Below, piece after piece: positions 1-64,000 of a DNA stretch of 64,000 nucleotides. Position 1 is the first letter of the stretch. The number at the start of each line of letters is the position of its first letter. The notes below the pieces were generated by a model, which was given only the letters and a program-made list of their open reading frames with translations, ran no database searches and was not told the DNA's origin. Location of the stretch: NCBI GenBank assembly GCA_019873645.1, contig JAIOAX010000021.1:1-64000 (forward strand), written 5' to 3'. The stretch comes from Chloroflexota bacterium. GTDB taxonomy: Bacteria; Chloroflexota; Anaerolineae; B4-G1; SLSP01. A program made the translations under genes and the position numbers.

Positions 1-221
1 CGCCTCGAAGACCGCCAGGCTCTCCCGATACAGCCGTTCCGCTTCGGCATACTGCCCCCGCGTGCGCAGCAAGTCCGCCAGGCTGCTTTGCGTCACCGCC
101 ACCGCACGCCGGTCGCCCACCGCCTCGAAGACCGCCAGGCTCTCCCGATACAGCCGTTCCGCTTCGGCATACTGCCCCCGCGTGCTCAGCAAGTCCGCCA
201 GGCTGCTTTGCGTCACCGCCA
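1..221. repeat. 120-bp direct repeat encoding TPR units
   Basis: Bases 1-101 and 121-221 are identical except at 66/186 (g versus t). The unit is 120 bp, or 40 codons, which is one TPR-plus-linker. The array continues beyond the window edge. Such near-identical TPR units are typical of recently expanded repeat regions. Confidence 0.95.
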
Positions 222-1866
222 GCCAAAGTTGGCATGTTTCTTGTTCCATGTCGGGTGGAGGTGTTTCCACCATGCGTGCAGCCGCAGCCATGCCGGCCCG
301 TAGCCAGTTTTCGCCGTGGGAGAAAGCATAGATTTGAAATTTCTGGGCAATCGCAAACGCCAAGGCAGCAGCCAGCCACGGATTGAGCAGCGGATTATCC
401 AACAGCAACCAGTCGGCGGCGCGCTCGATTTCCGGGCGGCAGATGTCGAGGGTGTGCCAGTCAGTCAGGCTAAGGCGTTCATGCTCCCTCAGGTAATCTT
501 GCCAATATGCGGCGTGCGCCAGCCGTGCCGCTTGAACTTCTTCGGCATCTTGCGCCAGCCGCGCCAGCGCGTACTCGCGCAGCAGGTCGTGCATCCACCA
601 CACGTCGTCGTCCACTTCTTCCAGCAACCCGGCATCGGTGAGGCGCGCCAGGGCGTCCCGCGCGGCGGGTTCGTCATCGTCCCACACGGCCTGCAGCGCG
701 GGCAGGGCAAACTCGCCGCGGGCGAAGACGCCTAAACAACACAGACGTTTTTTGTCGGCGTCGTCGAGGTCGGCGTAGCTGAGGTCGAAGGCCACCCACA
801 CGCTTTGGTCGAGGCGCTTGCCCTGGTCCAAAACCTGGGCGCGGCGTACCTGCACTTCGCGCAGCAGGACGTGCCAGGGAGACTCCGTGTCGGGCGCGCG
901 GCGGCGTTCGACAATGCGCGCCAGGCGGCGCGCCGCCAGCGTCAGCGCCAGCGGTACACGTCCCAGCAGTTCGATGACCTCGGCGGCGCATTGGGGATCG
1001 GGGGGCAGGTCATCAGGCAACAGGTCGGTAAGCAAAGCCTGGGAAGGCATGGGGTCCAACACGTTCAGACGGCGCAGGGCGCCGGGCGGCAGGGGCATAT
1101 CCTGACGGCGGCTGGTGATAAGCACAGCGCACGGCGGGCGCGGCGGGAGCAATAGTGGGAAGGCGTCCAGGTGCGCGCCGCGCACATCGTCGAGCACGAC
1201 GAGTGTGGGCGGCTGCCCGCGCCAGGCCCGGGCCAGGGCGTCGGCGCGTTGCAGGGGATCGGCGGTGTCCAGTTTCACGCCCAGCGCCGCGGCCATACGG
1301 TCCTGGATCGCCAGCACGTCGTTGGGGCCGCAATCGAGCCACAGGACGCGCCCCGCGAAGTGGTCGTCCAGGGCGCGGGCGGCGGCAATCGCCAGCTCAG
1401 TCTTGCCGATGCCGCCGAGGCCGCGCACGCCCGCCAGCGCGGAGACGTCGCCGCGTTTGAGGCGCGCGCACAGCCAGTCCAGGTCGGCGTCGCGGCCCAC
1501 CAGGCGCGGGGCGCGCGGGTCGGGGACGCGGGTGTAGATTTCAGACCTGACAGGTCTCGGAAGACCTGTCAGGTCTGCGGCGAGGGATTGCAATTCTGTG
1601 TGGCAGGCATCGGCGGCTTGTTCGGCGAGGACGGTGAGGAACAGGGCGAGGGCCAGCTCGCCGTTGTCGTTGTACCGGTCGTGCAGGGCATCCAGCAGGG
1701 CATCTACACGCTCGGCTTCTGTCGGCAGAGTAGGAATGTGATGCCGCCAGGGGTAGAGACGCGCGTCGGTAAAGAGCGCGCGCAGCGCTTCGTTGCTGTG
1801 GAAAGGACCGCAGCGCAACAAGGTTTCGCGGATCCGTGAACGCAGTAAGGGTGGAATAGGCGGCAT
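1..1866 (-). CDS. NLR-like STAND ATPase (EAD-like + NB-ARC + TPR), C-terminus cut by window edge
   Basis: The reading frame is open from ATG 1866 to base 1 and runs off the window, so the C-terminus is missing. A GGAG ribosome site precedes the ATG. Residues 1-85 resemble the effector-associated adaptor regions at the N-terminus of Chloroflexota NLR-like proteins (LLRCGPF, ALFLTVLAEQ). The NB-ARC part follows, with Walker A GLGGIGKTEL near residue 145, Walker B LVVLDD and a downstream SRR sensor. A winged-helix region (WWMHDLLREYALARLAQ) comes next, and then TPRs (LYRESLAVFEA) start near residue 545. The family is signal-transducing STAND NTPases, many of which are implicated in immunity or programmed death; that role here is inference. 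No partner effector with the same adaptor lies in the window. The linker between adaptor and ATPase contains a repeat-derived palindrome. Confidence 0.88.
   Translation of the reverse strand, partial: MPPIPPLLRSRIRETLLRCGPFHSNEALRALFTDARLYPWRHHIPTLPTEAERVDALLDALHDRYNDNGELALALFLTVLAEQAADACHTELQSLAADLTGLPRPVRSEIYTRVPDPRAPRLVGRDADLDWLCARLKRGDVSALAGVRGLGGIGKTELAIAAARALDDHFAGRVLWLDCGPNDVLAIQDRMAAALGVKLDTADPLQRADALARAWRGQPPTLVVLDDVRGAHLDAFPLLLPPRPPCAVLITSRRQDMPLPPGALRRLNVLDPMPSQALLTDLLPDDLPPDPQCAAEVIELLGRVPLALTLAARRLARIVERRRAPDTESPWHVLLREVQVRRAQVLDQGKRLDQSVWVAFDLSYADLDDADKKRLCCLGVFARGEFALPALQAVWDDDEPAARDALARLTDAGLLEEVDDDVWWMHDLLREYALARLAQDAEEVQAARLAHAAYWQDYLREHERLSLTDWHTLDICRPEIERAADWLLLDNPLLNPWLAAALAFAIAQKFQIYAFSHGENWLRAGMAAAARMVETPPPDMEQETCQLWLAVTQSSLADLLSTRGQYAEAERLYRESLAVFEAVGDRRAVAVTQSSLADLLRTRGQYAEAERLYRESLAVFEA
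1542..1577. repeat. Inverted repeat inserted in frame in the NLR-like gene
   Basis: A 16-bp arm at 1542-1557 (core GACCTGACAGGTC) is perfectly inverted at 1562-1577 (GACCTGTCAGGTC), with a 4-base loop. It encodes the linker stretch DLTGLPRPVRSE between the adaptor and the ATPase. Each arm is itself nearly palindromic. The element looks like a mobile repetitive palindrome tolerated because it is in frame and in a linker. Confidence 0.85.
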
Positions 1867-2199
1867 GATTGATCTCCGCAGAATTTCTTATCGCAAAGAC
1901 GTCAAGTCGCAAAGTAGGGCAACCTGTTAGGTTGTTCATTCGCAAGCTAAAGCTTGCGTCACCAATGTTACACAACCCCACAATGTTCCCGTAGCACAAA
2001 CTGTTCGTTTGCCCATTCGCAAGCTAAAGCTTGCGTCACCAATGTTACACAACCCCACAGTGTTCCTGTAACACAAACTGTTCGTTTGCCCATTCGCAAG
2101 CTGAGGGCTTGCGTTCCATGTGTTATACAACGAAAAAGACGGGAGACAAACGCTTTTTTCGCCGCGCTCATCCCCCGTCTACCGGCTACCGGCTACCGT
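1867..2199. repeat. Intergenic region with 77-bp tandem repeats
   Basis: No gene was found here. Units start at 1937, 2014 and 2091 (the last is partial, to about 2125), so the period is 77 bp. Each unit contains the perfect palindrome CGCAAGCTAAAGCTTGCG, slightly degraded in the third copy. The units also carry ACACAACCCCAC and CTGTTCGTTTGCC segments. The remaining bases show no further structure. Confidence 0.85.
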
Positions 2200-2958
2200 C
2201 TACTTGCTTCCCCTCGCCAACCCATTCCCGACGAGGTAGGTGTAGCTCTTCGCCACAGCTTCCAGCATATCGCCCGCACAGCGGTCAATTTCGACGACGA
2301 GCCATTCGGTATGACCTGCTCCGGCCTTAATGACGGCAGGGACATCCACGATGCCATCGCCTACAGCGGTCATCGGCTCGCCCTTGACGCACGGGCCGTC
2401 CTTGATGTGCAGGAACGGGGCGCGTGCGCCCATCTCCCGCACCACCTGCGCCGGATCAACGCCGGCGGTCTTGATCCAGTAGGTGTCCAGCTCGAAGAAG
2501 ATCGTGGGATCGAGCCGTTCCAGCATCACGTGATAGACGTAGCGCCCTTCGACCTGGATGTACTCCCACCAGTGGTTGTGGATGCCGAATGTCATCCCGT
2601 TTTCCCGCGCCACCTGGTTGGCCTGGTTGAAAAGGTCGCAGGTGGCCTTGATCTTGTCCAGCGTCTCGAAATCCGCCGGTCCCTTGCCGGTGATGATGCG
2701 CGGGCAGTCAATGGCGCGCATCGCGTCGAGCACCTCGTTCTTCGTGTCGCCCAGGGGCAGGCCGGTGTGCGCACTCGGCGCGACGAGACCCAGTTCCCTG
2801 AAGAGCTTCCCCGCCGCTTCCGCCGTCGTGCCGGGGAAACCCGCAGGTTCTACGCCCACGTAGCCCATCGCCGCGACTTTGCGCACGGCAGCTTCAAAAC
2901 CGTGCGCCTGCGCATACTCACGCACGGAATACAGTTGTAGAGCGATTGGTGATGTCAT
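2200..2958 (-). CDS. Sugar phosphate isomerase/epimerase (TIM barrel)
   Basis: This 252-residue protein belongs to the xylose isomerase-like TIM barrel family (AP endonuclease 2 type), which usually binds a divalent metal and interconverts keto sugars or inositol derivatives. The start IALQLYSVRE is characteristic. Probable metal and substrate residues lie in GIHNHWWEY, FELDTYW, FLHIKD and the C-terminal VVEID. The protein is full length for the family and has no signal peptide, so it is cytoplasmic. An AGGAG ribosome site precedes ATG 2958. Its neighbour on the same strand is DegV, 62 bp upstream. The exact substrate cannot be read from the sequence. Confidence 0.85.
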   Translation of the reverse strand: MTSPIALQLYSVREYAQAHGFEAAVRKVAAMGYVGVEPAGFPGTTAEAAGKLFRELGLVAPSAHTGLPLGDTKNEVLDAMRAIDCPRIITGKGPADFETLDKIKATCDLFNQANQVARENGMTFGIHNHWWEYIQVEGRYVYHVMLERLDPTIFFELDTYWIKTAGVDPAQVVREMGARAPFLHIKDGPCVKGEPMTAVGDGIVDVPAVIKAGAGHTEWLVVEIDRCAGDMLEAVAKSYTYLVGNGLARGSK

Positions 2959-3020
2959 TTTTTCTCCTCGTGATTTGTGTTATATGCGAAGTATGGAGTA
3001 GGGGCACATACTCCATATCC

Positions 3021-3878
3021 TTACTCTTCCGCCGCTACAGCCACTACACCGACGACACCAGCGCCGGAATGGACGGACAATCCCGGCGTGAAATCCGCCG
3101 TGATGATGTTTTCAGGGCAGGTCAAATGCTCACACAATTGTGCCTCGAATTCATGCGCTTTCTCCGGCGCGTTGACGTGGATGATCGCCATGCGCTCGAT
3201 GGGGTGGCCTTGCAGGCTCTCTGCCGTCAGCTCGATGACGCGCTCCCAGGCTTTATGTTGCGTGCGCACCTTTTCCAGCATATCGAGTTTGCCGTTGCGG
3301 ACGGTGAGGATGGGTTTGATGTTGAGCAGATTCGCCATGCCCGCCGCAAGGTGCCCCACCCGTCCGCTCATCGCCAGGTATTTGAGCGTCGCCAGGGCCG
3401 CATAGACGTGCGAACGCCGGCGCAGCGACTCGGCGGCGGCAATCGCCTCCTCCTTCGAGGCGCCTTGCCGGATGACTTCAGCAGCCACCAGAGCCATAAA
3501 GCCTTGCCCCATGGAAAGGGTACGCGAGTCTATGACGGTGATGTCGCGGTCGGGCATCAGGCCGCGGGCGGTGAGAGCCGCGTTGTACGTTCCGCTGATC
3601 TCCGAGCTGACGCAGAAGCACAACACTGATGCGGCGCCGGCGTCAAAGGCATTCTGGTAGGCGATGGCAAACTGGCCGGGCGTCGGCGCGGAGGTTGTGG
3701 GCAATTTGCCCTCGCGGTCAATACGCACGAATGCCTCGGCATCGTTGATGTCCATTTCGGCGCGGAGGGTTTCCTGGCCGAAGTGGATGTTGATGGGCAC
3801 CTGTTGGATGTCGTACTGCGCGGCAATCGCGGCCGGTAAGCTGGAATCCGTATCGGTAATAACAGCGATGGGTAACAT
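3021..3878 (-). CDS. DegV family fatty acid-binding protein
   Basis: A 285-residue DegV protein. The family binds a fatty acid in a two-domain fold and, in Firmicutes, partners with fatty acid kinase FakA (role name FakB). Visible hallmarks are VITDTDSSLP at the N-terminus, the TTSAPTPGQF loop, SSEISGTYNAA and VIDSRTLSMGQG. Length is normal. A strong AGGAGG site precedes ATG 3878. No FakA-like kinase is nearby, so the partner is not identified here. The gene is followed on the same strand by the isomerase. Confidence 0.93.
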   Translation of the reverse strand: MLPIAVITDTDSSLPAAIAAQYDIQQVPINIHFGQETLRAEMDINDAEAFVRIDREGKLPTTSAPTPGQFAIAYQNAFDAGAASVLCFCVSSEISGTYNAALTARGLMPDRDITVIDSRTLSMGQGFMALVAAEVIRQGASKEEAIAAAESLRRRSHVYAALATLKYLAMSGRVGHLAAGMANLLNIKPILTVRNGKLDMLEKVRTQHKAWERVIELTAESLQGHPIERMAIIHVNAPEKAHEFEAQLCEHLTCPENIITADFTPGLSVHSGAGVVGVVAVAAEE

Positions 3879-3972
3879 AAATTCCTCCTGGATAAAATAG
3901 ATAAAAACGTTTATTTTCCGTAGTGTAAATGAAAATACCAGGGGGTCAAGGAGTTTCTTTAATTATCCCCGG

Positions 3973-4000
3973 TGGACAAACGACAAAGCATATCTATAAT
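3973..4000 (+). promoter_or_regulatory. Candidate sigma-70-type promoter for the LCP gene
   Basis: TGGACA at 3973-3978 and TATAAT at 3995-4000 are separated by 16 bp. They lie 30-40 bp upstream of the LCP start and point the right way. Match to the consensus is good; there is no experimental support. Confidence 0.6.
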
Positions 4001-4039
4001 ATGAGTAGTCTTTATGTTGCATAATCGGGTGTGTCGTGT

Positions 4040-5599
4040 ATGTCCAAAACTCAAAGCGTGTTGCTGACGTGCTGCTGTCTGGTGCTGGTCTCATTGCTGA
4101 CGGTTCTGCTGTTCAACATCGCACGGCTGGCGCCCCACACGACGCCTACCATCTACATTGTCATCACCCCGACCAGCAGCCCTGTCCCCCCAACGTTTAC
4201 CGCGCCCCCTGCGCCTCCTTCACCAACGCCTTCGCCGCCGCCGACGCTCTATATCCCGCCGACATGGACGCCAACGTTTACCCCTTCCCCATCGCCGACC
4301 GCCACACCCTCACCCACCCGCACGCCGACCCCAACGAAAACGCCGACGCCTTCGATCACCCCGTCGCCGTTGCCGCCACGCCGCCCGACGGCCATCCCCG
4401 TCACCCCTATCGCCGAGCTGGAAATCACGATGACGCAGGCGTACTCCGGCTACTTGCCGGTTCCCATTCCGACAGCCGTGCCGCGCTATCCCATCCCCGA
4501 AGATGCCATAACGGTCGTGCTGCTCGGCAGCGATCAGCGTCCCGATTGGAATTACTGGAATACCGATGCGATTCAGTATGTGGTCATTTACCCGGATATT
4601 CCATCCGTAGCGGTGCTTTCTATCCCACGGGACTTGTATGTTTACATCCCTAACATGCGGATGAGTCGCATCAATACCGCCGACTTGTATGGCGAACTTT
4701 ATGGATTTGACGGCGGCGGATTTGGACTGCTCAACCAGACGCTGCTTTACAATCTAGGCATCACCGCCGATTATTATGCAATGGTCAATTTCGATGGCTT
4801 GATGGGGCTGGTGGATGTGCTCGGAGGTGTGGATGTGCCTGTGCACTGTCAACTGCACGATTACTGGCCCATCCCCGATGAAAATGGGGAATACCATATT
4901 TTGACGCTTGAACCGGGTCTCCATCACATGAATGGAGAACTGGCTTTGTGGTACTCGCGGACGCGCAAAACGACCAACGTTTTTGCCCGCGAGGCGCGCC
5001 AGCAGCAGATTCTGGAGGCGATGTGGCGCAAGGCGAAGCAGTCCAACCTGCTCAGCATACTCCCGTCCCTGTATGAACAGACCCGCGATCTGTACCAAAC
5101 GGATTTGGGTCTGGACATCATTCTCAGATTGGGGATTGTGGCCGCCCAGCTCGACAGCACCGACGTGCGGTTTTACAATATCGGACGCAATGAGACGCAA
5201 TTTTACATCACCGGGCAGGGCGGCAACGTCTATTTGCCTCTTTGGGAGCCGATGGCGGCGGTGATTGACGCGGCCATCAAACGTCCCGCCGAAAGCCGCG
5301 CCGCTCGCGCCGAAATCCGCATCGAGGTGTGGAATGGGACAACGCTCCCCGATCGGGATTGGCTGGCAGCGGATACGCTGACACGCTACGGGTATACCCC
5401 TATTGTCAACCCTGCCGACCACCTGGATTATGCCCAGACGCAGATTGTCGTTTTCGGCAGTACGGCAAAGGGTACCGGCCTCAGCCACATTCAACAGCTT
5501 TTCCACGTGCGCGATGAGAATGTGAGCTATGTTGACAACCCCGCCAGCGACGTGAAATTACGGCTCATCCTCGGTGCGGATTACGACCCTTGCCGATAA
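4040..5599 (+). CDS. LytR-CpsA-Psr (LCP) family cell-envelope protein
   Basis: LCP enzymes transfer undecaprenyl-linked glycopolymers to the cell wall or other envelope acceptors. ATG 4040 is taken as the start, with GTG 4031 as an in-frame alternative; neither has a clear Shine-Dalgarno. Residues about 7-28 form a membrane anchor, followed by a long Pro/Thr linker of about 90 residues. The LCP domain (about 150-340) contains VVLLGSDQRPDW, NTDAIQYVVI, LSIPRDLYVYIP and the Arg-rich LWYSRTRKTTNVFAREARQQ. A LytR_C-like domain follows (IEVWNGTTLPDRDWLAADTL). Product length is 519 residues. The Pro/Thr spacer suggests the domain sits away from the membrane. Confidence 0.92.
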   Translation: MSKTQSVLLTCCCLVLVSLLTVLLFNIARLAPHTTPTIYIVITPTSSPVPPTFTAPPAPPSPTPSPPPTLYIPPTWTPTFTPSPSPTATPSPTRTPTPTKTPTPSITPSPLPPRRPTAIPVTPIAELEITMTQAYSGYLPVPIPTAVPRYPIPEDAITVVLLGSDQRPDWNYWNTDAIQYVVIYPDIPSVAVLSIPRDLYVYIPNMRMSRINTADLYGELYGFDGGGFGLLNQTLLYNLGITADYYAMVNFDGLMGLVDVLGGVDVPVHCQLHDYWPIPDENGEYHILTLEPGLHHMNGELALWYSRTRKTTNVFAREARQQQILEAMWRKAKQSNLLSILPSLYEQTRDLYQTDLGLDIILRLGIVAAQLDSTDVRFYNIGRNETQFYITGQGGNVYLPLWEPMAAVIDAAIKRPAESRAARAEIRIEVWNGTTLPDRDWLAADTLTRYGYTPIVNPADHLDYAQTQIVVFGSTAKGTGLSHIQQLFHVRDENVSYVDNPASDVKLRLILGADYDPCR

Positions 5600-5678
5600 A
5601 AAGCGATCAGCGATCAGCAATCAGCTATTAGCTTTTAGCAGAGTTGAAGGCTGACGGCTGAAAGCTGATCGCTATACA
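5600..5678. repeat. Short-period repeat (GCTGAAA/GATCAGC heptamers) between convergent genes
   Basis: A run of degenerate 7-bp units such as GATCAGC, GGCTGAC and GGCTGAA fills the gap between the LCP gene and the beta-mannosidase. It ends about 5 bp before the mannosidase stop. The same unit family forms the array at 44046-44213. Confidence 0.75.
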
Positions 5679-8144
5679 TTATGCGAACGAAGTGTACAGG
5701 GAACGGACCTGCAAAGCCGCGCGAGCTTGATCCAGTGTCCAGTCGGTAGGCAAGGGACAGGTGACTGTGACCGTGCGGCCGGCCGGCACATCGAAGTAAT
5801 TATCGCTGAAGACGACATCCACGCCGGCAAGCATCAGTTCTACAAACCGCGCCAGAGATTGCGCCGTGACCTCAAAAATTAGCGTGTTTTCTTTTTGACT
5901 GACGTTCACCGTCACCCCTGGATTAACCAACGCCAGATGTTTGTCGGGCACAAAAGTCACCACGCGCCGCGCTATGAAGACCTCGTCCTGCCACAATTCA
6001 CAGACAAAAACAACCTGACGGCAATTTTCGTCGGAGACACGCCCGCCGAAGTCCAGGGTGCGCACGTGCGTTGAAGCTAACGGCGCAACCGTCACCGGCT
6101 CGACACCGGCCGCGAGTTCTTCGCCTCCCAGCGTTTGCAACGACCAACGCACGACACCCTGCCAGGGTTGGCGCAGGTCGTTGGTAACGTGGATACCCAT
6201 CACCGTGCCGACATCTTCGATGGAAAGCAACACCGGCGCGTAGAAGCGTCTGGCGGCATAGTGCAATGCCTTCCAGCGTCCGTAGTAATCCAGGCTTGAC
6301 CATGGCGCCACCGGCCAGCAGTCATTGAGCTGCCAGTACAGGGTGCCGCTCACGCGGTTTTTGTTCCGTCGCCAGTGCTCGACGCCGAAGCGGATACCTT
6401 CCGCCTGCAACAGTTGTGAGAGGTAGACCAGCGACGGGAAATCTTTGGGCATGCGGAAGTGATCGGTCATGTGGGCGATCATTTTGCCGTTGCCGGAGGC
6501 GCTGCGCTGATGGTGTTCCATGATATATGAGGTCATGTTCCAATCCGCCTCTTCCGCGTAGGTGCGGATGGTTTCCAGCGGTGGGAGCGACTGGAAGCCG
6601 AATTCGCTCATAAAGCGCGGGTACTGACTGCGATACGCCGAGAAGGGCTTACCGCCATGCCAGACATCCCAGTAATGCGCATCGCCGCGTTCCTGACCAT
6701 GCGGGGGCTGGAAGGGGATGCCGGTCGAGGGGGAACTGGGCCAGTAAGCGTGCTCGGAATCCTCGGCCGCAATCCACGCCGGCAAGAGTTGATGGAAGAA
6801 GCGATCATAGTCGGCCTTCAAATCCGCATTTTCAGGCCGATCCCAGCCCCAATATACCCAGCCGGCCTCCATCTCATTGTTGCCGCACCACAGCGCCAGG
6901 CTGGCGCGGTGGCGCAGACGGCGCACGTTCTCGAGAGTTTCGATGCGCGCGTTTTCGATGAAAGCCTCGTCCCACATCGGGTAGATGCTGCACGAGTAGA
7001 TGCAGTCCTGCCAGACCAGGATGCCGTATTTGTCGCACAGGTCGTAGAAACGATCCTCTTCGTAGAAGCCGCCGCCCCAGACGCGCAGCATATTCTGGTG
7101 TGATGCCGCGGCATCGCGGATCAATTGTTCAAGAATGGCGTCCGTGATGCGCGTCGGGAACGAATCTGCCGGAATCCAGTTGGACCCTTTGGCGAAGATA
7201 GGCACGCCGTTGACAACGAAGGTGAATGATTCACCCCAGGCGTCGGGTTCACGGCGCAGTTCGAGGGTGCGCATGCCGATGCTGTAACTCACCAGATCAC
7301 AGGCTTTTTTCTCGGTCAACAAAATGACATCCGCATCATAGAGCGGCTGTGCTCCGTACCCGTTGGGCCACCAGAGTTCCGGGTCTTTGATTTGAATGCT
7401 CAATGTTAAGGTGTCGCCGGTCACCTCGGCCTCGGCATGGCGCGCTTCTCTCTCCGGGTTGATGAGCTCAAAAACGGCGATCAGTGGCACATTGCTCCAG
7501 CGTTCAATAGTGATGGTAGCTGTGACCGTCACCAATTTGTCGCTGTAGTAATCCTGATGAAAACGAACATCCACAATCCGCGCAAAACTGCGCCCCTCAA
7601 TATAGATGTCCTTCCAAATGCCGATAGGGGGTAATTGCGGCCCCCAGTCCCAACCGAACTGACAAGGGGCCTTGCGTAGATATTGTCCGCCTTCAATGGC
7701 CTGTGAAACGCCGCGCAGTGGACGTTCCGCCATTTTGGCGGTGATGTATTGTACCGGTGAGCGGAACAAAATCACCAGTTCGTTCTCCCCTTCTGGACGC
7801 AGCAAGGACTTAACATCCCATGTGTAACGGCGGAACATATTGTCCGTCGCACCGAGACGCACGCCGTTGAGGGTGACTTCTGCCAGCGTGTCCAGTCCCT
7901 CACAGACGAGGGAAATACGCTGTTCTTTCATCATAGCGGCATCCACGGTGAACGTGCGCCGGTAGACCCAGTCGCTTTCGGCGACCCACATGACGCGCTT
8001 TTCATTGTCGGCCACAAACGGATCAGGGATCAGCCCCAATTCCATCAAGTCGGTATGGACGCTGCCGGGGACGGTTGCGGGCCACCAGGTCTCACTGTCA
8101 CTTTTGCGAAATTGCCATTCGCCGGTTAAAGGTAGACGATGCAT
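5679..8144 (-). CDS. GH2 beta-mannosidase
   Basis: This 821-residue glycoside hydrolase family 2 enzyme most resembles beta-mannosidases, which remove terminal beta-mannose from manno-oligosaccharides or N-glycan cores. The N-terminal jelly roll has PATVPGSVHTDLMELGLIPDP, the typical mannosidase opening. The likely acid/base is Glu424 in LWCGNNEMEAGW and the nucleophile is Glu514 in FMSEFGFQSLPP. There is no signal peptide, so it probably acts in the cytoplasm on imported oligosaccharides. AAGGAG precedes ATG 8144. It is the last gene of the minus-strand glycan locus, and a short-period repeat lies just past its stop. Confidence 0.93.
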   Translation of the reverse strand: MHRLPLTGEWQFRKSDSETWWPATVPGSVHTDLMELGLIPDPFVADNEKRVMWVAESDWVYRRTFTVDAAMMKEQRISLVCEGLDTLAEVTLNGVRLGATDNMFRRYTWDVKSLLRPEGENELVILFRSPVQYITAKMAERPLRGVSQAIEGGQYLRKAPCQFGWDWGPQLPPIGIWKDIYIEGRSFARIVDVRFHQDYYSDKLVTVTATITIERWSNVPLIAVFELINPEREARHAEAEVTGDTLTLSIQIKDPELWWPNGYGAQPLYDADVILLTEKKACDLVSYSIGMRTLELRREPDAWGESFTFVVNGVPIFAKGSNWIPADSFPTRITDAILEQLIRDAAASHQNMLRVWGGGFYEEDRFYDLCDKYGILVWQDCIYSCSIYPMWDEAFIENARIETLENVRRLRHRASLALWCGNNEMEAGWVYWGWDRPENADLKADYDRFFHQLLPAWIAAEDSEHAYWPSSPSTGIPFQPPHGQERGDAHYWDVWHGGKPFSAYRSQYPRFMSEFGFQSLPPLETIRTYAEEADWNMTSYIMEHHQRSASGNGKMIAHMTDHFRMPKDFPSLVYLSQLLQAEGIRFGVEHWRRNKNRVSGTLYWQLNDCWPVAPWSSLDYYGRWKALHYAARRFYAPVLLSIEDVGTVMGIHVTNDLRQPWQGVVRWSLQTLGGEELAAGVEPVTVAPLASTHVRTLDFGGRVSDENCRQVVFVCELWQDEVFIARRVVTFVPDKHLALVNPGVTVNVSQKENTLIFEVTAQSLARFVELMLAGVDVVFSDNYFDVPAGRTVTVTCPLPTDWTLDQARAALQVRSLYTSFA

Positions 8145-8161
8145 TTTGTATCTCCTTGGGG

Positions 8162-8234
8162 GGTAATGAGTAATCTGTAATCAGGGATTAGGGATTCGTA
8201 ATTCGTAATTCGTTATCCGCCACTCGCTATTCGC
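8162..8234. repeat. ATTACGA/TAATCAG heptamer repeat overlapping a gene end
   Basis: Degenerate 7-bp units (ATTACGA, GATTACA, GCGAATA variants) run from the spacer into the last codons of the oxidoreductase gene. That gene's stop codon (8213-8215) lies inside the repeat. Confidence 0.8.
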
Positions 8235-9247
8235 ACTACGGCGTGAGACTCAGCGCTGGCTACGGCACCAAAGACCATGGCCAGGCTTTTGATGTTGTCG
8301 GTGCAGACGGTTTCCGGCGTTTGACCGTTGCGGACGCACTGCAAAAACTCGCGGATGACGCCGGCATGGCCACCGGTTTTCTTTGGGTCCTCATAAGGGG
8401 GGACTTCAACCGTTTCCCATTCCGAGAAGAAGCCGCCCTTACGGGCCACGACTTGCGCGGTGAAGCCGCTTGCGCCGTCCCAGAGCACCGTCCCTCTCTC
8501 GCCGATGATGCGCCACGCGCCTTCCCAGGTGGTGTTCAGCCCTTCAGCGCACCAACTGCCGCGATACGAATAGACCAGACCATCGCTCATCTCGAAGGTT
8601 GCCACCGCCGAGGCGGCGTGGTCGTACCACGAGCCGGCCGGGTTCCATTCATAGCAGTAGACGGCCTGCGCGTCCGCGCCGCTGAGCATGCGCGCCATGT
8701 CAAAGGTGTGGATCGCCATATCCACCAGCAGTACATGCTTCATGTGGTCGCGGAAGCCGCCGAAGTGCGCACCGATGTAGAAATCGCTGTTGAGGGTGGT
8801 GATGCGTCCCAGAACACCGGAATCCAGAAAGTGTTTGAGGCGTCGGATATTGGCGTCGTAGCGGCGGTTCTGGATAACGGCATAAATCTTGCCCGCCGCC
8901 TGCGCCGCTGCAACCATTTCCTGGGCATGTTCGAGGGTATCGGCCAACGGTTTCTCGCCCAGAACGTGGCAACCGTGACGCAGCGCCGTCAATGTGACGT
9001 CATGATGCGCTTCCGGTATGGTGCAGTCGAAGACGACATCCGGGCGCGTTTGCTCCAGCGCCGTCGTCAGGTCTGTCGTCACCAGCGCGCCTGACCAGTC
9101 GTATTCTTCGGCACGCGCCCGCGCCGCTTCCTCGCGCACATCCACAAACCCGACCAGCACCACACCGGGTATATCTTTGAGCGCCTTGAGCCAGGTTCGG
9201 CTAATGCCGCCGCAGCCAACAAGCAGTGCTTTGAGTGTACGAATCAT
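8213..9247 (-). CDS. Gfo/Idh/MocA family oxidoreductase
   Basis: A 344-residue NAD(P)-dependent sugar or inositol dehydrogenase-type enzyme. The Rossmann motif VGCGGISRTW is at the N-terminus, and the signature EKPLADTLEHAQEMV follows near residue 95. The central part HFGGFRDHMKHVLLVDMAIHTFDMARML carries the usual DxxxH-type active-site region (here DMAIHTFD). Substrate is unknown; its place between GH2 and GH31 suggests oxidation of a released sugar. The C-terminal IASGG and the stop are written in a short-period repeat. Another repeat of the same type abuts the start codon, and no Shine-Dalgarno is visible before ATG 9247. The real C-terminus may therefore have been altered. Confidence 0.9.
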   Translation of the reverse strand: MIRTLKALLVGCGGISRTWLKALKDIPGVVLVGFVDVREEAARARAEEYDWSGALVTTDLTTALEQTRPDVVFDCTIPEAHHDVTLTALRHGCHVLGEKPLADTLEHAQEMVAAAQAAGKIYAVIQNRRYDANIRRLKHFLDSGVLGRITTLNSDFYIGAHFGGFRDHMKHVLLVDMAIHTFDMARMLSGADAQAVYCYEWNPAGSWYDHAASAVATFEMSDGLVYSYRGSWCAEGLNTTWEGAWRIIGERGTVLWDGASGFTAQVVARKGGFFSEWETVEVPPYEDPKKTGGHAGVIREFLQCVRNGQTPETVCTDNIKSLAMVFGAVASAESHAVVRIASGG

Positions 9248-9412
9248 AGGAGTTATCAGTAATCAGTTATCAGTAATCAGTTTTCGGTGATTGGTTGTCG
9301 GCGATTATCGCTTAATCTATCCCGAAAACGGTCAGCGGATTAAGCAGATTGAGCAGATTTATGCGACAATTGAAACTAATCCGTTCAAATCCGTTTAACC
9401 CGTTGACATTTT
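9248..9412. repeat. Composite short-period repeats; inverted copy of the 42.0-kb element
   Basis: Bases 9248-9290 are CAGTTAT/CAGTAAT heptamers. Bases 9332-9410 are a 79-bp composite of AGCAGATTG nonamers and AATCCGTTT decamers. They match the reverse complement of 41999-42077 with about four differences. No gene was found here. The GH31 stop follows within 5 bp. Confidence 0.85.
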
Positions 9413-12400
9413 TTATGCTGGGTTGAGCGCGTCGCTCATAAGGTCTGCTGATTGGAAAGTTACATCGGTCAACAGGTCGCCGGAGGGCGAGAGCAGCGCC
9501 GCGCCGAAGTACCAGAACCGTTGTTTGGGAGTGGCGGTGCTGTGAATCAGCAAGACATTCGTACCGGCGCGCAAGCGTAACGTCTTTGTGAAACGGGTGC
9601 CGTACACAAACAAGCCGTGCACCGAGTTGATGGCGGCTTTGGTGTTTTCGGCAACCTTGACACCGTTTACATAGACCTCCACCGGCGTGTTAGCGGTGAA
9701 GGCAAGCACGGTTCGTTGCGCTTTCGGGCTGATGACGGTCGCCGTCAGGTAGGTCGCCGGCGATTTATCGGCGATCTCATTCCAACGCTCGCGCCACAGT
9801 CGTATGAAGTACGCCCGCTGATAGTTCTCCGTACGCGCCAGGTCCTGCGCGAAGGTCTCCCACGGCAGATCGGCATTGGGATTGCCGGCGGCGTCCAGCA
9901 CATCGGCCGGTTGGAGCGCCAGCTTATCACGGTCATACAGGAGCGCGCGCCAGGCCGGAATCGCCGGGAAAAGAGGGAGGCTGCGAAACTCGCTGTGCAA
10001 CGTGGCGTTGCGCCAGTGCAGGGTCACGTGGGCTTCCCATTGGGTCAACATAATACCGTCGGCGGCAAAGGGCGTGGGAAGAATGTGCGAGACGGTCGTA
10101 TTCTCAAAGCGCACAACCTGCGTCTCGGTCGCGCCGCCGCGATGGAGCATGAAAGTAATTTCGGCGGAATAGGGTTCGCCGTTCACCGGCGCGGCCAGGA
10201 TGACATGGCCCAATTGCCGCGTGGCTTCCTCCGGCGTGCTGTACTGGAGAAAATGCGCAAACGGTCCCCCCAGGCGCGCCGCCAGTTGCGCCAGCATTTC
10301 CGGTCTGGTTGTGGTCTCGACTTTCGCGCGCCACAGGTCTTCGGGTTTCTGAATGTCCAGCCCGCAGCTTTTGCCCAGCAAACACTCAATGTCTGCCTTG
10401 ATGAGCTGCCAGTTGTGTTGTTCTCCCAGGGCGACGATAGGCCCATCGGCGACCGCCGTAACGACAAACGCCTGTGATTTCGGCAATTTGGGAATCGTGA
10501 TATAAACGGAGAGATTTTCAGCGTCGTAACGCCACTCAGCCGGCGCGCCGTTGAGGGTGACTGCTGCCGGCCGGACGCAGCCGCGCAACGTCACGGTATA
10601 ACCGCGCGCATCAGGCAAGGCATCGCAGTGTCCTTCGACGGGTGCGATGCTGACCGTCCACGTGCGTTCATCCGGCTGGTGCGTTTCCATCGCCGTCCAC
10701 TCATATTCCCCACGCAAATATGCCTCGGTGAGGCCATCATCCTCATACAGGCGGAATGTCCCCGCGCCGGGGAACACCATCAGCTCAAGTTGATCGCGAG
10801 GTTGCGCCGCCGTCGTCCCGGATTTCAAATGAGGTTCAGGCTGCGGTGTGAATTCGGGCGCCAGCGGCAAGATGGCGCCGGCCTTCATCAGCATGGGCAT
10901 GCGGCTCAGGTTGCCCGGAATTCTGATCCAGCGTGGCCCGGTAAAAGTTTCCAGCGTCTGGTAATCTATCCACGTCCCTTCTGGAAGCCAGACGACGACA
11001 GAGGCTATGCCCGTCTGCGGATCGGCCGGGGTAACGATGGGCGCCGCAATCATTTGATCGCCGAAGTAGTACTGATAGCGGGTCACGTAAGCGGCGTCGG
11101 CTTCGGGGTGCTCGTAGTACATCGGACGGCACAACGCCAGTCCCGTGTCGGATGTGCGGCGCGCCATTGTATACAGGTAGGGAATCAGCCGATAGCGCCA
11201 GCGGAAAGCGTCCATCGCCACGCGGCTGTACGGTTCCGGGTAGGCCCAGGGACGCCGCTCGGCACGGGGGTCCTTCGTCGAGTGCAACCGCAAGACCGGA
11301 CTGAGCGCGCCAAACTGCACCCAGCGCGCATACAACTCCGGCTCCGTCGCCCCACCCATGTGCCCCCCGATGTCGTGGCTCCACCAACCGTAGGCGACGT
11401 TCGCCGCCGTCGCCGTGAGGTAAGGCTGGAATTGCAACGCCGTCCAGCGGACATAGGTGTCGCCGGAAAAGCCGATGTAGTAACGATGGTTGCCCAGGCC
11501 GCCCCAGCGGCTGTAGAGCATCGGGCGCACGCCCTTGCGCTTGATGTCGTTGAAGTGCAGGTGATTGATCCACGGCAGCGGGTCCAGGCCCTTGACTTCG
11601 GAGATTTCGCCCTGTTGCCAGTCCATCCACCAGAAATCCACCCCGTCATCTTCCATCGGATGATGGATCATCTCGAAGTAGTGGCGGACGTAGTTCTTGT
11701 CGGCGATGCGGAAGGGAACCGGTTGGCGGCTTTCCGGGTCAATGCCCAGCGCCCTGGCAAACTGTGGATAGACTTCCTCGTGGGGATGGACGCCGTCGGC
11801 GGGATGCAAGTTGAGCGTCACGCGCAGGCCCTTTGCGTGCAGCCACTTGAGGAACGCGGGAGGATCGGGAAACAGTTTACGGTTCCAGGTGTAGCCGGTC
11901 CAGCCGTCGGGCGTATGCCAATCCATATCAATCACGAAGACATCCAGCGGAACGTTGTATGCCTCGAATTCGGCCACCAGGTCGCGCAGGTCTTGCTCGC
12001 TGTAGGCCCAGTAGCGCGACCACCAGCCACCGAGGATGTAGCGCGGGATGAGGGGGATCGCGCCGCCGAAGCGCAGATACTCGGCAATGGCGGCCTTGTA
12101 GTCGTGGCCGTAACCGAAGAAGTACCAGTCCTGCAACGCGAAATCCGGGCGCGGCCCCACCCACCCCGCATCATCAAAAATAACATTCTTGCTGTCGTCG
12201 AAGAGCGCCCAACCGGCGCGGGAAACCAGCCCCTCGGCCAGCGCCGCATCGCCCTCACATTCATCGAGCGTGCGCCGTGTGCCGCGCAGGTTTTCCGGAT
12301 TGGGCATGCCGGGGCGCCAGGTCACGGTTTGACCGTTGAGGGTGAAGGTGATGGAAAGGTTGGCGGCGGTAAATTTTCCGTCAGCAGATTGAGCAGATTC

Positions 12401-12691
12401 AGCAGATTGAAGAGTGGAAGCAGGTATGTAATGCACAGAAAGTGCGCCGGTATCTATGAGGAGTGCGCCGTTATCTTCACGCACGGTGAATTGGGGCGGG
12501 CAGTCCACATAGCGCGTGGGGAAGGCGTAGGTGCAGCGATCCTCAAAAATGCCGCGCTCCGACCATTCCAGGCGGAGCAGGCGCGGGGTCAGCACGGTGA
12601 AACGCGCATGGCCGCGCGTCACGACCGCGTCAGGATGGGCGACGGGTTGCCCACGGAAGCGGATGCGTTCGTAGAGTTCAGATGTGGTCAT
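9413..12691 (-). CDS. GH31 alpha-glucosidase/xylosidase with long C-terminal extension
   Basis: A 1092-residue family 31 enzyme; the family mostly hydrolyses alpha-glucosides or alpha-xylosides. The (beta/alpha)8 domain covers about residues 205-560. The probable nucleophile is Asp357 in DFWWMDWQQG and the acid/base is Asp411 in GFSGDTYVRW. VFVIDMDWH near 252-259 is the substrate-binding strand. After the usual C-terminal beta domains there is an extra region (about 740-1092) ending in a beta-sandwich-like part (VEVYVNGVKVAENTK, GTNVLLIHSTATPKQRFW) that may bind carbohydrate. There is no signal peptide. GAGGAAA precedes ATG 12691. Residues 92-104 are encoded by a dispersed repeat. Confidence 0.92.
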   Translation of the reverse strand: MTTSELYERIRFRGQPVAHPDAVVTRGHARFTVLTPRLLRLEWSERGIFEDRCTYAFPTRYVDCPPQFTVREDNGALLIDTGALSVHYIPASTLQSAESAQSADGKFTAANLSITFTLNGQTVTWRPGMPNPENLRGTRRTLDECEGDAALAEGLVSRAGWALFDDSKNVIFDDAGWVGPRPDFALQDWYFFGYGHDYKAAIAEYLRFGGAIPLIPRYILGGWWSRYWAYSEQDLRDLVAEFEAYNVPLDVFVIDMDWHTPDGWTGYTWNRKLFPDPPAFLKWLHAKGLRVTLNLHPADGVHPHEEVYPQFARALGIDPESRQPVPFRIADKNYVRHYFEMIHHPMEDDGVDFWWMDWQQGEISEVKGLDPLPWINHLHFNDIKRKGVRPMLYSRWGGLGNHRYYIGFSGDTYVRWTALQFQPYLTATAANVAYGWWSHDIGGHMGGATEPELYARWVQFGALSPVLRLHSTKDPRAERRPWAYPEPYSRVAMDAFRWRYRLIPYLYTMARRTSDTGLALCRPMYYEHPEADAAYVTRYQYYFGDQMIAAPIVTPADPQTGIASVVVWLPEGTWIDYQTLETFTGPRWIRIPGNLSRMPMLMKAGAILPLAPEFTPQPEPHLKSGTTAAQPRDQLELMVFPGAGTFRLYEDDGLTEAYLRGEYEWTAMETHQPDERTWTVSIAPVEGHCDALPDARGYTVTLRGCVRPAAVTLNGAPAEWRYDAENLSVYITIPKLPKSQAFVVTAVADGPIVALGEQHNWQLIKADIECLLGKSCGLDIQKPEDLWRAKVETTTRPEMLAQLAARLGGPFAHFLQYSTPEEATRQLGHVILAAPVNGEPYSAEITFMLHRGGATETQVVRFENTTVSHILPTPFAADGIMLTQWEAHVTLHWRNATLHSEFRSLPLFPAIPAWRALLYDRDKLALQPADVLDAAGNPNADLPWETFAQDLARTENYQRAYFIRLWRERWNEIADKSPATYLTATVISPKAQRTVLAFTANTPVEVYVNGVKVAENTKAAINSVHGLFVYGTRFTKTLRLRAGTNVLLIHSTATPKQRFWYFGAALLSPSGDLLTDVTFQSADLMSDALNPA
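12381..12410. repeat. CAGATT nonamer repeat inside the GH31 coding sequence
   Basis: Units of the intergenic family (AGCAGATTG, AGCAGATTC, AGCAGATTG) occur in frame within the N-terminal part of the GH31 gene and encode the QSAESAQSAD stretch. Thirty bases is a multiple of three, so the frame is preserved. Confidence 0.8.
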
Positions 12692-12809
12692 ACAGGTTTC
12701 CTCAAAGCGTTGGGTGGTCTTTAGTCCGATAGTCGGAAGTATACGTCAATTTGCGAAATCTGTCCATCACGTGCGGGTATTTGTGTGATATGGTGAGCAA
12801 TTATAACAA

Positions 12810-12837
12810 GCGGCGTGAGATCATGCACTCACGCCGC
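12810..12837 (-). terminator. Intrinsic terminator after the Rpn-like gene
   Basis: A 10-bp stem, GCGGCGTGAG with CTCACGCCGC, encloses an 8-base loop. On the minus strand it is followed by TTGTTATAATTG. It lies 18 bp past the nuclease stop and before the GH31 start. Confidence 0.75.
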
Positions 12838-12854
12838 ACCTGCATCCTTTGGGC

Positions 12855-13783
12855 TTATTGCAAAATCGCATTGAACGTTTGTTCGAACTCGCCGATGTCG
12901 GCAGCCTGTAGCGCGGCCTGCAAGAGAACACGCAGTTGTTCGATGGCAGAGACGGTTTCCAGACGTTGCTCGATACGGCGATAGTCTGCAATAGAGGGCG
13001 TGAAACGCAACGTGATAACGTCCAGCACGCCTTCCAACAACCCTTTGGCGCGGCCCTCGGCGCGACCTTCGGCAATCCCTTGAGCGCGACCTTCGGCAAT
13101 CCCTTTCTCACGCATACGCCGCAAGTAGGGCGTTTCCAACAGAGGGTCTTGTGCGATAAATTCAATCAGTTGTTCCAACATCTTCAGTACCTCCTTGTCG
13201 TGCAATAAGCTAGTCAGCGCTGCCAGCAAGCGCGCACGGTCGGCGTCGGCGGGCAACTTCACCAGGGTCGCAACAACTTCGCGCAGTTCTTGCTCCGGTT
13301 GCGTCAACTGTGTTTGTCCGATCAGCGGCAGCAGGGCCGGCCGCCCCAGAGCCAGGAGTTCGGCCGCCGACATCTGCCACAGACGAACGACACGGTAACG
13401 CCAGCTCAGCGTCGGCGCACCGCTATATCCGGTGATGCAATACTCGCCGGTATCATGCAGCCCTGCGCCCGCACCGACGTAGATGACCACGCTTTCCAAA
13501 CATCGCGCTTCTTCGCGCTGCGCCAGGCGGCTCAAGTAATCCAACATCCGCCACGACATAGGCCGGTCGCTGCGCCGCCCCTGGAATTCGACGTGTAATA
13601 GCACCTCCTGTCCATCTGCCAGCCACACGCGGAAGACGGTATCGCTGCGCAGCGTCCCGGCCGACAATTCGATATTGAGCGGTTGCGCGCGCTTGATACG
13701 ACATCTACGTTCAACAACCATGCCACATATTCCGGCGTAAAATCGTAGAGCAACTGTTTCAACGGCGTGTCGGTTTCGGGCAT
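12855..13783 (-). pseudogene. Frameshifted Rpn family nuclease / transposase-like protein (PD-(D/E)XK)
   Basis: The gene reads in two frames. ATG 13783 opens PETDTPLKQLLYDFTPEYVAWLLNVDVV, and the rest (from RAQPLNIEL to the stop at 12855) lies in another frame. The break maps to the (GC)4 run at 13685-13692; two added bases would restore one frame of about 309 residues. The core IELSAGTLRSD, HVEFQGRRSDRPM and LDYLSR matches Rpn/PDDEXK_2 nucleases. These were described as promoting RecA-independent recombination and are often multicopy. The C-terminal GIAEGRAQGIAEGRAEGRAKG repeat is also typical. It separates GH31 from the GH94-like gene. It could be an inactive gene or a sequencing error. Confidence 0.8.
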
Positions 13784-13862
13784 CAAGCGTTTCTCCGGTG
13801 TGATTGGCTCATACGTTCACTTCAATTATAAACCACGTTTTAGAGGGGGCAACATTTTGACA

Positions 13863-16800
13863 CTAAAAGTGTACGGCAACTCGCGTTATTTCCCCATCGC
13901 GTACACAGGCAGCATAGGGTGGGCCGATGATTGCGCCGTCTATGGCGACGGTATCACCATTGGCAAAGTGTAACGTGATGGCGCGCGGCTGCATGTCCGC
14001 AGCGAACGTGTCGCGCTTGTGCGGGTTGTGGTAGGTGACGGTGCATCGTCCCAGGAAGGTCGCCGTGACCGTACCGGCGTCGTCAAACAGCCGGCCAGGC
14101 AGCCTGGGTTTGAACACCAGGTGCAACGCGCCGTTCTCGACGAAAAACGGTTGCTCGCCGAAGAACATCGTCGTCCACATGCTCAGGAACTCGGCGGTGG
14201 AGCCGCTGAGGCGCGCCACGAATCCTGCACCGTGCAGCGTTGCATCGGGGTGCGCGCTGCTCACCAGAAACGAGACGTTTTCCAACGGACTGCGCCCGTA
14301 GATCGCCGGGTCAAGAAAGGGGATGAGCGCGGTTTGGGCGTCGGCAAAGAATTCGTCATACAGGCCCGCACGCAGGAGTTCGAGCAAGTATTTGTACTCC
14401 ATGTGTAGCCAGATAGATTCGTTTTCCAGCCAACCCGGCGTGAAGGCGCGCGCACGCCCGATTTCGTGGGATTCATCAGCCAGGGAGGCGTTGATTTTGT
14501 ACATGCCGAGTTGGCGATCATAGAGGGCGCTATGTTTAACCCGCTCATAGAGGGCGCGCGCCTGCGCCGTCCCATCCCCAAGTTTGAGCGCGTGGACGAA
14601 GCCTTCCAGATACAAGGGCAGGACGCGCGGTTCGAAGCGCGTGGCTTTAACATACGGTCGCCCATGGGCGTCGGCGCCGTCAAGCAACGTGTAATCCGTC
14701 ACCGTGTAGGCAAAGTAGGTGGGCGGCAGACCGTCGTTCAACATCAGCGCGCGGTTGATTCCCTGCTGTACCATCTCGGCAAAAGTGGCGAGGACGGGGG
14801 ATAGGGCGTTGAATCCCAGCGTGACCGTTTCACCGTCAATGCCGAAGCGCACCTGTTCACGGTAGGTTTCACGGGCCGTGGCGACGGTGTCCCAGTAGAC
14901 GTAATCGCGATCAGGGTCTTGAGACGACGCCCATTGTCGGCAAGCCTCGGCGATGCCATGCATCAGCACGGCTTGTTCAACCGGTATGCTGACGGCGCCG
15001 TGCGGGTGTTCCACCATCGCTTCCAGCAGGAAACGCAACAGCCGCGCCAGCTCATAGGTCTCGCAGAGCGACGCACCGAACAGCCCCGGCAGGCCGTTGA
15101 GCGCGTCGCACCAGCCCGGCCGGCCTGCCTCCATTTCGATGCCCATACCCCACGGATCGCGGGTGGCGAATTTGGTGAGCGCCAGGGTCAGCAATTTGGC
15201 GAAGACTGTCGCCCGATAGACTTCTCCACGTCCGTGAGCGGTACGCAATAAGTTGGGCGTGGCGGTGCGGGCGGCCATGAGCGCCGCCTTTTCTTCATCT
15301 TCCACAATTGCGCCGTACTGGCGGACTTTACCTGCACCCGCCAGCACATATTTCCGGCTGCGCGGTTGCACAAAAACGGCGCTGTCGAAATAAGGGAGGG
15401 TGGTGTTGAAAAGCAGTGCGTGTTTGCGGTCGGGATAGATCGCCAGGTAGCTTTCCAGAAGATCGAGGTTGTAGAACCAGTGGTCAATCCAATAACCTTC
15501 GCCGAACGTGGCTTCAAAATGCTGTTCGGCCTCGGCCAGCGCCGCCGCAATGAAGGCCTCCGGCGCGACTTTGAGGCCGATGTGACGATCCGCGATGGCT
15601 TTGAGCAAGCCCCCCGGCGTGAAAGGGCGCGCCAGCAACGGCGCGAGCGGCGTCGGATCGTCTGCCAGCGCCAGGATGTTCTCGCGGGCCTCATCCGGCA
15701 AAGTGAAGCGGCTGCCGTTGACCACCAGCGGATTGTAACCGTCAATCTGAATAAGTTCGAGGAATGATAACACATTGAAATCGCCGACCTGTGGATTGAA
15801 CCACACATCACAGCGGCGATTTTGGTTCACGTCGCGGTAATTGCCGTTGCCCTGTGAGTAAGGTTCGGCGGCCAGGAAGAAGGCGTTGTAGTCGCGTTCC
15901 AGGTCGCCGTGCTTGCGCGAATAAATGTGATAGACGCATGGTTTTTCCTTGCTCCCCAGGATCACCGGCCAACCGCCGCGCATCACATTGTCGAGAAAGG
16001 TCTGGCGGCAGTAAGCGTCAAAGAGCGGGTCTGCGGTATGGGTGGCGACTACGTCGGTCAGGTGTTCGACGAGGCGGTTGCTCTCGGCGCGTTTGGCGTG
16101 CAGGTACGCCGCTTGCGTGAGACGTGCTTGTTGATGGTGAATGGTCTCGATGTCGCGGACGTGGCCGATGATGGCATTGAGCGTGAGGCTCTGGCCGGGG
16201 TCCAGCGTCGCCTGCGCCCCACAGAAGCCGCACGGTGTGCGTCCCACGGTGATCTGCCGCTGCGTGCGCAGCGCGTCCAGGGGCTGGGCAAGGAAGCCAT
16301 CCGGCGCGCTCAGAGCCGTGTTGACGCCGAAGACAACGACCGGGTCCACGAACATAGGCAAAAGCGCGCCGTCGTCACCGAAGGCCAGGTAGAAGTGCCC
16401 GGCCTGGATTTCGGCGACTTCCGCCGTATCGCCCGCGCTGGCCTGGAAGCGGTAGAAGGGGATGCCGCGCTCCAGGTTGAAGACGCCCATCCACGCTTCG
16501 AGCGTGCGCCCAATTTCTTTCAATCCCCGGTTGTCCACGCCATAGGGCATCACCCAGGGCATACCATCGAGCATTTCTACCCTTACCGGCGTCGCGCCGA
16601 CGTTGACGACCGTCACCCGGCGCACCAGCCCGGCAAAATGCTCGCCCGGCAACGTGAAGTACAGGACGTCCGTTTGCAAGCCGTGCGCCGGGCTGTGGGT
16701 CTGCAATTCCAGCTCATTCATACCGATGTGCATGGATGGCGTATCCTGAGTCGCCCAGGGAGCAAACGGTTCATAGAAGGTTGTCGCTCCATCGCGGGTG

Positions 16801-17054
16801 AGCTTGAGGAACGTGCGGAAGCCGGTATAGGGTGTACTCTGATAGGCTTTGTTCGCAGGCAAGAACTCCATAATCGGATGGTCCTTGTTCTCAATGCCGA
16901 AGCCGGCGATGGCCTGCCCGCGATTGACGTAGAAGACCCACAACGGGATGCCCAGGGGGCCGGCGATGCCCGGCAGAAAGCTGGCGAACGGGCGCGCGGC
17001 GGCAAAGTTCTCGATGACAAAACGACCGTCAGCGTCAAAAGTGTAGTTTTTCAT
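13863..17054 (-). CDS. GH94-like glycoside phosphorylase/hydrolase ((alpha/alpha)6 barrel)
   Basis: A 1063-residue cytoplasmic protein related to cellobiose phosphorylase-type enzymes of the former GT36/GH94 group. These split beta-linked glucosides with phosphate. The segments YRDVNQNRRCDVWF, GYNPLVVNGSRF, GYWIDHWFYNLDLLESYL and AGRPGWCDALNGLPGLFG are recognisable from long 'cellobiose phosphorylase' annotations of about 1100 residues. The N-terminal 300 residues look like a beta-sandwich, followed by the helical barrel. I could not place the catalytic Asp with certainty. GGAGAG precedes ATG 17054. Sitting between GH16 and GH31, it may process beta-gluco-oligosaccharides released outside. 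It could also be an uncharacterised GH family. Confidence 0.7.
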   Translation of the reverse strand: MKNYTFDADGRFVIENFAAARPFASFLPGIAGPLGIPLWVFYVNRGQAIAGFGIENKDHPIMEFLPANKAYQSTPYTGFRTFLKLTRDGATTFYEPFAPWATQDTPSMHIGMNELELQTHSPAHGLQTDVLYFTLPGEHFAGLVRRVTVVNVGATPVRVEMLDGMPWVMPYGVDNRGLKEIGRTLEAWMGVFNLERGIPFYRFQASAGDTAEVAEIQAGHFYLAFGDDGALLPMFVDPVVVFGVNTALSAPDGFLAQPLDALRTQRQITVGRTPCGFCGAQATLDPGQSLTLNAIIGHVRDIETIHHQQARLTQAAYLHAKRAESNRLVEHLTDVVATHTADPLFDAYCRQTFLDNVMRGGWPVILGSKEKPCVYHIYSRKHGDLERDYNAFFLAAEPYSQGNGNYRDVNQNRRCDVWFNPQVGDFNVLSFLELIQIDGYNPLVVNGSRFTLPDEARENILALADDPTPLAPLLARPFTPGGLLKAIADRHIGLKVAPEAFIAAALAEAEQHFEATFGEGYWIDHWFYNLDLLESYLAIYPDRKHALLFNTTLPYFDSAVFVQPRSRKYVLAGAGKVRQYGAIVEDEEKAALMAARTATPNLLRTAHGRGEVYRATVFAKLLTLALTKFATRDPWGMGIEMEAGRPGWCDALNGLPGLFGASLCETYELARLLRFLLEAMVEHPHGAVSIPVEQAVLMHGIAEACRQWASSQDPDRDYVYWDTVATARETYREQVRFGIDGETVTLGFNALSPVLATFAEMVQQGINRALMLNDGLPPTYFAYTVTDYTLLDGADAHGRPYVKATRFEPRVLPLYLEGFVHALKLGDGTAQARALYERVKHSALYDRQLGMYKINASLADESHEIGRARAFTPGWLENESIWLHMEYKYLLELLRAGLYDEFFADAQTALIPFLDPAIYGRSPLENVSFLVSSAHPDATLHGAGFVARLSGSTAEFLSMWTTMFFGEQPFFVENGALHLVFKPRLPGRLFDDAGTVTATFLGRCTVTYHNPHKRDTFAADMQPRAITLHFANGDTVAIDGAIIGPPYAACVRDGEITRVAVHF

Positions 17055-17162
17055 AGATGCTCTCCGGGTGGGTAAACCGCGAATCGCGCTAATCTACGCG
17101 GATTTTTAAAATTAGCGCAGATTCGCGTGATTCGCGGTTAAAATTTTGCATGGTGATTCGAG

Positions 17163-17195
17163 CCGTCCCGGAAGTATCAATGACTTCCGGGACGG
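17163..17195 (-). terminator. Hairpin after the GH16 gene
   Basis: A 13-bp perfect stem (CCGTCCCGGAAGT with ACTTCCGGGACGG) and a 7-base loop start 7 bp past the GH16 stop. There is no immediate T-run on the minus strand, so it may act as an mRNA end stabiliser rather than a classical terminator. Confidence 0.6.
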
Positions 17196-17202
17196 TCAGG
17201 TG

Positions 17203-20200
17203 TTAGTGATTGCGCATCACCAGCGGCAGGTAGATCTTTGTCAGTTCCCTGACTTTTACTTCATCCAGATAGAACGCGCCATGGCTGTCCGCAGGCATCC
17301 AGAAGCCATAGCCCCACATCTCGGTAAGGGTCAGGCCATCGTTGGGCGCGCCTTCCGCTTGCTGGGCGCTGCGGACGAAGCGATTGAAGGGCAGCGTCAC
17401 CTGCTTCCAGCCGGTGAAGTTGTCGGTGAATGTCGTCTCGAAGCGTTCCGGCGCTGTCGGCGCCTGATAGACGCGCACGTAGTCCACGAGCATGTTCTGC
17501 GGGAAGACCGAGGTCTCGTCCGGGTAGCCCGGCCAGTAGCCGCCGACCGCGACGTTCATAATCAAGAAGAAGGGATGATCGAAGACCCACGGTGCGCCGG
17601 CGGGAATCATGCTCTTTGTCAGTGTGAAGTACTGCGTGTCGTCAAGGTACCAGCGGATTTCGTCCGGCTCCCACTCGATGGCGTAGACGTGGTAGTCGTT
17701 GGTGAGCGGTTCGGTATAGGTGTACCCGCCGCCGATGCCGCTGCCGCCGGAGTACCCCGGCCCGTGGACGGTGCCGTGAACGATGTACGGCTCCTTGCCG
17801 ATGTTCTCCATGATGTCAATCTCGCCGGAGTTCGGCCAACCGACTTCGCTGAAGTTGTTGCCGAGCGACCAGAACGCCGGCCAGATACCCTGTCCGTAGG
17901 GGATCTTCAGCCGCGCTTCGGCGCGCCCGTACATGAAGTCGAACTTGCCCTTCGTCAGCAAGCGGGCCGAAGTATATGCACACGTACCGGGTTCGTTGGC
18001 CGGGGTGTACGCACACTGATATTCCGTGCCGGTGTATTTGGTCGCCGTGATGACCAGGACGCCGTTGCCGTTCAGCGCGGAGTTCTCGCGCTTGTCCGTG
18101 TAATACTCATACTCGGCGTTGCCCCAACCGTGTCCGCCGATGTCGTAACCCCACTTTGTCTGATCGGGTTCTGCGCCGGCCACGCCATCGAACTCATCCT
18201 GCCAGGTGAGAATCCAGCCCTCCGGCCCGGGATCGGGCGCCTTGTTATCAAGGATTTGTACAGTCATCGGCGTGCCGGTGTTCATCCCGTAGAACCAGAA
18301 ACTGAAGCCATCTTTGGCCGACCAATCCTGGCTGTTGCCGAAACTGCGGATGAAGCCGCCGCCCGATTGCTGAATGGCCTGGACGGCCTGCGCAGGCAGG
18401 TGATAGGTGACGCTGAGCACGGTGTTGACCGGGTCTTGTTCGGGTAGGGCCAGCGGCGAAGTGCTGGGAATCTCCTGCGCAGTCACGGTGACGCCGCCGG
18501 TCGGTACCAGATCGGCAGGCACGCCGCGCTCGAAGTCGTCAATCATCCCCGGTATGGGCACATCCTGCACGAAGACCGGCGCGGTGGTACGCCAACCGAG
18601 GGCGGCGCCGGTAGGATTCGAGAGGGCGATGGAGAACTGCTCGTTGCCCTCAACTTTGTGATCGTTCAACAGAGCCATCTGGATGGTCTTGACGGTCTCA
18701 CCCGGCGCAAACGTGAGCGTCCCCGTGACCGACGCGGTGTAATCGTGTCCGGCTTTGGCGGTTCCATCGGTAATTGCGTATTCCACCGTTGCTGTTGCGG
18801 TGTCGGTGCGATTGAGCATCACACGCACATTGACCGTATTGCCCTCCGACGCCGCGTAAGCGTAGGTGGAGAACTGCACACGCAGCGGCATGTCGCCCGG
18901 CTCGCGCTGGCCGTAGATTTCAACCTGATCCAGATAGAGCGTCTGTTGCCCCGTGCCGGCGGGCAGTCCGAAGGCGTAGCCCGACACCTCCGTCAGATTG
19001 AGGCCGTCGTTGGGCGCGTTGCCGGGTTGCCAGTCGGTGCGACGCTTGAAGATGGAGAAGGGCAGGTGGAACTGTTTCCAGCCGGTATAATCATCGGTGA
19101 TGCGGGTGTAGTAACGTTCCGCCGAATCACCGGTGGAACCCAGCGCCTGGTTGTCGAAGATTTCCACCTGGATCTGCTTGCCGGTGTTGTTGCCGTAGAG
19201 CCAGAAGCGCAGGCCGTCATACGCGCTCCAGTCCTGGCTCACCCATTCATTTTCATCGGCGAAGGCGTGGGTGAAGCCACCCCACGCGCCGATGTTATAC
19301 GTGGCGGCAAGAACGGCGTTGTCGGTCGGGAAGCCTGGAACCTGCGTGAGTGGTGTGGTCGCCGTCAGGATCGGCATATCGGCGGCGTTGCTCCCCCAGC
19401 GCGTCAGGCCGATTTCGTTGCCGAAGGCGGTGCGTCCATAAGGCAGACCAGCCTCGAAGTTCTCAACGAGTTGGATATCCCGCGGGGTATCGTTGTCCAG
19501 GATGGTCAACAGCGCCGGATTGTTCTTCCCGCCGAGCATGATGGTGCTGTTGCCGGGATTGGAAAGCTCCAGGTACACCGTTTCGGGCAACTCATAGTCA
19601 TTATCGTCGAGGATGGGGACACTAAAGGAGGTTTCGGTTTGTCCAGGCTGGAAGACGAGGTTGCCGCTGACAGAGATATAATCCGCATCGGCAGTCGCCG
19701 TGCCATCGCCGTCCAGCGTCTTGTAGGTGACGGTGACCGGATAGGCAGCGGCCGGACTGATCGCTACCGTGATGGTAGCTGCATTGGCACCCTCGGAGAC
19801 GGTGTAGGTCGGACTGGTGAAGTCTACTGTAGGTAACGGTGCCTCCTCCAGTCCACCAAATAGAGTGACCTGGTCTATGTAAACCGTACCGTTGGTACCG
19901 CTAGGCAGTGCGAGCGCGTAGGCCCATACCTCGGTGAGAGTGAGGCCATCGTTAGGTGCGCCACTGGGCTGCCAGGCATCGCGGAAGAACGCCCCCCAGG
20001 GGATACTGATGTGTCGCCAGCCGGTGCTCGTGTCGGCAAACTCGTAGGCGAAACGTTCCGCCGTGTCACCTGGACCGCTCTTGTTGTCACTGAGGATGAC
20101 ACGGAACGTCGCTCCGCCACCCAGACCCTTGAACCAGAAGCTCAGACCATCGTAGGCGCTCCAGTCTTCGGGCGCGAGGTTGTTGCCGGTGCCCGCGCCC

Positions 20201-20994
20201 CAACCGACGCTGGTGTAGGCGATGGCAAGCACGTGATTGCCCGTTAGCCCCGGCACGGTATCATCGGCAGAGGTAGTCGTGGCAATGCTGGTGCCTGAAC
20301 CGTAGTCACCGTACTGAAACCACGTTGAGGGTAAACCGGCCTCAAAATCGTCTACAAGATGTAGTTTGAATAGCGCCACCTGATCTATGTAAACCGTACC
20401 GTTGGTACCGCTAGGCAGTGCGAGCGCGTAGGCCCATACCTCGGTGAGAGTGAGGCCATCGTTAGGTGCGCCACTGGGCTGCCAGGCATCGCGGAAGAAC
20501 GCCCCCCAGGGGATACTGATGTGTCGCCAGCCGGTGCTCGTGTCGGCAAACTCGTAGGCGAAACGTTCCGCCGTGTCACCTGGACCGCTCTTGTTGTCAC
20601 TGAGGATGACACGGAACGTCGCTCCGCCACCCAGACCCTTGAACCAGAAGCTCAGACCATCGTAGGCGCTCCAGTCTTCGGGCGCGAGGTTGTTGCCGGT
20701 GCCCGCGCCCCAACCGACGCTGGTGTAGGCGATGGCAAGCACGTGATTGCCCGTTAGCCCCGGCACGGTATCATCGGCAGAGGTAGTCGTGGCAATGCTG
20801 GTGCCTGAACCGTAGTCACCGTACTGAAACCACGTTGAGGGTAAACCGGCCTCAAAATCGTCTATGATGTGTACCCTGGTCGTCGGTGCATTAGAAGACA
20901 AATTGCTTTTCGCGGCGGCCGGTGCGCCCAACGACAGTGCCAGCAAGGAAACCAATGTGAGAACACGTAGCCAATAAAAAAATTTGGTATTCAT
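17203..20994 (-). CDS. Secreted multi-domain GH16 beta-glucanase, catalytic domain nested in a CBM-like domain
   Basis: ATG 20994 with GGAGGAG is the start; upstream codons look non-coding. A signal peptide covers the first about 28 residues. Two almost identical CBM11-like domains follow (about 38-210 and 210-380; start DDFEAGLPSTWFQYG). Next come a Calx-beta domain (VDFTSPTYTVSEG), a third CBM-like domain, a second Calx-beta domain, and a fourth CBM-like domain that is split. The GH16 domain begins at LTWQDEFDG and ends at VRVYQ. Its catalytic motif EIDIME has Glu1058 and Glu1063. The protein ends KIYLPLVMRNH. GH16 enzymes cleave beta-1,3/1,4-glucans, laminarin or agar-type galactans; substrate here is unproven. 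It is the likely extracellular first step for the locus. Confidence 0.92.
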   Translation of the reverse strand: MNTKFFYWLRVLTLVSLLALSLGAPAAAKSNLSSNAPTTRVHIIDDFEAGLPSTWFQYGDYGSGTSIATTTSADDTVPGLTGNHVLAIAYTSVGWGAGTGNNLAPEDWSAYDGLSFWFKGLGGGATFRVILSDNKSGPGDTAERFAYEFADTSTGWRHISIPWGAFFRDAWQPSGAPNDGLTLTEVWAYALALPSGTNGTVYIDQVALFKLHLVDDFEAGLPSTWFQYGDYGSGTSIATTTSADDTVPGLTGNHVLAIAYTSVGWGAGTGNNLAPEDWSAYDGLSFWFKGLGGGATFRVILSDNKSGPGDTAERFAYEFADTSTGWRHISIPWGAFFRDAWQPSGAPNDGLTLTEVWAYALALPSGTNGTVYIDQVTLFGGLEEAPLPTVDFTSPTYTVSEGANAATITVAISPAAAYPVTVTYKTLDGDGTATADADYISVSGNLVFQPGQTETSFSVPILDDNDYELPETVYLELSNPGNSTIMLGGKNNPALLTILDNDTPRDIQLVENFEAGLPYGRTAFGNEIGLTRWGSNAADMPILTATTPLTQVPGFPTDNAVLAATYNIGAWGGFTHAFADENEWVSQDWSAYDGLRFWLYGNNTGKQIQVEIFDNQALGSTGDSAERYYTRITDDYTGWKQFHLPFSIFKRRTDWQPGNAPNDGLNLTEVSGYAFGLPAGTGQQTLYLDQVEIYGQREPGDMPLRVQFSTYAYAASEGNTVNVRVMLNRTDTATATVEYAITDGTAKAGHDYTASVTGTLTFAPGETVKTIQMALLNDHKVEGNEQFSIALSNPTGAALGWRTTAPVFVQDVPIPGMIDDFERGVPADLVPTGGVTVTAQEIPSTSPLALPEQDPVNTVLSVTYHLPAQAVQAIQQSGGGFIRSFGNSQDWSAKDGFSFWFYGMNTGTPMTVQILDNKAPDPGPEGWILTWQDEFDGVAGAEPDQTKWGYDIGGHGWGNAEYEYYTDKRENSALNGNGVLVITATKYTGTEYQCAYTPANEPGTCAYTSARLLTKGKFDFMYGRAEARLKIPYGQGIWPAFWSLGNNFSEVGWPNSGEIDIMENIGKEPYIVHGTVHGPGYSGGSGIGGGYTYTEPLTNDYHVYAIEWEPDEIRWYLDDTQYFTLTKSMIPAGAPWVFDHPFFLIMNVAVGGYWPGYPDETSVFPQNMLVDYVRVYQAPTAPERFETTFTDNFTGWKQVTLPFNRFVRSAQQAEGAPNDGLTLTEMWGYGFWMPADSHGAFYLDEVKVRELTKIYLPLVMRNH
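19873..20864. repeat. Two identical 482-bp direct repeats (510-bp period) in the GH16 gene
   Basis: Bases 19873-20354 and 20383-20864 appear identical over 482 bp, offset by 510. They encode two copies of the CBM11-like domain. No silent difference was seen, which implies a very recent duplication or gene conversion. Confidence 0.93.
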
Positions 20995-21574
20995 TTGACT
21001 CCTCCATTCAAAAACTGATTTAATTGAGTAAGATAGGGTAATCAATATGCGATATGGTATATGCTGCACCTCCTCAAGGGAATAGTGTTTGAATTTAGTT
21101 CATTAGGGATATTTGTGAGTCTACTGAAAAAACTAAAGATCTCAGCGCAGAGTCGCAGAGGGCGCAAAGATTTTTATGTAGGATTCAATAAAATTAAGTC
21201 TTTCGCGTTTCATTACTAATTTTATTGATATAAACTTGAATTTTTCTCGGCGTTCTTTGCGTCTCTGCGGTGAATTAGACTTTTTTCAGGAGAGTCATTT
21301 GTAGCTCGACAATGTTAGATGTGCTCTTTCACCACAGAGTGCACTGAGATCACTGAGTTTTCCTGTGTTTTCTCTGCGTCCTCAGTGGCCTCTGCGGTGA
21401 ATTTAACATTGTCGAGGTAGTAATACACATAATATCGCAGATGCTGAATAGTCCCCCAATCTTATCGGCCGCAAGTCAAAAATCCGTTAAAATCCGTTCA
21501 ATCCGTTGACACCTCCCACAGCCGCAGGTCAAAAATCCGTTAAGACACTCCCACGGCTACAGGTCAAAAATCCG
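20995..21574. repeat. Repeat-rich intergenic region upstream of GH16
   Basis: No gene was seen. Bases 21130-21420 carry several variants of a CTCTGCGxCTCTGCGGTGAA-type repeat, in both orientations. Bases 21465-21600 carry three spaced copies of a CAGGTCAAAAATCCGTTAA unit followed by AATCCGTTNAATCCGTTGAC decamers. The last copy runs into the LacI gene. The GH16 promoter must lie here but I cannot point to it. Confidence 0.7.
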
Positions 21575-22624
21575 TTAAAATCCATTCAATCCGTTGACAA
21601 CCTCTCGCGTTGCCGCCCCGCACGATTGACGGATGACCAGGCTGGTCTCCATCATAATCTGGCGTGGTGGGATGGGGCCGTTCTTGATGACCTCAAGCAG
21701 CAGTTCCACAGCTTTGATACCAAACTCGTGGATCGGTTGATGAACGGTGGTCAATTGAGGTTGGGCAATCATCGCCGGTGGCAGGTCATCGTAGCTGACA
21801 ATGGCGATGTCTTGGGGGACACGCAAACCGGCCTCATGGATGGCCCGCAGCGCGCCGAGCGCCATCGTATCCGAAGCAATAAAGACGGCTTCGGGTTTTT
21901 GGGGGAGCAAGCGCTGCATGGCCTGGTAGCCGCCGATTTCAGTGAAATAGCCTTCAACAATCAGGCTTTCATCTATCGGCAGGTTACAATCTTGTAACGC
22001 CTGACAATAACCAGCTTTGCGGTCAAGGGCAGCGGTCGTTTCCATCTCACCGGCAATCGTAGCGATCCGTTGATGCCCCAGTTTAACCAGGTGCATGACC
22101 CCCGTATAGGCCCCTGTTACATTATCCACGTCTACATAACTTACCTCGCCAGGATGGAAAGGTCGTCCTGCCACCACCACCGGCAAATTGCTGGTCAGCA
22201 AACGCATAATCAGATCATCCCCAATTTGCCCCGCCTGAACAACGACGCCATCCAGCAATCCTTTGCGCGAAAGGCGCGGATACAGTTTTTCCTCATCGGC
22301 TGCGGTTTGCAGGAGAAACAGCGCTAGGGTGTAATCATAATCATTACATGCCTGGGCGACCCCCTGCGTGAGACGGGGAAAGTAAGGGTCGTTGAACAAC
22401 ACTTCCGTGCGGCGTGGCAAGACCAATCCGATGACGCGCGATTGCTGCGAAGCCAGTGAACGGGCAACCGGATGGGGGCTATAGCCGGTTTCGGCGATAA
22501 CGCGCTGCACACGCTCGCGCACTTCGGGGCGCACATTGGGGCCGTTGTTGAGCACCCGTGAAGCAGTGGTACGGGAGACGCCGGCGCGTCGGGCAATTTC
22601 GTCCAGGGTCAGATTGTCAGGCAT
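21575..22624 (-). CDS. LacI family transcriptional regulator
   Basis: A 349-residue sugar-responsive repressor. The HTH is LTLDEIARRAGVSRTTASRVLN, followed by the hinge YSPHPVARSLASQQS and a periplasmic-binding-protein-like sensor domain (VIGLVLPRR, DGVVVQAGQ, FIASDTMALGAL, IVSYDDLPPAMIAQPQLTTVHQP). The sensor ligand is probably a sugar released by the neighbouring glycosidases. A perfect LacI-type palindrome and a good promoter lie directly upstream, so autoregulation is likely. The last residues NGLNGF and the TAA stop are written in the AATCCGTT repeat, so the C-terminus has been replaced or extended by repeat DNA. Confidence 0.95.
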   Translation of the reverse strand: MPDNLTLDEIARRAGVSRTTASRVLNNGPNVRPEVRERVQRVIAETGYSPHPVARSLASQQSRVIGLVLPRRTEVLFNDPYFPRLTQGVAQACNDYDYTLALFLLQTAADEEKLYPRLSRKGLLDGVVVQAGQIGDDLIMRLLTSNLPVVVAGRPFHPGEVSYVDVDNVTGAYTGVMHLVKLGHQRIATIAGEMETTAALDRKAGYCQALQDCNLPIDESLIVEGYFTEIGGYQAMQRLLPQKPEAVFIASDTMALGALRAIHEAGLRVPQDIAIVSYDDLPPAMIAQPQLTTVHQPIHEFGIKAVELLLEVIKNGPIPPRQIMMETSLVIRQSCGAATREVVNGLNGF

Positions 22625-22640
22625 TTTCCCTCCCCAAATT

Positions 22641-22656
22641 TTGGAAGCGCTTCCAA
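22641..22656. promoter_or_regulatory. LacI-family operator
   Basis: TTGGAAGCGCTTCCAA is a perfect 16-bp palindrome with the central CG typical of LacI-family operators. It lies between the -10 and the ATG of the LacI gene, where a bound repressor would block transcription. Confidence 0.8.
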
Positions 22657-22661
22657 GTCCT

Positions 22662-22691
22662 ACTATAGCACAAGTAGGGGGGATTTGTCAA
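22662..22691 (-). promoter_or_regulatory. Promoter of the LacI gene
   Basis: On the minus strand, TTGACA (22686-22691) and TATAGT (22662-22667) are 18 bp apart, with a TG just before the -10. The operator begins 5 bp downstream of the -10. Confidence 0.75.
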
Positions 22692-22820
22692 GAGGTTTTC
22701 GGGGCAAAAATCAGGTTCAACGGTTAAAATATCAGCCTGGGCAATAACCTTCTGGATCACGCTTTTGCGTCAGCAGTTAGCAGTCAGCAGATTGAGCAGA
22801 TTAAGCGGATTGAGAACAAG

Positions 22821-22952
22821 AAATCTGCTCAATCTGCTTAATCCGCTGACAAAAATTCCCCCTGATCACCTGGGCCGAAAAATACCGCGGCGTTTGTCGA
22901 AACAATGTAACCCGGCGTCCCGTGCTTACTGAACGGCAGCCGCATATTCGGC
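22821..22952 (-). pseudogene. Remnant of the 3' end of the radical SAM gene
   Basis: Bases 22821-22952 align without gaps to 42049-42180, at about 85% identity by eye. That source region covers the last codons of the PflX-like radical SAM gene plus its downstream repeat. The frame here reads AEYAAAVQ and then hits TAA where the intact gene continues. Nothing of the upstream gene remains. A functional role is unlikely. Confidence 0.8.
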
Positions 22953-23007
22953 GCGCGCCGCTGTGGCGGGGGCATTCGGCGCTGTTGGCGACGCCCCCAC
23001 TTAACGA

Positions 23008-23037
23008 AGAACCGGAGGATGTACATCCTCCGGTTCT
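23008..23037. terminator. Perfect 30-bp palindrome near the giant surface-protein gene end
   Basis: Two 15-base arms (AGAACCGGAGGATGT and its complement) form a hairpin 65 bp past the stop of the 2855-residue gene. The T-rich tail TGTTTTG is on the plus side, so it fits best as a plus-strand or bidirectional terminator. Confidence 0.6.
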
Positions 23038-23101
23038 GTTTTGTCGCATCGGTTCGGGTTCTGTGCGATACTGACCTGTGTAGTTTAGAGATAGCGCATC
23101 G

Positions 23102-26100
23102 TTAGTTATTCCTGAGGACCAGCGGCAAGAAGATAAAACACTCGCCCGCGTTGATCTTGATCACAACGTCGTCGGTATCCACTAAGCCGCCTGTATCGGT
23201 CACTGTGAGCGTGAACGTGAGCACGTCCGTACTTGAGGGCGCGGTGAACGTCGTCACGCTCACATCCGCCGTGAACGTGACGGGCGCGCCACCCGTCTGC
23301 CGCCAGAGATACGCTAGCGCGTCGCCGTCTGGGTCGGACGAGCCGGAGCCGTCGAGCGTGACTACCGCGCCCGCCTGCACGGTCTGATCGTCGCCCGCGT
23401 TGGCGGTGGGCGCGTGGTTGACCGGCTCGGCCTGCACGGTGATGACCACCTCGTCGGTGCCGGTGAGGCCGCCGGTGTCGGTGACGGTCAGCGTGAAGGT
23501 GAGCGCGCCCGCGCTCGCCGGTGCGGTGAACGTCGTCACGCTCACATTCGCCGTGAACGTGACGGGCGCGCCACCCGTCTGCCGCCAGAGATACGCCAGC
23601 GCATCGCCGTCCGGGTCGAACGAGCCAGACCCGTCGAGCGTAACTACCGCGCCCGTCTGCACGGTCTGATCGTCGCCCGCATTGGCGGTGGGCGCGTGGT
23701 TGACCGGCTGCGCCTGCACGGTGATGACCACCTCGTCGGCGCCGGTGAGGCCGCCGGTGTCGGTGACGGTCAGTGTGAAGGTGAGCGCGCCCGCGCTCGC
23801 CGGTGCGGTGAATGTCGTCACGCTCACATTCGCCGTGAACGTGACGGGCGCGCCGCCCGTCTGCCGCCAGAGATACGCCAGTGCATCCCCTTCTGGATCA
23901 TACGAACCGGACCCGTCAAGCGTGACTACCGCGCCCACGCTGACGGTCTGATCCGGCCCGGCGTCCGCTACCGGCGTCCGGTTGACCGGCAACGTGGTCA
24001 CGGTGATGGTGAACGTTTGTGTGACACGATTGTCTCCGTCGGTCACATGGAGCGCGACCGGATACTCTCCGACCGCTAACGGCGTGCCGGCGAGCGTGGC
24101 TGTGCGGCTGAAGTCCTGCGTCAGGCTGAGCCAGGTGGGCAACGTGGAAGCTGTGATGGTCAACACGCCGCTGGAGTCGGCATCATCTGCTATGACGGTG
24201 TGAGTGTAGGGGATGCCGACTGTGGCGGTGATTTTGGGCGCGTTGGTGAACTCCGGCGGGTCGTTATCTGCGCTGACGGCGACCATAACGGCGGCGGTAT
24301 CGGTGAATGTGCCATCGGAGATGATGTAGGTGAAGGTGGCGGTGTAAGCACTCAGGCTGTTGACCGGGGTGTAGGCGCACGTCGCCAGGAGGGTATCGCA
24401 ACCGGCGGTGCCGAACGCGGGTTGGGTCCAGGCAACCAGGGTCAGCGGGTCGCCGTCCAGGTCATCGTCGTTGTTCAGGACGGGGATGGCGACCGGCGTA
24501 TCTTCGTCTGTGGCAACCATGTCATCGGCGGCATGGGGTGGGTGTAGTGCGTCCTGGACGGTGATGGTGAAGGTCTGTGTTGCGCTGCTTCCCTCGTTGT
24601 CCTCGACGCGCAGCGTCACGCCATGCTCTCCGATGTCTTCCTGGAGCGGTTTCCCCACCAGCGTCGCCCGTCCGTTGTGGTAGTCGTAGAGCGTCAGCCA
24701 GGTCGGCGAGATCGGCGCGGTGATGGTGAGGGTGTTCGTCTCCACGTCAACGGCGATGATGCGGTAAACGTAGAATCTGCCTTCGAGCGCGTCGGTGGGC
24801 GGCGTGCTGACAAACTCCGGTGGGCTATTGGCGTCCACCGCGAGGACGAAGCCGTCTTCCGCCGTGGACGTGCCGTCGCCGACGGTGAGGGTGATGCTGG
24901 CCGTGCCGGATAGCCCCGCCGTTGGGGTGAGCGTGACGGTGCGCGTGATGCCGCTCCCGCCGAAGGTGATGTTGGTCAGAGGCACAAGGCTCTCATCCGA
25001 CGACGCTTTGTCCAGCGTCAGCAGGTCGAGCGGCGTGTCGGGGTCGTTGACAAAGAAAGGAACGGTGAGCGGCACGCCGTCGTCGGCGGCCTGGTTGCGC
25101 ACGTTGGAGATGAAGGGCGGGTCATCCATAGCCGCGACGGCGACGACGACGGTCGCCGTATCCTCCAACTCGCCGTCGGAAGCGACGTAGTCGAACGTGT
25201 CGGTGTAGGCGGCGGTGCGGTTGGCCGGCGTGTAGATGACGACATCCCCGCTGATGACGGCGCTGCCGTAGAGCGGCGAGCTGACATGGGCGATGAACAA
25301 CGCGCTGTCAGGATCGCTGTCGTTTGCCAGGACCGGAATGCCACGCGGCGTGCGTTCGTCCGTCGCGGCGGTGTCGTCTCTGGCGACGGGCGGGTCGTTG
25401 ACCGCCGCAACAGTAACGGTGAATGTCTGAATCGCCGCCGCGCCGAAACTGTCCACCGCGCGCAGCGTGACGGGATGATCGCCCACATCCCCGGCCAGGG
25501 GACGCCCGGACAGGACGGCGTGCCCGTCGCCATAGTCAACGAGGCGCAGCCACAGCGGTCGCACCGGCGCGGCAATGCTCAAGGCATCGCCGTCGCCGTC
25601 TACTGCACGGATCGCATAGGTATAGTCAATGTCCTCAAATGCCGTGGTGATCGGCGCGGTGTCGAACACGGGCGCGGTGTTGGGGATCACGGTCAGCAGA
25701 AAACTATCAGCAGCGGCGGCATGGCCGTCGCCGACGGTCACCGTGATGAACGCCGCGCCGGACAACGCCGCCGTGGGGGTGATGACGACCGTGCGCGCGG
25801 CGCCGCTCCCGCCGAAGGCGATGGCATTCAACGGCGTGAGCGCCGGGTTCGACGTGGCTTTGTGGAGCGTCAGCGTGTCGAGGGGCGTGTCCGCATCGTT
25901 CACGGTGAAAGCGATCGGAGCGGTGGCCACGCCCTGGCGGGTCTGCCGGTCGGCGATGTCGGAGATGGTGGGGGGATCGTTGATAGCCGCGACGGCGACC
26001 GTGACGTTGGCCGTATCGGTGAGCGCGCCGTCGGAAATGGTGTAGGTGAAGGTATCGGTGTAGGATGCTGTCCGGTTGGTGGGCGTGTAGACGACGACGC

Positions 26101-29100
26101 CGCTGCTGATGACCGCGCTCCCGTAGAGCGGGAGGCCGACTGCCGTCAGGGAGAATGGGTCGCCGTCGGGGTCGTTATCGTTGCCCAGGACGGGAATTAC
26201 CCGCGGCGTCAGCTCGTTGGTGTTGGCGAAATCGTTTCGGGCGATGGGCGCGTCGTTGACGTTGGCGACGGTGATGACAAAAGCCTGCACCTCCCCCGTT
26301 CCTGCCTCATCTGTAACTCGCAGCCTGACGTTGTGATCGCCGACATCGGCGTTGAGCGGCAGGCCGGACAGTATCGCCGTGCGCGTCGTCGGTTGCGTCA
26401 GGGTCAACCAGGCGGGTTTGAGCGCAGCGACGATGGTCAGTGCGTCGCCCGCGTCGAGGTCGGTGGCGACGACGGTATACGTGTACATGGCGTCTTCCGT
26501 CGCTTCCGTGACCGGCGCGCTGACGAACTCCGGCGGGCTGTTGACCCCCGCGCCCACCGCCAGCGCAAAAGCGTTATCGCGGGACGAGTGGCCGTCGCTC
26601 ACCGTGACGGTGATGAGCGCCGTGCCGGTCATCCCGGCGGTCGGCGTGACAACGACGGTGCGGTTCGCGCCGCTCCCGCCGAACGCGATGTTCGCCAGCG
26701 GTACGAGCGTCGTATCCGACGAGGCCGCTCCCAGCGTCAGCGTGTCCACAGGCGTGTCCACATCGCCCACGGTGAAGGCAATCGGGCCGACGGGTACGCC
26801 GGGATCGGTGCGCTGGTTGGGGATGTCCGAGATGGTGGGCGGGTCGTCGTTCGCCGTGACCGGGATGGCGACGACGCCCGTGTCGCTCAATCCACCTGTG
26901 TCGGTGACGATGTAGGTGAGTGTGTCGGTGTAGCTGACCGTCTGGTTGGTCGGCGTATAGATGAAACGACCCACGCCGAACAACGTAGCCGTCCCACTGA
27001 GCGGCGCCGTCAGAATGGCATAGGTCAGCGCGTCGCCGTTACGATCGCTGGCGGGGAAAGGCGCGTTCCGGGAGGCCTCCTCGTTCACGGGCGGGAGTGT
27101 GGCGTCGTCGGCCGTTGGCGCGACGTTGAGCACCGTCGCCTGGACCGAACTGTTGTTATTGCCAGCGTTGCCGTCGCGGCGGGCGGTGATTTCCGCCGTG
27201 TTGGTGAAGACGCCCGCCGCCAGCGGCGTGCGCAGCGTTCCCCTCACCGTGATGACGCCGCTCATCCCGGCGCCCAAATTCTGGACGCGCCAGACGTACC
27301 ATGTTCCCGGCAGCCGCGTCACGGTGATGCTACTGGTGTATGACAAATCGCCAATCTGCCCTAAAGGCAGCGTGTCGGTGATGATCACGCCCGACGCCGC
27401 GACGCTGCTGACGTTGGTGAATGTGAGCGTATAGGTAATGACGTCGCCGGGCGCGGCGCTGGATGGCGTGACTGCCTTGGCGATGGCGACGTCGGGTGGG
27501 ATAGGGACGTTGGACTCGTAGGCGCCCACGTCGCAGGCGGTGTTGAACGGGCGGGGCGCGCCGCGCTGATCCACATCAATGCCCGGCACGCACAAGCCGG
27601 CGTCAATCGCCGGGCTGCCGGGCTGCAAGGCGTAAACGAGGGTGTCGCCGCTCTTGGACAGCGGCCCCAACAGCGGATCGGTATTTTGCTGGTCACCGGT
27701 CGCGGTGAAGCCGCAGGTGTCGCCGTCTTCCAGGTTGTAGCCGTTGGAAACGACTCCAGAGTCGCAATTGGACGGGCTGTTGCCGGCAAGCAGCGTGTTG
27801 TGCAGCGTCACAGTTGCACCACTCGCGCTGTAGATGCCGCCGCCCTCGTCATTCGCCACGTTACCGGCGATCGTTGTGAAGGTCAGCACAGACGTCGCTC
27901 CGCTTCCATTGTCAATACCGCCGCCGTCGCCGCCGTCGGTTTCGTTCTGGCCGATGGTGACGTTGGTTAGAGCTAACACGCCGCCCCTATTGTAGACGCC
28001 GCCGCCGTAAAGGGCCGTGTTGGCGGCGATGACAACCCGCTCCAGGGTCGCGCTACCAGCGTGAATTTGTATCCCGCCGCCCCCAAGGCCGGACGTATTG
28101 CTGAGGATCTGCGTTTCTCTCAATGTCGCGTTGCCGCGGTATACATGTATCCCACCGGCATAGGAACTGGTTGTGTTGTTGATGATATCCACCTCGCTCA
28201 AAATCATCAAACCGTCGTCCAGGCATATCCCGCCGCCAATCCGGCTCGTGTTGCTGAATATGACCGTACCGGTCAATACTGCGGCGCCTTCGCCGACATA
28301 CACTCCACCGCCGTAGTCGGCGGAGGTGTTATAAGAAATCCCCGTTCCTTCTATGGTTGCGCTGCCGGCGCCGATGTACATTCCCCCGCCATTGGAGTCT
28401 GCTGTATTGCTGAAGATGCGCGCCGCGCCGATATCCACATAGCCATCCGCGGCGTATAACCCGCCACCGGAACCGCCGGCCGTGTTGTAAGCGATCTCGA
28501 TATCCTCCGCCGTGGTGCTGCCGCCAGAGACATAGATCCCGCCGCCATAGGTATCAACGGCGTTATAGGCGACATCTACAGCGTTCAAAGCCGCATCGCC
28601 AACGTCTATGTACATTCCGCCGCCATAGTCGGCGGTATTGCCGGTAAAGCGCGTCTTGACCAACGTCATATCGCCGACCTCGAGATAGACGCCGCCGCCC
28701 CTTTGTCCGGCGACATTGCTATCAATCATCGTCGTGCGGATCGCGGCGTCGCCATCCCCGATGTATACCCCGCCGCCGTAGTCCCCGGTTGTGTTGCTCA
28801 CGATAGATGTTTCGGTCAGTGTAATACTGCCGGAGCCGACATACACACCGCCGCCGTTAGCGCCGGCGGTGTTGTTCGAGAGCATGACTCTGATCAACGT
28901 GGCGTCGCTGTGGTCGCCGTCGTAAGTGCTGACAAGAATTCCCCCACCGTCGTTATCTGCAGTATTGCCGGAGATCTCGGCATCGGTCACCGTTGCGCTG
29001 CCGCTTTGGATGTAGATTCCCCCACCTTTGTAGCTTGAGGTGTTGCTGAGAACGTGGGTTGCGCTCAACGTTATACTTCCATCCACGAGATAGACCCCAC

Positions 29101-31669
29101 CGCCTTCCGAAGAAACCATGTTATTGGCAATTTCGCCTGCGCTGATTGCTGCGCTGCTCTCGTCAATCCACAGCCCGCCGCCATAGACGGCGGTGTTGCC
29201 ATCAATGGCCGTTTCGCTCATCACAGCGTTGCTGTCGGTGAGGTACACTCCACCGCCATAGTAAGCGGTGTTGCTCAGGATTTGTGTCGCGCTTGCCGTC
29301 ACCGTGCTGACGTTTGCATACACCCCGCCGCCGTAGTCATCCGCGATGTTACCGTAGATATTGACCTGGTTCAGCGTAACGTCGCTGGACGATGCGTACA
29401 CCGCTCCGCCTTTGCTGCTAGCGTTGCCGCCGGTGAGGTCGAGATATTCCAGGGTGACAGTGCTGTTATCAATGTAGACCACGCTGCCATAATTCTGCGC
29501 ATCCAGCGTCGCGGGATTGTCGGGATCGGCGACGTTCCAATCACCGTCCGCGTAACCGCCGCGCAGGGTCAAGTCTTTGTTAATGAAAACGACTTTCCCG
29601 GAGACGCTGCCCGCGCAGACGCCCGCCACTTTGACGACACCACCCGCGCCTGCCGCACTGACCGCGTCGCGCAGGGCCTGGGCATCGGCGCTCTGGTAGA
29701 CCGTTGCGCCGTCGTCGGGCGTGGCGAAACATGGAACGACGGTAACGCTGACCGAGCTGCTGTCGTTGTTGGGATCCTCGTCCTGGTCGGCGGCGATGGT
29801 CGCGGTGTTGGTGAAGACGCCTCCCGCCAGATCATCGGAGAGCACGCCGCTGATCGTGATCACGCCCGCCGCGCCGGGCTCCAGGTCTTGCACCTCCCAG
29901 ACGAATTGCGTGCCGACGACCTGGTTGATCGCCACGTCGCTGCCGACCGAAACCACGGTGACAGAGGCTGGGATGGTATCGGTGATGCGCACGCCGGTCG
30001 CGGCGAGCACGCCCTCATTCGTGAAAGTGAGCGTATAGGTGAGCGCGTTGCCAGGCAAGGCGAACTCCGGAGTGACCGTCTTGACAAGGGTCACGTCTAT
30101 CAGGCCGTCCGGTGCCAGCTCGTAAGCGCCAATGTCGCAGGTCGCTGTGCCGTCCTCGTCTCCGTCCAGCGGGCGCACCGCGCCGCGCTGATCGGTGGTG
30201 GGGCAGGTGGGCGCGCCCGCGTCTACCGCCGGACTCTTGATGAGCCGGCCGTACAGGAGCGCGTGGACGGGCGTTGGCCCGCCGTAATCGCCCAACGCCG
30301 AGAGGCGCGGGTTGAGCGGACTGCTGCTCGTGCCCACCTGATCGTATACGCTGACGAAGCCGGTACAGCCGGTGTTGTCGCCGATCAGGTTGTAGCCCAG
30401 GGTGGTGAACGAGCCATAGGTGAAGCAGTCCGGGGCGACGTCGGTGGGCGAGTCATCGTGGTTCTCAGCGATGAGCGTATTCTTGACCAGCATCACCCCA
30501 TAAGCTGGCCCGTTGAGACCACCCCCATCACCGGCGTTGTCCCCGTCGGAGTCGGCCGTATTGTCGGTGATCGTCACGCTGTCCAGCGTGCTGGTGCTGT
30601 ATCCGCTGACGTATACGCCGCCGCCGCTCTCTTCGGTGCGGTTACCGCTGATCGTGACGTTGGTGAGCGTCACGGCGGCGTAGGCCCAGATGCCCCCGCC
30701 GGAGCTTTTGGAGGCGTTGCCGCTGACCGTACTGCCGGTGATTTGCAAATCCTCATACGTGTAGATGCCGCCGCCGTCAGAGTGCAGGGCGGTGTTATCG
30801 TGGATGTAACTGTTTTCGATGAGCAGCCGGTTTTCACTATAGATTCCGCCGCCGTCCTGACCAGTCTGATTATCGCTGACGATGGCGTTGGTGAGCGTCG
30901 CCGCGGCGGAGGCATAGATGCCACCGCCGTTCACATCAGCCGCGTTGCCGGCGATCTCGCTATCAGCGACCGTGAAGATTTTGTCTCCATACAGACCGCC
31001 CCCGGACCCGGTAGCGGTATTGCTCACAACCTGGCTGTTTTCGACGACCACTGTGCCATAGCTAAAGACGCCGCCGCCATTCCCGTAGGATGTGTTCTCG
31101 CGGATGATGCTGTCCACGATCGTCAATGTGCCGCCGTAGGTGTTGTAGATGCCGCCGCCGTTGTCGGCCCAACCGCCCTCGACGATGCTGTTCGTGAGCG
31201 TCAGGACGCCGGTGTTGCAAATGCCGCCGCCCTCATCGCCGGCCTCGTTGTCGGTGATGAGCACGTTGTCGAGCGTCAATTTGCCCTTGTTGTACACACC
31301 CGTCCCATCGTCGCTGTGGTAGACGCCCTGGATCGTCACGCCAGAGATGGCGACGACGGCGCTCGAACTGTCAATCAAAAAGACCTGTCCCACGCCGCCG
31401 ACCCACGTCTCGGCGGGGCCAGCGCCGGTCAACGTCAGGCTGCGGGCGATGACGACATTCTCTTCGTAGGACCCCGCAGCGACGGTGATTGTGCTGCAGG
31501 TGGCGTCGTCCACGGCGTCCTGGATGGTGGTGTAATCCGCCGCGCCGTCGTCATCTACGGTGCAGGTCGCGGATGGCGCGCGCGGGGGCGCAGCCGCGAC
31601 GGGTGGGGTTAAGCTCGCCATCAACCCCAGGCAGACAATCAGACGAACGAGCCAGTGTTTTGTGTTCAT
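23102..31669 (-). CDS. Giant secreted surface protein: two beta-helices, DUF11, cadherin-like and PKD domains
   Basis: The product has 2855 residues. It starts MNTKHWLVRL with a signal peptide, and GAGGTAAGG lies in the end of the previous gene. Residues about 35-520 form a right-handed beta-helix with GGGIY-type repeats, then a DUF11 domain (TLVKTVTPEFALPG). A second beta-helix of about 700 residues follows, dominated by 'NTA..GGGVY' rungs, and a second DUF11 domain lies near 1390-1510. About 1515-2490 holds alternating cadherin-like/VCBS modules (VNDPP, TVTVSDGH). Three PKD domains (DGSGSFDPDGDALAYLW) come next, and the tail is IFLPLVLRNN. Such proteins are adhesins or matrix proteins; polysaccharide lyase activity in the helix is possible but no catalytic residues were identified. 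Confidence 0.92.
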   Translation of the reverse strand: MNTKHWLVRLIVCLGLMASLTPPVAAAPPRAPSATCTVDDDGAADYTTIQDAVDDATCSTITVAAGSYEENVVIARSLTLTGAGPAETWVGGVGQVFLIDSSSAVVAISGVTIQGVYHSDDGTGVYNKGKLTLDNVLITDNEAGDEGGGICNTGVLTLTNSIVEGGWADNGGGIYNTYGGTLTIVDSIIRENTSYGNGGGVFSYGTVVVENSQVVSNTATGSGGGLYGDKIFTVADSEIAGNAADVNGGGIYASAAATLTNAIVSDNQTGQDGGGIYSENRLLIENSYIHDNTALHSDGGGIYTYEDLQITGSTVSGNASKSSGGGIWAYAAVTLTNVTISGNRTEESGGGVYVSGYSTSTLDSVTITDNTADSDGDNAGDGGGLNGPAYGVMLVKNTLIAENHDDSPTDVAPDCFTYGSFTTLGYNLIGDNTGCTGFVSVYDQVGTSSSPLNPRLSALGDYGGPTPVHALLYGRLIKSPAVDAGAPTCPTTDQRGAVRPLDGDEDGTATCDIGAYELAPDGLIDVTLVKTVTPEFALPGNALTYTLTFTNEGVLAATGVRITDTIPASVTVVSVGSDVAINQVVGTQFVWEVQDLEPGAAGVITISGVLSDDLAGGVFTNTATIAADQDEDPNNDSSSVSVTVVPCFATPDDGATVYQSADAQALRDAVSAAGAGGVVKVAGVCAGSVSGKVVFINKDLTLRGGYADGDWNVADPDNPATLDAQNYGSVVYIDNSTVTLEYLDLTGGNASSKGGAVYASSSDVTLNQVNIYGNIADDYGGGVYANVSTVTASATQILSNTAYYGGGVYLTDSNAVMSETAIDGNTAVYGGGLWIDESSAAISAGEIANNMVSSEGGGVYLVDGSITLSATHVLSNTSSYKGGGIYIQSGSATVTDAEISGNTADNDGGGILVSTYDGDHSDATLIRVMLSNNTAGANGGGVYVGSGSITLTETSIVSNTTGDYGGGVYIGDGDAAIRTTMIDSNVAGQRGGGVYLEVGDMTLVKTRFTGNTADYGGGMYIDVGDAALNAVDVAYNAVDTYGGGIYVSGGSTTAEDIEIAYNTAGGSGGGLYAADGYVDIGAARIFSNTADSNGGGMYIGAGSATIEGTGISYNTSADYGGGVYVGEGAAVLTGTVIFSNTSRIGGGICLDDGLMILSEVDIINNTTSSYAGGIHVYRGNATLRETQILSNTSGLGGGGIQIHAGSATLERVVIAANTALYGGGVYNRGGVLALTNVTIGQNETDGGDGGGIDNGSGATSVLTFTTIAGNVANDEGGGIYSASGATVTLHNTLLAGNSPSNCDSGVVSNGYNLEDGDTCGFTATGDQQNTDPLLGPLSKSGDTLVYALQPGSPAIDAGLCVPGIDVDQRGAPRPFNTACDVGAYESNVPIPPDVAIAKAVTPSSAAPGDVITYTLTFTNVSSVAASGVIITDTLPLGQIGDLSYTSSITVTRLPGTWYVWRVQNLGAGMSGVITVRGTLRTPLAAGVFTNTAEITARRDGNAGNNNSSVQATVLNVAPTADDATLPPVNEEASRNAPFPASDRNGDALTYAILTAPLSGTATLFGVGRFIYTPTNQTVSYTDTLTYIVTDTGGLSDTGVVAIPVTANDDPPTISDIPNQRTDPGVPVGPIAFTVGDVDTPVDTLTLGAASSDTTLVPLANIAFGGSGANRTVVVTPTAGMTGTALITVTVSDGHSSRDNAFALAVGAGVNSPPEFVSAPVTEATEDAMYTYTVVATDLDAGDALTIVAALKPAWLTLTQPTTRTAILSGLPLNADVGDHNVRLRVTDEAGTGEVQAFVITVANVNDAPIARNDFANTNELTPRVIPVLGNDNDPDGDPFSLTAVGLPLYGSAVISSGVVVYTPTNRTASYTDTFTYTISDGALTDTANVTVAVAAINDPPTISDIADRQTRQGVATAPIAFTVNDADTPLDTLTLHKATSNPALTPLNAIAFGGSGAARTVVITPTAALSGAAFITVTVGDGHAAAADSFLLTVIPNTAPVFDTAPITTAFEDIDYTYAIRAVDGDGDALSIAAPVRPLWLRLVDYGDGHAVLSGRPLAGDVGDHPVTLRAVDSFGAAAIQTFTVTVAAVNDPPVARDDTAATDERTPRGIPVLANDSDPDSALFIAHVSSPLYGSAVISGDVVIYTPANRTAAYTDTFDYVASDGELEDTATVVVAVAAMDDPPFISNVRNQAADDGVPLTVPFFVNDPDTPLDLLTLDKASSDESLVPLTNITFGGSGITRTVTLTPTAGLSGTASITLTVGDGTSTAEDGFVLAVDANSPPEFVSTPPTDALEGRFYVYRIIAVDVETNTLTITAPISPTWLTLYDYHNGRATLVGKPLQEDIGEHGVTLRVEDNEGSSATQTFTITVQDALHPPHAADDMVATDEDTPVAIPVLNNDDDLDGDPLTLVAWTQPAFGTAGCDTLLATCAYTPVNSLSAYTATFTYIISDGTFTDTAAVMVAVSADNDPPEFTNAPKITATVGIPYTHTVIADDADSSGVLTITASTLPTWLSLTQDFSRTATLAGTPLAVGEYPVALHVTDGDNRVTQTFTITVTTLPVNRTPVADAGPDQTVSVGAVVTLDGSGSYDPEGDALAYLWRQTGGAPVTFTANVSVTTFTAPASAGALTFTLTVTDTGGLTGADEVVITVQAQPVNHAPTANAGDDQTVQTGAVVTLDGSGSFDPDGDALAYLWRQTGGAPVTFTANVSVTTFTAPASAGALTFTLTVTDTGGLTGTDEVVITVQAEPVNHAPTANAGDDQTVQAGAVVTLDGSGSSDPDGDALAYLWRQTGGAPVTFTADVSVTTFTAPSSTDVLTFTLTVTDTGGLVDTDDVVIKINAGECFIFLPLVLRNN
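23150..23990. repeat. Near-identical PKD-coding tandem repeats (282-bp period)
   Basis: Three PKD modules at the 3' end of the giant gene are very similar at DNA level, with a 282-bp spacing between the closest two. Long stretches in the segment encoding LWRQTGGAPVTFTANVSV are identical. Homogenisation by recombination is likely. Confidence 0.8.
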
Positions 31670-31674
31670 CTGCC

Positions 31675-32427
31675 TTACCTCTTGGGTGAATTTTGGTTCG
31701 CCAGCGCCATCAGCACCGGAAGGTTGGGGATTTTCGACGCCATCGCAAACGCCCAGTCCCGACGTTGTCCCTTCTGCATGACGTGGAGCACGCCGCGGCG
31801 CAGTTCCACGCGCTCAACCTGCTCCCAGGGCAGCGTTTTCCCGCCTGCGGAGAGGCCGATGCGGCTGACCGCGAACGGGCCGAAGGCGACGGATTCGCCG
31901 GCGTCGCAGGCGGCCCGCGCGCGCGGGAACATCCGCTCGGCGCACGCTTTCTGCATCGCGGCGCCCAGCCCGGCGATTTTGTCTACCTGGTTGTTAAAGA
32001 CGAACTTCCGCCCGTCAGCCAGGCGCACGGTATAGATGTACGTCGTGTTGGTGTGCGCACTGCCGCGGTAGGTTTCGATCACGTTCTGCCACACTTCCGT
32101 TACATCGTCCCACCGGACGGCGACAGTTTGACCGCCCAGTGTGCGGGTGAACCCATCCGTGAAGAGGCGCACACAGAGATCGCGCCGCCGCTGGCGTCCA
32201 AGAAGGGCGAACACGCCGATGAGCGCCACCGGCAGCCCGGCGGCGGCGATGAGCAGGTCCGGCCACTCGCCCTTCGAGACCGCCAGACCAATGATGGCGA
32301 ATATCGCGCCGACGGCGATCAAGCCCCATCCCGCCAGCAGCGATTCTTTTTGCGCTTTGGGGTTGGCGCGGTGCTCGGCGATGAGCCCGCCCAGGTTATA
32401 CGATTGTGAAAAAGCATTGGTTTCCAT
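31675..32427 (-). CDS. DUF6585-like membrane protein
   Basis: ATG 32427 (METNAFSQSYN) is chosen because GGAGGGAGAA precedes it. The 250-residue protein has two hydrophobic segments (about 32-52 and 57-75: LLAGWGLIAVGAIFAIIGL and LLIAAAGLPVALIGVFALL). A soluble PH-like part follows (CVRLFTDGFTRT, VRWDDVTEVWQ, LPWEQVERVELRRGVLHV). The pattern matches DUF6585-type proteins; function is unknown. Its stop is 5 bp before the giant surface protein start, so the two are co-translated from one mRNA. It may help sense or secrete that product, which is only a guess from position. Confidence 0.75.
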   Translation of the reverse strand: METNAFSQSYNLGGLIAEHRANPKAQKESLLAGWGLIAVGAIFAIIGLAVSKGEWPDLLIAAAGLPVALIGVFALLGRQRRRDLCVRLFTDGFTRTLGGQTVAVRWDDVTEVWQNVIETYRGSAHTNTTYIYTVRLADGRKFVFNNQVDKIAGLGAAMQKACAERMFPRARAACDAGESVAFGPFAVSRIGLSAGGKTLPWEQVERVELRRGVLHVMQKGQRRDWAFAMASKIPNLPVLMALANQNSPKR

Positions 32428-32438
32428 TTCTCCCTCCA

Positions 32439-32651
32439 TCAGGATTGATTGGGCGGCGATGGGCGTGCTGCCAGCCGCCGGGTTATCTCGTTGCGGAGTG
32501 CGGCCTCGTCCAGCGGCCCCAGCGCCGCCAGACATTCATCGCACACCCGGTTTTCCGGGAGGATCAGGTCCGCGCTCATGCGCGTAAACTGCCGCCCGCA
32601 AAGCAAGCACTCGAACTCTCTCTCCGTCATACATATACCTAACGAACACAT
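32439..32651 (-). CDS. Small zinc-ribbon protein
   Basis: A 70-residue protein with two CxxC pairs, CLLCGRQF and VCDECLAAL, as expected for one zinc site. GAGGTGAGGG precedes ATG 32651; an internal ATG at 32630 (MTEREF) has no ribosome site. The C-terminal part is helical and Arg-rich (ALRNEITRRLAARPS). It sits 11 bp upstream of the DUF6585-like gene in the same operon. Function is unknown; RNA or protein binding is possible. Confidence 0.7.
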   Translation of the reverse strand: MCSLGICMTEREFECLLCGRQFTRMSADLILPENRVCDECLAALGPLDEAALRNEITRRLAARPSPPNQS

Positions 32652-32743
32652 CCCTCACCTCTTTTTTTCTTGTTGGGAACACGGAACAACGCAGACGAAC
32701 ACAGACTTTGAGGTGGGTCAGTGGAAATCCGTGTTTTTCCGTG

Positions 32744-33358
32744 TCATCTGTGTCCCTTATTCACCTGCGTAGCCCCTATTTGTTCGGTCAGCAAAACTTC
32801 GACGTCGCGCGGGTTGCGGATCGCCAGGAAGCCGATGGGTATGACGCCGGTTGAAGTCCGCCCGCCCCTATAGTGATAGACGCGGGTCTCCCGTGCAAAG
32901 ATGATGTCGCCCTGCTGGTCGTCGCCGCGACGTTCGACCTGGCGCATGTCTTTCAGCGCGTAAGAGCACACCGACGCCGTGGGCCAGCGATCGATCAAGA
33001 TCGCGCGCCGGTCACTCAGCGCGTATACCTTACGGCTGGCCTTGATATACTCCCAGAGCGGCGACAGGATCATCGCTACTCCCAAAAGTGCAAACAGGCC
33101 CAGGAGTATGTAAAAGATTCCCAACACATTGCCGCCCGCCATGCGGCCAAAAGAGCTTCTCCGGCTCATCGAGCTGACTTGGGTGAAGAAGAAGTAGATA
33201 AAAGCCGACCACACGAGACCCACAAACACGCGCGGCAGGCTTTTCACCGCCAGGCGCATCGGAATCGGCCGCCCGGCCCACACCAACTGCTCCCCACTGT
33301 GGAGCTCAGACGCCGCTATCTGACGGCTGGATTCATCCTCTGACATAGCGTAGTCCAT
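32744..33358 (-). CDS. PH-like membrane protein
   Basis: A 204-residue protein with a short cytoplasmic N-terminus and two membrane helices (about 45-62 and 80-102). A bacterial PH-like domain follows (YALSDRRAILIDRW, LKDMRQVERRGDDQQGDIIF, IGFLAIRNPRDVEVLL). The start LHSGEQLVWAGRPIP is typical of this membrane PH group. AGGAGGG precedes ATG 33358. The last residues (VNKGHR) and the stop coincide with a CCGTGT-type repeat. It is the fourth gene of the putative operon. The role is unknown; it may be a membrane-associated scaffold. Confidence 0.75.
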   Translation of the reverse strand: MDYAMSEDESSRQIAASELHSGEQLVWAGRPIPMRLAVKSLPRVFVGLVWSAFIYFFFTQVSSMSRRSSFGRMAGGNVLGIFYILLGLFALLGVAMILSPLWEYIKASRKVYALSDRRAILIDRWPTASVCSYALKDMRQVERRGDDQQGDIIFARETRVYHYRGGRTSTGVIPIGFLAIRNPRDVEVLLTEQIGATQVNKGHR

Positions 33359-33456
33359 CGCATACCCTCCTATCGTCTCTCTGCCCGCGTCCTTAATCCC
33401 CGATCACTGAAACCCAGATTGCCGGTCCATTTCTCCCTCCACCATAGTTTGCCTCC

Positions 33457-35496
33457 TTATGGCTCGAAAAACGTCATACTGTCGAGCATATCCGAAAAAA
33501 GCGGGCGCACCTCGCCCCAGAGTTCCGGCGTTGCCATAGCGTAGCCGGCGATCAGGCGGTCTCCCACCAGAATAACAACCAAACCTCCCGTATAGGAGAC
33601 ATCCAGGTAGGTGCCGGAGATGTTGGCGTAGGCCGCCGGGTATCCGGCAATCTTTCCGGTCTCAATGTTGCCGATTTTTGCTTTAAGGTACCCCGCCATT
33701 GCGGTGACAAAGACTTTAGGATCGTCGCTGTTTTCGATCTTCAACTCATCTGCCACCTCGCTGGCCGGAGCAGCATCAAACTCGACGAGCAAACCTTCTT
33801 CCAGTGCTGCCTTTTTAGAGTCTTCAAGAGCCGCTTCTGTCAAGGCAAAGCTGACCATTTTATCGTCTTCTTCGTAGGACCAGCCTCCTGGATAATTCAG
33901 GCTGTACCCACCCCTGTCATTTCGGTACTCGGGTGGAGCAAAGGTCAGTCCCATAAGCGCATCGGCGAAGACGTGCTGGAGGGTTTCCCATTGATCCGGC
34001 GGGGACAGGGCAAGGCCGTTGACCACCCGGCCGTCAATGAGGACGACGATTATCGCACCGCGCAGGGACGGTGATTCCATGGTGATGGTGGTGAGGGCCG
34101 CCGGATAACCGGCGATTGTCCCGATTTTTGGTTCATCCATGTTCATATTCACGGACTGAACCATGGCCTGGAGATATGTCCTCGCGTCGGCATCAACTGC
34201 CATATCCAGATTGGCAGCCAGTTCGTTTGCCGGGCCGGCCTGGAACATAAGCAGCGGCGCGGAGTCGGGGGCGTTTTTGAGCGACGTGGGGCTCTCACTG
34301 AATTTAACCAGCGCCTTTTTTTCTTCGTAATACCATCCCATCGGGCGCGGGAAGCTGTAGCCGCCGGCTGCGTTGCGATAGGTGGTTTCTGCTTCGGTGA
34401 TTTTTGCGTTCAGTTTAGCGATTTCCCGCTCGATGCTGGCTTTGTCGGGCGCATCCGGGGCCATCTTCAGGTAAGCTTCGAAGGCGGCAATGGCTTCTGT
34501 ATACTTTTTCTGCATCGCATAGGCCATGCCGAGGAAGCGTTGCGCGCTGGCGCGCTCCGGGTCGCGTTCGAGGAGCGCCTGCCATTCGGCGATGGCCTCA
34601 TCAAGCTTGTTTTGCCGGGCGAGAACGCTGCCTAAGTTTTCACGCGCTTCGAAATAATCGGGGTTGATGCGAATGGCTTCGCGGTACTCCAGGACAGCTT
34701 GATCGAGGTTGTTCTGTTTGTCGTGAGCGAAGCCCAGGTTATAGTGTGCTATCGCGTCTTCCGGGTCGATCCGCAGCGCCTTTTCGAATAGCGTGATGGC
34801 TTGATCGAAATCACCCTGCATTCCGTAAGCGATGCCTAGATTGTTGTACGCGGTGAGGTATTCTGGAGCCAGCTCGAGGGCTCGTTTACCGACACGGATA
34901 GCGTCAGTGACTTTGCCGGTGCTTGCGTAAGCGCCGGCCAGGTCGCCATACGCTTCACCGAAGTCCGGCTTGAGTTCGACAGCTTTTTCGTAGGCAGTGA
35001 CAGCCTTCTCTAATTCGTTTATCATCGTGTAGGCCGTACCGAGGTTGCGGTGCGTATCGGGATCGGCGGGATCAAGCTCGACGGCTTTTTCGAGTGTAGT
35101 GACAGCTTTCTCGTATTCGCCCAAGTCATAATACACAACGCCGAGTTGGAAGTGTGCACGGGCGCTCTCCGGGTCAAGTTGGATGGCTTCCTGGAATGTA
35201 GCCGCCGCCTCGTTGAGCTGGCCTGCCTCGTGCTGCTGAACCCCCAGGGCTACCAGATCATCCGCTGAGGGTGTGGGGGTAGCAGCCGGGGTTGGCGTCG
35301 GGGAAGGGGGTGCTGGTGTGGGGGTGTCGGCCACTACTGTGGGGGTGTCGGCCACTACTGTGGGGGTGTTGGTCACTACTGTGGGTTGATTGGAGCTTTC
35401 AGGGGTGCCCGTCTCCCCGCCGTTACAGGCACTGAGCAGTGCCAGGCCCAATATCAGACTGACAATAATCCACAGACATTTTTTTGACATCATCAT
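33457..35496 (-). CDS. TPR lipoprotein with duplicated PsbP-like C-terminal domains
   Basis: Three ATGs in a row follow AGGAGGT; the first (35496) is taken. A lipobox LLSAC makes this a lipoprotein anchored to the outside of the membrane. A Thr/Pro spacer with the repeated unit VVADTPT follows. About eight TPRs lie between residues 80 and 340 (NLGIAYGMQGDFDQAITLFEKAL type). Two homologous domains of about 155 residues end the protein, each starting YSF/YSL..P.GW.YEE and containing IAGYPAA. They resemble PsbP/Mog1-type folds. The product has 679 residues. It probably acts as a scaffold at the cell surface; function is not known. Confidence 0.85.
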   Translation of the reverse strand: MMMSKKCLWIIVSLILGLALLSACNGGETGTPESSNQPTVVTNTPTVVADTPTVVADTPTPAPPSPTPTPAATPTPSADDLVALGVQQHEAGQLNEAAATFQEAIQLDPESARAHFQLGVVYYDLGEYEKAVTTLEKAVELDPADPDTHRNLGTAYTMINELEKAVTAYEKAVELKPDFGEAYGDLAGAYASTGKVTDAIRVGKRALELAPEYLTAYNNLGIAYGMQGDFDQAITLFEKALRIDPEDAIAHYNLGFAHDKQNNLDQAVLEYREAIRINPDYFEARENLGSVLARQNKLDEAIAEWQALLERDPERASAQRFLGMAYAMQKKYTEAIAAFEAYLKMAPDAPDKASIEREIAKLNAKITEAETTYRNAAGGYSFPRPMGWYYEEKKALVKFSESPTSLKNAPDSAPLLMFQAGPANELAANLDMAVDADARTYLQAMVQSVNMNMDEPKIGTIAGYPAALTTITMESPSLRGAIIVVLIDGRVVNGLALSPPDQWETLQHVFADALMGLTFAPPEYRNDRGGYSLNYPGGWSYEEDDKMVSFALTEAALEDSKKAALEEGLLVEFDAAPASEVADELKIENSDDPKVFVTAMAGYLKAKIGNIETGKIAGYPAAYANISGTYLDVSYTGGLVVILVGDRLIAGYAMATPELWGEVRPLFSDMLDSMTFFEP

Positions 35497-35503
35497 TGAC
35501 CTC

Positions 35504-35722
35504 CTATACCTCTGTTTTAGATTTTTCACCTGCGCAATTCTGTTGAGATGTATCCACAGCCATGAGAGCTTCCAGGAAAGCAAACAGGTTTTTCACGTTC
35601 TCGAACCCCTGGCGCTCCCCGGTCATCGGGTTTTCCAGAGAGGCGTGCCAGACGGATGGGGTTTCCTGGCTGGAACGCCACAACCGGAGCAAGTAGGAAA
35701 AATATGATGGCGGTGTGATCAT
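35504..35722 (-). CDS. Small conserved-type protein (72 aa) of unknown function
   Basis: The start ATG overlaps the stop of the upstream propeller gene (ATGA), and the stop is 7 bp before the TPR lipoprotein ATG, so the three are translationally coupled. The core SYLLRLWRSS, VWHASLENPMTGERQGF and NLFAFLEALM is a pattern I have seen in small proteins of Chloroflexota. It has no membrane segment or signal. Its repeated use in such operons suggests a regulatory or adaptor role, which is inference. Confidence 0.75.
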   Translation of the reverse strand: MITPPSYFSYLLRLWRSSQETPSVWHASLENPMTGERQGFENVKNLFAFLEALMAVDTSQQNCAGEKSKTEV

Positions 35723-38715
35723 TGATCAGGCTCCAAAACCCAGAGTGCCGGGGAATCGCCCCCGCTCTGGGCAACCAACCACAGTTGACCTGCCGCGTCG
35801 GTTGTGGCGTCCAACACGCTCAACTCGGCGGCCGGCGACTGCTCCAGGCGATTGTCGCGGATGCGGAAGGGCATCCCGCCGAGGAAAAACCACGGCGTCC
35901 CGGCGGCGTCGAACAGCACCGGCAGCGTCGGGCCTTGATAGAGCCTCTCGGCGTGCTCCTGCAGCCCGGCCACTTCGATCCACGCACCATCCTGGAAGTG
36001 GTAGAGCGCGCGCGTTACGTCACAGCTCGCGCCGCCGCACAGCGCTGCGAGCAGCCAGGGATCGCCTTCAGGGTCGAGGCTAAGGGTGAGCGCGTAGCCG
36101 CGGCGATAGTCCTCCGGCTCCGGCAGTGGGAATTCGCGCCAATTGCCCGTGGTTTGGTCGAACAATTTCACGATCCCGTGATCCATGCCGATCCACACCC
36201 GTCCGGCCTCATCGGCGGCGATGACCGTCACGCACCCGCTTGCCGTCGGCGACTGCGCGCCGCGCCAGGCCTGCCCGTCGAACCAGCGCGCGCCGCCCCC
36301 GCCCATTGGCCCCTCGGCCCAGTCGCACAGTCCCACCCACATCTGCCGGCGGCTTTCGACGCAGGTGAGGGTGAACTCTGTCAGTAAACCCTCCTCGGCC
36401 GCCGGCGGCATCCCCAACGTCTCGCGCGTAAAGATCGTCCAACGCCCGCCGGCGTACACGCGCACATCCTGCTCTGTGGCAAGCCACACCTGCCCCTGGT
36501 CGTCGGTGAGCACGCCCCGGCCTGTCAATGTGGTCGGATCGTCCACCGGCAGCCAGCCGGCGTCGGCGTGGACGAAGGCCGAGCCGCCGTAGTCGGCCAT
36601 AGTGCTGTCCCAGTAGAAAATGGTATCGGGCACTTCTTCAGGAAAGAACCACAGCCGTCCGGCGGCATCCGCGCCGATAAAACGCTGTGACGGGGCGAGA
36701 AGGTATGGCTGCCATGCGCCATCGTGCAGCAGGGCAAAGCCGTTTGTTGTCAACAGCCGCAGGTCGCCATCGGGCAACACCTCCAGGCGCATAGTTTCGC
36801 CTTGCAGGTCAGGAGTGACCGGAATGACTTTGCGGAAGGGACCAACATGGCCTGCTGTCGGCGCTGCCGTTTCCAAAACCCAGAGCGCCGGCTCGTCGTT
36901 CTCGGCCTGCGCGATCGCCCAGACTTGTCCGGCTGCATCCACCGTCGCGGACAACCCGTACAGTTCGGCGACCGGCGGCCCCACCAGGCGATTGTTTTCG
37001 ACGCGGTATACCGCCCGACCCATAAAAACCCAGGGCGTTCCCCCGCCGTCGAACAGGATATGCAGCGACGAGTTGGCAGAGAGAGAGTCCTCCGAATTGT
37101 CGTCCGGGCCAAGAACCGCGACCCATGCTCCATCCTGGAAGTGATAGAATGTGCGCGCCGAGTCATCACAACTTGCGCCGCCACATACCGGCGGGAGCAG
37201 CGCCGCGAGCGCCCACGGAGTACCATCCGGCCCTACTGTGAGGGTAGTCACATAATTTATGCGGTAATCGCCTGGCGCCGGTAGGGTGAATGACTGCCAG
37301 CTCCCTGAAACCTGGTCGAACCGCTGCACGATGCCTTGATCCATGCCGAGCCACACGTGTCCCTCGGCGTCGGCGGCGATGGCCGTCACACAGCCGTCGG
37401 TTGCCGGGAATTGCGCGCCGTGCCAGGTTTGCCCATCGAACCAGCGTGCGCCACCGCCCTGCGGCCCCGCCTCTCCGTACCAGTCGCATAGTCCCACCCA
37501 CATCTGTTGCGTGCTCTCAACATAGGTCAGCTTAAAACCCGTCAGCGAATCTTCTTCAGAGGCCGCCGGTATCCCCATGGCTTCCCGCGTGTAGATGGTC
37601 CACTGCCCCCCGTCGAAGACGCGCACATCCTGTTCCGTGGCTAACCACACCCGGCCCTGACCATCGGTGAGGACGCCCCCTCCTCGCAATGTCAGCGGCG
37701 ACCAAACTGGCGTCCACCCGACATCGGCCGGCGTGAGTTCTCCGCCATCGCGCCGGTAGTAAATCTTCTCCCCGGTCTGGCCGAAAATCCAGGCGCGCCC
37801 GTCGGCGTCTACACCGACCAGGGTTTGTCCCTCGTCCAAAAGCTGCGTATCCCATCGCCCCTCGCGGAATGTTGCGTACCCGGCGCGCGTCATCAGCCAC
37901 AAACTGCCATCGGGCTGCGCGCGCAACACAGTGTCCCAATCCGACGCGGGCAAATCCAGCCTGGCGACTTTGCGGAAAGGGCCGACGGAGGCTGGCAGCG
38001 GGTAGACCAGCGGCCACTGGTAGGGGTCAAGGGCGATGGGGTCAGGCGCTTCAGTATCTATGCAGTCGTGGTAGCGCGCTTCATCGAGCACGAAGCGGGC
38101 ATCTTCGAGGTGGTACTTGTAAAAGACGCCGCAATCCTTCAACCCACGATAGGCCGCCAGATTGGTCAATGTTTGGGTATCGGGATCATAGTTGGGAAAA
38201 GCGCCGTGCAGCACATCCACATCGTGCAATCCCAGCTCCGGCGCGTCGTCCTGGATCAGCTCCGGCACGGTGAGCGGCCGGGCGGTGGGCGGGTCGGCGC
38301 GATAGTCAAGCCAGTAAACGCGCTCTTCGACCCAGTACGGGCCGATGTTGCACGTTACAAAGGCCAGATATTGCCCGTCGGCAACCGGGTAGGCCACGAC
38401 GCCGCCCGCATCCTCCGGTTTGTGCTCGAAACGTTGAAACCCTTCCTCGCACTCGTCAGGCCAGCCTAAAAGCGCGCGCCAGGCGGGACGCTCGGTGTAA
38501 GCGATAAGGGCAGCGTCCGGGTCAATTCGCGGTGCCGGTGTGGGCGACGGTGGAACAGTGGGCGATGCTGCGGGAGTCTTCTGGGGCGGCGAGGGGCGTG
38601 TCCGCGATGGGGAAGGCGTGGGGCTTGCCGTTGCCTTTGGCTCGACGACAAGGCCGCAGGCCAGGAGGCATAGACTGAGCCATATCAGGACGGCAGACTT
38701 GAGCCAGATCTTCAT
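35719..38715 (-). CDS. Lipoprotein with two tandem beta-propeller halves
   Basis: ATG 38715 follows AGGGGAT. The lipobox LLACG is at about residue 20, followed by a Ser/Pro/Thr-rich spacer. A 170-residue leading domain is followed by two homologous halves of about 375 residues each. Each half contains LTGRGVLTDDQGQVWLATEQ-type motifs, WTIYTRE, MWVGLCDW and GARWFDGQ. These are like the 'two-component regulator propeller' repeats found in sensor ectodomains. No kinase or membrane domain is present, so it is a free surface lipoprotein. It is the first gene of the putative seven-gene operon, divergent from the BTAD regulator. Ligand is unknown. Confidence 0.85.
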   Translation of the reverse strand: MKIWLKSAVLIWLSLCLLACGLVVEPKATASPTPSPSRTRPSPPQKTPAASPTVPPSPTPAPRIDPDAALIAYTERPAWRALLGWPDECEEGFQRFEHKPEDAGGVVAYPVADGQYLAFVTCNIGPYWVEERVYWLDYRADPPTARPLTVPELIQDDAPELGLHDVDVLHGAFPNYDPDTQTLTNLAAYRGLKDCGVFYKYHLEDARFVLDEARYHDCIDTEAPDPIALDPYQWPLVYPLPASVGPFRKVARLDLPASDWDTVLRAQPDGSLWLMTRAGYATFREGRWDTQLLDEGQTLVGVDADGRAWIFGQTGEKIYYRRDGGELTPADVGWTPVWSPLTLRGGGVLTDGQGRVWLATEQDVRVFDGGQWTIYTREAMGIPAASEEDSLTGFKLTYVESTQQMWVGLCDWYGEAGPQGGGARWFDGQTWHGAQFPATDGCVTAIAADAEGHVWLGMDQGIVQRFDQVSGSWQSFTLPAPGDYRINYVTTLTVGPDGTPWALAALLPPVCGGASCDDSARTFYHFQDGAWVAVLGPDDNSEDSLSANSSLHILFDGGGTPWVFMGRAVYRVENNRLVGPPVAELYGLSATVDAAGQVWAIAQAENDEPALWVLETAAPTAGHVGPFRKVIPVTPDLQGETMRLEVLPDGDLRLLTTNGFALLHDGAWQPYLLAPSQRFIGADAAGRLWFFPEEVPDTIFYWDSTMADYGGSAFVHADAGWLPVDDPTTLTGRGVLTDDQGQVWLATEQDVRVYAGGRWTIFTRETLGMPPAAEEGLLTEFTLTCVESRRQMWVGLCDWAEGPMGGGGARWFDGQAWRGAQSPTASGCVTVIAADEAGRVWIGMDHGIVKLFDQTTGNWREFPLPEPEDYRRGYALTLSLDPEGDPWLLAALCGGASCDVTRALYHFQDGAWIEVAGLQEHAERLYQGPTLPVLFDAAGTPWFFLGGMPFRIRDNRLEQSPAAELSVLDATTDAAGQLWLVAQSGGDSPALWVLEPDQ

Positions 38716-38854
38716 CAATATCCCCTGAAAACAACTGATTGTATAGGACCGGTCGCTAACTTGTCCCCTGTTGTTCTGACGGTAGCTTTTCTATGATTTA
38801 CACCTCTATCATATTCTTGGTTATCAGGAGATTATCAGGAAGGTTGATCTTTTT

Positions 38855-38882
38855 TTGTCCAATTTGACGATCACGCTATAAT
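38855..38882 (+). promoter_or_regulatory. Promoter of the BTAD regulator, possibly giving a leaderless mRNA
   Basis: TATAAT at 38877-38882 ends 6 bp before ATG 38889. The -35 candidate TTGTCC is at 38855-38860, with a 16-bp spacer. Transcription would start at about the ATG, and no Shine-Dalgarno is present, which fits leaderless translation. Confidence 0.55.
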
Positions 38883-38888
38883 TTAACT

Positions 38889-41885
38889 ATGGCGCGTCTT
38901 TCTCTCTATTTCCTGGGGTCCTTCAATGCCACCCTGGACGGCAAACCGCTGACCGGGTTCGAGTCCAACAAGGTGCGTGCTTTGTTGGCGTACCTGGCCG
39001 TCGAAGCCGGTCTGGAAGGTGCGGGCCGTTCCTTTACCCGCGACGCATTGATCGGCCTTCTGTGGCCTGATTGTCCCGATCGCGCTGCACGGCGCAACCT
39101 TTCGCAGGCACTTTTCAACTTGCGTCAGGTGTTACACGATGATGCCAACTCACCCCCGTTCCTGGACATTGCCCGGGAAACGATTGGCCTCAACCCTGAG
39201 AGCGATTACTGGCTGGATGTAACCGAATTCGAAAGAAAGATCCAGGAAGCGGATCGCACGATGCAAGATGCGGACCGCAAGATACAAGAGCATTGCGCCT
39301 TGCTTCTTGCGTCTGGCGTCGAATTGTACCGGGGCGAGTTTCTGGCCGGATTCTTTGTAGATAGCAGCGTTCCCTTTGCCGAATGGGCCTCCCTGTTACG
39401 CGAACGGCTGCACCGCCAGGTTTTGGAAGCGCTCTACCGACTCGCGGCGTATAGCGAGCAGCTGCGCGATTACCAACAGGCGCAGCATTATGCCCGGCGG
39501 CAGGTGGAGCTGGAACCCTGGCGCGAGGAAGCGCACTATCAGTTGATGCGCTTGTTCGTCCGCAGCGGCCAACGCAGCGCGGCGCTGGCGCAATACGAGA
39601 TGTGCCGCCGGACCCTGGCCGATGAATTGGGAGTTGAGCCTTCTGAGCCAACCCAACGTCTTTATCGGCGCATTCGTTCTGTGAACGAGATCGGCGCGCA
39701 CAATCTGCCACCGCAGATGACGCCTTTCGTCGGGCGCGAAGCCGAATGCCGGGAATTGGCGCAACGTCTGGCGCAACCGGCATGTCGCCTGTTGTCGCTT
39801 GTCGGCCCTGGCGGCATCGGCAAGACGCGCCTGGCCCTCCAGGTTGCTTACGAGAACCGCAACGCTTTTCTTCACGGCGTGTGCTTTGTGCCGCTGGCCG
39901 CCGTCCAATCTCCAATGTGGTTGCTTTCTGCCATAGCCGATGCGCTGCATCTGCATTCCACAGGGCAAGCTGACCTCAAGGCGTCCCTTCTCGACGTTCT
40001 GCGCGAGCGGGAAATGCTGTTGGTCCTCGATAACTTCGAACAACTCGTCGAAACAGGGGGCGATTTGCTGTTGGACATTCTCCGTGCTGCGCCGGAAGTG
40101 AAACTTCTGGTGACAACGCGGGAGCGTTTGCACCTGTATGGTGAGACCGTTTTCGAAGTTACAGGACTGCGTGTGCCTGGCGAGACAGAAACAACGGATG
40201 TAGTCGGTTATGATGCGGTTGCTTTTTTCCTGCAGTGTGCGGACCGTATGCGCGCCGGTTTCGCGCCATCGAGCGACGAGTGGGCAGCCATCGTACGCAT
40301 CTGCCGGCTGGTGGAAGGGATGCCCCTCGGTATTGAACTGGCTGCGGCGTCGGTGCAGGCGTTCTCCTGTCAAGAAATCGCCGCCCAGATGGCGCAAAGT
40401 CTGGCTTTTCTCAGCACGACGCTGCGCGGCGTTCCTGCGCGACATTGCAGTGTGCGGGCAGCTTTCGATGCTTCCTGGCAACGTCTTTCGGCGGATGAGC
40501 AACGTGTGTTTGCGAGCCTCTCTGTCTTTCGCGGGGGGTTCGACAGTACGGCCGCCGCGAAGTCGGTGGGCGCGTCACCCTTGCTGTTGGCCCGCCTGGG
40601 AGATCGGTCGTTCATCAGTCGCGCATCTACAGGTCGGTACACGCTTCACGAACTGCTGCATCAGTACGCTGCCGAAAAGCTGGCCGCTGATCCTGGGGAG
40701 ATGTACCGGGTCCAGGAAGCGCATTGTGCCTGTTACGCCGATTTTGTCCACGATTGTTATGAGCGTTTCCTGGCAGGGGAACAGCGCGAAGCTTTGGATG
40801 CGATCGAACGTGATATCGAAAATGTGTGCGCTGCGTGGTCTTGGGCGATAGAGCAAGGACGTTATCCCCGGATCGCACAAATGCTGGATGGCCTCTACAC
40901 GTTCTACTTCGAGCGCGGCGGCGTGGCAGGTGATGCGTTGTTTGAAGCGGCTGCCAGCGCATTGGAAAAGACGGTTGCCGGACAGGCGAATCCTGCCGTT
41001 GAAGATTATCGGCTGTGGGCCGGCTTGCTCTGGCGTTGGAGTCAATTTCACTATCAACAGCGCACTGACTATGAAGGGAGTGCGGCATTGGCCCAAAAAA
41101 GCGTGACTATATTGCGCACCTTATCTATCCCGTTGGAATTATCCGGCGCGCTTTGTGCGCTGGGAACGGTGTTGCGTGATTTGGGTCGTTACCACGAGTC
41201 GCGTCAATGTCTGGAAGAAAGTGTGGTTCTCCTCCGCTCTCCCGGAGAACATGCTACAAAAGCTTATCGCCATCAATTGGCCCGGTCGCTCACGGCGTTG
41301 AGTCTCACGATGGGGGTGATGAAGGAATACGCAGGCGCCCGGTGCCTGCTGCAAGAAAGCCTGGCGGTTTGCCGGGAATCGGGGAACCTGATCGGGGTGG
41401 CTGACAACCTGAATACACTGGGAGGGATCGCTTATCGGGCCGGGGAGTACGGTGAAGCGAAGCGCTATTACATCGAGAGTCAAGCTGCTTATGAGACTCT
41501 CGGCGAGGTGGGGTGGGCCAATGTAGTACGTAACAACCTGGGTCACGCGTGTCTGGAGCTAGGCGAATATGCGGAGGCAAGCCGCCACCTGCGCGCTTCA
41601 CTGAAGACCGGTGTCGCGCTGTTCCAGGGACGGTTTTTGTTGAATATCCTTCACGGGCTGGCGGAGTTGTTCGAGAAGCAAGGGGACACAGTCCGGGCAT
41701 TTGAGTTGGCGACGTTTGTGGTGCACAACCCGCTTTCCTATCGCGAAAACGTAAAATTGGCCCGGCAGATGGCGGACGCCTTGGCGGCGCAATTATCCCC
41801 GGAGGTTGTCGCCACCGCCAGCGTGCGTGCCAGAGCCTGGTCTCTCGATGACGTGCTGATGGACCTGGAAGCTATGCCGGAGTAG
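38889..41885 (+). CDS. BTAD / NB-ARC / TPR transcriptional activator (SARP-like)
   Basis: This 998-residue regulator starts with an OmpR-type winged helix (residues 1-100: NKVRALLAYLAVE, LIGLLWPDCPDRAARRNLSQ). A BTAD all-helical domain follows (about 110-260: LEPWREEAHYQLMRLFVRSG). The STAND ATPase has P-loop GPGGIGKTRLALQ near 305, LLVLDNFEQL, TTRERL and GMPLGIELAAA. TPR-like repeats fill the C-terminus (about 640-950). Family members activate neighbouring genes in response to a ligand sensed by the repeats. It is divergent from the seven-gene surface operon at a 173-bp gap and is the best candidate for its activator. No Shine-Dalgarno was seen. Confidence 0.93.
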   Translation: MARLSLYFLGSFNATLDGKPLTGFESNKVRALLAYLAVEAGLEGAGRSFTRDALIGLLWPDCPDRAARRNLSQALFNLRQVLHDDANSPPFLDIARETIGLNPESDYWLDVTEFERKIQEADRTMQDADRKIQEHCALLLASGVELYRGEFLAGFFVDSSVPFAEWASLLRERLHRQVLEALYRLAAYSEQLRDYQQAQHYARRQVELEPWREEAHYQLMRLFVRSGQRSAALAQYEMCRRTLADELGVEPSEPTQRLYRRIRSVNEIGAHNLPPQMTPFVGREAECRELAQRLAQPACRLLSLVGPGGIGKTRLALQVAYENRNAFLHGVCFVPLAAVQSPMWLLSAIADALHLHSTGQADLKASLLDVLREREMLLVLDNFEQLVETGGDLLLDILRAAPEVKLLVTTRERLHLYGETVFEVTGLRVPGETETTDVVGYDAVAFFLQCADRMRAGFAPSSDEWAAIVRICRLVEGMPLGIELAAASVQAFSCQEIAAQMAQSLAFLSTTLRGVPARHCSVRAAFDASWQRLSADEQRVFASLSVFRGGFDSTAAAKSVGASPLLLARLGDRSFISRASTGRYTLHELLHQYAAEKLAADPGEMYRVQEAHCACYADFVHDCYERFLAGEQREALDAIERDIENVCAAWSWAIEQGRYPRIAQMLDGLYTFYFERGGVAGDALFEAAASALEKTVAGQANPAVEDYRLWAGLLWRWSQFHYQQRTDYEGSAALAQKSVTILRTLSIPLELSGALCALGTVLRDLGRYHESRQCLEESVVLLRSPGEHATKAYRHQLARSLTALSLTMGVMKEYAGARCLLQESLAVCRESGNLIGVADNLNTLGGIAYRAGEYGEAKRYYIESQAAYETLGEVGWANVVRNNLGHACLELGEYAEASRHLRASLKTGVALFQGRFLLNILHGLAELFEKQGDTVRAFELATFVVHNPLSYRENVKLARQMADALAAQLSPEVVATASVRARAWSLDDVLMDLEAMPE

Positions 41886-42093
41886 CCCCGTTTTTCTCAG
41901 CAGACATCATGAGCTACATGCTCAACCCAAGCATGAAAATGCGCGCTATTTTCGGAATAGACATCATGAGCTACGTGCTCAACCCAGCATGAAAATGCAT
42001 GTCAACGGATTAAACGGATTTGAACGGATTAACTTTCAATTGGCGCATAAATCTGCTCAATCTGCTTAATCCGCTGATAAAAATTCCCCCTGA
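41886..42093. repeat. Direct repeat and composite short-period repeat
   Basis: ATCATGAGCTACRTGCTCAA units at 41906 and 41965 are direct repeats of about 40 bp that include GCATGAAAATGC. Bases 41999-42077 are the AACGGATT/AATCTGCTC composite element, an inverted copy of 9332-9410. No gene is present. Confidence 0.85.
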
Positions 42094-43044
42094 TCACCTG
42101 GACCGAAGAATACCGCAACGTTCGTCGAAGCGGTATAGCCCGGCTTCACGGCACTGCTGAACGGCAGCCGCATATTCGGCGGGCATCACGCGGCGGTCGA
42201 GGGGCATGGCGTCGCTTGCGCATTGGCGCGCCTTGTAGGCGGGATGGTACTGAGCCATCACATTGATATACGTGTCGCGGGAGATTTCCTCTGCCAGGAA
42301 GCGCGCTACCTCGGCGGTGCCGGCCAATCCGCCGGGCAGCACGAGATGGCGGACAAGCAGCCCACGGCGGGCGATGCCGCGTTCATCCACAACCAGATCG
42401 CCGACCTGGCGGTGCATCTCTTTGACAGCGGCGCGATTGACCGCCGGATAGTCGCGGACCAGCGAAAGTCGCTGCGCGATGGCGGCGTCGCTGTACTTCA
42501 TATCGGGCATGTAGATGTCTATCAGGCCGTCCATCAGCCGGAGCGCCTGGGGGGCGTCGTAGCCGCCGGTGTTGTAGACAATGGGCAGGCGCAGCCCCGC
42601 GCGGATGGCGACCGCCAGTCCCAGCACAATCTGCGGGACGACATGGGTGGGCGAGACCAGGTTGATGTTATGACAACCCTGCTGTTCCAGATCAAGCATC
42701 ATCGCCGCCAAATCTTGCGGTGCGACCGGTTGCCCGGCCACACGCTGGCTGATGTCGTCATTCTGGCAGTACTGGCAATGCAGGTTGCAACCAGAGAAGA
42801 AGATCGTGCCGGAGCCGTAGCGGCCACGCAGCACATCTTCTTCGCCGTGGTGCGGGCCATAGCTGGCGACGTAGGCGGTCACGCCGATGCGACAGGGGCC
42901 GGGGCGCTGCGTGCGGTCAATCCCGCAGTCGTTGCCGCAGAGATGACACTCGTGCAGTGCGGCCTCGGCCTCGATCATACGCGCGATGAGTTTGTCGCTT
43001 TCCAGAAGCGGCAGATAAATGGGTGAAACATCCGTGACAGGCAT
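42094..43044 (-). CDS. PflX-like radical SAM protein (pyruvate formate-lyase activating enzyme-related)
   Basis: A 316-residue radical SAM enzyme with the cluster motif CNLHCQYC near residue 90. The N-terminal CHLCGNDCGIDR and PGPCRIG give a second Cys-rich site. YGSGTIFFSGCNLHCQYCQN and DIYMPDMKYSD are typical of COG1313 (PflX). The family is thought to install glycyl radicals or act in related chemistry, but its target is unknown. There is no formate lyase-type gene in the window. The ribosome site is weak before ATG 43044. A degraded copy of its 3' end lies at 22.8 kb. Confidence 0.85.
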   Translation of the reverse strand: MPVTDVSPIYLPLLESDKLIARMIEAEAALHECHLCGNDCGIDRTQRPGPCRIGVTAYVASYGPHHGEEDVLRGRYGSGTIFFSGCNLHCQYCQNDDISQRVAGQPVAPQDLAAMMLDLEQQGCHNINLVSPTHVVPQIVLGLAVAIRAGLRLPIVYNTGGYDAPQALRLMDGLIDIYMPDMKYSDAAIAQRLSLVRDYPAVNRAAVKEMHRQVGDLVVDERGIARRGLLVRHLVLPGGLAGTAEVARFLAEEISRDTYINVMAQYHPAYKARQCASDAMPLDRRVMPAEYAAAVQQCREAGLYRFDERCGILRSR

Positions 43045-43077
43045 CTGAATTCATCCCCTATCCTGCTCTATCCCAAA

Positions 43078-43224
43078 TTGTACAACACAGCAGCTCCAAT
43101 ACAATTTTATCAGCTTCTGTTGCCCTATTCACAATCGGAGATACCCGATGTGGCAACGGTGAAAGATCTGCGGGGCGCGTTGCAGGCAGAATGGCTAAGA
43201 GTGGCTAAGGAAACCAGCGCGTGA
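43078..43224 (+). pseudogene. Possible transposase C-terminal remnant
   Basis: The plus frame from TTG 43078 reads 48 codons and ends DVATVKDLRGALQAEWLRVA then KETSA. This wording resembles the last part of IS630-type transposases (ALQEEWxxIPxET). It has no start signal, is too short to be functional and overlaps the end of the PIN gene. It may be chance. Confidence 0.3.
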
Positions 43225-43632
43225 GAGGATAGCCAGAAAGGTCTCCGGCGTGACGATTTGCACCGTACTTACTGAACCCAACGCCAGTATGTCTGTATCA
43301 ACGGTGATCAAGTATTGCGCCGCTCCTGACAGGGCGCAGGCAATGAACTTATCATCTTTGGGATCGCGTGTAAATGCCGGGACAGGGCCCAACGGCGACA
43401 GGAAATCCGCTTTTTGTGTGACCAGGTCTAACAAGATTTGTCCGGCGGCAGGTGAGATAAAGCGTTGGATGGAGGGACGCCGTAACACGCCGCGTAATTC
43501 CGCTTCGAGTTCCGGGGCACTCACCATTTGCACATGGTCATTCAGCCACAGGTTCTCGATCAGAACGCAAATCGCTGTACTGGGCCGGATAAGATAGCGC
43601 ATCAAGACGCTGGTATCAACGACGATCCGCAT
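43195..43632 (-). CDS. PIN-domain toxin (COG1569 type)
   Basis: A 145-residue PIN nuclease. The acidic metal-binding set is visible: Asp in IVVDTSVLMRYL, Glu in SAPELEAELRGVL, Asp pair in DPKDDKFIACAL and Asp in ITVDTDILAL. PIN toxins are RNases held in check by a cognate antitoxin. Two adjacent ATGs (43635 and 43632) are possible starts; the second has better spacing from GCAGG. It overlaps the antitoxin by about 17 bp, the classic type II arrangement. Confidence 0.9.
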   Translation of the reverse strand: MRIVVDTSVLMRYLIRPSTAICVLIENLWLNDHVQMVSAPELEAELRGVLRRPSIQRFISPAAGQILLDLVTQKADFLSPLGPVPAFTRDPKDDKFIACALSGAAQYLITVDTDILALGSVSTVQIVTPETFLAILSRAGFLSHS

Positions 43633-43927
43633 CATCCTGCATCTCGGCCTCACGGGCTACGGCTTCGCGCGCCTCTTCGATGAGCGTCTCTACTTCCGCT
43701 TCACTTAACACTGCCGCACGGGCCGCCGTCTCTGCCGCAGCGCGCCGGAGTTGTGCTAAGCGCAATTCACGCTCCGCAGCCAGTAACTGTTGATAACGCG
43801 GGTAAGCGACAATGGCAACTTTGGGCACGCCGTAACGTTCAACGATCACGGCCGTACCGGTTAGCGCTCGTTCCAGTATGAGGCCGAAGTTTTGCTGTAC
43901 TTCGCTGGATTTGAAACTTACAGTCAT
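43616..43927 (-). CDS. Phd/YefM-type antitoxin
   Basis: A 103-residue protein. The N-terminal region (VSFKSSEVQQNFGLILERAL, VIVERYGVPKVAIVAYPRYQQL) fits the Phd/YefM fold, which binds DNA and autoregulates the operon. The Ala/Glu-rich helical C-terminus (EAEVETLIEEAREAVAREAE) would wrap the PIN toxin. AGGAG precedes ATG 43927. Toxin and antitoxin overlap. Confidence 0.88.
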   Translation of the reverse strand: MTVSFKSSEVQQNFGLILERALTGTAVIVERYGVPKVAIVAYPRYQQLLAAERELRLAQLRRAAAETAARAAVLSEAEVETLIEEAREAVAREAEMQDDADRR

Positions 43928-44045
43928 AAGCCATGCTCCTGTTTATGTTACCTGAGTTATTTATTTTATCTAAGTTTAGCCTGTCGTGATGGAAAGTCAA
44001 GGGACAGCAAATGCAGGGAGTAGGGAGTAAAAGACAACATAAGGA

Positions 44046-44213
44046 TAAGCTGATTGCTGAAAGCTGACTGCTGAAAGCTGACCGCTGAAAGCTGACTGCT
44101 GAAAGCTAACCGCTGAAAGCTGACCGCTGAAAGCTGACCGCTGAAAGCTGACCGCTGAAAGCTGACTGCTGAAAGCTGACCGCTGAAAGCTGACTGCTGA
44201 AAGCTGATCGCTT
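44046..44213. repeat. Eleven-unit tandem array of 14-bp GCTGAAAGCTGACC units
   Basis: Eleven GAAAGCT-containing units follow each other at 14-bp spacing, each being two related heptamers (GCTGAAA and GCTGACC/T). The units differ by one or two bases. The array ends at the stop codon of the methyltransferase gene. It has no spacers and is not a CRISPR. Confidence 0.95.
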
Positions 44214-44825
44214 CTACGGGGTAACGAACGGCACAAAGGCGACGCCGCCGAGGTCTAGTTTGGCGATTTTGTCCCCGCGTTTGATGATTTTCCACAGGGT
44301 TTGATAGCCATGACGCGGGCCGGTGGGGATCACCAGGCATCCGCCGTCGGCGAGTTGTTCAAGCAAGGGAGGCGGGACTTCCTCCGGCGCGGCAGTGACG
44401 ATGATGCCGTCGTAAGGCGCAAATTCCGGCCAGCCGTAATAGCCATCGCCCAGACGGCAATGCACCGTATAACCGAGTTCTTCCAGAAGCGACTTAGCCT
44501 GCGTGTAAAGCTCCGGGATGCGCTCAATGGTGTAGACATCCATCCCCATATCGGCCAGAATCGCCGTCTGGTAGCCGGAACCGGTGCCGATCTCCAAGAC
44601 ACGGTTGCCGGGCTGCAAATCCAACGCTTCGGTCATTAAGGCGACGATGTAAGGCTGGGAGATGGTCTGCTGACAGCCGATGGACATCGCATGGTCATCA
44701 TAAGCGTAGGCGCGCTGCGATTCCGGGACAAAGCGATGTCGCGGCACACGTCCCATCGCCTCCAGCACCAACGGATCGCGCACCCCGCGTGTACGGATCA
44801 GTTCCACCATTCCCTTTTGATCCAT
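44214..44825 (-). CDS. pcm: Protein-L-isoaspartate O-methyltransferase
   Basis: A 203-residue SAM-dependent repair enzyme that methylates isoaspartyl residues in aged proteins. ATG 44825 is preceded by GAGGAAAG. Hallmarks are RHRFVP, YDDHAMSIGCQQTISQPYIVA, the SAM site VLEIGTGSGYQTAILA, and YDGIIVTAAPEEVPPPL. Length is normal for bacterial PCM. Its stop codon abuts the 14-bp array, which follows the gene directly. Confidence 0.95.
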   Translation of the reverse strand: MDQKGMVELIRTRGVRDPLVLEAMGRVPRHRFVPESQRAYAYDDHAMSIGCQQTISQPYIVALMTEALDLQPGNRVLEIGTGSGYQTAILADMGMDVYTIERIPELYTQAKSLLEELGYTVHCRLGDGYYGWPEFAPYDGIIVTAAPEEVPPPLLEQLADGGCLVIPTGPRHGYQTLWKIIKRGDKIAKLDLGGVAFVPFVTP

Positions 44826-44906
44826 ACTTTCCTCAGACCAATACAACACGTCCCATCCTGTGTTATTATGAGGAGAATTTATCGGCAGATTAAGAGATAA
44901 AAATAC

Positions 44907-46997
44907 TCACCGGCACTTTTCCGCTGCCGGATAGACGATCCAGCCTTCCCAACGCGCTACTTGCGGCCCGGAAACGGCCATAATCGTCACCGGTACATTC
45001 TGGCACCGGCGGCCTTCGACGCTCAATTGCCCCTCGGGGAGCAAAGTGTCTTCTCGAATCACGCCTAGATAGTAACGATAAGCGCCGCTTCCTCCAACGG
45101 CTTGCAAAACCAGGTTCGCTGTCCAAACCCCGGAAGCCGAATCCTCGCTCCAGGCGCTCAAAGTCGGCGGCGCCAAGACCAGCGGCGGCAGCGTGGGGGT
45201 CGGCGTCGGCAGAGGGGTTGCCGTTGCCCGCCGCCCTCTAGGGGTTGGCGTGGGGGTTGGCGGGATGCGCACCTCAATGCGGATGGGGATTACGCTCTCC
45301 AATACCCGCCAGGTCGAAGTGTATACGCCGGTTTCCGACGGCGCCTGCAACGGCACGATAATCTGAGTTGTTTCACCTACCGCGAGAGATTGAAGGGGAA
45401 TGACGCTCAGGGTTCCCTGCGGTTCACCGGAGACAAAGGCCAGTTTCGTCCCCTGCGGCCATGCACAGTTGCCGCTATTGCGCAGGCTCACATAAGCGGA
45501 GAACATTGCCCCAGGCGCGACAACTTCGCCCGCTTCAAGGCGCACCTGACTGAGTTTGACACGTGGACGACATTCAGCAGGCGTAGCCACCTCGGTCACA
45601 GGCGGAGGGGTCGGCGTTGCCGCAGGCGTGGATGTGCCTGCCGCGGCCGGAGAGATTGCCGTTTCGGAAACGGAAGGGGTAGCCGTCGCTTGAGCCTCAA
45701 ATGTGGGCGTCGCCGTCATAAGCGGTGCTTCTGTCGTCGTTTGTGTCGCAACGGGCTGTCGCGCAGATACCGTAAGGTCTAACAACCGCTGAACGGCAGC
45801 CGGGATCTGCCCGCGAACGCCAAGCCACGCGACCACGCCCACAATCACCATCAGCAGCAGCGTGGTGAAGGCCCGCGCAAGCCGCACCAACAGGGGACGC
45901 CGGCGGGGACGCTTTAACTTTTCCGGTGGCACCTCGATTCCGGGTTGCGCCGAGGGGAACAAGGTCGGGGTCTTCACAGCAGGTTTTTTGTCGCCGGTCA
46001 CGGGCCAGGTCCGCAGCAGACGCTCATCCTCGTCTTCCTCGCCACCCACTGCCCATTTGGGGGTGACCGGCTGTACCAAAGGTGTAACCGGCGTCGCCGT
46101 GGAAGGCTCAAGTTTCCCCGCCGACAAAGGCGGCGAGGCGGTGGGCGTGTTGACTGACGCTTCCATGCCGATGATTTTTCGCAAAGCCGCCGCCATTTCA
46201 CCCGCAGTCGCAAACCGCGCTTCGGGGTCCTTTGCCAATGCTTTGTTGACCACCTCCTCAAGCGACGGCAACACCGAGGGAACAAACTGCGTCAACGGCG
46301 GCGGGGCGTCGTTGATGTGTTGCATCACCATCCCCATCGGCGACTCGGATTCAAAAGGCAACCGTCCGGTCACCATCTGATAGAGCACAACGCCCAGGGA
46401 GTAGATATCAGACGACGCTGAACCGGGGCGGCCCATCCCCACCTCGGGCGCCATATAGGCGGGCGTACCGACCATCGCCCCGCTGGCGGTCAGACCGGAA
46501 AGCGTCAACATCTTGGCAATGCCGAAGTCGGTCAACACCGGCTGCCCGTCGGGCATAAACATGATGTTCGCCGGTTTGACGTCGCGGTGCACCATGCCGC
46601 GCCGATGGGCGTAATCCAGCGCATCGGCAATCAGGGCCGCGATGCGCACGGCCTCTTCTTGCGGCAGCAGCCCGTCGTTCAGGCGGGTTTTGAGCGTCGG
46701 GCCGTCAATGTACTCCATCACCATGTAGTAAACGTCTAACGCTTCGTTATAGTCGAAGTCGTAAACCTGCATGATGTTGGGATGACGCAGTTTGGCGACA
46801 ATGCTGGCTTCGCGTTTGAAGCGGATGACAAAGCCCTCTTCATCCGCCAGGAAAGGATGCAGCACCTTAACCGCCACCATGCGGTCAAGCTGCACATGCT
46901 GGCCTTTGTAGACCTCCGACATGCCGCCGTGCCCGATGTGTTCGAGCACCTGATATTTGCCGAGGGTTTTGCCGATTAGAAAGAGAACGCTGGTCAC
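44907..46997 (-). CDS. Membrane Ser/Thr protein kinase with extracellular NBR1-type Ig domain
   Basis: GTG 46997 with GGAGTT is the preferred start. The Hanks-type kinase domain spans about 10-280: VAVKVLH (Lys), HRDVKPANI catalytic loop, DFGIAK, GTPAYMAPE. A basic juxtamembrane stretch leads to a membrane helix near 370-390. Outside, a Thr/Pro linker and an NBR1-like Ig domain (NSGNCAWPQGTKLAF, WRVLESVIPI) are followed by another Pro-rich stretch and a C-terminal beta-rich domain. There are no PASTA repeats, so the ligand is not simply peptidoglycan. Substrates are unknown. It overlaps a frameshifted small gene at its start. Confidence 0.93.
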   Translation of the reverse strand: MTSVLFLIGKTLGKYQVLEHIGHGGMSEVYKGQHVQLDRMVAVKVLHPFLADEEGFVIRFKREASIVAKLRHPNIMQVYDFDYNEALDVYYMVMEYIDGPTLKTRLNDGLLPQEEAVRIAALIADALDYAHRRGMVHRDVKPANIMFMPDGQPVLTDFGIAKMLTLSGLTASGAMVGTPAYMAPEVGMGRPGSASSDIYSLGVVLYQMVTGRLPFESESPMGMVMQHINDAPPPLTQFVPSVLPSLEEVVNKALAKDPEARFATAGEMAAALRKIIGMEASVNTPTASPPLSAGKLEPSTATPVTPLVQPVTPKWAVGGEEDEDERLLRTWPVTGDKKPAVKTPTLFPSAQPGIEVPPEKLKRPRRRPLLVRLARAFTTLLLMVIVGVVAWLGVRGQIPAAVQRLLDLTVSARQPVATQTTTEAPLMTATPTFEAQATATPSVSETAISPAAAGTSTPAATPTPPPVTEVATPAECRPRVKLSQVRLEAGEVVAPGAMFSAYVSLRNSGNCAWPQGTKLAFVSGEPQGTLSVIPLQSLAVGETTQIIVPLQAPSETGVYTSTWRVLESVIPIRIEVRIPPTPTPTPRGRRATATPLPTPTPTLPPLVLAPPTLSAWSEDSASGVWTANLVLQAVGGSGAYRYYLGVIREDTLLPEGQLSVEGRRCQNVPVTIMAVSGPQVARWEGWIVYPAAEKCR

Positions 46998-47181
46998 ATT
47001 AACTCCACATTGCCGGAAAGTGTCACGACTTGCGCCTGACAAGCGCCGATAAAACGCCGCAAGGCTTCCCAGGCGCAGTCAAAATCCGCTTCAGGAACTA
47101 AAAGCAGATCACATACCGCTGCGCGTCAGTAAAGAGGCGCGTCCGCGTGATTGCGGAAATTAACGCTGGCGGCAACGTCAT
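46994..47181 (-). pseudogene. Small upstream gene with a -1 frameshift, overlapping the kinase start
   Basis: ATG 47181 has GGAGATG 7 bp upstream and reads MTLPPALISAITRTRLFTDA then QRYVICF and a TAG. In the -1 frame the sequence continues LLVPEADFDCAWEALRRFIG and ends in TGA. That TGA overlaps the kinase start (ATGTGA / GTG). One extra T in the T4 run at 47100-47103 would give a single frame of 62 residues. The translational overlap suggests a genuine gene. It may be broken, subject to slippage, or a sequence error. Function is unknown. Confidence 0.45.
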
Positions 47182-47360
47182 CGTACATCTCCGCTCATCA
47201 TACACCCATCTTACTCGAATGTCCAACGTCTCATGAGGACTGAACACAACGTGGGACCAGAAATTATTTCCATATATACTCATGAAAACACTTAAGACAA
47301 GAACTTCGCGGTTAAATCGCTCTCCCAATGCGCAAAGGGGAACGCCAATTCGCCCCGCCT

Positions 47361-47412
47361 GAAAATCCTGTTAATCCCTGTCAGAAAATGGCGAAGTGCG
47401 TAATGCCTATTA
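47361..47412. repeat. 52-bp repeat, left copy of a pair flanking the HExxH gene
   Basis: The sequence from GAAAATCCTGTTAATCCC to CCTATTA occurs again at 50875-50926 in the same orientation, with two differences. This copy ends exactly at the stop codon (47410-47412) of the gene it flanks. Confidence 0.9.
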
Positions 47413-50400
47413 ACGCCATTGTACGATGACCAGCGGCAAATAAACGCGGCGCCATCCTGCCAGATGGCGAATCGTGACCACCCGACCGTTGCCGGTATCC
47501 GCGACGACGATGTCGCCATCCGCCGCCACCGCCACGCCGTGCGGGGCGTTGAAGGGGCCGGTGTAGCCATCGTTGAGCGCAGTGTACTCGGCGCGGAAGC
47601 TGCCCGCGGCATCCAGCACGACGATGCGATTGTTGCCCGTGTCGGCGATGTAGAGATTGTCATCAGCATCCACCGCGACGCCGGTGGGGCTGCTGAAGCT
47701 GGCGGTGATGACGGCGGGCTGGCTGAACGTCTGCCCGTCGAAATTCAGGACAACCAGGCGGTCATTGCCCTGATCCACGACGATAACCCGGCCACTTTTA
47801 TCCACCGCCACATCCTGCGGCGTATTGAACTGCCCTAACAGCGTGCCGGGTACATCGCCGTAGGCCGACAAGAAGTTCCCCAGAAGATCAAAAGCCTGGA
47901 TGCGATGCGTAGCACTGTCAGCGACGAGGATGCGCGTGCAGGCGTCGCTGTTCCCCAGGCGCGGAACGTCGCTGATGCGCAGTTCATCAATGGTTGCATC
48001 CACGGCCAGGCTACCATCCGGATTCGACCCGATGTAAAAGTCGGGCGCTACGGGCCGGGCTGTTCCCTCACACTCGCTTTGGGCGACCCGCCGGCCATCC
48101 ACGTACAGGCTGATGACGTTCTCCGCCCAGGTGAAGGCAAGGTGATGCCATTCTCCGGCCCGCCAGTGTGCCACGTTGGTCGGCGCGCCGCAACTGCCGT
48201 CTTCGTAGAAATAATCGAAGACCAGATTGCTGATCCCGTCTTTGCGCAGGTGCAGGAAATTTCCCCAATAGCCCCACCAGAAGAGCGTGTGGTTACCGCC
48301 GTCGTCGCCGTCCCAATCGGGGCGGAGCCAGAATTCGACCGCGCCAAACGTGTGGGTCAGGTTGCCGGTGACGGGGTAGCTCAGGATGTTGGTGTCTGTG
48401 ATCAGCACGCCCTGTCCATGGCGGCCTGTGGTGAACGTGACGCCACTCGCCGTCCCGATTTCGCCTTCGGCCCCGCTGAGGTCACCATCGAAGTGCAGCA
48501 GCAGGGACGTGTGCGTGTTCACTTCGTAGGGGCCGCCATAAGTGCAGGGCGGCCCCCACGTTGCCACGCCCGACGGCGCGCTGAATTGCCCCGGCGCTGT
48601 CCCTTCCTCGCCAAATGCCCACAGCGGCTGCATCGTCGCATCGTAAATACGCACCGCGCGGCGGATATCTCCGGGGAACAATCCAAAGCCGCTGACCACC
48701 AGCGTCCCGGCGGCGTCGTAGGTCAAGTCGGCGGCGCCGCCCATATCGTAATGGACGTTGACGAGCCGGTGGGTATACCGTCCATCCGGTTGCTGGCGCA
48801 GCAAAGGATACAAGTTCCAGTTGTTGAGCACCGTCCGGCTCAAGTCGGGGGCAATCACGACGGTTCTGGGGTTGAGCGTGGGAGCGTAGGCCGGCGCGCT
48901 AAACGCGCTCTCGTGTCCTGCGCCGTCTACCGCGGTGACGGCGTAAACCCGATGTTCCCCGTCGCCCCACCCGCCGCCCCATTCCGCGAAGGTCGTCCCG
49001 GTGAGCCAATTGGCAGCGACACGGTAGCGATAATCCGGCGGCGTCGCCCGGTACACCCGGTAGCCGGCCGCGTCGGGGACAGGATACCACTCTAACGTTG
49101 CCAGCGTCTCTTCGATGCGCGCTTGCCTCAGGCGCGGCGCAACCGGCGCATTAGCCGGAGGAACGTGTGAGGAAATGGTGAACGTGTGGCTAAGCACATC
49201 GCCCATCCAGTAAGCCAGATTGAATTGGGTGATGTCGAGCCAGTGGAATTCCACATGCTCCTGGCGGGCCAGCCGAATCAGGAGCAAGCCCTGATTCCCA
49301 ACAATATCCACCACACCGAAAGGATTGTCGTGCAGCACGTGCCCGTTCTGCGTCACCGTACCGCCGTTGGCGGAGCGATTGGGCAGTGGGAACACGCCGT
49401 TGGCATCCGTCGTGCCGCTCATTTCCGGCGTGTTGTCCACGCCCATCTGACCGGTCCAATCCCAGGGGCCGGTGCGCTGGTAGACCGTCACCTGGACGTT
49501 AGCCGCCGGATTGCCCTCGTTGTCGAGAATGCGCAGGTCGTTCTGCAAGGGGATGTCGAACAGGTAGGCGCCGTAGTACCCGTTGCGATATCCGGCAAAG
49601 GTGGAGGCGCCTCCGGCGGAATGGCTGGAATAGAGGTGCGGGTCGTTGTGGGGCGTGGTGTCGCCGCCGAACATCAAATCTCCATTGCTCCAACCAAAGC
49701 TAAAGTTCGCGGGCATCCCGTCGTTGTCGGTCACAAAGACGTTGGCGGCGTAGACGCCGATAGCATACAGGTCAATCAGCGAGACCTGGTGGCTCAACTC
49801 GTGCACCAGGCCCCAGTCAATGTCGGTCGCCGGATCGTAGTAGCCGCCCTCGTGACGGACGTCGTCCCGGATGAACCAACCGCCGTCGTGTTCGCCGTCC
49901 GGCGGCGGTGCTTCGGAGGCGATGCCAATCGTGTTGATGCGCACACGCAGCGTCGCGCCCTGCGGCGTGACCGGGTAAATGGAGTTGGCGAACGCCGTGT
50001 TCATCGCCGCAATCTGCTTCTGCAGCCAGTCCTCCGCCGAGAAGGGATACTTGGGGTCAACCGGTGTATTGTACGCGGCATACATCTCCGGCGTGACGAA
50101 AATGTTGAAGCTCATCGCGTTGGTGCGATCTTCAAGGCTGTTGTTGCTCTCGTAGGCCTCGGCGATAAGATTGGCGGGATCGGCGGTGAAGCGCACGGTG
50201 TGCTCGCCCAACGCGCGCTGCCCGTCAGAGGAGAGCCCGTGCGCCCAGGGCCAGGCGTAGGTTGCTGTAATTTCCGCCGCCGGAGCCAGTGCGGGCAGTG
50301 TGCCGCTGGCGACTTCCGCCCCGTCAATGTGCCAGGCGTAGTCGAAGGCCAGGCTGGCGACCGCGCCCTTGTTGACGATGTGCGCCGTGAAGGTGACGAT

Positions 50401-50700
50401 TTCGCCAGGCGCGGGCCAACGGCGGTCATCCTCCGTGCCGGGGCAGAGATACGGGCGTCCGGGCTGGTTGGGGGCGTCGTACAGATACTGCACGCAGTAC
50501 GCCTTGTACAGCGGCGCACGGTTGATGTAGGTGACGTCGAGGTCAACGCTCGAAGATGGTGTAATCTGCGGACCCGTCGCCGACATAGGGAGAAGGGTGG
50601 AAGCGCGATTGGCTACAGCGGAGGTCAAAGTTCCCAGGACAAATAGCAAAGTGGCGACACAAAGAACGAATAGCCCGTAAAAACGCCCATAGGCGCTCAT
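47410..50700 (-). CDS. Secreted HExxH metallopeptidase-like protein with NHL propeller and nested LamG domain
   Basis: The product has 1096 residues with an N-terminal signal/anchor (FYGLFVLCVATLLFVLG). A CARDB-like region (about 50-190: APGEIVTFTAHIVNKG) precedes a domain with HELSH near residue 298, the zincin-type HExxH signature. No third zinc ligand was assigned. A fibronectin III-like domain follows (about 535-640). NHL blades (GQFNTPQDVAVDKSGRVIVV) begin near 650. A LamG-like domain (HTSLLLHFDGDLSGAEG, WLRPDWDGDDGGNHTLFWW) is inserted between the two halves of one blade (about 713-918). The tail is RVYLPLVIVQWR. It may be an extracellular protease, but a catalytically dead lectin-like protein is possible. 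Confidence 0.82.
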   Translation of the reverse strand: MSAYGRFYGLFVLCVATLLFVLGTLTSAVANRASTLLPMSATGPQITPSSSVDLDVTYINRAPLYKAYCVQYLYDAPNQPGRPYLCPGTEDDRRWPAPGEIVTFTAHIVNKGAVASLAFDYAWHIDGAEVASGTLPALAPAAEITATYAWPWAHGLSSDGQRALGEHTVRFTADPANLIAEAYESNNSLEDRTNAMSFNIFVTPEMYAAYNTPVDPKYPFSAEDWLQKQIAAMNTAFANSIYPVTPQGATLRVRINTIGIASEAPPPDGEHDGGWFIRDDVRHEGGYYDPATDIDWGLVHELSHQVSLIDLYAIGVYAANVFVTDNDGMPANFSFGWSNGDLMFGGDTTPHNDPHLYSSHSAGGASTFAGYRNGYYGAYLFDIPLQNDLRILDNEGNPAANVQVTVYQRTGPWDWTGQMGVDNTPEMSGTTDANGVFPLPNRSANGGTVTQNGHVLHDNPFGVVDIVGNQGLLLIRLARQEHVEFHWLDITQFNLAYWMGDVLSHTFTISSHVPPANAPVAPRLRQARIEETLATLEWYPVPDAAGYRVYRATPPDYRYRVAANWLTGTTFAEWGGGWGDGEHRVYAVTAVDGAGHESAFSAPAYAPTLNPRTVVIAPDLSRTVLNNWNLYPLLRQQPDGRYTHRLVNVHYDMGGAADLTYDAAGTLVVSGFGLFPGDIRRAVRIYDATMQPLWAFGEEGTAPGQFSAPSGVATWGPPCTYGGPYEVNTHTSLLLHFDGDLSGAEGEIGTASGVTFTTGRHGQGVLITDTNILSYPVTGNLTHTFGAVEFWLRPDWDGDDGGNHTLFWWGYWGNFLHLRKDGISNLVFDYFYEDGSCGAPTNVAHWRAGEWHHLAFTWAENVISLYVDGRRVAQSECEGTARPVAPDFYIGSNPDGSLAVDATIDELRISDVPRLGNSDACTRILVADSATHRIQAFDLLGNFLSAYGDVPGTLLGQFNTPQDVAVDKSGRVIVVDQGNDRLVVLNFDGQTFSQPAVITASFSSPTGVAVDADDNLYIADTGNNRIVVLDAAGSFRAEYTALNDGYTGPFNAPHGVAVAADGDIVVADTGNGRVVTIRHLAGWRRVYLPLVIVQWR

Positions 50701-51342
50701 AATCCTGCTCCTCTGAAAACAGTCTGATAGTCGTCAGTCGAGTAGTCCAGCCACCATTTGCATTATCGGAGCTGCACCGCAGGTTCGGCTACACTCCTTT
50801 CAAAGAAGAGGAGGGGGCCATCATCTACAGGATTGACAGGATGAAAAAGCTCCTGCAAAGCCTTCTTTAATCCCGAAAATCCTGTTAATCCCTGTCAGAA
50901 AATGGCGAAGTGCGTAACTCCTATTATATGTTTATTTATTATATATTCAATTCCGGCTACTGGATAAGCGCAATGTCTCTGGGGTGCATTTCAGGACGGG
51001 GGCAGGTTTTTTGCGTTTTCCCCTCTCACCCCCTGCCCCCGCTCTCCCCGCGTGCGGGGAGAGCGGGGGATTTCTCAAAGGGGGATTTTGCGCGGCTTCG
51101 CCGCGCAAAATCCCCCTCTATTTACCGCCTCGCTCCCTTTGGGGCGAGACCAGGAGCGGGGGCGCAAAAGTACAATGTTAACCCTTAGCCTCATCGTGGG
51201 TTCCAAAGGAGATTTACAACCAATCCAGGCGCATTATTTCAGAAGTTTATCTGACTTTCTCCCCCAAGTTGAAATGTACCCTTTCTCTGTTTTCCTAATA
51301 TAAACAGAGGGGGACACTCTTTTGTGTCCCCCTTTGTGTTGC
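50701..51342. repeat. Hairpin-rich intergenic region with no gene
   Basis: The right copy of the 52-bp repeat is at 50875-50926. Bases 51036-51051 and 51054-51069 form a 16-bp stem (CCCCCGCTCTCCCCGC). Bases 51080-51096 and 51100-51116 form a 17-bp perfect stem with loop TTC. Bases 51117-51300 show nothing clear. Short ORFs in 50910-51303 are repeat translations. Confidence 0.8.
51309..51332 (-). terminator. Terminator after the galactonate dehydratase gene
   Basis: GGGGGACAC and GTGTCCCCC form a 9-bp stem with loop TCTTTT, 10 bp past the dgoD stop. The minus strand continues into T-rich sequence (TCTGTTTATATT). It ends the SDR-dgoD operon. Confidence 0.8.
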
Positions 51343-52446
51343 TTACCAATCCAACACCGACCCGTCATCGGGATCGTACCGCTCTGGATTGCGCCAGTCG
51401 TGATCGAGTTTGTCTTCCAGCGCGTCCCAATCCAGCTCGATGCCCAGGCCCGGCCCGGTGGGCAACTCGACGAAGCCATCCTTCGCCACAAACGGCCGCT
51501 TGAGATAACCCTCGCCAAGCGTGGTATGCTCCTGCGCGATAAAGTTGGGGATCGAGGCATCCAACTGGATACACGCTGCCAGGGAAATCGGCCCCAAGGG
51601 GTTATGCGGCGCGATGCCAGCATAGTACGCTTCGGCCATCCCTGCAATGAGGCGCGCCTCGTTAATGCCGCCGGCATGACACAAATCCGGCTGCAACACC
51701 GAGGCCGCGTGCTTCTCCAGCACCTCGCGGAAGCCCCATTTGGTGAAGACGCGCTCGCCGGTAGCAATGGGCAGGTGCGTGCCATGCGCAATCTCCGCCA
51801 GCACGTCGAGGTTTTGCGCCTGACACGGCTCCTCGATGAACATCGGTTGATAGGGTTCCAGCGCCTTGATGAGCAGTTTGGCCGTCTGTGGGCTGATCGC
51901 GCCGTGGAAGTCAACAGCGATGTCGGCATGCGGCCCGCCGGCCTCGCGCAACGCGGCGAAGTGCGCCTCGGCCGCCTTGATGAACGCCAGGCTCTCGATA
52001 ATGCGCGCCGGACGCCCACCGTACACCCCCGTCTTGAACGCCGTGAAACCTTGCGCCATCCACCCCTTGAGTGACTCAGGATCCCCGACATGCTTGTACA
52101 GACGCACCCGGTCGCGGGTGGGACCGCCGAAGAGCTTGTAGACCGGCACGCCGAGCGCCTTACCGGTGAGGTCCCAAAGCGCCTGTTCCACGCCGCTCAA
52201 CGCGCTGGTGAGGATCGGCCCGCCGCGATAGAAAGCGTGGCGATACATCGCCTGCCAGTGATGGACGACGCGGGTGGGGTCCTTGCCAATCAGATAAGGG
52301 GCCAGCTCATCCACGGCCTGCGCGCACGTCAACGCGCGGCCTTCGAGGATCGGTTCGCCCAGGCCCACCAACCCCTCATCGGTGTGCATCTGCAAGAACA
52401 GCCAGCGCGGCTTGACCAGAAATGTCTCTAACTTCGTAATCTTCAT
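51343..52446 (-). CDS. dgoD: D-galactonate dehydratase-type enolase superfamily enzyme
   Basis: ATG 52446 with AAGGAGG is the start; the product has 367 residues. It belongs to the mandelate racemase/muconate lactonising family and closely follows E. coli DgoD wording throughout (RWLFLQMHTDEGLVGLGEP, FYRGGPILTSALSG, LDWDALEDK). Metal ligands fit Asp in IAVDFHGAIS, Glu in FIEEPCQAQN and Glu in IATGERVFTKW. The His-Asp dyad region is LQPDLCHAGGI and APHNPLGPISLAAC. DgoD removes water from D-galactonate to give 2-dehydro-3-deoxygalactonate. It lies 38 bp downstream of an SDR, probably in one operon. Confidence 0.9.
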   Translation of the reverse strand: MKITKLETFLVKPRWLFLQMHTDEGLVGLGEPILEGRALTCAQAVDELAPYLIGKDPTRVVHHWQAMYRHAFYRGGPILTSALSGVEQALWDLTGKALGVPVYKLFGGPTRDRVRLYKHVGDPESLKGWMAQGFTAFKTGVYGGRPARIIESLAFIKAAEAHFAALREAGGPHADIAVDFHGAISPQTAKLLIKALEPYQPMFIEEPCQAQNLDVLAEIAHGTHLPIATGERVFTKWGFREVLEKHAASVLQPDLCHAGGINEARLIAGMAEAYYAGIAPHNPLGPISLAACIQLDASIPNFIAQEHTTLGEGYLKRPFVAKDGFVELPTGPGLGIELDWDALEDKLDHDWRNPERYDPDDGSVLDW

Positions 52447-52462
52447 CAAAACCTCCTTGTGA

Positions 52463-52506
52463 ACTCGTTGGAACGTTAGAACGTTCAAACGTTCCAACGT
52501 TCTAAC
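52463..52506. repeat. AACGTTCC octamer repeat overlapping the SDR gene end
   Basis: Octamer units (ACGTTAGA, ACGTTCAA, ACGTTCCA, ACGTTCTA) fill the 38-bp gap between dgoD and the SDR and continue into the SDR's last codons. Confidence 0.85.
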
Positions 52507-53543
52507 GCCGGGTACTCTGGCTCGAAGCCGATCAACGCTTGGGCGCGGGCGTAACTGACCAGTGCTTCACTGCCTTCTACGGAGCGCTTCCACGTGGTCA
52601 CCTCCGGGAAGAAGAACTCTGCCAGTTGCCGTGAAGGGACACCGAGCGCATTGTATTTGTCGTTGACAAAGAGCGGATGGCTACCTTCATACTCCGCCGT
52701 CAGTCCCTTCTCGATAGCCTGCGCCACATCTTCGACGTGAATGATGGCCCAGAAGTCGGTGCGCCCCCAAATTAACAATTCCTCCGGCAAGCGCGGGCCT
52801 TCAAACCAATCGCGCATCCAGCGGCTTGTGCTGCCGGGCCGCCATTCGTGGAAACGCTCCACGCGCCGGGCCTCCTCACGTTCAACAATGGCGCGCAACC
52901 GCGGCTCGCGTTTCTCCGGCGGCAAAGCACACAATGCCTCAAAAGCCTTGCGCGCTCCATCTCTGAAGAACTTGATCCAGTTCCCCCAGCGCTGATTGGG
53001 ATTCATCACGCCAGGGAAGCGTAAACACACGCCGGAGATGCCCTCACGTCGCCAGAAATAAGCCGCCGTCTCCTCCAGCATGCCTTTGGAGAAGGAATAA
53101 ATGTCTGTCGTGAAGGTAGGGTGTTCTTCATCAATCGGAAAATAATGGATCGGAAACCCCTTGACGCCGAAGTTGTAGCCCAAAGCGTTGATCGAGCTGG
53201 CGCTGACCACACGCTTGATACCGGCATTGGCCGCAGCCTGATAGACATTGAACGTCCCGCCGCAGTTGACGCGGAAGATCTCGTGCGCTGGCGCAGGGTG
53301 TGGGCTGGCATACGCCGCCAGATGCACGACGGCATCCATGCCCTCGAAAAGCGGCGCCAGCGCTGCATAATCCGTCGTATCCACTTGATGATACTCTGCT
53401 CCTCTGACGGTTTCCCAATGCGGCTCCTCGATGGCCTCCGGCGCCACGCGGTCGAGGATGCGCACCCGATGCCCATGCCGCAACAAGCGCGCGACCGCCG
53501 TGCGCCCCACATTACCAATGCCCCCTGTGACCAAAATTTTCAT
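52485..53543 (-). CDS. NAD-dependent epimerase/dehydratase (extended SDR)
   Basis: A 352-residue extended SDR. The nucleotide site is VTGGIGNVGRTAVARLL; catalytic Ser-Tyr-Lys lie in ASSINALGY and YSFSKGMLEE. FPGVMNPN and the downstream segment fit sugar-nucleotide or sugar dehydrogenase-type SDRs. Because it precedes dgoD, oxidation of galactose or a uronate-type sugar is an attractive role, but the substrate is not proven. The C-terminal ALERWNV and the TGA are encoded by the AACGTTCC repeat, so the true end may have been replaced. Confidence 0.85.
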   Translation of the reverse strand: MKILVTGGIGNVGRTAVARLLRHGHRVRILDRVAPEAIEEPHWETVRGAEYHQVDTTDYAALAPLFEGMDAVVHLAAYASPHPAPAHEIFRVNCGGTFNVYQAAANAGIKRVVSASSINALGYNFGVKGFPIHYFPIDEEHPTFTTDIYSFSKGMLEETAAYFWRREGISGVCLRFPGVMNPNQRWGNWIKFFRDGARKAFEALCALPPEKREPRLRAIVEREEARRVERFHEWRPGSTSRWMRDWFEGPRLPEELLIWGRTDFWAIIHVEDVAQAIEKGLTAEYEGSHPLFVNDKYNALGVPSRQLAEFFFPEVTTWKRSVEGSEALVSYARAQALIGFEPEYPALERWNV

Positions 53544-53767
53544 AAAACTTTCTCTGTGTCCTCCATGTTCGCGGTGGTGAAAATATTTTGGCCGAACAGC
53601 ACGATTTCAAAAGTAAGAACATTGTATGACACGCGATAAAAAAGTCAAAAACTACCATTTGCCAAATCGAGCTTTTCGAGGTACAACTTGCTATGGTTGG
53701 GCACTTGTGTTCAACACATGCCGACGTTCAAACGTTTCAACATTCAGACGATTCTTATGGAGTAGTG

Positions 53768-54226
53768 ATGCCTGAATTACTGATAGCTCTGCTTGCCTTT
53801 GTCGCAGTGATGGTAGGAGGCATGTACGGATTTAGCGTTTTGGCCTCGAAGATGGTGACGCATGCCATTCAAACACGCTTGAAAGCGCTGGAACAGATCA
53901 CCAACGAGCAAATTCCCGATGACTGGTTGCGCCCCTTTCGGCGCCGTGTCGCTGCGCTGCGTCAAACGGCCGCCGATGAGGGACGTTTCTCCCGTTTAAG
54001 TGGGCGTATCCAAAGACACTGCCTGCGTAACCTCGATGAGATGATCCGCTTCACAACCCGGGTCAACTATACCGATAGCGCGGCAACCCAGAAAGAATTG
54101 CTCGGCATCCTCAACACCCATCGAGAAACCTGGGCCGCCAAAGAATGGCGTGCATGGATCACTCACGTGGAAGACTTGGATAAACCTGCCGAAACTGGAG
54201 AAGGCGTTGAAATGTTAGAACGTTGA
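53768..54226 (+). CDS. Single-pass membrane protein of unknown function
   Basis: ATG 53768 has GGAG at good spacing; the product has 152 residues. Residues 3-28 form a membrane helix (LLIALLAFVAVMVGGMYGFSV). The remainder is helical and charged (LKALEQITNEQIPDDWLRPF, LNTHRETWAAKEWRAWITH). The last residues MLER and the TGA are written in the AACGTT octamer repeat. I do not recognise the family. It is the first gene of the plus-strand run before the VOC and GH27 genes. Confidence 0.7.
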   Translation: MPELLIALLAFVAVMVGGMYGFSVLASKMVTHAIQTRLKALEQITNEQIPDDWLRPFRRRVAALRQTAADEGRFSRLSGRIQRHCLRNLDEMIRFTTRVNYTDSAATQKELLGILNTHRETWAAKEWRAWITHVEDLDKPAETGEGVEMLER

Positions 54227-54262
54227 AACGTTAGAACGTTCAAACGTTCCAACGTTTCAACG
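54213..54262. repeat. AACGTT octamer repeat overlapping a gene end
   Basis: Octamer units such as ACGTTGAA, ACGTTAGA and ACGTTCAA run from inside the membrane-protein gene through the spacer before the VOC gene. The stop 54224-54226 lies in this repeat. Confidence 0.85.
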
Positions 54263-54287
54263 CATATTACAGGAATAAGGAGCAAGT

Positions 54288-54689
54288 ATGATTACAGGAT
54301 TAGCGCACGCATGTTTTACCGTATCGAACCTGGAACAATCGTTGCATTTTTACCGCGATGGCCTGGGGTTAAAGGAAGCCTTCGATTTCAAGGATGACAA
54401 TGGACGGCGTTTCGGCGTCTATCTCTACGTCGGCGGACGCAACTTCATCGAGCTGTTTGAGGGGCAGCTTGACGCGCCGGCCGAAAGACAATCGTTCAAA
54501 CACATCTGCCTGGAAGTCAACGACATCGAGGCCACCGTAGCGACGTTGCAGGCGCGTGGCATCGAGGTCAGCCCGATTATAATGGGAAAGGATCACAGCT
54601 ACCAGGCGTGGATCACCGACCCCGACGGCAATCGCATCGAGTTGCACCACTACACCCCCGAAAGCTGGCAAGCGCCTAGTTTAACGTAA
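54288..54689 (+). CDS. VOC family (glyoxalase-like) protein
   Basis: A 133-residue protein with two paired beta-alpha-beta modules as in glyoxalase I and dioxygenase relatives (vicinal oxygen chelate). AHACFTVSNLEQSLHFYRDG and FKHICLEVNDIEATVATL begin the two modules; metal ligands fit His8 (AHACF), Glu (FIELFEG), His (KHICLEV) and Glu (NRIELHHY). AAGGAGC precedes ATG 54288. Reaction unknown; a sugar-lactone or methylglyoxal role is possible. Confidence 0.85.
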   Translation: MITGLAHACFTVSNLEQSLHFYRDGLGLKEAFDFKDDNGRRFGVYLYVGGRNFIELFEGQLDAPAERQSFKHICLEVNDIEATVATLQARGIEVSPIIMGKDHSYQAWITDPDGNRIELHHYTPESWQAPSLT

Positions 54690-54730
54690 TTTTTAGACAG
54701 GATTTACAGGATTGACAGGATGGGGAGGCT

Positions 54731-54832
54731 ATGCAAGACGAAGCGTTAACTGAGAAAATCATTGGATGTGCATTCAAGGTACACAACACGCTTGGACCGG
54801 GATATTTGGAGAAAAGGAGGAAAATATGTTAG
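54731..54832 (+). pseudogene. N-terminal remnant of a GxxExxY protein
   Basis: The frame from ATG 54731 reads MQDEALTEKIIGCAFKVHNT then LGPGYLEK, the conserved start of GxxExxY proteins. After that it continues 5 more residues and stops at TAG 54830, overlapping the GH27 start codon. The GxxExxY motif itself (after LGPGFLE.xY) is gone. The remaining stretch holds the GH27 ribosome site. Confidence 0.8.
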
Positions 54833-55953
54833 CGCAAACACCCCCAATGGGTTGGAACAGTTGGAACACCTTCGGCGGCAACATCCACGAAGACCTCATC
54901 CGCGAGACGGCGGACGCTTTTATCAGTGAGGGCGTCAAGGCAGCCGGCTACGAGTACATCGTCATTGACGATATTTGGGAAGCCGACGCGCGCGTGAACG
55001 GGCGGCTGACCTGGGACACGACGAAGTTCCCCCACGGTATCCCGGCGCTGGCGGAGTACGTCCACAGCAAAGGATTGAAGTTCGGCATCTACTCGTGTGC
55101 AGGGAGCCACACGTGCGCCGGAAAGCCCGCCAGTTACGGGTACGAAGAAGTGGACGCCCAGACCTTCGCTGAATGGGGCGTGGACTTTCTCAAGTACGAT
55201 TTCTGCTTTGCGCCGGCCGGCGTGGACGGACCCAAACTGTATCAGCGTATGGGGCAGGCGTTGCGGGCGACGGGGCGCGAAATCCTCTTCAGCGTGTGCG
55301 AATGGGGCACCAACAAACCGTGGGAATGGGGCGCGAAGGTCGGCGCGCACATGTGGCGCACCACCGGCGACATCGCCGACTCCTGGGCCTCCATCGTGGA
55401 CATCGGCTTCAACCGGCAGGCCGGACTGGAAGCCTATGCCGGGCCGGGGCACTGGAACGATCCCGATATGCTGGTGGTGGGAATGTACGGCAAAGGCAAC
55501 GTCGCTCAGGGCGGCTGCACCGACGCCGAATATCGTAGCCACTTCAGCCTGTGGTGTCTGCTCGCCGCGCCGCTGATGCTCGGCTGCGATGTGCGCGCGA
55601 TGGGCCAGACCGTCCGTGATATCGTGCTCAACCGCGAGGTTATCGCGGTGAACCAGGACCCGCTCGGACGCCAGGGCTATCGCGTCGGCAAGACCGACTG
55701 GGCCTGGGAGATCGTCGAGACGTGGGCCAAACCGCTCCACGATGGCAGCATCGCCGTAGGACTGTTCAACCTGGGTGAACGCAACCAACGCCGTGCGACC
55801 GTCGCCTGGGAAGCCGTGGGTTTGCATGACCGTCGTCCCTGCAAAGTGCGCGACCTGTGGAAAGGCGAAGACCTGGGTATCTTCACCGGCGACTTCTCCA
55901 CGCTGGTTGATAGTCACGATGTCGCCCTGGTGAAACTGACGCCGGTTTTGTAA
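54826..55953 (+). CDS. GH27 alpha-galactosidase
   Basis: AGGAGG precedes ATG 54826; the product has 375 residues. The N-terminal TPPMGWNSWNTFG, YIVIDDIWE and FGIYSCAGSHTCAG are signature GH27 text. The nucleophile is Asp in FLKYDFCF and the acid/base Asp is in RTTGDIADSW. There is no signal peptide, so it is probably cytoplasmic. It removes terminal alpha-galactose (melibiose, raffinose, galactomannan side chains). Its start lies inside the end of a truncated GxxExxY gene. Downstream neighbours are an esterase and a GHL6-like protein, separated by repeat-filled gaps. Confidence 0.95.
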   Translation: MLAQTPPMGWNSWNTFGGNIHEDLIRETADAFISEGVKAAGYEYIVIDDIWEADARVNGRLTWDTTKFPHGIPALAEYVHSKGLKFGIYSCAGSHTCAGKPASYGYEEVDAQTFAEWGVDFLKYDFCFAPAGVDGPKLYQRMGQALRATGREILFSVCEWGTNKPWEWGAKVGAHMWRTTGDIADSWASIVDIGFNRQAGLEAYAGPGHWNDPDMLVVGMYGKGNVAQGGCTDAEYRSHFSLWCLLAAPLMLGCDVRAMGQTVRDIVLNREVIAVNQDPLGRQGYRVGKTDWAWEIVETWAKPLHDGSIAVGLFNLGERNQRRATVAWEAVGLHDRRPCKVRDLWKGEDLGIFTGDFSTLVDSHDVALVKLTPVL

Positions 55954-55959
55954 GGTGGC

Positions 55960-56030
55960 AACGGGTTGAACGGATTCTAACGGATTTTTATCTGCCTAAT
56001 CCGTTTCATCCGTTTAATCCGTTGACTATC
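55960..56030. repeat. Inverted AATCCGTT-type repeat
   Basis: GGGTTGAACGGATTCTAACGG on one side and AATCCGTTTCATCCGTTTAA on the other form an imperfect hairpin between GH27 and the esterase. The units are decamers of the AATCCGTT family. Confidence 0.7.
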
Positions 56031-56050
56031 TTCTGAAAAGGGGACAAGGT

Positions 56051-56983
56051 GTGCAAAAGAAGAGCGTTTTTAGCAAAAAAGTCTTGCGCGTGATCGGGGT
56101 CATCTTGGGCACGCCGGCGGCCTTTGTTCTGATGCTTATGCTGGCGTACACCCTGGCAGACCGGACCAATGGGGAAATCATATCTTCCGGCGTGCGGCGC
56201 AAATATCTGCTGTATGTGCCGCCAAGCTACAATCCCGCCACACCGACGCCGCTCGTCATCACCATCCACGGCTTTGCCCAGTGGCCGACTAACCAAAAGA
56301 ACGTCAGCAAGTGGAATCCCCTGGCGGACGAGTATGGCTTCATCGTCGTCTACCCGTCGGGTACCGGCTTCCCCAAACGCTGGGGAGCGCATGGAACCGC
56401 CAACTCGCTGAATCCGCCACTGGCGGATGTCACGTTTATCTCCGACTTGATTGACAAGCTGGAAAGCGAGTACAACATTGATCCCACCCGCATCTACGTC
56501 AACGGACTATCAAACGGCGGCGGGATGTCCTATCTGCTGGCATGTCAACTCTCCGAGCGCATCGCCGCTTTCGGGACGGTCGCCGGCGCGCTTCTTTATC
56601 CGTTGGATAAGTGCCGCCCTACGTATACTGTGCCGATGATCGCCTTTCACGGCGACGCCGACCCCATCGTCCCCTACTACGGCGGCCCGTCAGGACCATT
56701 CGATATGCCCTTCCCGGTCGTGCCGGATTGGGTGGCGCAATATGCCGCGCAGAACGGTTGCACAACGACGAATCCCCTGCCCGCGCCGGGCGAAGTCACC
56801 GGCGTCAAATACAGCGGGTGCAACGCCGGCGCCGAGGTGCATTTCTATACCATCCACGGCGGCGGACATTCATGGCCCGGCGGCGGCTACCTGCCCAAAG
56901 CGATTGTGGGCCACACCACGCAGGATATTAACGCTACCCGGATGATGTGGGATTTCTTCAAACAATACACCCGCACACCATAG
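56051..56983 (+). CDS. PHB depolymerase / feruloyl esterase-type alpha/beta hydrolase
   Basis: GTG 56051 is taken, after AAGGGGACAAGG. An N-terminal membrane/signal segment (VIGVILGTPAAFVLMLMLAY) places the 310-residue protein outside or at the membrane. The LpqC-type triad is visible: Ser in YVNGLSNGGGMSYLL, Asp in FHGDADPIVPYYGG, His in GGGHSWPGG. YLLYVPPSYNP is the usual opening. These enzymes release ferulate or acetate from plant polysaccharides or break polyesters. Its place behind GH27 favours hemicellulose deacylation. Confidence 0.9.
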   Translation: MQKKSVFSKKVLRVIGVILGTPAAFVLMLMLAYTLADRTNGEIISSGVRRKYLLYVPPSYNPATPTPLVITIHGFAQWPTNQKNVSKWNPLADEYGFIVVYPSGTGFPKRWGAHGTANSLNPPLADVTFISDLIDKLESEYNIDPTRIYVNGLSNGGGMSYLLACQLSERIAAFGTVAGALLYPLDKCRPTYTVPMIAFHGDADPIVPYYGGPSGPFDMPFPVVPDWVAQYAAQNGCTTTNPLPAPGEVTGVKYSGCNAGAEVHFYTIHGGGHSWPGGGYLPKAIVGHTTQDINATRMMWDFFKQYTRTP

Positions 56984-56997
56984 ACACTCAAGCGTTC

Positions 56998-57072
56998 ATT
57001 GATTATCAGCAGATTTGGCAGATTAAGCAGATTACAATCTGCTAAATCTGTTTAATCTGCTGATAACTTTAA
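56998..57072. repeat. CAGATT nonamer repeat
   Basis: AGCAGATTTGGCAGATTAAG and its inverted partner AATCTGCTAAATCTG lie between the esterase and the GHL6 gene, ending before the ribosome site AGGAGA. Confidence 0.75.
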
Positions 57073-57087
57073 TCAGGAGAACAAGCG

Positions 57088-59139
57088 ATGAAAACTGAGT
57101 TACCCTTCCGCCAAATCCATCTGGATTTTCACACCCATGAGGCGATCTCCGGTATCGGGGCAGATTTCGATCCAGACGTCTTCGCCGATACACTGGCGCA
57201 GGCGCACGTTAACTCGATCAACCTCTTCGCGCGCTGCCATCACGGGTGGCTCTACTACTACAGCGCGAAATACGCCGACCGCCAGCACCCACACCTCACC
57301 CGCGACCTGCTGCGCGAGCAAATCAACGCCTGCCACGCGCGCGGCATCAAGACGCCGGTCTACATCACCGTGCAGTGGGATCACTATACGGCGTTGCGAC
57401 ATCCCGAATGGCGCGTGTTGCGCGCCGACGGCAGCCTGGAAGGCACCCCACCCTACGAGGCCGGCTTCTATCGTTGTCTATGCCTCAACACGCCCTACGT
57501 GGACTGGCTCAAAGGTCTCGTCCAGGACGTGATCGAGACGCTGCCCGTGGATGGCCTGTGGCTCGACATCGTGGATGCGCAGGATTGCTCGTGCGCCTAT
57601 TGCCAGGCCGGGATGCGCGCGCAAGGAATGGAGCCGTCAAACGAGGCGCACCGTATTCAGTACGGTAAGCAAGTCCTGCACAATTTTCAAAATAGTATGA
57701 CGGCCTTCATCCGCGCGCTCAATCCCGATGTGCTTATCTTCTACAACGCCGGGCACGTCGGCCCACGCCACCGCGCCATGCTGGACGCCTTCACCCACCT
57801 GGAACTGGAATCGCTGCCGAGCGGCGGGTGGGGCTACCTGCACTTTCCCATCGCTGCACGCTACGGGCGCACGCTGGGGCTGGACTACCTGGGGATGACA
57901 GGCAAATTCCAAACCTCGTGGGGCGACTTCCACTCGTTCAAGAACCAGGCCGCGCTGGAATTCGAGTGCCATCACATGCTCGCGCTCAATGCCAAATGCT
58001 GCGTGGGCGATCAACTGCATCCCACAGGTCGCATTTGCCCGGAGACCTACACACTCATCGGCGCAGTGTATGCGCAAGTGGAACAGAAAGAAGCGTGGTG
58101 CGCGGGCGCGGAACAAGTCCCGGAGATCGGCGTGCTCACGCCCGAAGCCTTCGAGAACGTACTGCGCCGTGAGCAGAGTAACTTCAAGCCGATTCAGGGA
58201 GCGGTGCGGATGTTGCAAGAAGGGGTTGACGGGATCAAATATCAGTTCGACATCCTCGATGGCGAGAGCGACTTTAGCCGCTACCAGGTCTTGATATTGC
58301 CAGATGACATTCCCGTGGACGCAGCCTTGAAGCAAAAGCTCGACGCTTATTTCGCTCAGGGCGGTGCGATTGTGGCCTCGTTCGCCTCCGGCATGGACGC
58401 GCAGCAGACGCAGTTCACGTTCGATATGGGCGTCACGCTCACCGGTGCAGGTCCCCGCGATGCGCATGGCAATCTCGTGCGCGGCAAGGAATATCCCGGC
58501 AACGCCTACATCGAGTATGTCATTCCACGCGCGGGTTTCGACGCCGGCCTGGCGCAGACCGAATACGTGATGTACAGGCGCGGGATGGAAATCGCCGCCC
58601 AAAATGGCGCAGACGTGTTGGCCGATACCGTCGCCTCTTACTTTGACCGCACCTACGACCATTTCTGCTCGCACCGGCAGACGCCATCGGCAGGTCAGGT
58701 TGTCCACCCCGCCGTGGTGCAAAAAGGGCGCGTCATCTACTTCAGCCAGCCGATTTTCTCACTTTACCAGACCAAAGCGCCGCGCTGGTGTAAGCAGCTC
58801 CTGTTCAACGCCCTGGCGCGCCTGCTGCCGGAGCCGCTGGTGCGCGTCCATGCGCCGACGGCCAGCATTGTCACGCTGAACGCACAGCCACAGCACAACC
58901 GCCAGGTGCTTCACATCCTCTACTACGTCCCGGAGCGCCGTTGCGACGAGTATGACGTGATCGAAGATGTCACCCCCCTGTACGACGTGGTGGTATCGGT
59001 TAAAACGCCACAACAGGTCAAAAGCATCAGCCTCGTCCCACAAAATGTGGCACTGCCCTTCACCCTGGACGCCGGACGGGTGACGTTTACCGTGCCCAGG
59101 ATTGAGGGACATCAGATGATAGAACTTATGTTGAGCTAA
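57088..59139 (+). CDS. GHL6-like putative glycoside hydrolase
   Basis: A 683-residue protein. Its N-terminal barrel (about 1-340) matches the hypothetical glycosyl hydrolase GHL6 family: RQIHLDFHTHEAISGIGADF, DGLWLDIVDAQDCSC. A middle beta-galactosidase trimerisation-like (GH42 M) domain follows (about 350-560: VLILPDDIPVDAALKQKLD). The last part is beta-rich. No signal peptide was seen. The likely acids are in DGLWLDIVD and LELESLPSGGWGY, but this is a guess. Substrate is unknown; gene order suggests a galactose-containing glycan. AGGAGA precedes ATG 57088. Confidence 0.8.
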   Translation: MKTELPFRQIHLDFHTHEAISGIGADFDPDVFADTLAQAHVNSINLFARCHHGWLYYYSAKYADRQHPHLTRDLLREQINACHARGIKTPVYITVQWDHYTALRHPEWRVLRADGSLEGTPPYEAGFYRCLCLNTPYVDWLKGLVQDVIETLPVDGLWLDIVDAQDCSCAYCQAGMRAQGMEPSNEAHRIQYGKQVLHNFQNSMTAFIRALNPDVLIFYNAGHVGPRHRAMLDAFTHLELESLPSGGWGYLHFPIAARYGRTLGLDYLGMTGKFQTSWGDFHSFKNQAALEFECHHMLALNAKCCVGDQLHPTGRICPETYTLIGAVYAQVEQKEAWCAGAEQVPEIGVLTPEAFENVLRREQSNFKPIQGAVRMLQEGVDGIKYQFDILDGESDFSRYQVLILPDDIPVDAALKQKLDAYFAQGGAIVASFASGMDAQQTQFTFDMGVTLTGAGPRDAHGNLVRGKEYPGNAYIEYVIPRAGFDAGLAQTEYVMYRRGMEIAAQNGADVLADTVASYFDRTYDHFCSHRQTPSAGQVVHPAVVQKGRVIYFSQPIFSLYQTKAPRWCKQLLFNALARLLPEPLVRVHAPTASIVTLNAQPQHNRQVLHILYYVPERRCDEYDVIEDVTPLYDVVVSVKTPQQVKSISLVPQNVALPFTLDAGRVTFTVPRIEGHQMIELMLS

Positions 59140-59170
59140 ACTTGCCCTTCCCCCTCTATCAAGTACAATA

Positions 59171-59206
59171 GCGTTTGAACGTTCCAACGTTCAAACGTTC
59201 TGACGG
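59171..59206. repeat. AACGTT octamer repeat
   Basis: Octamer units (ACGTTCCA, ACGTTCAA) stand just before the aldo/keto reductase ribosome site. Confidence 0.75.
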
Positions 59207-59215
59207 AGGAGAAAA

Positions 59216-60334
59216 ATGATCTATCGAGAACTGGGAAAAACCGGCTACAAAGTCTCACAGTTGGGATTCGGTGCGATGCGCTTGCCGATGACAGAAGTGA
59301 ACGGGGTGCAGGTCGTAGACCGCGAGTTGGCGATTCCGATGATCCACCGCGCCTTCGAGGCCGGCGTGAACTACATTGATACGGCGGTCGGCTATTGCAA
59401 CGAGGACAGCCAGCGGGTTGTCGGCGAGGCGCTGAAGGGCTGGCGCGACAGAATCGTCGTCTCGACGAAGAATCACTACTACGGCGAGGACGAAGCCGCG
59501 TGGTGGACGAACCTGGAGAACAGCCTGCAACGGCTGGATGTAGATTACATTGACATCTACAACCACCACGGCATCAACTGGGAGCGCTATGTCAATGACG
59601 TGGAGCCGCGCATCAGCAAGTGGATGCAAAAGGCCAAAGACCAGGGTCTCATCAAGCACATCTGCACTTCATTCCACGACACCAACGCGGCGTTGATGAA
59701 GCTGATTGACACCGGCTATTTTGAGTCCATCACGCTGCAATACAACCTGCTCAACCGCACCCTCGAAGAAGGCATCGCTTATGCCAAAGCCAAGGGCGTC
59801 GGTGTGGTGGTGATGGGGCCGGTGGCCGGCGGGCGTCTGGGCGTGCGGTCAGAGGTGCTGGCGAACCTGATTCCCGGCATCCGGCGCGTTCCGGAGCTGG
59901 CGTTGCGCTTTGTGCTCTCCAATCCGAATGTGACGGTGGCGCTTTCCGGCATGAGCACCATGCAGATGGTGGAGGAAAACGTCGCCATCGCTGCGGACGC
60001 CGTCAGCCTGACCGAAGAAGACAAGGCCGTGATCCGCGCGCACGTCGAGCGTCTGGCGGAGATGGCAAAGCTCTACTGCACCGGCTGTAGATACTGCCAG
60101 CCCTGCCCCCAGGAAGTCAATATCCCGCATATCTTCGAGCTGTACAACCTGGGCCAGGTCTACGGTCTGTGGGAGTATGCGAAAGAGAACTACGCCACCT
60201 TCCCCGATAGTCCCTGGATCGGCGGCAAGCAGGCCGACGCCTGCATCGAATGCGGCGAGTGCGAGACCAAATGCCCGCAGAACATCCAGATTCGGGAGCA
60301 GCTCAAGATCGCCCATGCAGCGCTGACAGCTTGA
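59216..60334 (+). CDS. Aldo/keto reductase with C-terminal ferredoxin-like domain
   Basis: The 372-residue protein joins an AKR barrel (about 1-280) to a 4Fe-4S tail. The barrel has QLGFGAMRLPM, FEAGVNYIDTAVGY (catalytic Asp/Tyr), YIDIYNHHG and ALSGMSTM. The tail has CTGCRYCQPC and CIECGECETKCP, sufficient for two clusters. Such AKRs reduce aldehydes or ketones with electron transfer from ferredoxin or NAD(P)H. GGAGGAG precedes ATG 59216. The sugar context suggests reduction of an aldose or keto intermediate. Confidence 0.92.
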   Translation: MIYRELGKTGYKVSQLGFGAMRLPMTEVNGVQVVDRELAIPMIHRAFEAGVNYIDTAVGYCNEDSQRVVGEALKGWRDRIVVSTKNHYYGEDEAAWWTNLENSLQRLDVDYIDIYNHHGINWERYVNDVEPRISKWMQKAKDQGLIKHICTSFHDTNAALMKLIDTGYFESITLQYNLLNRTLEEGIAYAKAKGVGVVVMGPVAGGRLGVRSEVLANLIPGIRRVPELALRFVLSNPNVTVALSGMSTMQMVEENVAIAADAVSLTEEDKAVIRAHVERLAEMAKLYCTGCRYCQPCPQEVNIPHIFELYNLGQVYGLWEYAKENYATFPDSPWIGGKQADACIECGECETKCPQNIQIREQLKIAHAALTA

Positions 60335-60456
60335 TCAAGTGGAACAAAAGATCTCTGTTTCCTTAACATATTTCTTTATGATACAATAAGGGCAGTTAAT
60401 ACGAGGGGTATACTCGCTACCAGGGCCAATTGGCAGAGAGGAGATTGCATTTGTAT

Positions 60457-60780
60457 ATGGTAGAAATGACCTTACGATTGCCGCAAACTCTAGTACAATT
60501 GCCAGAGCGAGAACGTGGCAAGCTCATTCGCGCAGGGTTGCAGGAAGCTACGCGGGCCAGAATTCGTCAAATCAAGGCCGAGATTGCCGCGGCACAACAG
60601 GAACTCGCCCGTTTTGAAACCCGTTATGGGATGTCACTGACGAGGTTCGAGGTAGAATTGCTCCCCCACCAAGACTCACTTCAAGTCCACGAGGACTACA
60701 ATGACTGGTTCTATTGGCAAAGTGTACTTGAAGAGAAGCAACGCTTGCTGGCCGAGCTGGAAGCCCTGGACCTCGTATGA
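60457..60780 (+). CDS. Putative antitoxin partner of the TumE-like toxin
   Basis: ATG 60457 is the likely start, although the GAGGAGA site lies a little far upstream; TTG 60451 is an alternative. The 107-residue protein starts with MTLRLPQTLVQLPERERG and is mostly helical (RIRQIKAEIAAAQQELARFE). The gene ends in ATGA shared with the toxin, so the pair is coupled. The C-terminal half carries acidic helices. The family is not certain; the call rests on its partner. Confidence 0.7.
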   Translation: MVEMTLRLPQTLVQLPERERGKLIRAGLQEATRARIRQIKAEIAAAQQELARFETRYGMSLTRFEVELLPHQDSLQVHEDYNDWFYWQSVLEEKQRLLAELEALDLV

Positions 60781-61118
60781 CTCCAGAGACGTTAGCCCAA
60801 CATCCCTTAATCACAGCTGTCAGCCACTTCATGCATCGGCTAGATGGTTCGATTGAACAGTTCAAAGCTGAAGTTCAACTCATTGACGGTTCACGGCTGT
60901 ATATCAACGAAGTCTACATTGACGCGACGTTACGCAAGTATGCCTATTATCGGCTCACGCCTGGTGGGGAGATTCTCCAGGGTTGGGACAACGCGCCGCA
61001 TCATCCCGAAATCGCGTCTTATCCGCACCACATTCATCAACAGGGACTTGTGCAACCTTCATCGGTGCGTTCGCTAGACGATGTATTAACGTTGCTTGAA
61101 ACACACTTACAGGATTGA
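60777..61118 (+). CDS. TumE-family (DUF6516) toxin
   Basis: A 113-residue protein with INEVYIDATLRKYAYYRLTP and WDNAPHHPEIASYPHHIHQ, the conserved core of TumE/DUF6516 proteins, which are RNase-type toxins. The start ATG overlaps the upstream gene (ATGA). A strong hairpin follows the pair. The paired small genes resemble a type II toxin-antitoxin unit. Confidence 0.85.
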   Translation: MTPETLAQHPLITAVSHFMHRLDGSIEQFKAEVQLIDGSRLYINEVYIDATLRKYAYYRLTPGGEILQGWDNAPHHPEIASYPHHIHQQGLVQPSSVRSLDDVLTLLETHLQD

Positions 61119-61141
61119 GATTATCGCGATCTTAATCTTAC

Positions 61142-61176
61142 AGCACGCGCCAGGACCTTGTGTCCTGGCGCGTGCT
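61142..61176. terminator. Bidirectional terminator between TumE and the oxidoreductase
   Basis: A 15-bp perfect stem, AGCACGCGCCAGGAC with its complement, and a 5-base loop CTTGT lie between two converging genes. ATCTTCTC follows on the plus strand. Confidence 0.85.
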
Positions 61177-61216
61177 ATCTTCTCAAATCCGTTTCATCCG
61201 TTTAGTCCGTTGACAT

Positions 61217-63073
61217 TTACCGTGCCCATGCGATGTCCAGATCGTGAAGTTTGGCATCCGTAGGAACGCCGGTCTGCGGATCCCACCCCATCATCCCATA
61301 GAACAGAGAAATGGCCTCGTCGAGCACTTCGGGCGTCACCGGCTTCTCGTTGAGCGTACCGCTGACGTGATACTGCGCCATCCGTGCAGGCAATGTGTCG
61401 TCGGCGCGCGTCAGCCCCTCACGCAGATTGAAAAGCCGCGCCAGCGTTACCCCGCGCTCTCCAATTCTGAGCAGCTCCCATTTGCTGACCTTCCAGCCGG
61501 TGATGGCGCGCACGATTTCGACGACCTCATCATCGGACCAGGGAACGAAGGCGCACCATCCCAGGCTATTCCCCAGCCATGTCCAGTTGGCAGTATAGGT
61601 ATAAGCGCGCACTTTGGCAGGATTTAACACGGTTGGAGGAATCGGCTCGTAGACCCCCACGCCGTAGGCTTGCTCCCCCGCCGGGTCGCGGGCGAACCCT
61701 TCGTCCCACATGTTGTGCATGTGATCGGCGCCGGTCGGCGAGACGGCGTAGCCAAGTGCCTGCCCATGCCGCGTGCGACATTCGTGCATTGGAAAAGGCT
61801 GCCCTTTCACGTTGATGGCATACGCCTCTGCGCCATGGCCGATTTTCTGCGCGGCGACCGTTGATCCTTCGGCCAACAAATCGCCCAGGCCCTCACGTTC
61901 GGCGATCCGCCGCACCATCTCGACCATCGCCTTAGCGTTGCCGAAACGCAGCTCCAGGCCGTCGGTGTCTTCTACGGTCAACAGTTCGTTCTCGAAACAT
62001 TCCATCGCAAAGCCGATCACCATGCCGGTGGTGATGGTATCTATGCCGTAGGCATTGCACAGTTCGTGGGCTTTGGCGATGGCGCGCAGATCATCCACCC
62101 CGCAAACCGAGCCAACCGCGCCGATGGTCTCGTACTCCGGTCCGCCGTAAACCGGGTCCACATCGTAGTCCGCGTCGTGGACTTCGACCACACGCTTGCA
62201 GCGAATGGGACAGGCATAACAACCACCCCGGTCAATCAAGATGGTGTCGCGCATGGCTTCGCCGCCGATCTTCTCCGCGCCTTCGAATTGCCCGTCCTGA
62301 AAGTTGCGGGTAGGCAGCGCGCCCACTTTGCTTAACCCCACCAGACCGCCGGCCGTACCGAGTTCATGCATCATCCAGGCTTTCTCTTTCCAGGTATCCA
62401 CCATAGATTTAGCCAGCGTCTTGACGCCCTCTTCGTTGGCAAGGGGGATCGCCGTTCGCCCCAGCGCCACGACGCACTTGAGGTTCTTCGATCCCATCAC
62501 CGCGCCCATGCCGGTGCGTCCAGCCGCGTGCTTGAGGTCGTTGATGATGCAGGCATAGCGCACCAGTTTCTCGCCGCCGGGGCCGATCAAAGCCATGCGT
62601 GCATTTTTGGCCCCCAGTTCAGCGCGCACGGCTGCCTGCGTCTCAGCCGTACTCTTGCCCCACAAATGCTCCGCCGAGCGGATTTCGGCCTCGCCGTCAT
62701 GCAGCCAGAGGTAGACGGGCGACGGGGCCTTGCCGCGTATCACGATGGCGTCGAAACCCGCGTGGCGCATTTCCGCCCCGAAGAAGCCGCCCACGTCGGA
62801 TTCGCCGTAGCCGCCGGTCAACGGTGATTTGCCGCCCACCGCGCTGCGCCCGGAACCGGCAATCGGCACGCCGGTCATCGCACCGGCGGCGAAGATCAAC
62901 AGGTTGTCCGGGCCGAGCGGATCTACATTCGCAGGCATTTCTTTAAGCAAATAATAGCCGATAAAGCCATTCCCGCCCAGATAACGCCGGTAAAACGCTT
63001 CTGAGGGCTGTTCGACTTCCAATGTCCCGGTGGTCAAGTCAACCTTCAAGATTTTTCCTGTGTAGCCGTTCAT
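61217..63073 (-). CDS. Tungsten-type aldehyde:ferredoxin oxidoreductase
   Basis: A 618-residue AOR. It opens MNGYTGKILKVDLTTG, the typical start, with GGRSAVGGKSPLTGGYGES-like cofactor-binding text (GSGRSAVGGKSPLTGGYGES). The 4Fe-4S ligands are in GCYACPIRCKR, with a further Cys nearer the C-terminus. ACIINDLKHAAGRTGMGAVMG is conserved. These enzymes oxidise aldehydes to acids with ferredoxin as acceptor. GGAGG precedes ATG 63073. Its stop abuts an AATCCGTT-type repeat. It follows the aldolase by 54 bp, probably one operon. Confidence 0.93.
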   Translation of the reverse strand: MNGYTGKILKVDLTTGTLEVEQPSEAFYRRYLGGNGFIGYYLLKEMPANVDPLGPDNLLIFAAGAMTGVPIAGSGRSAVGGKSPLTGGYGESDVGGFFGAEMRHAGFDAIVIRGKAPSPVYLWLHDGEAEIRSAEHLWGKSTAETQAAVRAELGAKNARMALIGPGGEKLVRYACIINDLKHAAGRTGMGAVMGSKNLKCVVALGRTAIPLANEEGVKTLAKSMVDTWKEKAWMMHELGTAGGLVGLSKVGALPTRNFQDGQFEGAEKIGGEAMRDTILIDRGGCYACPIRCKRVVEVHDADYDVDPVYGGPEYETIGAVGSVCGVDDLRAIAKAHELCNAYGIDTITTGMVIGFAMECFENELLTVEDTDGLELRFGNAKAMVEMVRRIAEREGLGDLLAEGSTVAAQKIGHGAEAYAINVKGQPFPMHECRTRHGQALGYAVSPTGADHMHNMWDEGFARDPAGEQAYGVGVYEPIPPTVLNPAKVRAYTYTANWTWLGNSLGWCAFVPWSDDEVVEIVRAITGWKVSKWELLRIGERGVTLARLFNLREGLTRADDTLPARMAQYHVSGTLNEKPVTPEVLDEAISLFYGMMGWDPQTGVPTDAKLHDLDIAWAR

Positions 63074-63087
63074 TTTATACCTCCACA

Positions 63088-63135
63088 GTAAGTGATTGAT
63101 AACTGGTTACTGATTACTCGTTACCGATTACCCAT
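63088..63135. repeat. TAATCAG/GGTTACT heptamer repeat overlapping the aldolase gene end
   Basis: Heptamers such as GGTTACT, GATTACT and CGATTAC lie between the two genes. The aldolase stop codon (63128-63130) is inside the repeat. Confidence 0.8.
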
Positions 63136-63979
63136 TCCCCGTCGCGCCAAAAACGTCCAGGTAGTGACCACAGCGTTCCTGAAATGATTCGACGGCAATT
63201 TTACCGAAAGCGAAGTAATGCAAGTTATCCTCTGCACGCGCCGCTGCGGTAAGGCGTTGCGCCGTCGTGACAAAGAGATCGGTCGCCACGTTGACCTTCG
63301 AGATGCCGGCGACGATGGCATCACGGAACTGCTGATCGGAACAACCGGAGCCGCCGTGTAACGCCAGTGGAATGTCCACCCGCGAGCGGATCTCGCGGAG
63401 CAGTTCCAGATCGAGGTGCGGCTCGCCGGCATACAGGCCATGCGCCGTGCCGATGGCGACGGCCAGAATGTCCACGCCGGTTTCGGCGACAAAACGTTCT
63501 ACGTCGTCAGGATTGGTAAAGCCCTTGCGCTGCGCGCCGAATTCCTGATACTCGCTGCCGGAACCGACGTGTCCCAATTCCGCTTCGACGGCCAGGCCGA
63601 CGGCATGCGCAGCGCGCACCACAGCGCGCGTGTTGGCGATGTTTTCTTCAAGGGGCAACCGGGAACCGTCATACATCACATCGGTAAATCCCAACGCAAT
63701 CGCTTTAATGCACTGCTCAAAGCTGCTGCCGTGATCTAACATCAGTGATACCGGCACATTGGCCGTCTCGGCGCGTGTGCGAATGTACGCTACAAAGGCC
63801 CGCGCATTAGGGCGCTCCAGCGCCCCGGCATAGACGGCAAGCATTGCCGGGGCGCGCTTCTCTTCCAACGCTGCCAGCAAGCCATCAACACTGTACATAT
63901 CGGCCATATCGAAGAGCGGAAGGGCATAACGATTCTGCTGCGCCCGCTTAAGATGTGGAAGGATTGAAATGAGTGGCAT
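63128..63979 (-). CDS. Class II fructose/tagatose-bisphosphate aldolase family protein
   Basis: A 283-residue zinc-dependent aldolase of the FbaA/GatY group. The zinc ligands fit His in SLMLDHGSSFEQ, His in VAIGTAHGLY and His in LALHGGSGCS, with Glu in VEAELGHVGSG. The substrate specificity (fructose, tagatose or a deoxy-keto sugar phosphate) cannot be fixed. Following galactose-related genes, tagatose or a deoxygalactonate-type aldol cleavage is possible. The last residues and the stop lie in a TAATCAG-type repeat. The start is ATG 63979 with GGGAG 11 bp upstream. Confidence 0.88.
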   Translation of the reverse strand: MPLISILPHLKRAQQNRYALPLFDMADMYSVDGLLAALEEKRAPAMLAVYAGALERPNARAFVAYIRTRAETANVPVSLMLDHGSSFEQCIKAIALGFTDVMYDGSRLPLEENIANTRAVVRAAHAVGLAVEAELGHVGSGSEYQEFGAQRKGFTNPDDVERFVAETGVDILAVAIGTAHGLYAGEPHLDLELLREIRSRVDIPLALHGGSGCSDQQFRDAIVAGISKVNVATDLFVTTAQRLTAAARAEDNLHYFAFGKIAVESFQERCGHYLDVFGATGNG

Positions 63980-64000
63980 AATGATTAATAGTCTCCCTTG

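Follow-up and report, generated by a model that had tools for sequence, protein, structure and literature searches.

A complete GH16 domain in a hairpin loop of a CBM11 domain in a probable secreted beta-glucanase of Chloroflexota

CBM11 domains fold as a jelly roll with a single cleft that contains a tyrosine (PMC5686792). In GH10 xylanases of the Xyn10C/Pm25 type, CBM4 domains are inserted in the catalytic barrel (PMC7848910). Here we describe a Chloroflexota protein in which the fourth CBM-like domain is split by a whole GH16 domain, as an earlier note on the same DNA had proposed. The open reading frame, domain order, quoted peptides, and coordinates given in that proposal proved right. 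A literature search for a catalytic domain inside a CBM11, or for a GH16 insertion in a CBM11, found no precedent, which is weak evidence because few subscription journals were covered.

The gene lies on the minus strand of the window (the whole 64,000-nucleotide stretch that was analysed) at 17206-20994, where a single stop-free frame encodes 1263 aa from an ATG at 20994; a GTG at 21069 is an alternative upstream start. Across this protein, Pfam found CBM_11 in five stretches (2.6e-100), Calx-beta in two, and Glyco_hydro_16 (8.1e-28). From a signal-like N-terminus, the order on the minus strand is intact CBM11 domain 1 (20371-20868, aa 43-208), intact CBM11 domain 2 (19861-20358, aa 213-378), a Calx-beta domain (19495-19836, about aa 387-500), intact CBM11 domain 3 (18910-19485, aa 504-695), a second Calx-beta domain (18565-18888, about aa 703-810), the N-terminal half of the fourth or host CBM11 (18238-18552, about aa 815-919), GH16 (aa 927-1177), the C-terminal half of the host (17245-17454, about aa 1181-1250), and a YLPLV C-terminus. 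Pfam placed CBM11 domains 1-3, both Calx-beta domains, and GH16, with AF2 and Foldseek also supporting domain 3 and Foldseek also supporting GH16. The product is probably a secreted multimodular beta-glucanase.

Domains 1 and 2 (19861-20868, minus strand) are near-identical, reflecting either recent tandem duplication or homogenisation, and similar near-identical pairs occur in relatives (L017, L038, L043). The C-terminal KIYLPLVMRNH (17206-17244, minus strand) resembles a YLP-type motif, with a weak match to NCBIfam NF050076 (E 0.2). In one homologue (L018), a hydrophobic stretch followed by RRRR takes the place of the YLP-type end.

The N-terminal half of the host ends in ILDNKAPDPGPEG and the C-terminal half starts with ERFETTFTDNFTGWKQV. 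The enzyme between them, which the earlier note had placed at about 17450-18235, spans 17464-18216 (minus strand). Unbroken copies span the same point with an N..AERF loop of about 7-11 residues (NKSGPGDTAERF, NQALGSTGDSAERY), whereas the host has about 260 residues there. When the same architecture was sought in other Chloroflexota, it was complete in 38 records from at least 11 families; 36 distinct proteins among these were used for comparisons.

We built a profile from 14 intact CBM11 domains only, with no split copies. In the window protein, this profile matched twice: before GH16 at model positions 5-137, a match that runs past the junction into the enzyme (59.0 bits, 9e-19), and after GH16 at 124-193 (76.2 bits, 5e-24). 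A two-piece match flanking GH16 was present in 36/36 distinct relatives, and in nearly all of them the pieces meet at about 118/119 of the model. The downstream piece starts at about 118-129, and the upstream piece often runs weakly into the N-terminus of GH16. The C-terminal half also scored 42.6 bits against Pfam PF03425, for which the cut-off is 27 bits. Chance resemblance of this half to CBM11 is ruled out by the profile scores.

In all 36 distinct proteins, the host CBM11 is a non-contiguous polypeptide with a GH16 stretch of about 260 aa between its halves, and the complementary profile matches identify the two halves as one homologous CBM11 unit. The claim that the enzyme was inserted in a loop of a binding domain stands, and sequence comparison confirms GH16 as a complete domain in one hairpin loop of the fourth CBM11. 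The joins are short, with about 7 aa on the N side and 3-4 aa on the C side, and are conserved across the phylum. The junctions share the pattern ..(L/I)xDNxx.., followed by GH16 and, in most of the 36 proteins, ..VYQAxDTAERF... Because these short joins are kept phylum-wide, the orientation of GH16 relative to the host is likely fixed.

The AF2 model of intact CBM11 domain 3 has a pLDDT of 93.4 and a pTM of 0.89, with the adjacent strands 104-111 and 123-130 flanking the hairpin loop. Its best Foldseek matches are the CBM11 of Clostridium thermocellum, CtCBM11 (6r31/6r3m/1v0a; 1.2e-9, TM 0.82 on target). The split region was modelled from an alignment of split orthologues and free GH16s that had no rows of intact CBMs. 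In that model, strands 99-106 and 373-380 flank GH16 at homologous places, in agreement with the 104-111/123-130 hairpin of the intact domain. Block pLDDT is 76-90 over residues 371-420; the model has a mean of 80.4 and a pTM of only 0.69, and the first and last host strands fall below a pLDDT of 70. Foldseek returned GH16 alone among the matches listed for this model. We infer that the two halves would pack as one jelly roll. The halves might instead not be one fold, with a truncated CBM11 half before GH16 and an unrelated or partial module after it as remnants of a failed recombination, as the low confidence of the terminal host strands and the indirect case for packing would allow. However, in nearly all 36 proteins each half supplies what the other lacks, and both are conserved across at least 11 families and subject to purifying selection; we consider this origin very improbable.

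Split orthologues are present within the genus and family, on contigs of Caldilineales and Anaerolineales, and across the class, and the phylum has them in further classes as well (G093, G269, G039). In the CBM tree, one branch (SH-aLRT 99, by a quick method) separates 36/36 split CBMs from the rest, the pattern that a single insertion would give. The GH16 tree requires four changes, and two free-standing, lipoprotein-like GH16s (L050 and L051) sit inside the nested group. A CBM11 remnant was looked for in both and none was found. Possible explanations for these two are escape of GH16 from its host, a second event, or long-branch misplacement. Values of dN/dS are 0.07-0.28 in both host halves and 0.06-0.15 in GH16, indicating purifying selection.

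The genome is a draft and domain 2 repeats domain 1 almost exactly, so two genes or domains might have been wrongly joined in assembly or annotation. Against this, the frame in the window is single and stop-free, and placement on one tree branch together with purifying selection on both halves argues that the arrangement is not an assembly accident. We give this reading almost no credence. An assembly artefact is ruled out by the same junctions in 38 records, many of them from independent assemblies.

We also searched class-wide with intact CBM11 for other inserts at the same hairpin. Among the matches listed, lone C-half pieces (about 119-193) occurred only in genomes with a nested GH16. A tblastn search of plasmids matched 274 records, of which none reaches 80% coverage of the query; those listed cover GH16 only. 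In viral contigs, GH16 was found only without a CBM.

The earlier note had further suggested that nesting would lock catalysis rigidly to substrate binding, and this part of its claim is weakened by the state of the host cleft. We take Tyr53, Tyr129, and Arg126 to be sugar-cleft residues of CtCBM11, and mapped their positions onto 36 hosts and 50 intact copies. By this distant alignment (about 19% identity), the Tyr53 position is aromatic in 49/50 intact copies and 0/36 hosts, and the Tyr129 position in 26/50 and 0/36. The Arg126 position holds Lys or Arg in 37/50 intact copies, whereas no host (0/36) has either and thirty of the thirty-six have Ser. Core positions are kept in hosts and intact copies alike: Trp65 (33/36 and 49/50), Trp113 (36/36 and 50/50), and Pro119 (35/36 and 44/50). 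With the CtCBM11-type cleft residues absent in 36/36 hosts and the core retained, the host is probably not a working CBM11-type binder, and substrate binding is more likely a function of the intact CBM11s upstream. The hosts also share a conserved motif of their own, F-x-R-S-A-x-Q-P-x-G-A-P-N/D-D-G-L. Loss of the classic cleft is compatible with a new binding surface, which the host may have acquired.

Under a different reading, the host still binds beta-glucan, and nesting keeps the cleft of GH16 aligned with the chain that the host has bound. The joins are short and conserved, the host carries a conserved surface motif, and the loop that received GH16 is next to the Asp99 position, another cleft residue of CtCBM11. 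However, none of the 36 hosts has an aromatic at Tyr53 or Tyr129 or a basic Arg126 position, whereas most intact copies from these same proteins do. We therefore regard continued binding by the host as possible but rather unlikely.

Four genomes of one family (f9) carry a further insertion, in which a segment of about 95-150 aa also breaks the N-terminal half of the host, at another loop. Two kinds of insert occur and look unrelated to each other: a helical-looking segment of ~150 aa in L088 and L094, and ~100 aa with a calcium-loop-like DxNxDGxxD in L096 and L099. Neither kind matched a credible family in Pfam or NCBIfam. These second insertions show that the host tolerates inserts, which fits a scaffold role. 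With slightly more belief than doubt, we propose that CBM11 was captured as an insertion-tolerant scaffold, which would have given up sugar binding after GH16 entered, become a cradle holding the enzyme in place, and, in a single lineage, accepted a second, different domain in another loop to yield a doubly nested host.

The nested enzyme itself resembles known laminarinases. Foldseek matched the full-length GH16 fold to 2hyk (5.8e-33, TM 0.95 on target), and Foldseek alignments with 2hyk, 3atg, 3azx, and 2vy0 show 52-54% identity. The catalytic motif GEIDIME is at 17806-17826 on the minus strand (aa 1057-1063), and a motif of this E-x-D-x-x-E type is present in 35/36 distinct nested proteins. 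Two cysteines (aa 997 and 1008, about 17971-18006) are invariant in the nested GH16 clade, whereas only 20% of the free GH16s used for comparison have them; they perhaps form a disulfide.

The adjoining gene (13863-17054, minus strand) encodes a GH161-type beta-1,3-glucan phosphorylase (9qqk, 3.6e-285; 9h8v, 6.6e-286), with weaker similarity to GH149. GH161 homologues also adjoin the nested GH16 in G002, G007-G011, and others. This neighbour points to beta-1,3-glucan as the substrate, and the nested GH16 is probably an endo-beta-1,3-glucanase cutting algal or fungal beta-1,3-glucan. Upstream is a LacI-family regulator (21575-22624, minus strand), a homologue of which lies beside the gene in L036 and L037. 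The locus would most naturally be read as a beta-1,3-glucan (laminarin-type) utilisation cluster. Upstream of the LacI gene, 23102-31669 (minus strand) encodes a surface protein of 2855 aa in which Ig, cadherin-like, and PKD domains are numerous. On the far side of the GH161 gene, the region 5679-12691 (minus strand) codes for enzymes of GH2 and GH31 and for a Gfo/Idh/MocA oxidoreductase.

The explanation that we favour, with reasonable though not high confidence, begins with one event in which GH16 would have entered the beta-hairpin loop between two strands of the CBM11 jelly roll, then been inherited and spread within Chloroflexota. The host CBM would afterwards have lost its sugar cleft while its fold was retained under selection. 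It would now serve as a structural cradle, presumably rigid, that grips GH16 at both ends. Cradle and enzyme would come last in a C-terminal position, after a string of CBM11 and Calx-beta domains in which the intact CBM11s upstream would supply targeting to the substrate, with the whole gene belonging to a putative beta-1,3-glucan cluster.

This architecture is a natural test case for asking whether holding an enzyme by both ends in a rigid host alters its catalysis, stability, or processivity. It is also a natural model for fusing enzymes into CBM loops by insertion. If annotation relied on domain hits alone, the C-terminal half would be miscalled a fragment and the host a functional binder.

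Compared with CtCBM11 of C. thermocellum Lic26A-Cel5E (1v0a, 6r31, 2lro), the intact copies share both fold (TM 0.82 on target) and Pfam family, and the host halves are homologous to these intact copies. CtCBM11 itself is continuous, with a functional beta-1,3-1,4-glucan cleft, whereas in the host GH16 breaks the domain in two and the cleft aromatics are missing. The laminarinases 2hyk, 3atg, 3azx, and 2vy0 have the same catalytic motif and about 52-54% identity over the whole domain, but only the enzyme described here is nested in a CBM. Xylanases of the Xyn10C/Pm25 type likewise have a discontinuous architecture conserved within a bacterial group (PMC7848910), with the nesting reversed: there the CBMs are inside the enzyme, and here the enzyme is inside the CBM. 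CE20 esterases also have nested domains, and there too the accessory domain is the insert, in an SGNH hydrolase domain, rather than the host (PMC12313940). The literature cases that we found thus place accessory modules inside enzymes, while the Chloroflexota proteins show the reverse, conserved over a phylum and with an apparent change from binder to scaffold.

Follow-up and report, generated by a model that had tools for sequence, protein, structure and literature searches.

Interrupted propellers, in which a further domain is inserted into the fold, are an established type, with the sialidase of V. cholerae and its lectin-like insert given as the example in PMC2716378, and PMC4747158 has a domain of RgNanH protruding from between two blades. 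The kind of arrangement reported here is therefore already known, because the V. cholerae sialidase has a lectin-like domain in its propeller.

The propeller concerned here has the host fold of the NHL propellers of TRIM71, TRIM2/3, Thin, PknD and the designed Pizza proteins (Z 29-35, ~2 Å); here blade 3 is split by 208 residues. The sequence family of its guest is that of LamG/Laminin_G_3 (PF13385), 4qvs and the pappalysins; here the domain is nested, not terminal or in tandem. Among the 50 structure matches listed, a LamG in a blade is described for none.

Here, we describe a protein with a LamG-like domain inside an NHL propeller, encoded in a 64,000-nt stretch of Chloroflexota DNA (the window). 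It is like the V. cholerae sialidase (a type 2 interrupted propeller) in that a guest interrupts the blades and one propeller still closes; unlike the Asp-box propellers of that sialidase and of RgNanH, the host is an NHL propeller and the insert lies within blade 3, at the turn between strands a and b. The protein resembles the type 2 sialidases in layout and is not a member of them; no sialidase catalytic family is found among its Pfam matches up to E 1, and TS_C – the lectin-like C-terminal domain of trans-sialidase – matches the LamG below its cut-off. In searches of the open-access literature at the level of titles and abstracts, no publication describing an NHL blade with a LamG inside it was found and, as far as searches of this depth show, the NHL host, the in-blade position, the family-wide conservation and the exchange of the guest are new. 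The reading that we favour, and regard as reasonably probable, is of a secreted Chloroflexota protein that carries a LamG on the blade 3 a-b turn, in which the guest has been exchanged in place and would act as a binding head.

The host gene and its parts

The host protein consists, in order, of a CARDB domain, a region with an HELSHQ motif, an Fn3-like domain (backed by 3mpc and other solved structures) and the NHL propeller with its nested LamG (Table 1). Pfam places CARDB at residues 96-190, NHL in four stretches (86.4 bits; cut-off 20) and Laminin_G_3 at 780-913 (58.3 bits; cut-off 27.6), the last being matched by all five sequences of A1 at E ≤ 0.001. By eye, a hydrophobic N-terminal stretch together with a C-terminal YLPLV ending suggests that the protein is secreted. 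A similar (Y/F)LPLV motif forms the C-terminal end of several secreted proteins of the window (those starting at 17203, 23102 and 47410), and is perhaps a sorting or anchoring tail.

Table 1. Window coordinates of the host gene and of the features within it
Feature	Residues	Window positions	Strand	Basis
Host gene, ATG start	1096 aa	47410..50700	(-)	ORF and Pfam
HExxHxxxxxD motif HELSHQVSLID, putative zinc site	300-310	49771..49803	(-)	Pattern match
Propeller blades 1 and 2, degenerate NHL blades	611-703	48592..48870	(-)	Model strands
Blade 3, first part (strand a), GQFSAPSGVAT	704-714	48559..48591	(-)	Half-blade matrix and model
Insert: necks and LamG-like domain	715-922	47935..48558	(-)	Pfam, model, homologues and half-blade matrix
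Cys719, N-neck	719	48544..48546	(-)	Homologue alignment
LamG core with a history unlike the host's, common to L028 and L065	~800-900	48001..48303	(-)	Trees, AU and site counts
Cys921, C-neck	921	47938..47940	(-)	Homologue alignment
Blade 3, second part (strands b, c), RILVADSATHRIQAF	923-937	47890..47934	(-)	Half-blade matrix and model
Blades 4-6	~956-1077	47470..47835	(-)	Model and half-blade matrix

A LamG-like domain splits blade 3 of the propeller

Blade 3 of the propeller is split by a LamG-like domain at its a-b turn. A position matrix for half-blades, which draws on 55 blades from 18 loci encoding other NHL proteins and was slid along the host protein, picked out exactly four prominent N-halves (at residues 704, 956, 1000 and 1048) and exactly four prominent C-halves (at 923, 971, 1015 and 1063), with the matrix favouring canonical blades because its training blades were chosen by a pattern requiring some conserved positions. 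Three of the blades have their halves 15 residues apart and the interrupted one (704/923) has them 219 apart; when the protein was shuffled 2000 times, the N-half score of the latter was reached once and its C-half score not at all. The 208 residues of the insert occupy the place of a four-residue turn between strands a and b, a net insertion of 204. After excision of the LamG in silico, the NHL score in a Pfam rescan rose only to 95.2 bits (87.2 before), below the 99.3 bits of the C-terminal piece by itself; the comparison does not discriminate, since any gain is swamped by the length correction. Blade 3 with its two parts joined directly scored 19.7 bits, against the cut-off of 20, with the match on its second half only.

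A model of residues 611-1096, obtained with AlphaFold2 after adding four orthologues, has a mean pLDDT of 69, with most of the propeller at 70-94, the LamG at ~50-70 and the N-neck at ~30. In it, strand a of blade 3 (709-715) precedes the LamG, and strands b, c and d (923-928, 933-938 and 943-947) follow it. The best structural match by VIA-align, between model residues 1 to 467 and residues 1094-1353 of 6xg7, covers 250 aligned residues at 2.0 Å (Z 35.2), and the NHL propellers of TRIM3, TRIM2 and TRIM71 come next. One closed six-bladed NHL propeller thus forms across the LamG insert in the model. Blade 6 has just three strands there, its closing strand being unresolved, and the strands of the LamG are present at the lower confidence given above, with fold searches filled by propellers.

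The original prediction had placed a LamG-like domain within a single NHL blade and proposed structure prediction as a check. Nesting is confirmed by the spacing of the blade halves, by the model and by the homologues described below, and the predicted boundaries – GQFSAPSGVAT before the insert and RILVADSATHRIQAF after it – hold. In the model one propeller of six blades closes over the insertion, and blade 3 is whole on neither side of the LamG, so that the outcome named as telling against nesting is not seen.

At the N-terminal neck of the insert, the DNA (window positions 48525-48560) contains a G+C-rich inverted repeat (13 nt, loop of 10 nt), which is likely to be a chance occurrence in G+C-rich coding DNA.

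The insert is conserved in position among homologues

One scan of the genome contigs gave four homologous loci. With the entire protein as query and E 1e-30 as cut-off, a search of the whole phylum returned only the protein's own genome among 400, but was too strict, because of this cut-off and because two candidates were scored per genome; searches with an N-terminal profile found relatives in three of the 48 genomes of the order (E 1e-10) and in 16 of the 396 genomes of the class (E 1e-20). All 16 distinct homologues that can be read through the insert, the window protein included, have it at the same position. They come mostly from separate assemblies, and identity to the window protein in the N-terminal host part runs from 73% to 36%. 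This count leaves out L057, whose contig stops ahead of the insert; L058, which has a broken frame despite which blade 3 strand a and the start of the LamG are readable; L066 and L069, whose frames of 597 and 616 aa hold the N-terminal part only; and L009, L050, L053, L067 and L068, which repeat counted genes. A family member with the propeller and an empty site was not seen among the homologues found, and viral contigs yielded no relative. The split-blade NHL/LamG arrangement is old and fixed in its family.

Each neck of the window protein carries one cysteine (Cys719 and Cys921). Both are present in six of the 16 homologues and both are absent from the other ten, with no homologue having a single one, a pattern that fits a putative disulfide staple at the base of the insert. 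Two members of the nested family, L028 and L030, occur in one assembly (JAPLHB01), and recombination between such copies is therefore possible.

The LamG core and the host have different histories

Distances in the N-terminal host part and in the LamG are correlated over the 120 pairs of the 16 homologues (r 0.82), so host and LamG have mostly travelled together and exchange is the exception. The exception concerns L065, which is 36% identical to the window protein in the N-terminal host part and 52% identical over the insert, with identity at 72-77% in residues 795-869 and at 21-26% directly after the insert. The host tree groups the window protein with L028 and L029 (97/98) and leaves L065 outside a clade of seven (100/99), whereas the LamG tree groups the window protein with L028 and L065 (100/98). 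The swap clades and the limits of the block were chosen with the trees and identities already in view; on that footing, approximately unbiased (AU) tests on the host data reject the LamG grouping (p 9e-44), and those on the LamG data reject the host grouping (p 4e-11). Sites at which the window protein agrees with L065 against L029 make up 40 of 46 inside residues 780-900 and 56 of 311 outside (Fisher p 3e-20, with sites treated as independent and limits picked after looking). An extra cysteine pair within the LamG is confined to the window protein, L028 and L065.

The history of the LamG core thus differs from that of the host. The exchanged block corresponds to this core, whereas the N-terminal LamG strand and the necks share the history of the host; the simplest reading of these sequences is an in-place replacement of the core in the lineage of the window protein and L028, with necks and propeller kept.

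Two giant proteins of genome G460 (L098 and L114) carry an N-terminal, un-nested LamG that is 45-48% identical to that of the window protein and shares with it a similar GPY..DD.TLLLLHFDG start; unlike the window's LamG, these follow a signal-peptide-like start and by eye lie in no other domain. In a tree with added LamG domains, those of L098, L114 and L101 are placed among the nested ones, and a single clade of nested LamG is rejected (AU p 0.013). The simplest account would be that LamG domains of the window's type can change place, being nested in some proteins and free in others.

Function of the host protein and of the LamG head

The function of the host protein is much less certain than its anatomy. 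The HExxHxxxxxD pattern is found in 15 of the 16 homologues (it was not found in L054), and the G of HExxHxxGxxD/H is S in the window protein, A in L028 and G in the other 13 that bear the motif. This motif, in itself weak evidence, suggests a zinc peptidase, and the candidate zincin class is one that we take to be M6/metzincin-like. In pappalysin, LamG precedes a metzincin. No peptidase family matches the host protein in Pfam up to E 1. The model of the N-terminal part is poor (pLDDT 51), with a fold search that returned mainly chains of Fn3 and glycosidases, and the N-terminal profile searched against solved structures gave matches to the CARDB region, Fn3 and, weakly, transthyretin, with no peptidase among them. 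The LamG profile has weak matches of its own among solved structures, namely the S-layer protein 4qvs (E 1.3e-6), pappalysin-2 (E 9e-5) and laminin. The gene surroundings of four orthologues, read by eye, gave no functional clue. By its likeness to the lectin domains of sialidases, the LamG on the propeller turn is most likely a binding head.

These observations suggest how the protein may be built and may work. A complete LamG-like domain stands on two short necks at the blade 3 a-b turn; jelly rolls of the LamG type have adjacent ends and should therefore be able to stand on a hairpin turn with the host undisturbed. In one clade a disulfide from neck to neck would pin the base of the LamG. 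The exposed head may bind a glycan or a protein and so direct the N-terminal part, which is probably proteolytic, to its target. Replacement of the LamG core, with necks and propeller staying as they are, would then change that target. Less probable than the reading given at the outset, yet possible, is that in this conserved family of secreted and probably proteolytic proteins the blade 3 a-b turn is a long-lived socket for a LamG head that is exchanged in place by recombination, the same type of LamG also passing from nested to free sites, or back, in other proteins. On the socket reading the head would set the target, with the propeller and catalytic part unchanged.

The protein offers a clean natural in-blade insertion, with a defined point, at least 16 members, paired neck cysteines and an apparent guest swap. 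It makes the tolerance of a propeller turn for guests, and the role of insertion sites as exchange sockets, open to test, and it provides a natural insertion point for the engineering of NHL or Pizza propellers.

Alternative explanations

The strongest competitor is plain inheritance, in which a single ancestral LamG entered and then drifted, and the grouping with L065 reflects uneven rates or lost paralogues. It accounts for the presence of the insert in all 16 homologues and for the overall correlation of host and LamG distances, and the occurrence of L028 and L030 in one assembly makes paralogy possible. However, the conflict between host and LamG is sharp, limited to about residues 800-900 and strong both ways, and uneven rates do not yield a block of 76% identity beside one of 25%; we therefore consider plain inheritance rather unlikely, though it deserves some weight.

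The anatomy itself could be read otherwise, with two distinct domains in succession and the LamG lying between two propeller pieces that are each a partial or a separate propeller. The low model confidence for the LamG and the neck, and a blade 6 with three strands only, would leave room for this, but 250 residues from both sides superpose at 2.0 Å on one continuous NHL propeller, and elsewhere each N-half has its own C-half at a fixed 15-residue spacing, which makes separate pieces very improbable. A chimeric assembly, or a recent mobile insertion into an intact propeller, might be suspected in a window from a 73-contig draft genome; the same junction in 16 distinct proteins already refutes it, G+C is even across the insert and the repeats near the insert are short and chance-like, leaving this explanation a practically negligible chance. 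No tRNA was found in the 64,000-nt window. In-place exchange of a guest nested in blade 3 is the reading that we retain.

Other nested architectures

The original prediction also pointed to a companion case, the split CBM of a GH16 protein, and this is borne out: in the window protein encoded at 17203-21069 (-), the GH16 domain (~952-1202) splits the last CBM11. Pfam finds CBM11 in five stretches together with GH16, and of the 20 best loci examined (among 60 places listed), 19 have both CBM11 flanks. Here too the guest is a ConA-like domain, this time within a beta-sandwich module, and the families of host and guest are not those of the NHL/LamG protein. CBM11 copies 1 and 2 of this protein are almost identical, as after a recent tandem duplication.

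In a third nested case in the same genome, on contig 36, a LamG separates the two conserved halves of a GHL15 protein. The two halves lie on opposite sides of the LamG in seven of the eight genomes with a match to this host, and the eighth (G549) has the first half and then the start of a LamG in a short frame. The joined flanks match PKD_5 at E 0.21 only, and the description of this host region as Ig-like is by eye. From the first two cases it had been proposed that nesting may be a habit of this genome. There are indeed three cases here, but genome is the wrong level, as all are shared across the class; because each is common to distant genomes, the three architectures are inherited and belong to the class.

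In the GHL15-type secreted family (L105, L106, L109, L110 and L045-L047), a LamG splits the N-terminal host region in every copy read. The contig 36 member, L045 (617-4534 (-)), is a 1307-aa frame that joins half of a PlsY-like acyltransferase (PF02660) to the secreted LamG, GHL15 and CBM4_9 protein, and its homologues L046 and L047 have a signal-peptide-like start in place of the PlsY-like half; the join in L045 is either a gene fusion or an assembly join. Contig 1 of the same genome has a 7211-aa frame (L048/L070) with nine of the genome's 13 LamG matches, some of which seem, by eye, to lie inside Ig-like domains.
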